Assembly (NCBI RefSeq): GCF_032854445.1
Contig: NC_088302.1
Location: 39,562,191 to 39,626,190, forward strand
Direction: 5' to 3'
DNA: 64,000 nt
Origin: Liolophura sinensis
Taxonomy: Eukaryota > Mollusca > Polyplacophora > Chitonida > Chitonidae
Positions 1-64,000 of this stretch are shown here, one piece after another. The position numbers and the translations under genes were made by a program. The notes below the pieces were generated by a model. That model made no database searches and was not told the origin of the DNA. It saw only the letters and a program-made list of their open reading frames with translations. Numbering within the stretch: position 1 is the first letter of the stretch; each line of letters opens with the position of its first letter.

Positions 1-76
1 AAGCCAGGGTACAGCCAGGAGGAGGTTTGGGGGGAGTTAGGAGAGGGGGGCTTGAGAAGGGGAGGAGGGGGGGGGG
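1..76. repeat. G-rich low-complexity / possible G-quadruplex tract
   Basis: Repeated GG, GGGGGG and GGGGGGGGGG runs on the plus strand (aggaggtttggggggag at the left). Confidence 0.6.
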
Positions 77-655
77 TTCTAATCAGATGAATGGATTTAT
101 ACACATGAAAACTATTTTTCAATGAAAATTACCTTCTTACTCTGAACAATAAAAGTATTACACAGTTTACTGTACACTTTATCAAGCTAACAAAACCTTC
201 CTGCACTGGCGCCTTTATCAACACTTCACAAATCTGAACCAGAAGCTCCTCTGGATGTTTATCCACCTTTTTGTGCAAAATACAGAAAATGTAACAACAA
301 ATGTAACAAAACATGTAACAAACAAATCTGTAAAAATGATGAGAAAATGTAAAATCTAATGCTTACATGTTCAAAATATAACCAGACTATGTCAACAATA
401 AAGAAAATGTGTGATCCAAATTGTGAAGCTCTAGAGTAAATTGTAAATAATTCTAGAGTTGACACAAGTACACTGTTTGATTGTAACAAAGCCACAATCA
501 CAGCCGCACATTGTGAGTGCATCTTGTTAACCAAGATGCGCTCTTGCAAAAGTGAAATCAACATACACTCACAAAGGGGCATAAAAAATTGAATAAAACA
601 CAGAGAGCAAAACAACAGGGTAAAGTAAATCACAAGATTTAAGTATAAAGTACAT

Positions 656-661
656 TTTATT
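656..661 (-). terminator. Candidate poly(A) signal of the MET-like gene
   Basis: TTTATT on the plus strand, so AATAAA in the transcript, about 1 kb past the stop codon. An alternative lies at 1493-1498. Confidence 0.25.
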
Positions 662-1688
662 TTGCATATACACATGAATAATGCAGTGTACTGTATAATG
701 TATTAAAAGTAGTGCCCATTGGATATATATACATATATATATACACACATATACATACACATGTAATAGAAACTCTATAATGTAAATGAAGAGAAGATTT
801 TAAAATACAAATGTAAAATGTAGAATCTGCCACAAGGTAATAGTTCACCTGTATGAGGAGGAATGGACAGAACGACAACTGGCAGTGTCGTCAGTAGTGA
901 TCAGTCTTTATCTACAAAATGACAATACTTTAAAGTATACAGTTATATTTATCAAACAAGTATAAAAGATCTGCTCAACAATTTAGAGGTAAAACTTTTG
1001 AATAAAGCCCCCTGATTGATTCTGTCCAAAAAACGAATCAACATTAGAAAAATCAGCACCAGTTGGAAAACTAAGGTAAAGGGAATAAGTGAGGCACAAC
1101 GCTGTTATTGGATATTGAACCGTCGTTCATCCATGGCAGAGATGATTCAACAATCATCATGCGAGAATATCTGCCCTCAAACAACAGCCAACAGCCACCA
1201 GCCACTTGCTAAGACTGCTTTTCATGCACCGTTGCATTCACTGGCCATGACCAGGGAATGTTGAATTTGTTTCGACTTAATCATCTCTTGGAGCCTGCGG
1301 GGACCGCTGGTGGAGGGTTGTCAGCCCCTCACCAGCCCTGTGAGAACCAAATATCTTCACCTTCCACTTTTAAGCCTGAGTTTCATACAGCCGGTAGATG
1401 AGCACTGGTAACTGGTTGTCAAGCCAACCTGGGACTGCGATTCGATTGTTCTCATGAAATTGGATTCACAGGTGGTGCTTGGAAAAGTTGAATTTATTTC
1501 AACTTTACTGGTGTTCATGTCTGGTAACCATGTTTCCAGATCACATGCAGAGACACTGGTAGCCCTCACCAGCTGTACAAGAGCCAGGCTTTAGCACTAC
1601 TTCCCACTCTGGAGTAACAGTTCTTGAAAATATCAATATTATATGTAGTCCATATAATAAGGTACAAGAGCCTATCCACGTAGACACA

Positions 1689-30504
<28,816 letters not shown>

Positions 30505-31163
30505 GTTTTTATCCTTCAGATTTCCACAGATACACCATTTACTGTCATAGCAGCTTTCAAAACACTATTCTATATTTTACAGACAAACACAAGTGACTGA
30601 AACACTGAAATGCTGGCCTTCACTTACAGTAAGTGTAAGTTTTCATGTAAAATCTTAAATATCTTTTACTTCCACGTAGTCCTGGAAAGTGTTTCACAAT
30701 CTTAGTTTGAGGCTTAGAGATAATGCATGTAATAATTGTAAATAAAATTTTTCACACCTCCATGGATTTTGCTTGAATAATTGGGCCAGTGTGTTGTTTT
30801 CTTTCTTTTTTTTTAAATCAAATCTTGTTTCACATAAATAACCTAAGTATCCATGTGCAAGGTTTCAAAAAATGTGTACTCAAAAACAGAATCTACCAAC
30901 ATTAAAACCAATATCACCATATAAAGAATTATAACACAACAACAAGATATGATTAAACTTTAAAAAAAATGTTAAGATAACAACAGAGATAAATTTAAAA
31001 AGACACAAAGCATCAAGGAACATGCAGGTGTGAACATGTGTATCTGATGCTGAATAGAATAGATTGGTCTTGAACATTAATCTGGTTTCAGACTGCTTCA
31101 TGGTCATGATTGTAAACCCATCATGATGTTAACCCATTCTTCTGTTCTCTGTTCAGATCTTTG

Positions 31164-31180
31164 CCTGGAAAGAGAAAAAT
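31164..31180 (-). promoter_or_regulatory. Candidate splice acceptor of a 5' UTR exon of the MET-like gene
   Basis: On the minus strand tttttctctttccag precedes GCAAAGATCTG, the best acceptor upstream of the start codon. The exon could run to the ATG at 30504. Not provable without transcripts. Confidence 0.3.
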
Positions 31181-31534
31181 ATTCATTTTTAGTGATTTGT
31201 TTATGTATACAAAATGACCATCAAGCCTGAATTTATTTATTTAATAAATATTATCCATAACTTTGTTTGCATACATGCATAAGAAGAAAATATATTTATA
31301 TAAATACATGTATATTTAATTCTTAAGAACATTGTACGTGTACATGTAAATCTTTCGCTAAACTACGACAACTGAAGACACCTGCAATGACAGAGTACCC
31401 AGTCATATTTTACTGACACAGAGCCAACCAGTCCTGTTTCCTTCCTCTTACCTCTGAGTGCTGAAAGTCAAGCAAGGCAGCAACAAGTGACCAATAAAAC
31501 ATACCAGTAGAAACATAGCACATAACATTTTTTT

Positions 31535-31770
31535 TAGTGAGTGAGTAAGAGTTTTGGGATTCAACATTGTACTTAACAATATTTCAGTCATATGACAATG
31601 AAGGAGTCCTTAGAGGGAAGGTAATGTGCTCCCTTGTTGCAGGACGGATTTCCACTGCTCTATTATCTCCTGCTGCTTCACTGAGACGCCTTGCTGAAGG
31701 CAAGTGAGCCATCCCGCCTGAACCATTATACTGATACGGGTCAACCAATCAATGCACTATCCCCTTATAG
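31535..31770 (-). mobile_element. SINE-B copy, head truncated
   Basis: Closely parallels 45920-46165: tgagtgagtaagagttttgg, attgtacttaacaatatttc, cagtcatatgacaatgaagg, ttatactgatacgggtcaac. The tRNA-like end is missing. Confidence 0.75.
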
Positions 31771-33297
31771 TGTCTACATAAGGTTTTGAAGACTAACTTG
31801 CATTACATGTATTCAGGTATGAGCTCTACAACAGAAATTTTATAATAACTTATCTCCATCAGATAACATTTCTTTAATAGTATCAGTACATGCAATATGT
31901 TTTTGGTTGTTTTTGTTGAGGATTTAGGGTAACTTTACAGGTGGAGGAACCTGAAGGGCCCAGAACAAACCCTTTTAATAATAGTTTAAGGCATCCTAGG
32001 ACGCTCCTCAAATAAAGTGTGCCACTTAAATACACCTGACGTCATCAAAAGTCTTGAGAGAATGAATTATTAAGTGTGCAAATCACACTCCTGGTCTTAG
32101 CAAGGAGCGAGATAATCACACTCTTGCTCACAAAAAAAGGGCAATGGCATGCGACAAACGCTCTGACAGCTCAGAGTTAGGAAGAGCTTGATTTGAACTT
32201 GTATATTGGTCATGAAGGGGTTGATCAGCTGCGACAACAATAATGCTGTAACCAGGACTTTATACGGTCAAGTACATGTAAGTCACTGTTTGGAACAAAC
32301 TTTATTTACATTCCAAACACGAAAATCAATATAGCAACATCGCTTTTCCTAGTTTTAGGCCCGTAAAGTCTCAGATGTGCTGATTTTGCGATTAAATCAC
32401 TAAATTTATGATACAAAAAAATGTTAGTTGTTGTGGTCACTTGTTTTGGGTGTTTTGTATTTTAGGCATACTCTGTACAATCAAGAAAACATCCGGCGCA
32501 ATGTAAAACTATGGTGAAGTACTTAGCTACTACAACCCATCGAATCACAGAGCTTGAGTATAGAGGAACTCATGAGTGATATTCTCACAGATGATCAACT
32601 GATACAACTGCTGAGCTGGGACTAGGAAGTTATAACTTAATTCCTCTACATCCTTCTCACAGTCTCCGAGACCACTTGACCTGTATACCCACCAGTACTG
32701 TAACTGCCTGTCACAGTACTATACCCTATACAACATGACAAAGGCAATAAGTCGCCCCTATGACTATATACCAGATAAAGAGAACTAGAGAGCTGTTTAA
32801 TAACATTCACACCATGATATGTTAACCGCTGAAATTTTGAATCCTATATACAGATACGCTGTCCATGTTGTGTACTATATGCCCATGTACATTTCATTTG
32901 GGTATCATTTTTATCAACAAAACAAATAACCAGTGGTACATGTTCAGCATTTGAATAATTGAATAAAATATACATGTATATGTTCATATTTATATATACA
33001 TATAAAAAATTAGAATGATCTTTGGCAAAAGTTACATGTACATTTACATGCTGGACTTAGTGCTGTTTTAACTGCATCATTATGTATATATGTAAACAAA
33101 CCATTAGACTCTGTCTCACTGTACAAAGCATATATTAAAATGTTGTTTAAGATAATGAAAAACATCCTACCCAAAAAATGTTTTCTTTTAATAAAATCAG
33201 CCCACATTTTGAACTTATTTTTTTTTCTAATTTTACATTTTTTCACTTAAAACTCGCTGCAGCTGAGATAATGTTCAGCAAATGTGAAATCTAACTA

Positions 33298-33540
33298 GTT
33301 AACAATTTGATTGGTGTTTAAGTCCTCACTCAAAAATAGTTCATTCAAACAGCAGCATTATGGTGCAAGGAAACCAGAACAATCCCAGGAGAAACTGATG
33401 ACCCTCTGCAGGTTGCTGCAGGCCTTCTCACGTACAAATGGAGAAACCAACCTGAACTGGACTCTCACAGACTGCATTAGCGAGACAATCCTGAGTCACT
33501 GTGCTGTGCTAGCATGCTAACCACACCGGCACAGAGGCTA
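33298..33540 (-). mobile_element. SINE-A copy, nearly full length, diverged
   Basis: Retains the body and a degraded tRNA-like end (tgtgctagcatgctaaccac). Confidence 0.75.
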
Positions 33541-36445
33541 AATCAGGTCTTCAGAAAGGAAGTGGTATATATGCTAAATTAGTTAAATAAAGAAGAACTT
33601 TCAGATGTAATACCCATAGAATCTACATGTAATCTTCAGAAAATGACATAAAACTAAACCTGAATAATAAATTGACCTATATTTACATGTACCTTGTGTG
33701 ACCAAACTTCACAAATTTAATTTTTAAACCTGTAAACAACCAACTTTCAATTTTGACCTGGTGATTGGTGCAGTAATACATGATGATGTGGTTAGTTTTG
33801 ATTCTGTAAAAGATGGTCTTGATAGCTTGATGAGTCAGTGTTGTTGCCCAAAGCCGAGTTGTGTGTTTAGATTCCAGCTTAAGGATTAAGAAAGTAGTAG
33901 TGGTCAGTACTGTATTTGCCCTGAAAATCCGCCTTTCCCACTCTGACCCCAAACTACATGCATTTAACACCGCACAGACACTAATTCTGTACATATTCTA
34001 AAGAAGAAAAAATCATGTATTAAGATTTGTGGAAGTGGGACACTGTCTCCAAGTACATGTACAGTAGGTGTAGGCCATGGGCCCTCTTTCACAAAACTTT
34101 TATAAATCAATTTTTTGCAACATTCAAAGTTTAAACCTAAAAAAGATGTACAGAAACAAACTTAAATTTAACAGCTTTAAAAGTTTATTAATTCTATCAT
34201 ACTAAAGTATTCTACAAAGGCTTTATAAACTTTCACTGGTGAGTAACCAGTAACACTTGAACTCCTGAACAAATTTCGCAGTGGAAAAAATTTGAGTAAA
34301 AAATTATTATACAGGTGTGGTTTATGCGCTTTGCCACAAATGTTGAAAATGAAGAAACGTGTTGTGTTCTTTTCATCACTTTAGTACTTCCATTGAATAC
34401 ACAGAATAATATGCCCCTAGATATGCTATGTAGAACTGCATGCACAATGAATGGTAACCAGGCGAATTAAGATAATGATTTTGTCCTCATTGTATGCTGA
34501 GAAGAGCAAATACAGCTGTACATGTAATCTGCTAACCATGAGGGTACAAGGTTTAGAATATGAACAGACAATATGTCAGGTGGCATTTAAGTAGCCCCAT
34601 ACAGCGGGGCATCCTAACCCACAAACATCTCTCAAACATCACCATAAGCCAATCCTTAGTGGGAACATTCTGACTGCTTGCCACTACAAATTATCAATAG
34701 TACTATGTTCCACTGATATTCACAATGTAAGTACATATATACTGCCAGCCAATCCTGTCATTTTGATTACCAACCATAGTACATGTACAAACTATGGTTG
34801 TACACACAAAAATGTCAGGCATCAACCTGTATATTTATATGTAAGTAATATAGCCCCATATTACATATATATCACTTCATACCTACTCCAGTATAACCAT
34901 AAGTTCAAGTAAGAAGTCATAACAGCAAGAGCTCTTTTATAGCACATAATAGTTTTCACTAAATTCATCATTTATTATTGCTCTGCCCGAATCTCCATGT
35001 GGCCTACGTACCATGCAGTAGTTGATACATTCTCTGTAAAGCCAATATTTCAAACACTGCATTCTGACCAGTTCACCACAGATGTGACATAATACAAAAT
35101 ATGGCTTAGAAACCTTTGCCAATGTTAACAGCATACACTGCAGAATTTTCCTTCTTTCAACTTCTGATACATGTACATGTATGTTACATCACAATTAAAG
35201 TATATGAGGAGGAAGTATCATTGATAGCTTTCAACGATGGATTCAATTATGCTGTTTATTTTACCTATCAGTTCCAGCTATCATAACAAATGTCAAATGA
35301 TGAATGAAAAATAAGACAACTTGTTATTCTATATGCACCAACACCATGCTGAAGCCACACCATATTTATGTGATTCACATTACGCTACAATTCAGACCTT
35401 TAGACTTATCAATAATAGCTACTACAACTTGAACAGCTTGTCAAACCATCTGAAATCTATAACATCCATTTCATTATTCAAGACTTGGAGAAGATCTGAA
35501 ATGATACACTGCCGAAATCAGTGTCACATACTTTTGTTCACTCTCTATAGTAATAACAGATCATGGGGTGTAACCTACATGTATATTCACCAGCTATATA
35601 TTATTAAATTAGTGACCTCTTATATGTTAAGTTTCCAGTTTCAAGGAATATTCCTTTTATAAGGTTGCCAGCTTATTTAATTTAACTAACTGGGATAAAA
35701 CAACCCCCATGGCGTTTTTAGCCTCTTAGATATTACTTCATACTACTTATCAGTCTTGCGAATTTATGCTTCTTGCATGTAACGTTCATTTATTGTATTA
35801 TTTACTTTCTTAACATATTCTCGTAAATGATTAAATCGAATCAATTACTTTTAATTTATTTGTAAAAAGTTGAGTTATTAATTTTACAACAATGACTATT
35901 TAAACGTCTGGACATGTATCAATTCCTTTTTATCTGTGAGACTGCATCAAGAATCGTGTAATCAATCAACACTGGTGACAGAGGCGGACTGACGTACAAC
36001 GCATGGAATGTCACCCCTATCATAATATCGATGAATCCATTTACAAAAACAATAACTCCTTAGTAATGTCTCTCTAACGAAAAGTTCACCGATGTTTAAC
36101 TCACGCATAAAGCTGACAAATTACGAACGTTACAATCGATGTTGTAGAAACAGATGTGAAGCTGTAATCGCCACATAATGTGTCAGCCATTGACCCAGGC
36201 CCACTCGGATCTTCCCAAATCCCGACAAGTGCTAGCTCACACCACCCAAAAAGTTTATGCTCTTACCCTCCCTACCTTGAAAACAGCGAGGACACTCGGG
36301 TTAATGACTTCTCCATCATTCAACCTGACTTCACTTGTATGTTTAAGAACTTTTTTCTTCATCTCTCTGATTCTTTTCGTAAAGAAAATCACGGAGCAGG
36401 CATCCTAGCTGCTCTTTCGGAAACTCATCACAGAGTACCGGCTGG

Positions 36446-36453
36446 TGACGTCA
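36446..36453. promoter_or_regulatory. CRE palindrome TGACGTCA beside an ETS-like site
   Basis: ggtgacgtcatccggaaaag combines a perfect CRE with CCGGAAA in a locally GC-richer stretch (about 36400-36500), about 6 kb upstream of the MET start codon. It is a promoter candidate for that gene. Confidence 0.35.
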
Positions 36454-38206
36454 TCCGGAAAAGTTTGTGCGGGTGACTCGTACGTTGCCCTTGGCCCACA
36501 CGTTTTATTCATGAGTCAAGCCTGCAATGCACGTGGAGCTTACATATAAATTGTACAGGGCATACACGATATTCAGTCCTCCCACACCCTTTAATCGCAA
36601 ACAAACAGAAATGAAACAAATGACTTTTACCTTTAATTCTGTTAGTCGGCAAGCATAATTATAAAACATTTCATTGATGGCAGATAGCGACAGGCTTTAA
36701 TGTTATCTTACACGTGCATGTAAGCTATTTTAACAGTAGGCCTAACGGGTATATGCGGCCTAAAATGACGCATGGATAGGCTAATTGTGGGCAACAAAGC
36801 GGCATGTAAGCATCAAGGCACACGTGCTTGTTCTTTTTGGATTAAAGCACGCTACGCTAATGCATAATGGTCTGTAACGTCTCTTTCAGCATTGTTTTTA
36901 TCTGGGATTAATGTAGCGGTTATATTAGTCCCAGCTTTAGTAGAGCATGTCCTAACGGTGTTTAATTTATGCACTGTAGCGTGCTGGCCGCTGCATAGCC
37001 GATGCCAAAAATTATAAGATTTTAATTTAATCAATTGTTTTTCCATTGCTATATGCATTAATAATTCTACAATGATGGCCAATTTGTGGGTGGATGAAAC
37101 GCAAGTGCCGGGAAAAAACCACAGACGTTTGGCGAGTAACTGACCCATGTGTAACACATGCATACATGTAATTTAGGAGCTTGTCATACTGGTGGAAGGC
37201 AAGTGGTCTCGGCCATGCATGCATAGCCCTCTCCGTGAAATGTAGATAGTGCTGCCATATTGTTATATTACACTGTGCCGACCAAAAGTGTCAGGATTTC
37301 TTAATTAAATGTCTCGGGTATATGTGACACGACCCAGACAACCTTTGTAGGGCACCCATACATGTTTCCACTGTATGGCCTTTCGGAATTTGATGTATTA
37401 TATAGCAACTATCAGTCCATGCAATAAATCCAGTGTGAGGATACCGAAAAGTTGGCCTGTGTCGCCTTATACCAGCCAAAGGATTCAAAGACCTTATATG
37501 AAGATATTGAATCACCTCAATGTGACCAAAAAACTTTATACGAAACTGTCTTAATTCACAAATACATTCAGATTTGAAATGACAGTATACCCTTGTAGAC
37601 CAGTAGGCCTATATGTATTTCCACATCTAACTTTAGTAATGATATCTGCATACACACACGGGATAAAGAAAAGAGCCAACATCAAGAAAAGTAACAATCT
37701 CCAGCAAGAAATAGGTCACCCAAGCACCGTAACGGTACATCCTATATTCATTTACAACACCATACATGCCTCAAATTTATGTACTGAATAAATACATCCA
37801 AGTAACCACCGAAAACTGTATGTAGGCCTAGCTTAATTAACAAGACATCTGTGTAGCTCCAGCCGCCGATTTCGTTCTCTAATTGTTCCTATACTAGGGA
37901 AAACATAAAAACGTTTAGTCACTGCCTGCTCACAAACACAAAACGGAATTGAAAAAAAAACACTACCGGTACTAAGAAAAAACCGAAAGAAATTGTCATC
38001 AGGGCATCCCTCAGATTACCCAAAGATTGTGTCAAATAGCTCTGAGTGCGGCTAGAAATCTACCACGTACCAACGAAACCTGCAATCCGCTGAACACCCG
38101 GATCAAGGAACATAAATCATCCAAGGATAAAATCCATGGAAAATCAGCATGGAGTCATGTGCCATGTATATCATCTCCAACCATGTGTGCAATCTGAAAC
38201 ACAAAG

Positions 38207-38440
38207 TACACTTTAATTAATGTTAAATTTAACAGGAAGTGTGTATGCATTCTGTTATTATACACAATATTGTGTCATATTCAACAGAATATCCTGCTGG
38301 TCTAATAGAATGGTTGTGCTGAACTAATGGAATATGTGCGTTATATTTAACAGAATAATCTGCTACAATAACAGAATACATTCTAGCATCACTCAGAGTA
38401 CAGATTTTCTGTTAAAGTTAACAGATTCATTTTGAGTGTA
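38207..38440. mobile_element. MITE-like element with imperfect terminal inverted repeats
   Basis: The left end tacactttaattaatgttaa attlike block and the right end ...gttaaagttaacag to gagtgta are imperfect inverted repeats sharing TACACT and TTTAACAG. About 234 bp, no coding capacity. Confidence 0.45.
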
Positions 38441-38454
38441 AAATGGGACGCTCC

Positions 38455-38870
38455 GCGAAACCTGTATAGTCTCCTCGTGTAGAGATCAGCACGTACCGAG
38501 TCACGCACCATGCAACCATATATTTGGAACACAAACTACAAATGGAACACTCGCTTCATGTAGAGATTAGGCTTCGCCTATTCACCAATGCCTACAAAGT
38601 TCACCTGCGCAATCTGGGACACAGACTACAAATAAGACATTGGACCAATCCGGACTCGTCTCATGCAATCGGCGGACGACATTTATTAATCGCACATTTG
38701 TGGTATGTTATTTTGTACGTCACTATATTAGCGTGCCATTTTCCATTAAGCGCGATATCGTACAAGTATAACATCTTTATGAAACTGCGCGAAACCGTAA
38801 CTTTCCTTGGGCGTATTCCAGCTATGCATTTTTGGAACACAAACTACAAATGGGACAGGGGCTTCCGTGT
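38455..38870. repeat. Short direct repeats
   Basis: The phrase ggaacacaaactacaaatgg recurs at about 38526 and 38836, with a weaker copy near 38618. gcgaaacc-type text also recurs (38455, 38787). Confidence 0.5.
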
Positions 38871-40769
38871 CTAACCTTCTTTGAAGACTGCTATTCTTCA
38901 TCAATATGGTGTGTTCATGTACAAATGTATATATACGTGACATCTGGGGGTGTTCGTCGGTAAGTTACAAAAGGTCAGTGGTCTATACCCCGGCACTCCG
39001 TTATGTGTATCAGGTACATATTCTTGAGCATGACGTTAACGAACGATCAACTAAAAGACCGATAAACGTGCCAAGAGAAACCGCTCCTAGTAACCATTCT
39101 CAGCAAAAGTACAAAAAGTACAAAAGGGGCATATACATAATACCATCCGGATATGATATGTAGATATATGTGCCCAACGTCCTGGTGAGACATCACTATA
39201 CGATAATTCCGTGACCATTTAATCCCGCTTCACATAACTAAGAACATTCGTAATGTTCAAGCTTGTCATTTTATCTTCGCACTTTCGTTCACACATTTCC
39301 TGATCTATTTCCTATTTATATGTATACACATCCTGTGAAGCCTGTTTAATTTGATTGTTTATTGTTAATAAGTTTAAATTCACGAACTGACGATTTACTG
39401 GAGCCACTTTCGTGGCCTGCATGTTCAATGTATCTCCCACACCACATGGTCATATACACAAGATCCATGATGGCTATATACGTGTGAATTTGCCTCCATG
39501 TCTGGGATTTGAACCTCTTACACGCTCCACACTCCTCTGCACAAAACACGACAAGACAGTGGACAGTTTTGTAACGCTTGTGATACACATTTCCTAAAAA
39601 TCCAGTGAAGTTATCTTCACTGAGAATTGATTTTTTACACGGGGGACAACAGTGGTTCGTGCTTTTTTATGGCTACCGGTACATTACACAGCCCACAATA
39701 ATGTATTGTTGCACGTATGTAGCGCAACAAAATAACGCGAAAGGCAAAGAAAAAGTGAAGTATATGTCAGATTAAAGACACTGTTCATAAAAATAGTGCG
39801 ATTTATTTTCTTACATTTTTGTGAGCCTGGAACCATTGACGTCACATCAGGCTTTTGCCACTTAACACGCACAGACTGCTAAATTTCAACAATAAAAATG
39901 CATAAACATATCTATGAATGCATTCGCCGAATAGACCTAGAATCGAAACGATTGTACTTCAAGCAAAGTATGTGAATGTAACATCATTGGTACCCCCTGG
40001 GTCAACACATACCAGTGTTTCAAATCCATTTTACTCGGTTGGACAAATTCTAAATGGATTAATCCAACTATTTTCCTGATCAGTGGTTTAATGGTCTCAC
40101 CTCTGACATATAACTCATGTTTTCTTTGCCTTGAAAATGGTTAGGACTAGCTGTGGAACCATTTCCTGCGCACCAAAAGTTTTCCGGTCACATTTTCAAT
40201 TCACAGGACGAGATATTACCCAATAATGTGGACAGAGAGAGAGAGAGAGAAAGAAATAGTTCCAGCGGTACCAAAATGGTAACCGAAAGAAAAGACAATC
40301 ACTGTATGTTTATGTAACTCTTGGAAAACAGGGTAGGCACTTACTTGAAAATGCTGACGAAGATTTTCAAATAAAGAACTATCAACAGTCTGTCTTAGTA
40401 TAGGTGGACAGATGACTGATTGGAGCTTAATTGAAGATTTTGATGTATTTTACGAAATTCAAAGTACTACAGCAACTTATTTGTTACTATCATTAAATAT
40501 GCTCTGGTCAAATCAAATCTACAATTGACCATCTCGACGTAGAGGTCAGAACAGTGTCGTCGGAGGTCGTATATGTCTTGGTGAGAACTCCAACCCAAAG
40601 CTCACATGGCTCACTGTCATGGGCATTTTTAGATATTGCAGTCAATAGCGCTGTTACAGCTCTATATGCGATACTACGGGGAACTATACCAGGATCGACC
40701 TCTGTGAGCCAATAAAATTTCCTCGTATAAGCGTAGCCACATCAATGAGAGTTGCAAATCTACCAACCC

Positions 40770-41185
40770 ATTTAATCAGAATACTAAACAAGCCTGCCCA
40801 TTTACCCAAAATGGTAAACTAGTCTGCACATTGAACAAAAGTGGTAACCAGTCTGCCCATATGATGAAGTGGTACACAATTCTGCCTATTTAACACGGTG
40901 GTATTACCAGTTTGCCTACTTAAACATAATGGTAAACTCAACTCAACCCTAATGGTAAACCTGAATTCCCACTCAACCAAAATGGCTGAACAATCTGTAC
41001 CTTAAACAAGAGGAGTAAACCGGTTTGTTCACCTGATAAATGTGTTACACCAGTCTGATTATTTAAACAGAGTGGTAAACCAGCCTGCACATTAAACAAG
41101 AGAGGTAAACCAGTTTGTTCACCTAATAAAAGTCTTACACCAGTCTGATTATTTAAACAGAAAGGTAAACCAGTCTGCCTTCTGA
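40770..41185. repeat. Degenerate minisatellite, about 35-bp unit
   Basis: Repeats of aaatggtaaaccagtctgcc and cattaaacaagaggtaaacc-type units downstream of furry. Confidence 0.75.
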
Positions 41186-42774
41186 ACAAGACGGGGATAC
41201 CATTTCATTTATTTTTGAAATGTCAACAAGAAGCACAGAATGCAATATTATTAAGTATTTGTTGCCATGAAGTATTTGATATCTCAATACTGTTCTACCA
41301 CCATGTGGCATCAGACCAGCACACAAGAAAAGTTTGACTAGAAAAGAAATGTAACAAACAAGACAATTAGATAACAACATTTCAGCTTAGTCCTGGCAGC
41401 AACTGTGACAATGGTACAACATATAGTTGCACTGGTCCAGACAAAAACAGGGACTCAAAAGCAAAACATATTTATTGTTGTTTTTGCACATTTTTACAAG
41501 CACTGTACAACAATACAGAAACATTAGCAATAGCACTTACAAAAACGATATTGTTACAAAAAATTCATAATATTTGTTGCTTGGCTGTGTAATCAGTCCC
41601 ATCTTCTCACATAGTGGTTAGAATGACAATACACGCCTGAGGTGAATGTGGTGAGTGTAACTACATGTAAGACAATATCCATTATCTACAAATACAGCAG
41701 CGTAGCGAATGGCGGACTATTCAAATGGGTGAATGTCTACGAACCAGTCAGTAAAACACATACATATCTTACACATGGCTGGAGGCCAGGGAAACTCATT
41801 TGGCATCCAAGTACGTATAGGTACAGATAAACGTCATGAAAGTCTTCCATGTTTTTGTCGCCTTCATCTAAGTAACAATAGTACAACAAAACATCTGAGG
41901 AGAGTAGAGTAGAGACACCTCATTCACAATCATGATGATTTCCATTCAAGAAATCCGCCAATCATTTTTTTGTCAACTACTCATAACAAACAGATTATTG
42001 GGAAAATTTATGTTTAATGTTAAATAAACAAGATTTACCACACTTAGGATTTGTTATACAAGAATAAATGTCTAGCAAGCTATACCATACCATTGCACTA
42101 TACAAAGTACAGGTGTCCCTCTACTACACATCTTGCACACTACCCTAAATACACAATAAACACCTGGATGTTCTGGGCTTTTCAAACCTATGGGATACTG
42201 GTTTTTCATCTTGGCTCAAGATGTACAATGAGTATATTTAACCTTTTGTACTCATGGGCTATTTAATCACAAACTTGATGTCCTGGTTTCATATTCCAGT
42301 GTCAGTTTATGTAACTCATGTCCTTCACAACAACAGTGTGTAACAAATCGTTCAGCTCATGTTTTCAGGACACCAAGCCCAACAAAGCACCAGAGATGAG
42401 CCAAACGGCATGAAGGTCAAATCAGCTCTAAGTAAAAGTGCGCAATACACAAACTTCTGGCACTTCTATAATACTCATTACAATATGTTTTGGAGATTCT
42501 TTACCACTCATCCTCGCATCTTTACACGTCAATATGTGCTTACTTCATCAGAGGATATCAAAGATCCCATAATCCCAGATTCTGTCTTCACAGGTGCCTT
42601 GTCAAGGTGCCTCACCTCTTTTGACCTGCCCGGGGTCATGTGCAGCCCCATCTGGGATATCAGCTCACAAGTATTTGGGACATGAGCGCCAAAAATCAGT
42701 GATATTTCTTCAGATCTTTGACATCAGCTTGTAGGACCTGGTATGTGAAGAAGGGTCATAGTACCTGAACCATG
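41186..42774. other. Distal 3' flank of furry
   Basis: No exon recognised. Minus-strand AATAAA motifs at 41208-41213 and 41471-41476 could serve furry if its 3' UTR is long. Confidence 0.4.
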
Positions 42775-43790
42775 ATCTCAGAGTACCTTCGACTCGCCGA
42801 GTATGATGACACCACTCCGAGTATCTCAGAATTGTGGAGTACCACATCACATAAACAGATCTCTCTCAATGAATATTATGACGGAGCTCACAGTACCTTC
42901 GACTCACCGAGTATGATGACACCACTTCGAGTATCTCAGAACTGTGGAGTACCACATCACATAAACAGATCTCTCTCAATGAATATTATGACGGAGCTCA
43001 CAGTACCTTCGACTCACCGAGTATGATGACACCACTCCGAGTATCTCAGAATTGTGGAGTGCCACATCACATAAACTGATCTCTCTCGCTGAATACTATG
43101 ACGGAGCTCACAGTACCTTCGACTCACCGAGTATGATGACACCACTTCGAGTATCTCAGAACTGTGGAGTACCACATCACATAAACAGATCTCTCTCAAT
43201 GAATATTATGACGGAGCTCACAGTACCTTCGACTCGCCAAGTATGATGACACCACTCCGAGTATCTCAGAATTGTGGAGTACCACATCACATAAATAGAT
43301 CTCTCTCAATAAATATTATGACGGAGCTCACAGTACCTTCGACTCACCGAGTATGATGACACCACTTCGAGTATCTCAGAATTGTGGAGTGCCACATCAC
43401 ATAAACTGATCTCTCTCGCTGAATATTATGATGGAGCTCACAGTACCTCCGACTCGCCAAGTAAGATGACACCACTCCGAGTATCTCAGAATTGTGGAGT
43501 GCCACATCATATGAACAGATCTCTCTCGCTGAATATTATGACAGAGCTCAGAGTACCTTCGACTCGCCAAGTATGATGACACCACTTTGAGTATCTCAGA
43601 ATTGTGGAGTGCCACATCACATAAACTGATCTCTCTCGCTGAATATTATGACAGAGCTCAGAGTACCTCCGACTCACCAAGTGTGATGACACCGCTCAGA
43701 GCATATCAGAATCATGGAGTACCGTATCATATAAACAGGCCTTTCTTGTCAAATATGATGATGGAGCTCAAAGGATGTTCAACTTGCTGT
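42775..43790. repeat. 110-bp tandem array, about nine copies, 3' of furry
   Basis: gtaccttcgactcgccgagt recurs at 42783, 42893, 43003 and so on every 110 bp. Part of the unit (gactcgccaagtatgatgac) is shared with the 36-bp array that abuts the furry stop codon. Confidence 0.95.
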
Positions 43791-43834
43791 GTATGAGTAC
43801 GAGTAGTAGAGCAGATATAAACAGACCACTCAGA

Positions 43835-43995
43835 GCATCTCCGACTTGCCAAGAATGATGACAGATCTCAGAGCATCTGACTCGCCAAGTATGATGACAG
43901 ATCTCAGAGCATCTGACTCGCCAAGTATGATGACAGATCTCAGAGCATCTGACTCGCCGATTATGATTACAGATCTCAGAGCATTTCTGACTCGC
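43835..43995. repeat. 36-bp tandem array overlapping the furry stop codon
   Basis: Four to five copies of gactcgccaagtatgatgac plus agatctcagagcatct. The copy nearest the gene is the last coding stretch of furry ([11 protein letters not shown] and stop). Confidence 0.9.
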
Positions 43996-44154
43996 CCAGT
44001 ATGATGACAGAGCACTCAGGTTCCTCCCTTTCTTGCATGGTCTGAGATGTTGAGCTGATCTGGGACCAGACCAGCTCTAGTTGCACATGGAGGTCCATCA
44101 GCTGGCTGTGCAACTCCCCAAGGTCAAGGTCGACCTTTGTCATCACAAACACTC
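43976..44154 (-). CDS. FRY: Furry last coding exon
   Basis: [20 protein letters not shown] to [14 protein letters not shown] at 43976-43978. Its end is one unit of the 36-bp array that follows, so the C-terminus may vary with repeat number. Confidence 0.88.
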
Positions 44155-47100
44155 CTGCAACAACAACAACAACAACAACAACAGGGTGTCAATTGGTTTG
44201 TAGATAAGCAGACAACATGTTCATGTACTGATATTACATTACTCTCCAGAGAATTGAAATAAACTGAAATTGGCAATCACAAAGAGGAGCATCTTCACCT
44301 GTTGGATACATTTGTTCAGAAAACAAATCGGGCTAAGATGTCATCATCACACAACTGCCAAACTCATCTGTACTCACCTGATCGTTTATCAGCCAATCCC
44401 CGACAGTAGATATTTAGCAGAGCCACAATATCATCCTCACATCCTTGGCCAAACAGGTCTAGGGGGCAGGATGCTCTGAGGCATACAAACAATGAAGTTG
44501 GAGTTGGAGAAAATGCAAATTAAGATATCAATTCTATTAAGTTTTTTCCTTCACCATTTTGGCTTTCACAAAGGTTCATGGCAACAAAGGCCTTGAAAAC
44601 TTTTGAATTTAACTTATTTAATTAATAACATAAATATAAACCAAAAATAAATAAAAGTAACACTAGAAAACAAACAACTGTAACCAAATCTGAAACAAAA
44701 GGACCACAGTCTAATTTCAATGTACTTCTTACAGTTTTTGTCTGAAGCTCAAAATTCAATGTATACAAAGGACAAAAAAAAAAAAATTGAAATCTGTCAT
44801 AATTTGGGAGCAATAGGGTGCCTCTTCTGCCTTATCTGTGCTGTTCATTGTTCATCCTCGCCTCCGTACAATAACAATGATCAATTCTGCATGGACCCCA
44901 GTCTACATTGCATAGGAACCAGGACCCCATACCAGCTGGACAGAATTGCTAGAATCTCAGCTGTGTTGGATTACCTGTAGGCCCTGAGTAGCTGTATGGC
45001 CTTGAGGTAGCGCTCTCCGTTCAGGTACTCAGCCAGGCTGGTCAGGGCCTCCTGTCTGGACACCACCTTACTGTCCACCTGTAAAGGTGACACCTGACCG
45101 TGCTCCATCTCCCTAGCTGCCTGAGTTAGTTCAGATCGTACTACTGTCACAGGGATGGAAAAGTCAACAACCTGCCAAACCAAAACACCAATAGAGCTCT
45201 ATACTGAAGCAACTGTTTGAGTGTTTGCTTTGTGGTTTAACTTTCAACATTATAATGGTTGTAGCGGGCTGGTTCTAATGCAAACATATTTGCTGTGCTG
45301 CCTTACTGAAATGCCATGCCAAAGACACCAGATACAGTCTACTGACATTGGGCAGATGGGCCCTTATGCCGTGCATCAGAAGTACCAAGATTACAGATTT
45401 ACAAGTCTTAAGTATAACCCAACTCAGGCCTTGTCTGGAGGAATATGCCTTCCATAGTACTTCTTGAGATATAACATTATGCGGAAATCACAAACTTTGA
45501 CCTGTGAAAACCTGTCTCAGTGGTTTTAATGGACATATAGGCATGCATGGCTTCACTGACTTGGCCAAAGCCTTGGGTTTAGGTTGAATATTATGGATTT
45601 AAGTTGAATACTATCCAGTATAATCACATAAAATAATAATATGTCTTGGTCTATGTTCAATGGGAGAGAGGTCCTAACCTGTGGGGAGTTGGCGACTGTG
45701 TGGAAGACTTCCAATAACTTCATGTAATTCTCAAACAGCAGTACCAGCTGGAAGTGAAGCTTGTAAAGCCGACGACAAAGCTCCATTTTCTGTCAGAAAA
45801 AAAAAATTTAAGACAGAAAAAAAATGTAAGATAGAAAAAAAAATTTAAGATTGAAAAAAAAAAAATTTAAGATGAAAAGAAAATGATTAGGTTTTAAGAA
45901 CCAATGACTGACAACTAATGACATTTGAAGACTGAGTGAGTGAGTGCTTTTGGTTTAACATTGTACTTGCCAATTTTTCAGTAATATGACGACGAAGGAA
46001 TCTTTAGAGTGCATGTAATGTGCCTCCTTGTTGCAGGACAGATTTCCATCGCTCTTTTATCTCGTGCTGTATCACTGAGACAACTTACTGAAGGCAAGTA
46101 AGCCGCCCCGCCCAAACCATTATACTGATACGGGTCAACCAGTCGTTGCACTATTCCCTTCATGCTGAACGCCAAGCGAGGAAGTTACAAGTTCCTCTTT
46201 TAAGGTCTTAGGTGTGACCAGACCCTGGATTGACCCTGGATCTACCACCTCCTGAAGCAGACGCTCAACCAACTGTGCTATCGGGGCATTTGAAGACATA
46301 TATGTTATAGGAAAAATGCTAACGAATTCAACAGTCTAATCTTCTGGACAATGAATATATTTCAATTCGTAACATTACAAGCCTATCAAAAATGCATCTC
46401 AGGCAACCTTTAAGAAATAGAAAGAAGGAAGACAGAACAATTAGGGTTCGATGTACCTGCTCTTCTCCACAGATGGCACCACATTCTCCTAATGACTGCT
46501 GTTTGATGGAAGCCTTAATGTCATCCAGACACTGAGGAAAACAGAAAATACAGTTTTAAGGCCGTTTTGTCTCAATGGTCATTGAATTGCTTGCATTCAT
46601 CTTTAACCAGCTGTGAAAGTTCCCAAATACATTTTCTGCTCTAACCTATTATGAAAGTCCAGAAAGTAAAAGTTTGCCCATGCAGGTAGTGTCCAGGTGT
46701 GTAATGTAATTCATCAACCTTTTCACATGTTTATAAGGTGTTTACTGAAACTTAGACTGAAGGTATTATTCTGTTTAGAATGATAAAATCAGAAGCCCTG
46801 AGATCGGCTAACCTAACCAGTGTACTTTCCTCTAAAAAAATCAAATCTAAAAGTTGCATAAATGGCACTGAAAGTTGCTCTTTTATATGTGAAGATAAAG
46901 GTGAGTCTATGTACCTGTTCAACCTGGTCCTTCCTCATGGAGTATGTTTCATAGCATTCTTGTATTTCCAGAACACAGAACCTGTGTTTCTCAACCACGC
47001 GTGTACCCATTATCTGAAACAGGTATTTATTTTTCTTACTTGACTGTTGCTTAAGTGGGTACTTGAAAAAAAAAAACTTGAACATATTCGACATAAGTCA

Positions 47101-50100
47101 GATTCACAGACTGGAGGAAACTCAAGTGAACAGAGTAAACTTTGTTAGTCTTCAGACATGCTACAGATGGCCTAAAGCCACGACCAAACCAGTGAGAGCA
47201 GGATTCAAGCTCATGATCTCATTAAGTAAGGGCTGAATGGCTAAGTCTAGAACAGCCCACAGGTCTACTGCCATACTGAAAGCCCTCAGGTACAAACAGT
47301 TACCTACAATCAGTAATCAAGACCCATGATTTGACACCAGTTGGCAATACATCCGTTAGACTCGAATAACAGAGTGTTACAATGTGATGCAGACAGCAAT
47401 AAATACCCACACTGATGGACAAGTATTATCAAGAGCACCAAATAAATGAACTTACTGTTTCTGGTTCTGTGAAGACATGGGGACATTCCATCCGGTCAAT
47501 CAAAATGTTCAAAATCTGCAGTGGTCAGAGTAAAGGGGGCCTAGAGTGAAATTTTCTATCACTGACAACAACATGTATAGTTATGTATTTATTTATATTA
47601 GTTGGTGTTAAACGATGTACTCAAGAATTTACCACTTATACCATGGTGTTCTGGTTTACAAGTGGAGAGGGGAATTTATTTATTTATTTGATTGGTGATT
47701 ATGCAGTACTCAAGAATATTTCCCTTATCCGAGGGCAGCCAGCATTATGTTGGGAGGAAACCAGGCAGAGCCTTTGGGGTCATCTGCATGTTGCTGGCGA
47801 ATCTTCCCAGAGGAGCCCAGCATGAGCTGGACTCAAAATAACAGTGACCTCACTACTGGAAAACTACCAGCACACTCCTGGGGCATCCGTAGAGGAATTT
47901 CGGCCTGGCTTGTTTAGCATTACACAACAGGCATTACTACATAAGTCTTGTTGGATGCGCCGATAATCCATGCAATCATGAAAGGATATGAATTTGCCAG
48001 GCTAGGGATTTGAGGGACTCAGTCTTGCTAACATAATAACATGCTTCCTTTGTCACATTAGCCATGCGTCTTCTCAGTTCCTGAAAATTAGAAAAATTCT
48101 CATGAACTATTAATTAACAACAAATGATAACTGTATTTTCAAAATTTATTTCCACGACTAAGTTACTCATTTTGCATGACCTGAGAGTTCAAATGATCTT
48201 AGAAGATTGAATCACTTTGCATGATCTGACAGTTCAAATGATCTTAGAAGACTGACTCATTTTGCATGATCTGGCAGTTCAAATGATCTTAGAAGACTGA
48301 CTCATTTTGCATGATCTGACAGTTCAAATGATCTTAGAAGACTGATTCATTTTGCAATATCTGAGAGTTCAAATGGTCTTCAGATTTCAGCATGAATAGT
48401 AATATCTTTTGCCGTTATCTGCCTCCAAAAATACACCTTTCTTAGCCAATTTTTAGGGCGAACATATATAAGAAAATTAGTGTTCAATAACTGTTTAATT
48501 TATGGGTAAATGCAGTCATGTCTGCAATCAGCACATCATATTTACACGTGCCTCAAAAGCATCATAATCATTACCTTATAGAGACGAGGAAAGATCTGAC
48601 AGGTGCTTATTACGTTAACCGCTGTAGAGTCGGCCATAACCTTTGACACATGTGATCTCCACAAGTCTTCTACCTCATCACTCTGGACGTTGAGGAAGGC
48701 CGCAGAGAGGTGGGAGAAGTTGGGAGAGGCGGTGCTGGAGCTGAGCTCTACGATGTCCCCGTCACTGTACGAGCTGTGGAGGCTGTGACTGAGAACAGAG
48801 AAGTACACGTAGAGATATAAACACAGTGTTCTTGGTTTCAGTCTCTCACAGGTTCTACCGAAGCTTTAAAGGTGAACTGAAAATTTTTCAATTTTCAAAA
48901 ATTGTTGACCTGTACCATGTCATAGCGAAGCCCCGTTCCAAATTTCAATTCAATATGACAAACCTTTTAGAAAAAAATCATGGTCTAAAACATGAGAATT
49001 TTTTTTGGTTTTTTATTTACACCTAACAGGTATGGTAATGAAGACTTACGTGGATGTAGTAAGAGGGCTGCTGAGTAACACTGGGTTTTCCATGATGATA
49101 GAGCCAGGAGCTGGGAGGTCTTGAGGCATTCCGTCATCAGCTGGAGACTCGGAGTGTGACTGAAAGCCATTGAAAATTCATTACCCGTTTACTGCATTTG
49201 ACTCCAAAATTTTGTCCAAGATTTAGCATATAATTTTAAGTGAGAATTCTGTTAATTTTAGATAGATGTTTTGTGGTTTGTTCGGAAGGTAAGAGAACAG
49301 CTACTGGAAAAATGTAAGTTTCAGCAAAGTAACATGACCTCTTATTTGCCTCTACAAATGCATTTTTGGGGGGAGAAGATTCAGGAAAATTGGATTAAGT
49401 CTACAGGTATGGAATATATCTTTCTTGCTTTTCCTGAATTCAAATCAAGTTGCAAGATTCTAGAAGTTATAATCCCAATCAATGTCATGAAACACATGGA
49501 CCAAAACCCCTTAAGTCGTTTTTTGTTTTCATGTGGTGACATGCAATCATACTGTTGCATTTGTTTGCTAAGATAATAAATGGACAATTTCTACTGGCTG
49601 TTGGTTGCCATGGTTACCTCCTCATCTTCCGAGGTCATGCCTGCATCTTCCTCCTCAGGCTGACGCTGTCGCTCTTCGTTGCCTGCTTCGCCTCTGCGCT
49701 GCTAGTCAGAGCGGCTAAGTCGGGCACACTGCTAAAGTGAGTCCTGGTGGGCGTCTCCGGCCGATCTAGTTGACTCAGAGACTGGTGGCGATTACTCAGC
49801 GAGGAGTAGTTATAATTATCATCCTGTTGGAATAAATCCATTGTTACCTTATAATGAATTTATAGTGGTTGTTATTCAGCCAGAGTAGTTGTCATTATCA
49901 TCCTGTTGGAATAAATCCATTGTTACCTTATAATGAATTTATAGTGGTTGTTATTCAGCCAGAGTAGTTGTCATTATCATCCTGTTGGAATAAATCCATT
50001 GTTACCTTATAATGAATTTATAGTGGTTGTTATTCAGCCAGAGTAGTTGTCATTATCATCCTGTTGGAATAAATCCATTGTTACCTTATAATGAATTTAT

Positions 50101-53100
50101 AGTGGCAGTTATTCAGCCGAGTAGTTGTCATTATCATCCTGTTGGAATAAATCCATTGTTACCTTATAATGAATTTATAGTGGTTGTTATTCAGCCGGAG
50201 TAGTTGTCATTATCACCTTGATGCAAAATGCAGAAAAGCCTAAATTTCTACAAAAATTAGACTTCGTAGACTTTCAAAATATTTTAATGCAAACTCCACA
50301 ACTAAAAGCAAAACTGAAAAATTCTTTAGGCATTTCCTTTTTTTTATGTATTAATTTACTACAATTGTTTTTAAGATATGATAGTGTCCGTTACCTCATT
50401 TTCTTCAGTTCATTGAGGAAGTCAAATCTCTTGAAGACCAGAAGTTCATTTCCGCCGGTTTTCATTCAGTAGTGCATCACCTTGGAAAGGAAAAGGACAC
50501 CATAAAACCCTGACCCACCAGCAAAAGCACTTATATTTATATTAATTTCATCAAATTCATAGTCATTCCATTTTTTAAATGATAATAATTTTTTTTTAAT
50601 ATCTACCTGTAGCTTGCTCAATTCTTCTGGAACATTTTACCTAAATATAAATATAAAGTTCTGCTAAATGCTTTTCTGTATGTTTAAAAAATTCTGTGTC
50701 ATTCTGATACGACCAATCCGATTCTCTATAATAAAAACGAAAAATTAAAACATATTCTTTCATTTATTTCAATTCCTCTTATACCACTCGGAGAAATGTC
50801 TAAATTCTCTAGAAGTTCGACCACAGGCATGAGAGCATCTTTTGGCATATTACAGGAATATTACCTGATCTGGTCCAGATATATTATAATTTCTGAGAAG
50901 TTCATATGTGCCACAACCCGAACAAGACATTACAGTTTTTCTAAATGTTATGAATTCTGTATTGTTTCATATTACATCCTAAATTACTGTTCGAATATGT
51001 TGAGGATTCGGGATGAATGTGAAGGAAACAGTAAAACATGAGAAGAAATTTACTTATTTGTGTGTTGCTTAATGCTCCTAGTACTCAAGATGTTTTTCTT
51101 ATACATATTCACCGGCAGTCAGTTTTATGTGCGAATGTTATGAAAGTACACAAGGTAAAACCAACATCATTTGGCAAGTTACTGACGAATTTTCTCATGT
51201 GTAACATTTAGATATGCACACTATATTGGTGGTAGACAAGTGCCTTTTTAGGAGAATATTAGGCAGTACAAAGGACTACATGAGCCACACAGGCCGCTTA
51301 TTGTCACAAAGGTTTCATAAACATTAAGAGACGGGGAATCCACTAATTCTCTGTCCAAATCTGGGATTGAACATGCACCTTGTGATTGAAAAGCAAGCGC
51401 AACACCTCATTTCCTATAAATGTTAGGAATTATTTTTCTAAACTGCATCTAAAGCCATACTCTTTGTTGGTCAAATTTGTTGAGTATTTAAGGCAAGCGT
51501 AAAAGGAAACATTAAAATGTAAGAACAAAATAACAATCTGCGTTAACATACTAGAAATAGCATCTGTGATAGAGGCTTCCTCACTGCTTCCCGAAGCCAC
51601 GCTCTGCTGGTGGTCCAAGGTGTCGCTGGATTGGCTGAAGATGACCTAAAACAGGTGAGAAAGGTCGTCAGTGAAATAACACTAATACATATTTTTAAAT
51701 AACAGTAATATGAATGTTGAACAAATATGGAAAATAGGGATATCCTATGGTGGAACAGTGAGGGAGTATGAAACCACAATGGGTCTACTGGAACACATTG
51801 CTCTAATACAAGTACCTCTTACAGTGTATAATACTCCATATAATACAAATATGACTTTGGCCACATCTCTTACAGATGGCACATCCCACCTAACATGTTC
51901 AAACAGAGAGAAAAGAACTTTAAAATCTATCACCAAAACAATGACCAAAACTACAAAAACCATATTCCACACAAAGTTTTAATTACGGTATTTCACCTAA
52001 AGTTTGGCATTTTTCACACGACGCATTAAATTTGCTTGACTCTGACTGATTCATCCACCTTATACTTTTTCTGTGATGTTTGATTAATTTCTTGTCAGAA
52101 AAATTGAAGTATTTGCATCAAGAGTATAGTTTTGAGGCTTTTACACGATTCTGAACATACATTTTTATAGGCCAAACTTGAGGTGAAGAACAGTTTTTAT
52201 CTGGACTGATTGGCGTTTAATATCGCTAACTGAATAGAAAGTTGAAAATAAAAATAAATTTACACCGTAATTACAGAACAGACTGTCAAGATCGAGAAAA
52301 AACCCTGTCAATATCAAGCTGTTGAAAAGTTTCAGTGGTAATAGATATTGTGCCTTATTGGTGACTGTCAAGTAAAATTTCACAAATGAGAGTATGTCTG
52401 TAAAAATATTAAAATATTTTTAAAATATTACATCACACTTCCAAGTTGGCTATTTCACATACTGCTTGATGTACTTTGAGAAGAAAAATTATTTTGGTGG
52501 ACATGAACCAAACTCTACAGATCCTGAAACTAGTGTGCATCTTCTCAGCTCAACAAGGTAAGTAACTCTGGATTAGCTTGGCTGTACAAATTAAACTTTT
52601 GACTTAAAAAAAAAAAAAAAAGGAGAAGAAAGAAAAAAAGAAACACACATTCTTCATCCATGTAACATTTGGTGAGTTCAAACTGAACCTAATTTAAGGC
52701 CAAAATCAAACAATGCCATGCTCCAAAATGTCTTTTCACTTGCTAATACAAAAAAAAAAAGTATAAAAAATAACTAAACTCAATTCAGACACAACTTCAT
52801 TGGAAAGCCATTCCTAAATCATTCGCTGTTTGGTGTGTAAAAGAAGCACATATTTTAAACCGTGCAGCAAATAACAAAAAACAATAAAAGTAAAACTACT
52901 CTGATATACACTTGCATGTAACTGTACACAAACGAAAGCAGCAACTCCAAAACTGCATTGCACAACTGTCTAAGATCTGATGCTTGTTTGTTTTACACAT
53001 GAAGTGGTTAACTCGCATGTCAGACTACAGCCCTATGATAAGTGAGTGTAGACTGTCATCTCTCTGAACATAGAGATTAACTTAGGGGGCGGGGCACACA

Positions 53101-56100
53101 GCCAAACCCGCTTACCTTATTTATAGCAGTGTCCTACGCAGACAGCATGAAGAAAACAGATTACATATTGAACATGCAAGACACTACCAACAACAACAAC
53201 GCTCTCCTCTATGCTCTATATAAGGGGCGATACTGAGTAGTATTCAGGCAGCACTGTCTTTACATAATTTATGCATGTATCTCACATTTTTGAAAACTAT
53301 ATACATGTACATGTGTTTCAATGGGCCATAATTGATTTTTAGCTTAGCTAAATTGTCAAAATGAATCTTTTCCTTCCATTTTCCTTGAATTTAAAATTTC
53401 ATACCAGAACATGAAGAACTGATCTGTTTCGCCAGTATTTTATTATGACCCTTTATCCCTGTGTATAAAATTGTACCATCTAATATGCTGCTGACATATA
53501 TACAGGTTACAAGAGATTACAATGTTGCAAAGTATTGATTTATACAATTCGAAAGTATTGAGATCTTGGACAATGGAAAACAAATTTACTTGCAGCAATC
53601 GTTCAGCCAAAAGAATTTTAACCAAAAGGACAGAAACAGCCTGGATGTCATACAATAGGTACTAGAAATGGAGAACACATGTTGCAAAAATTTTCAGGGA
53701 GACAACATAGTCATTCCATAAAAAAAGAGAGTACAAAAATAAATAAATAAAAACATAAAATAAGGTTAAAAGTTCACATCACTCTGCTAAAGAAGTAATA
53801 AATAAAGGCAGGATTGTATTCAAGTAATCTTGTAACATATAACAACATAGCAGATGTCCATCAAACTATTTCAACCTTTAATATTTGGTACAGTCAGAGG
53901 GAAAAAAAGTTGCCACATTACATCATTTTCATAAATAGTTTCCTTCAATTTAGAGATTAAAGGCCAATCCAACAGGGATTTGAAAATCATCCATTTTCAC
54001 AAAAGTATAGAAAACAATGAACACAGAGGACATAAAACGATACTAAGGGAGATAGCTGTTAGATTTGTCCTTACCGATGGGCTCTTTGGCAGACCCACAC
54101 GTGGTCCATAACATGTCAGCAGATTCACCAGTCTGTCACGTGTTCTGGCCTGAAATGTGAGAATCAACGGTGTCAGTTACAGCACACATTATGACTCAGT
54201 TATAGCATATCTTGTGGTCAGTCAGGGTTCTGCCAAGAAAATGTTGAGTGGTGGGCACCCAGTGTGGAATGAGCCAGCGAGCGGCGATGAGGGTGTGTGA
54301 GGAAGGAAGCGTCCTCCTTCAAATGGAAGCAACCTTTAAAAAATTACTCATCTAACGGTTCTCTGAAAGAGCATCTGAACCACGAAAGACAAAAAGACAG
54401 CTGGAACAAAATCTGTGGAATACATCAGTAGAAATGTAGGATGCAAAATACTTTATTGGCCTACTGTACAGTGTAGACTAGTGTGTAAATTCAATGTTGT
54501 AGTTATTTTTGAAGTTGTATTTTGACACTGCCTACACTGAAGTTTGCAATGCATTTTATAGCAATGGCTCACCACTGCTTTTATTTTTTCTAACTGACCC
54601 TGGCATTGGGATTGTTTCTGTTTTTTTGGATTGCTTTGTTATTCAGAGTAGAATTGTCATGGTTCATTACTTAAGTTTGCATTTGCCACTGTGAACAGAG
54701 ATTTGTCACACATGTTGTCATGGCAACTGTTTAGTTCTGAAAAATACTGTCGCAAAGTGCATCTTTCGGCTATCTTTGGTCATTACATACTGAGTCACAA
54801 CTTCCCAGGATCCTTGTTTACCAAGAAATGTGCTGAAGGCAGTGTCGCAAACATCTGTACGTGCCACAATGTTTACGGCAATTGTGATCACTTTTGAGAG
54901 AACGGTATGATAACTGCTGATCCACTGTCCCTTCCAAGAAATATGAATAAAGCTGTCTTGATTTTGGAGTGCTGGGTGCATCAAGATTTTGTGTCTGACA
55001 CTGGGCACTCAATGCTAGTGCCAAGCACGGATGCCCATTATGGGCAGAGCCCTGGTCAGTTATAGGCCACATCATGACTCAATTACTGCATATCTTATGG
55101 TCAGTTAAAGGCCAGATCATGACTCAGTTACTATACACCTTATGGTCAGTTACAGGCCAGATTATAACTCAGTTACGGCATATCTTATGGTCAGTTACAG
55201 GCCAGATCATGACTCAGTTACACCTACATGTACCTCATAGTCAAGTACAGGACACAGGATAGTTAAATTAGTAAGTTACTCGCATCATTGTCAGTTACAG
55301 CATATCTTAAGATCAGTTATAGAAAAAATCATCATTGTTAATTCATGTCATGTTCTGTTAAATACACACGGCATGGTTTGAGAGTAAATACTGTACCTGT
55401 GAGGCTGAGGGCCTCCTCCACCCAGAGTCTGTATCTGACATATTTGCCGAAGGTTTGCGTGCCAATGCTAGGGCTGGGTTACCAGCGGAGCCATCTGCAT
55501 CTGAGGACCTGGAGTCAGCGTGAATGTATTTCCGGCCAATGTAAGGTGTCTCTGTCAAGTTCACTGTGAAATCCAAGGTCCTGCCTAAAATGAGAAATAC
55601 AAGACTATTCTGTATGTATTCAATATTGACAGTTCTGTGTAAAACACAAAGAAACTAGTAGAAAACATACTCAAATGGGACACTGCAAAAATTAACGACT
55701 GAAGAGCAATGTATAGTACCACTCACACAAGGATGTATAGAGGAAGTACCTGACACCTTACCTGGAAGTTCCTTCTTGAAATAAACCTCTGCTTCAGCAA
55801 AGGAGGTGTGTGCCATCATCAGGGGACTTAACTCACTGCTGATACTAGCACTCATAGAGGGAGGGGCAGCAGTCAGGGTGGAAGAACGGGTCACAGCTAA
55901 TTTTAAAATCTTCAAGGCATCTCTGGAATGGGAACCCTGAAAAAACAAAAAAAATAGAAGATTTAAAATGTTTCTACTAGCTACATACTTACAGACGAAT
56001 CTAAATGCTTTGTTAGGTATTCAAATAAAGATACAATGTATATGTCCTCCTTCCCACAAACTCCTTTAGTATTGAGAAACACACCCACATGAACTGGGTG

Positions 56101-59100
56101 GTTCAGGCCCCATCACAGTGAATCTAAAACCCAAAGGAAAAAAGGACAAAATCAAGTAATATTTATCAAAACCTAATAATGTTTTCTTCAGCATGTTAGC
56201 TATAAGCCCGACAGCTGTCATATAAACAGACATTTTTTTAAGTGTAACATTAAATATCGATCACATATAAAATCAATACAATAAATGACTTGCCTCAACA
56301 TGTTTAGCGACATTCTTGAAGAGCTCTATGTTGATGATATGAGTCGGGGGTTTACTGATGTCCACATAATGAACCAGACAGTAGAGGATCTGTAAGACTG
56401 CTGGTTGACAGCTGACAGGACCTCGCTCCAAAACCTGAGCAGAATAAATACTGATTAACTGAAATAACACAGCCTGCATGTACAGGCAGATATTAATACT
56501 TTTGTTTGTTTCCTTTATTTCAAGAATCGTTTTCTAAGATACATGTAATTTAGTCATATCATGACACTGGGCGCTTGTAGCAGGCCAGTCCCACTGCAGG
56601 CACTTTCACAGTATTGGACTGCTAAAGACTGGACACCAGGGCTCAGTTTCTCAAAGCATTGTACAACATTTTTTTATCGTACATTTGTTGTAACATATTT
56701 TGTACGTAACTATTACTGTACCACTGTCCTATGTGTGTGATTATTGTACATGTACGACACTTTTGTGAAACTAAGCCCAGAAATGTTTTCCAACTTATTA
56801 AAGCAAACTGATCAGCTACACCTCTCCAGCTAATGGTAAAGGCCATACTAAATACATGTAGTTCACCTACCTCCACTAAAAAGGTGATCATACTTAGGCT
56901 GGCACATGAGTACACATCATGCAGGTACTTGACCACACACTTTGTCCACTGGAAGCTGTCCTTGCCGAATGTCCCGTGGCTGTAGAGGGACATGACTGTG
57001 GCCAGATTCCCCAGGTGTTCTGACTGCTGGCTGCATGTCTGCGGAGAGAGAAACACAGATGTGAGCTCCTTGTAAATAGCACAGTGTAGTCAACAAATAT
57101 ACATTCAATGCTAAATATGCATAATGTATCAGTGGATCAAGTTCGAACATTTGAAGCATTTATTACACAAAAATTTAGTATTTCACACCACAAGTTCAAA
57201 TCCCCATATGCCCTTCTCATTAAAAGAGTCACTTATAATATGGAAATGGGACGATATATGTGCATTAGATTTGATGTGATTACCTGTGAGATACGATCTG
57301 CTGCATCACGACACACCTGTCCTGGACTCTCGTAATTCTGCACCAAATAAGGCAGTAAAGCTATCACATTCATCGGGAAACCTAGGACACACATAAACGA
57401 ACAGTACGTGTGAAAAGCAATATAACATAGACAATATAACATTCACACAGAATTCATTTAGCTTTCTGTCTAGAATCTTTTACATATAAAGAAATTCTAT
57501 ATCATAATAGTGTATCAACATATGCAGAAATACTTTCTGCTCGTTCAATGTTGACATAATTTCTGAAAAGTTCAGACCACTGACAAAAAAAAAATGCATA
57601 AAACAGGGATAATTTTAATGAATAAAAATATGCCAAAAAATTAAAATTAAAAAAAAATTTAGCCAAAAATGTTTTGATTTTCCACATAAACATAATCTTT
57701 TCATTTTACTTTTCATGAACCCTTTAACATTTCTTACCTAGAGCACCTGTAGGATCAATTACTGGAGCATTGATACACAGTGTCAGGTGAGAGAGAAGGG
57801 ACCAGGTCATCTCTGCCGTACCCTGGGATGTACAGCCCTGTGGTCATACAGAAAGACAGCAACATGCACAACCTGACATGTGAATCACACACAACATTTC
57901 CCGAAATCCACAACCAATACCAGAATTTTGACATTACAACATTATGGTGACATCGTGCTATGACTTTACAGCACTTGAGGGCTAACACGTGCATTTTAAC
58001 ATAAGGGGGCTAAATACACAATTGATGGTTATCCACAAAACTGATTTGTAGTAATGTTGAATCTCGAAATTTTTTAATTCTGCCAGTAAAGTTTAACTTT
58101 AGAAGCAAATTAAAACATAATTCATAAGATTTTCACCACTTGTATGTATTTTTCAGGTAGAGACACATTCATGTCTTTATTTATCTATTCTAAATCCATG
58201 CAGATAACATTCACTTGTCATTATCATACAGAGCCGCAGAACACCCACCTTCAGCAGCAGGCTTTGAATGCCAGGGAAATTTGGCCATTTGATTACCTGT
58301 CATCATCATACAGAGCCACAGAACACCCACCTTCAGCAGAAGACTTTGAACGCCAGGGAAATTTGGCCATTTGATTACCTGTCATTATCATACAGAGCCG
58401 CAGAACACCCACCTTCAGCAGAAGACTTTGAACGCCAGGGAAATTTGGCCATTTCATTACCTGTCATTACCATACAGAGCCGCAGAACACCCACCTTCAG
58501 CAGAAGACTTTGAACGCCAGGGAAATTTGGCCATTTGATTACCTGTCATTATCATACATAGCCGCAGAACACCCACCTTCAGCAGAAGACTTTGAACGCC
58601 AGGGAAATTTGGCCATTTGATTACCTGTCATTATCATACATAGCCGCAGAACACCCACCTTCAGCAGAAGACTTTGAACGCCAGGGAAATTTGGCCATTT
58701 GATCTGTTGAAGGATTTTATCCAGCTTTTCCCTACAGTCGGGTCTACCTGGCTGAAGATGCTTCAGAATCTGGGAAACACATGTGGAGAGTGGTTAAATA
58801 ATATCCACACATCTGACTGACTGACTGACAAACTCGTGGTTTATTTATAAAACAAAACACAAAGTTAATTATACAGCTGTATCTGTATTCTACTCCATGC
58901 CTCACTTATGATTTATTTATTTTATTGGAGATTAACACTGTGTTCAAAACTATGTCACTTACAAGACAGCGGCTACCATTATGGCATGGCCAAACAGGAC
59001 GGAGTCCAGGGGGAAAAACAACCTTATGATTTGTTACTATCCACATGATTCAATAATGAATACAATGAACTTTTAGATGGATGTGAGGACAATGACACGA

Positions 59101-62100
59101 AGAAAATGTTTAAACCAGGAAAGAATATGGTTTTATGATATATGTAAATGCTTTGGCAAGTTATTGATGAACTTTAAAACATGTGACATACAGAGCTACA
59201 TTTTATGGTATCACCCAATAGTTCTTAAATACTGAATCTGAAAACTGAAGGCAGAGTCTAGCAGTTGAAATACAGAGCTGACTGTATCAAACATCTATGT
59301 GCATACAGGGCTAAAGTTTCATGAATTAACAGGTTTATTTTTTACCTTCTAACAAACGCGAAAGTCATTGTCCATCACAACACCCTTCCTTCTAAAACTA
59401 ACCTGTTCTAGGAGCCTAGTGGCCAGCTGAAACTCATATTCATAGTCCGACTCCAGCATGGACACAGCGATCCAGAACATCTGGGTGAGAATGGTGAGTT
59501 TGTCCTCCGTGCTGTTCTGGTCCAGGTTTTTCAGGGATTGCGCACTGCGCGACCTCGCCAGGTTTGTTGTCTTCTTAGCTGTCATCTCCGTAGAGCTCCT
59601 GTGACGAGCATCCCCACCTGTATTCAAGGTGAGGTGAACAGGTAAGAAACTAACTAAAATTGAAGTTTTATGAGAGGAGGAAAACAAACTGCCCAGAGTA
59701 AACTGTCGTCCTTCCCCAGAACCCTGATCCAGTGCCTGACATAAGGCCCTAGATGAAACAGCAAAAGATGGATTTGAACATGTAACTTCACCGGTAAAGG
59801 GCCTGATAGTTGTAGCTAATCAGCCCTTTAACCAGCTGAGTCACCAAGGACCTAGCATGGTTCATTAAGTCACAATTATATATATGCAGATACCTGACTA
59901 ACATTTTCTTCAAAGTCCAGTGCACACGGGTATATGTTACCGAAAAAGAGAGTTTGTTATCAAGGTAAGAAAAAAAAAATCTTCAAAATTTTGCTTGTGT
60001 AACCCTAAAAGAGATTTCTAAACCGACCTGATTTTAAAAAAAAAAGAAAACAAATGTTGTATATGTGTGAGTAACTGATACTCCAGAACATTTCAGACCA
60101 GGATCTGAAAATACTACTTTTTTGCAACAGATGTTGTTCATGTGCGCTGGGCTTAAGACCATTGTAGTGAAGACACAATGCAGAGGTAACCATGCGTACT
60201 ATCTGTGTTAGCAACGTTATTCCTGCCCTTACCGCCAGGGGTGACAGCCATCCTACCAGTGGCGACAGAGACTGAGTAGCTGGTGGTGCGATTGTGGTGG
60301 GGTGGGGGTTCCCTCCCTATCAGTCCACTCGGGGGGATAGGGGCACTCTTCCTATTCTCAGCCCAGGTCTCCTTGGCCAGGTTAGGGGTGGACATGAACA
60401 GCTCTCGCATGAAGTCTGTGGGGCGCACTTCCATCTCCAGGTAATCCACAGCTGCCTCCAGGGTCAGCATGATTTCTGTCACATAACCCTGGGAGAGCAG
60501 AGAAGTCAATATGCATCACATAATCCTGTGTTTACTAATACAATGTCAATGTAGCAAACTGGAGTACCTTGAGTAAACCACCCACCTTTGGCAATTTATT
60601 TATTTTATTCAATTTGATTGGTAATCAAGAATATTTCACTCACAGCAGCAAGCATTATGGTGGGTGGAAACCAAGCAGAGCCCAGGGGAAACCCACGACC
60701 ATCCGTAGGTTACTGCAGACCTTCCGACATACCTTTGGCGATTTACTGTTGAACTCTCAAAACATATCATACAAATGTCACACTTACAAACCTCATGCAA
60801 GACCACACAAGCATTGCTGACAGCTTAATGCTAGCAGGGCTTTAACAACAATCAAAGATTGTGTGCTTTTCAAAAAAATGTGTTCTACTGTGATTTGGGC
60901 CCTTTAGTGTAGCTCATCCTCCAGTTTCTCACAAAGCATAGATAAGGTAATAAAGTTTTAGTACTGGATGATTTTTCATCTGATAAGAAGCCAGAACTAA
61001 CCTGCATGTCATCTCCTTGTTCAGCTACAGTCTCCACAAGTCGAGACAAGATGTCTGTCAGCATCTGTGTGGAGGGTCGCACTCGTAACGCTCGCACAAT
61101 CTGCACAGTAAAAACAGGTGCATCAAATTTGCTTGAAACAATTTACACAGTGGTAAAAACTAATGCCATGAAAATCTATAACAGGCCAAAGTTGACAATC
61201 ATCTGGAATCAACAATTTATTTCTATTATACATGTACTAAAAAATGCACACATATCAGGTTTGAACTAGTAAACCCATCGCAATGAATACTTTTTTTTTT
61301 TTAACGTTATGCAATAATTTATCCAGCTTAAATTCTCATGTTACTCTTTTCACATGTGTTGGCACAACTCACCTGGAATGACCTGCCGGCATAATGCCTG
61401 GAAGAACAAGACAGGGCCAACTGCAGCGCAATCTGAGCCCACCGCTGCTCCACACCTGACAGGGGAGCTAACTCCTTGCACACCTGTACCACACATTTAA
61501 GCAGGTATTCCAGCTGTGTGGCGCTGTGGATGGTCAAACTCTTAGAGGTGATGTCCTCATAGCTCCATAGTGGTCGACCCGGTCTTAAGATAGACAATGG
61601 CATCCATCACAAACTGATCATACTCATACAATACATGCATGATGTTCCTCACCAACAAGCACAAATTCAAACTTCTGAAACTTTGTTTCCAATGATTTAA
61701 AAATCCCATTTAATAGGGGAACTTGTAACACTCCTTGTCATCTGTAAAGAAATATCTTAAGCTATGAACTATTTTGTGTTTTCATTTATTATGTCATAAT
61801 TATCAGTGTATGTGTGCCGATAAAACACCCAGGTACAATGACTCTGCAACGTCACAGAAGAAAGTGATGTGTTCTATAGCTATGTGGACACCTTTGTCTG
61901 GCCTGTCTGCAGTCTCCCACTGAGTAGGTCTGTCTTAAAAAATCTCTACCTACTGCTCCAAGCATCATCTATATTTCAAGTCATGATTATGAAAGTTCAA
62001 ACATGCACTATCTTGCCAGTGAACTCAAACTTTCATAAATACCTACCATACCTACATAATGTCTACACTGTACTCATTCTATCCAGGTTTAACAAAAAAG

Positions 62101-63062
62101 ACTTGTCTCACCGACATTAGCTATGTTACGTTAATACTTATCTTATAAACTATATAACGGTGAGTTAAAAACCAGCACCAATATCATTCCACCTTAGCCC
62201 TTGGAGATTACCTTTTCTTGATCAATGACACAATAATCTGCATAACCTCATCCACATTAGTAATGGCTTCAAGGTCGGGTAACTGTGTGTCACTATTCTC
62301 AGGGGTCACGGTGGCACTACTGTCCACACTCAGGGTCGACTGACCAATGGAAAACTTGGTAATGCTGTCATGTGACACCTGTCCACCTAGGCCATCTGGA
62401 AAACAAGAAGATTTCAGTTAACTCTGAAATGAGGAAACATAACATAACATAATATGCTCTTATTTTATATTCCATGAAATTGAATTTTGATCAATAAATC
62501 AATATAAACACACAATTTCCATTTTAATGCAAAGGGAAATTAACTATTTTTTTAATATTTACTAATTTACAGCACATTTTTTTAATTAAATAATGTAGTA
62601 TTTTTTGTGCAGCAGCTTCACATAGTGACAGAATTATCCTTAGGCAACTTCTATACAGTGTATATGAATAAAGTTTTATGTATTTATTTATTTATTTGAT
62701 TACCGTATTTGGTGTTTTATGCTGTACCAGCACTCAAGGATATTTTACTCATTTGATAGTGGCCAGCTGGAGATAAAACCTGCAACCATCTGCATGTTGC
62801 TGACAAACCTTCCCATCTGAACCAAGTTTTATACAAGAGAGTCTATTTTCTAGCAGAGCTGATCTCTCACCTGAGGCCGTAGTACCTATGACAGAATAGA
62901 GCTTCTCCTCTGCTATCAGTGCCAGGTTGTCCCCAAGGTTTGTCTTATTAGCGCATAGGTTACGCGCAATGTGGGGGTGCTCATGGGCAGCCAACAACAA
63001 CAACAGATTCTGCAACAACTTCTTACAGTGCTCATAAACCAACACTTTTGAGTGGTCCAAAC
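43976..63062 (-). CDS. FRY: Furry (FRY/FRYL family), C-terminal 28 exons; gene continues beyond 64000
   Basis: Furry proteins (about 3000 residues) are cytoplasmic scaffolds related to yeast Tao3 and Mor2. They bind and promote NDR/LATS-type kinases and shape cells, including dendrites and epithelial hairs. The 28 exons here encode about 1270 residues. Their order matches [172 protein letters not shown], and a C-terminus with [13 protein letters not shown]. Splice phases agree throughout except at 49618-50480, where single-base frame breaks occur. The 5' half lies outside the window; the last intron seen is filled by a 48-bp array. Confidence 0.93.
44157..44183. repeat. (CAA)n microsatellite
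   Basis: caacaacaacaacaacaaca run directly beyond the acceptor of the last furry exon. Confidence 0.9.
44378..44475 (-). CDS. FRY: Furry window exon 27
   Basis: [20 protein letters not shown], aligned with FRYL WPSDIFGSCEDDPVQTLL. Confidence 0.93.
44975..45171 (-). CDS. FRY: Furry window exon 26
   Basis: [20 protein letters not shown] to [14 protein letters not shown], phase 2 exit. Confidence 0.93.
45679..45789 (-). CDS. FRY: Furry window exon 25
   Basis: [20 protein letters not shown], nearly identical to [22 protein letters not shown]. Confidence 0.96.
45920..46290 (-). mobile_element. SINE-B, longer copy with tRNA-like head
   Basis: Minus-strand head with A box TAGCACAGTTGG (46269-46280) and a B-box-like GGTAGATCCAGG (46235-46246). 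The body is shared with 31535-31770 and ends in cactcactcagtc. Confidence 0.75.
46457..46531 (-). CDS. FRY: Furry window exon 24
   Basis: [20 protein letters not shown] then CGEEQ, phase 0/0. Confidence 0.92.
46690..46905. repeat. Dispersed repeat C, copy 4
   Basis: tttataaggtgtttactgaa, ggctaacctaaccagtgtac, ctgaaagttgctcttttata align with the copies at 17.8 and 22.8 kb. It ends right beside furry exon 23. Confidence 0.6.
46915..47013 (-). CDS. FRY: Furry window exon 23
   Basis: [20 protein letters not shown] then [13 protein letters not shown], phase 0/0. Confidence 0.93.
47456..47515 (-). CDS. FRY: Furry window exon 22
   Basis: [20 protein letters not shown], 20 codons; the ECP.VF core is that of FRYL. 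Confidence 0.92.
47580..47905 (-). mobile_element. SINE-A copy plus a second tail fragment
   Basis: A tail fragment at 47580-47660 is followed by a longer copy at 47678-47905 (gcagccagcattatgttggg, agcatgagctggactcaaaa). Confidence 0.75.
48033..48080 (-). CDS. FRY: Furry window exon 21 (48 nt)
   Basis: [16 protein letters not shown] between tttcag and TAT|GTTAGC, phase 0/0, matching FRYL around EITNEAVSFL. The donor choice is less certain than elsewhere. Confidence 0.75.
48165..48375. repeat. 45-bp tandem array, about 4.5 copies
   Basis: ttgcatgatctgacagttca starts at 48172, 48217, 48262 and 48307, with a last variant at 48352. In a furry intron; unrelated to the exon sequence. Confidence 0.92.
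48575..48788 (-). CDS. FRY: Furry window exon 20
   Basis: [20 protein letters not shown], then [16 protein letters not shown] and CQIFPRLYK, matching FRYL WRCHVNQMLSD and FSRLF. Confidence 0.93.
49050..49159 (-). CDS. FRY: Furry window exon 19
   Basis: [20 protein letters not shown] to LLSSPLTTS, phase 0 in, phase 2 out. Confidence 0.88.
49618..49823 (-). CDS. FRY: Furry window exon 18 (frame-broken)
   Basis: Entry frame: [20 protein letters not shown] to [13 protein letters not shown]. The frame joining to the next exon reads [18 protein letters not shown]. The length, 206 nt, is one short of a multiple of three, so one base is probably missing near 49680-49720. Confidence 0.8.
49797..50217. 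repeat. 79-bp tandem array containing the exon 18 acceptor
   Basis: gttggaataaatccattgtt recurs at 49826, 49905, 49984, 50063 and 50141. Each unit carries the exon's first roughly 26 nt and its acceptor ttattccaacag; the gene-side unit is the working junction. Confidence 0.93.
50395..50480 (-). CDS. FRY: Furry window exon 17 (frame-broken)
   Basis: Entry frame reads [10 protein letters not shown] then TGA; a second frame reads [15 protein letters not shown], matching FRYL VFKDFDFL. The exit frame needed by the next exon reads EENE. At least two single-base shifts are therefore implied, near 50447 and 50407. Confidence 0.75.
51050..51420. repeat. Diverged interspersed repeat fragment
   Basis: Phrases such as ggcaagttactgacgaattt tctcatgtg also occur near 15430, 37125 and 59155, suggesting an old SINE-like family. 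Confidence 0.45.
51552..51645 (-). CDS. FRY: Furry window exon 16
   Basis: [20 protein letters not shown] then [11 protein letters not shown], ending in phase 1 at TCTA|GTATGT. Confidence 0.9.
51646..54074. other. Furry introns around the candidate microexon
   Basis: Apart from 53116-53133, no exon or clear repeat recognised; AT-rich with several A-runs. Confidence 0.5.
53116..53133 (-). CDS. FRY: Furry candidate 18-nt microexon
   Basis: Flanked by gtctgcgtag and AAG|GTAAGC, it would add DTAINK between PKSPS and VIFSQ in frame. Direct joining of the neighbours also works and matches FRYL, so this would be an optional cassette. Confidence 0.5.
54075..54149 (-). CDS. FRY: Furry window exon 14
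   Basis: 25 codons, [20 protein letters not shown] and PKSPS, phase 0/0. Confidence 0.95.
54165..55330. repeat. 45-bp tandem array split by an inserted element
   Basis: Units of cttatggtcagttacaggcc and atgactcagttacggcatat. cttatggtcag occurs at 55094, 55139 and 55184, with related units at 54165-54222. The parts are separated by the element at 54223-55054. Confidence 0.85.
54223..55054. mobile_element. Non-autonomous TIR DNA transposon (hAT-like ends)
   Basis: Ends cagggttctgcc and ggcagagccctg are inverted repeats, 11 of 12 matching. The flanks are the direct repeat gtcagt (54217-54222, 55055-55060). The insertion lies inside a 45-bp array whose units resume on the other side. 832 bp, no transposase. 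A hAT would give 8-bp duplications, so the family is uncertain. Confidence 0.7.
55397..55584 (-). CDS. FRY: Furry window exon 13
   Basis: Completes ELPGRTLDF, then ETPYIGRKY and a Ser-rich part ending [10 protein letters not shown]. Confidence 0.94.
55762..55936 (-). CDS. FRY: Furry window exon 12
   Basis: [20 protein letters not shown] to VYFKKELPG, with acceptor gttttttcag. Confidence 0.94.
56294..56434 (-). CDS. FRY: Furry window exon 11, followed by a GC-AG intron
   Basis: [20 protein letters not shown] to NVAKHVE, 47 codons. The exon ends GAG|GCAAGTC, a consensus GC donor; joining to exon 12 gives [18 protein letters not shown], as in FRYL. Confidence 0.93.
56871..57038 (-). CDS. FRY: Furry window exon 10
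   Basis: [20 protein letters not shown] then [20 protein letters not shown], phase 0/0. Confidence 0.95.
57284..57381 (-). CDS. FRY: Furry window exon 9
   Basis: [20 protein letters not shown] then [12 protein letters not shown], matching FRYL GFPLNILCLLPHL. Confidence 0.94.
57738..57837 (-). CDS. FRY: Furry window exon 8
   Basis: [20 protein letters not shown] then [13 protein letters not shown]; phase 0 in, phase 1 out. Confidence 0.92.
58225..58690. repeat. 82-bp tandem array of the exon 7 donor region
   Basis: acacccacct recurs at 58241, 58323, 58405, 58487, 58569 and 58651, exactly 82 bp apart. Each unit carries about 43 nt of coding sequence plus AAG|GTGGGTG; the last is the real exon junction. 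Confidence 0.96.
58659..58769 (-). CDS. FRY: Furry window exon 7
   Basis: 37 codons ending [14 protein letters not shown] at AAG|GTGGGTG. The 3' half of this exon and its donor are tandemly copied in the following intron (58225-58650). Confidence 0.93.
58915..59020 (-). mobile_element. SINE-A fragment
   Basis: tttattggagattaacactg, cttacaagacagcggctacc; tail and adjoining body only. Confidence 0.5.
59403..59617 (-). CDS. FRY: Furry window exon 6
   Basis: Basic, Ser-rich linker ([11 protein letters not shown]) leading into [20 protein letters not shown], a strongly conserved furry stretch. Confidence 0.95.
60233..60488 (-). CDS. FRY: Furry window exon 5
   Basis: [20 protein letters not shown] then [16 protein letters not shown], followed by a Pro/Ser-rich linker (SAPIPPSGL). 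Confidence 0.95.
60595..60745 (-). mobile_element. SINE-A fragment
   Basis: caatttgattggtaatcaag to gaaacccacgaccatccgta, body only. Confidence 0.7.
61002..61100 (-). CDS. FRY: Furry window exon 4
   Basis: 33 codons, [20 protein letters not shown] then [13 protein letters not shown], phase 0/0. Confidence 0.95.
61373..61583 (-). CDS. FRY: Furry window exon 3
   Basis: [14 protein letters not shown] and [20 protein letters not shown] are almost word-for-word FRYL. The acceptor atcttaag lacks a C before AG but is otherwise sound. Confidence 0.95.
62212..62395 (-). CDS. FRY: Furry window exon 2
   Basis: Reads [20 protein letters not shown] through [14 protein letters not shown]; a Ser/Thr-rich linker typical between helical-repeat blocks. 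Confidence 0.88.
62675..62825 (-). mobile_element. SINE-A fragment
   Basis: tttatttatttgattaccgt, tggtgttttatgctgtacca, accatctgcatgttgctgac. Confidence 0.65.
62871..63062 (-). CDS. FRY: Furry window exon 1
   Basis: After acceptor ttcttctag the split codon gives Gly, then [20 protein letters not shown]. Phase 1 exit at TCAG|GTGAG. Confidence 0.92.
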
Positions 63063-63494
63063 CTAGAAGAACAGTAAGAGGAGCAAAGACAGGTTACTGT
63101 GCCTGTAGGCTTTTGAATTCAGGACTATGCATTTCCTAATACTTACACCTAGAAGAGCAGCAGAATGAGTATAGAAAAGTTACTGTGCCTGTAGGCTTTT
63201 GAATGACAGGACGACATGTGTGATGGATGAATTTATGGTTCACGAGTTTTATTCTTCATTTCAACATTTAATATTCCACCAAATAGCTTTCACAAGCTAC
63301 TGAAAGGGAAACGTAGGAAAGAGAAGAGTTTGATACTACACATACAGTATGGAAGGGTACACTGAATTCGTGTAACTATGCCAGAGATCACACAAGGGAT
63401 ATGCCTCACATGAATATATGTACACCATCAAAATTGCATATGAGCAAGATTACAACAAGAGGGCATGTGGCATCAGATGGATAAAAACGGAAAC

Positions 63495-64000
63495 CTCCCC
63501 AAGGAAGATGATGTGTGACAAGAGTGGGATATAAGGAGATAACTCACTAGGAAGATGATGTGTAACATAAGTGGGATATGAGGAGATAACTTATCAAGGA
63601 AGATGTGCAACAAGAGTGGGATATAAGGAGATAACTCACAAGGAAGATGATGTGTAACATGAGTGGGATATGAAGAGACAACTCACCAAGGAAGATGATG
63701 TGTAACATGAGTGGGATATGAAGAGATAACTCATCAAGGAAGATGATGGGTAACATGAGTGGGATATGCTGAGAAAGATAACTCACCACCACAGATGATG
63801 TGTAACATGATTGGGATATGAAGAGATAACTCACCAAGGAAGATGATGTGTAACATGAGTGGGACAAGAAGAGATAACTCACCAAGGAAGATGATGTGTA
63901 ACATGAGTGGGATATAAGGAGATAACTCACCAAGGAAGATGATGTGTAACATGATTGGGATATGAAGAGATAACTCACCAAGGAAGATGATGTGTAACAT
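63495..64000. repeat. 48-bp tandem array, about 11 copies, reaching the window edge
   Basis: ggaagatgatgtgtaacatg units, mostly 48 bp apart (63503 to 63982). On the minus strand each reads ACACATCATCTTCCTTG|GTGAGT, an exon-like end (LHIIFLG) plus a donor. Confidence 0.93.

Follow-up and report, generated by a model that had tools for sequence, protein, structure and literature searches.

Tandem copies of exon-intron borders in furry, dynein and myosin genes of the mollusc Liolophura sinensis: minisatellites of the mirage type

The window is a stretch of 64,000 nucleotides of Liolophura sinensis DNA, at C8:39562191-39626190 of a 609 Mb assembly, and its right third holds a furry gene on the minus strand in which several minisatellites contain coding sequence from an adjoining exon edge. 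This locus raises the question of whether minisatellites are attracted to exon borders and serve splicing there, or whether ordinary minisatellites simply happen to straddle such borders. The initial annotation held that chance would not place coding edges in so many arrays and that no named system of this kind was known. A name does exist: tandem copies of exon-intron boundaries were called mirages in amphioxus Adh3 and also occur in globins, according to PMC3087553. The present analysis supports, with a probability of about three in four, the reading that the arrays are ordinary minisatellites born from local tandem duplications straddling exon borders and tolerated by splicing, with no special system behind them.

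The stitched peptide from the predicted furry exons matches the Pfam families MOR2-PAG1_mid, MOR2-PAG1_C, and Fry_C. Tandem Repeats Finder (TRF), run on the window, recovered all four arrays that had been reported, with units of 36, 79, 82, and 48 bp, and the units do hold adjoining coding sequence. A splice site is present in three of the four (79, 82, and 48 bp), as had been claimed, and the 36 bp array contains the apparent coding end and stop instead. The features of the gene, in window coordinates, are as follows.

63495..64000, continuing to 64061 in the adjoining DNA (L001), minus strand: 48 bp array (TRF, sequence, Pfam).
64027-64127, just outside the window in L001, minus strand: real exon of the 48 bp array (sequence).
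58216..58703, minus strand: 82 bp array, 6 copies (TRF, sequence, Pfam).
58659..58769, minus strand: furry exon with the donor seeding the 82 bp array (edges read by eye).
49792..50215, minus strand: 79 bp array, 5.4 copies (TRF, sequence).
49618..49823, minus strand: likely furry exon with the acceptor seeding the 79 bp array (open frame, AG acceptor, coding score).
43829..44011, minus strand: 36 bp array, 5 copies (TRF, sequence).
42777..43770, minus strand: 110 bp array in 9 copies, past the apparent stop of furry (TRF, sequence).
48165..48380, minus strand: 45 bp array, intronic, no exon edge seen (TRF).
55053..55256, minus strand: 45/90 bp array, intronic, no exon edge seen (TRF).

On the coding strand, the 48 bp unit is composed of 34 bp of exon 3' end, the donor TTG/GTGAGT, and 14 bp of intron, and it is present in 12 copies, including the authentic edge. 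The 82 bp unit has the same design, with 45 bp of exon 3' end, the donor AAG/GTGGGT, and 37 bp of intron. The MOR2-PAG1_mid alignment crosses the donor junction of the 48 bp array, and the MOR2-PAG1_C alignment crosses that of the 82 bp array with 66 residues on 66 profile positions. The exon parts of both arrays are genuine, as the Pfam alignments pass through the junctions.

The 79 bp unit consists of 47 bp of intron 3' end with the acceptor (ttccaacag) and about 20-32 bp of exon 5' start (DDNYNYSS..). This exon start alone matched no Pfam family, and the Fry_C match is weak (below cut-off) and stops exactly at the array junction. In favour of the exon are its AG acceptor, 62 codons of open frame, and the coding score, which is 2.4 in its own frame, against -40 and -35 in the other two frames and -34 for the preceding intron; the gene finder placed its own acceptor elsewhere, at 49698. 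The 79 bp array repeats an acceptor and, very likely, an exon start, and its exon is likely but less sure than those of the 82 and 48 bp arrays. Within this exon, the 62 open codons are followed by a stop, and an acidic, coding-scoring stretch goes on in another frame. This frame change is either an assembly frameshift or an unseen splice.

The 36 bp array repeats what appear to be the last furry codons (SVIILGES..), and its first copy runs into the stop codon; it has no splice site. Its unit and the downstream 110 bp array share a motif by eye, as if one were derived from the other. Dispersed repeat pieces of the 'CAGCATTATG..GGAAACC' type, presumably a metazoan SINE, occur at about 47650-47830, 60590-60720, and 62680-62830 of the window, and the contig carries eight matches in a row to the molluscan haemocyanin beta-sandwich family PF14830. 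Amphioxus was rejected as the host on these matches; a search for GFP had no hits here, but control genomes gave none either, and it carries no weight. A fifth, smaller case had been proposed in the MET intron and was not borne out: scans of the MET part found no near copy of the predicted exon edges (16-mers with up to 2 mismatches within 1 kb, and 14-mers with 1 mismatch within 300 bp), the exons there being predictions of which some were surely missed. In addition, a search with a consensus donor-pair pattern gave 8 matches, compared with 37 for the reversed control.

The frequency of such arrays was measured in two independent sets of loci, which were placed by Pfam matches to avoid picking by eye. 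The dynein sample contained 15 loci (150 kb) with PF12774 matches out of about 18 clusters, and the myosin sample contained 13 loci (130 kb) with PF00063 matches out of about 19 clusters. Myosin loci with open frames over 490 were meant to be avoided, but L022 and L024 still contain such frames; the 13 myosin loci contain no N. Exons were predicted with a small home-made gene finder trained on Pfam matches, which covers 13179 of 14712 AAA_6 hit bases. The edge criterion was fixed before the myosin loci were fetched, but after the dynein arrays had been seen, and the status of each array was judged by eye. Multiple TRF periods were also cut by eye to the basic unit (183 to 91 bp in L005, 156 to 31 bp in L007, 131 to 44 bp in L012, and some others), and six TRF rows in L019 and two in L023 were each merged into one. 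Excluded from the main test were arrays below 30 bp, the part of the window that holds MET, two L001 arrays lying outside exons, and the L023 repeat region (coding-strand 1-3100), which was partly read as exons. The 26 arrays of 12-29 bp were examined separately, and one of them (L024 1370-1408, 18 bp) overlaps a predicted donor. Two arrays of ambiguous status (L005 9827-9943 and L024 1-282) were counted as lacking an edge. In L023, a minisatellite region of about 3 kb (coding-strand 63-3038) was read by the gene finder as long open frames.

Edge-containing arrays made up 10 of the 41 arrays in the 28 loci, or 11 if one case by unit similarity is included. They comprise 5 of 16 arrays in the dynein loci (91 and 83 bp in L005, 31 bp in L007, 53 bp in L010, and 44 bp in L012) and 5 of 25 in the myosin loci (31 bp in L021, 82 bp with 12.7 copies in L022, 31 bp in L024, 121 bp in L025, and 95 bp in L028). 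The case by unit similarity, a sixth for myosin, is a 32 bp array in L022. This array (coding-strand 9748-9988) begins 59 bp past a donor, and 13 bases of that exon edge recur in its unit. The sample has 688 predicted exon edges, of which the edge arrays touch about 1.5%. Mirages are common in this genome, and the multiplication of decoy donors and acceptors, which the initial annotation described in furry, is real and recurs in other genes. Two arrays of one dynein gene are given here with their positions.

L005, coding-strand 7022-7841: 83 bp donor array, running into a run of N.
L030 (C12, downstream of L005), 286-1736: 66 bp acceptor array, 22 copies.

The 83 bp unit ends in ..LFPGVETPVIDYTK before the donor and is present in 9.9 copies as assembled. 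The 66 bp array was found in an extension and stands outside the count of 41; it ends at a predicted exon (GLKVIDLQQSDY..), repeating the acceptor and exon start of this exon, which we take to be dynein-like. L005 and L030 together hold three mirages in one dynein gene within 13 kb. Another minisatellite, in L027 (coding-strand 1075-1657 and flanks), has a copy of one and the same acceptor and exon start on either side, the upstream one being degraded.

These counts bear on the possibility that a mutational process prefers exon borders, for example through breaks, R-loops, or nucleosome edges at splice sites, so that minisatellites start there above chance. For comparison, each unit was dropped randomly on the array-collapsed loci, wherever the position was not wholly coding. 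Random placement predicts 3.33 edge arrays of 16 in dynein and 2.73 of 25 in myosin, or 6.05 of 41 combined, against which the observed 10 or 11 give P 0.067 or 0.029. Placement within each array's own locus predicts 5.56, with P 0.042 for 10 and 0.017 for 11. The excess is thus 1.65-1.98 fold, and the process would also account for the three edge arrays of the dynein gene above. In furry itself, 3 of 5 intragenic arrays contain an edge compared with 0.82 expected (P 0.032), a figure from the discovery set, which was picked as striking and whose exon list was partly set by hand. The excess weakens under other choices: scaling up the exon numbers by 10% or 25% raises P for 10 arrays to 0.11 or 0.21, and when the set is widened to all 67 arrays of at least 12 bp, P is 0.18 if 10 contain an edge and 0.10 if 11 do. 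The 18 bp array of L024 would raise the edge count of this larger set to 12 at most. All 67 arrays with 25% more exons give P 0.42, and the values therefore span 0.017 to 0.42 according to choices. The position of the edge is also not anchored within the unit, since the fraction of the unit taken up by exon fits a uniform distribution (KS P 0.33). Donor and acceptor sides are represented 9 to 4 among 13 arrays (P 0.27).

Strong enrichment at exon borders was rejected on these figures (10-11 of 41 arrays against 6.05 expected, P up to 0.42). Any attraction to exon borders is no more than about twofold and is not established. P values of 0.017-0.067 for a 1.65-1.98 fold excess mean that a mild border preference is possible, and such a preference as the origin of the arrays is rated as unlikely. 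In exon-dense stretches, random tandem duplication alone places a good share of arrays on exon edges. The earlier argument from chance is not borne out in the independent loci, and the comparison of array overlap with random placement, proposed as a genome-wide check and made here in the 28 loci, yielded a mild excess rather than an established enrichment.

The decoy copies were analysed in 13 edge arrays, namely 3 from furry (including the 79 bp array, whose exon start lacks Pfam support), 5 from dynein, and 5 from myosin. GT is kept in 80 of 90 donor decoys and AG in 15 of 21 acceptor decoys, and up to 17 GT-bearing decoy donors lie beside the real one in L024. Mean identity of the decoys to their own array consensus is 77-98%. 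Pooled mismatch rates are 0.060 in splice cores, 0.037 in exon parts, and 0.048 in intron parts. Without stratification, the core appears to carry an excess of mismatches (49 of 813 against 231 of 5574 for the rest; Fisher P 0.017). This excess results from the mixing of arrays: stratified by array, it shrinks to 0.3 mismatches (P 0.95), and the core has the lower rate in 9 of the 13 arrays and the higher rate in 4. In the exon-derived parts, mismatches by codon position are 48 of 1186, 40 of 1198, and 49 of 1187 (P 0.56). Coding use of the inner copies was rejected on this even distribution.

The unit length is not a multiple of 3 in 12 of the 13 arrays, the furry 48 bp array being the exception, so that use of the next decoy would shift the frame in those 12. 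This property argues for use of the exon-proximal site in these arrays, as judged from the sequence. In each of the 8 other donor arrays, a frame continued past the first donor would run into a stop within 1-39 residues. Together, the splice cores that change as fast as the rest of the unit, the even codon positions, the frame shifts, and the early stops suggest that splicing normally uses the exon-proximal site and that the inner copies evolve like neutral intron sequence. Reading on past the donor of the furry 48 bp array meets no stop in four further intact copies, each of which would add 16 residues, and the decoy donors there score equal to the authentic donor.

The initial annotation also proposed that splice variants could change with repeat number, and a regulatory role of the arrays through such variants would be the functional form of this proposal. 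Decoy sites often score equal to the authentic site, and the furry 48 bp array, with its open frame and equal-score donors, would suit such a role. The role conflicts with the 12 of 13 units that are not multiples of 3, with the stops met on read-through in the 8 other donor arrays, and with copies that lack codon-position constraint. Amphioxus mirages, although in other genes, reportedly cause no interference (PMC3087553). Regulation is an improbable explanation of the arrays. Because 12 of the 13 units would shift the frame, the furry 48 bp array is the main place where repeat-number variants are plausible; it is the sole array of the 13 that might allow them without a frame shift at the next decoy. 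This exception keeps the idea of splice variants alive. A broader combination is unlikely, in which minisatellite birth would be biased about twofold to exon borders, mirages would affect some 1.5% of the edges of exons in exon-rich genes, and in-frame decoys of the furry 48 bp type would give a protein length that tracks repeat number.

Two further explanations concern the nature of the arrays. Dispersed, introner-like elements that carry splice sites could have been inserted at these places, and the units do carry splice sites. The exon part, however, comes from the coding sequence of the host gene itself, at the very border where the array lies, and the furry 82 and 48 bp units (2 of 13 units tested) match their own locus only in the 609 Mb assembly, in a search that skips very common words. 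Dispersed elements were rejected on the result for these two units and are extremely improbable. Collapsed or stuttered copies in the assembly are a very improbable source as well. The arrays are known from one assembly, and the 83 bp array of L005 runs straight into a gap of N, but the copies differ mutually (with the identities given above), and loci on several contigs hold arrays of this kind.

Ordinary minisatellite birth, the preferred reading, would proceed in few steps. A local tandem duplication of a stretch of 31-121 bp, possibly by replication slippage or unequal exchange, would happen to straddle an exon border, as duplications would land more or less randomly on non-coding DNA and exon edges. 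The duplicated stretch would then expand and be homogenised as in other minisatellites. The copy beside the exon body would retain both exon and splice site unharmed, and splicing would use that site, while the inner copies would become decoys that evolve as neutral intron. Arrays that span an edge would survive because the exon-adjacent copy keeps the exon and splice site intact. Many decoy donors beside a real one are a natural test of how splicing selects the exon-proximal site, and the decoy copies form a pool from which new introns could arise. Human introns are likewise said, in the title of Zhuo et al. 2007, to come from tandem arrays.

Among known systems, the closest are the amphioxus mirages, which are described in Adh3, BflGb6, BflGb9, TnC, and PGBD5 with units of 10-160 bp (PMC3087553; PMC3902484), the last two genes being the later additions (PMC3902484). 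They vary in copy number, regular splicing is reportedly intact in Adh3 and the globins, and they were proposed as a source of new introns (PMC3087553). The 13 mollusc arrays resemble them in that minisatellite units span the exon-intron boundary of the host gene, that either boundary can be duplicated (here 9 donor and 4 acceptor), and that many copies, but not all, keep AG or GT (here 95 of 111 decoys). Splicing and somatic instability are reported for amphioxus; the mollusc arrays are known from one assembly. In potato RdRp, a new intron arose through duplication across an intron-exon border (PMC4974935). The mollusc arrays are like this case in that a tandem duplication over an exon-intron border supplies extra splice sites, and unlike it in that they sit beside existing exons in existing introns. 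Unlike introner-like dispersed elements, the same unit is not found at many unrelated loci (2 of 13 units tested).

The host here is a mollusc, unlike that of the amphioxus mirages, and this difference is taken as one of known range and not of a defining property. A literature search, confined to open-access papers and leaving most subscription papers outside, found no molluscan report of such arrays; together with the named amphioxus precedent, this indicates mirages in another phylum. The mollusc arrays belong to this named structure, and what is new is the phylum and the frequency measured in a sample. The work goes beyond the amphioxus reports in that edge arrays were set against all arrays in independently placed loci and the neutrality of the decoys was measured. 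A structure described as possibly general in cephalochordates is thereby extended to a mollusc with a number attached, 10-11 of 41 arrays.
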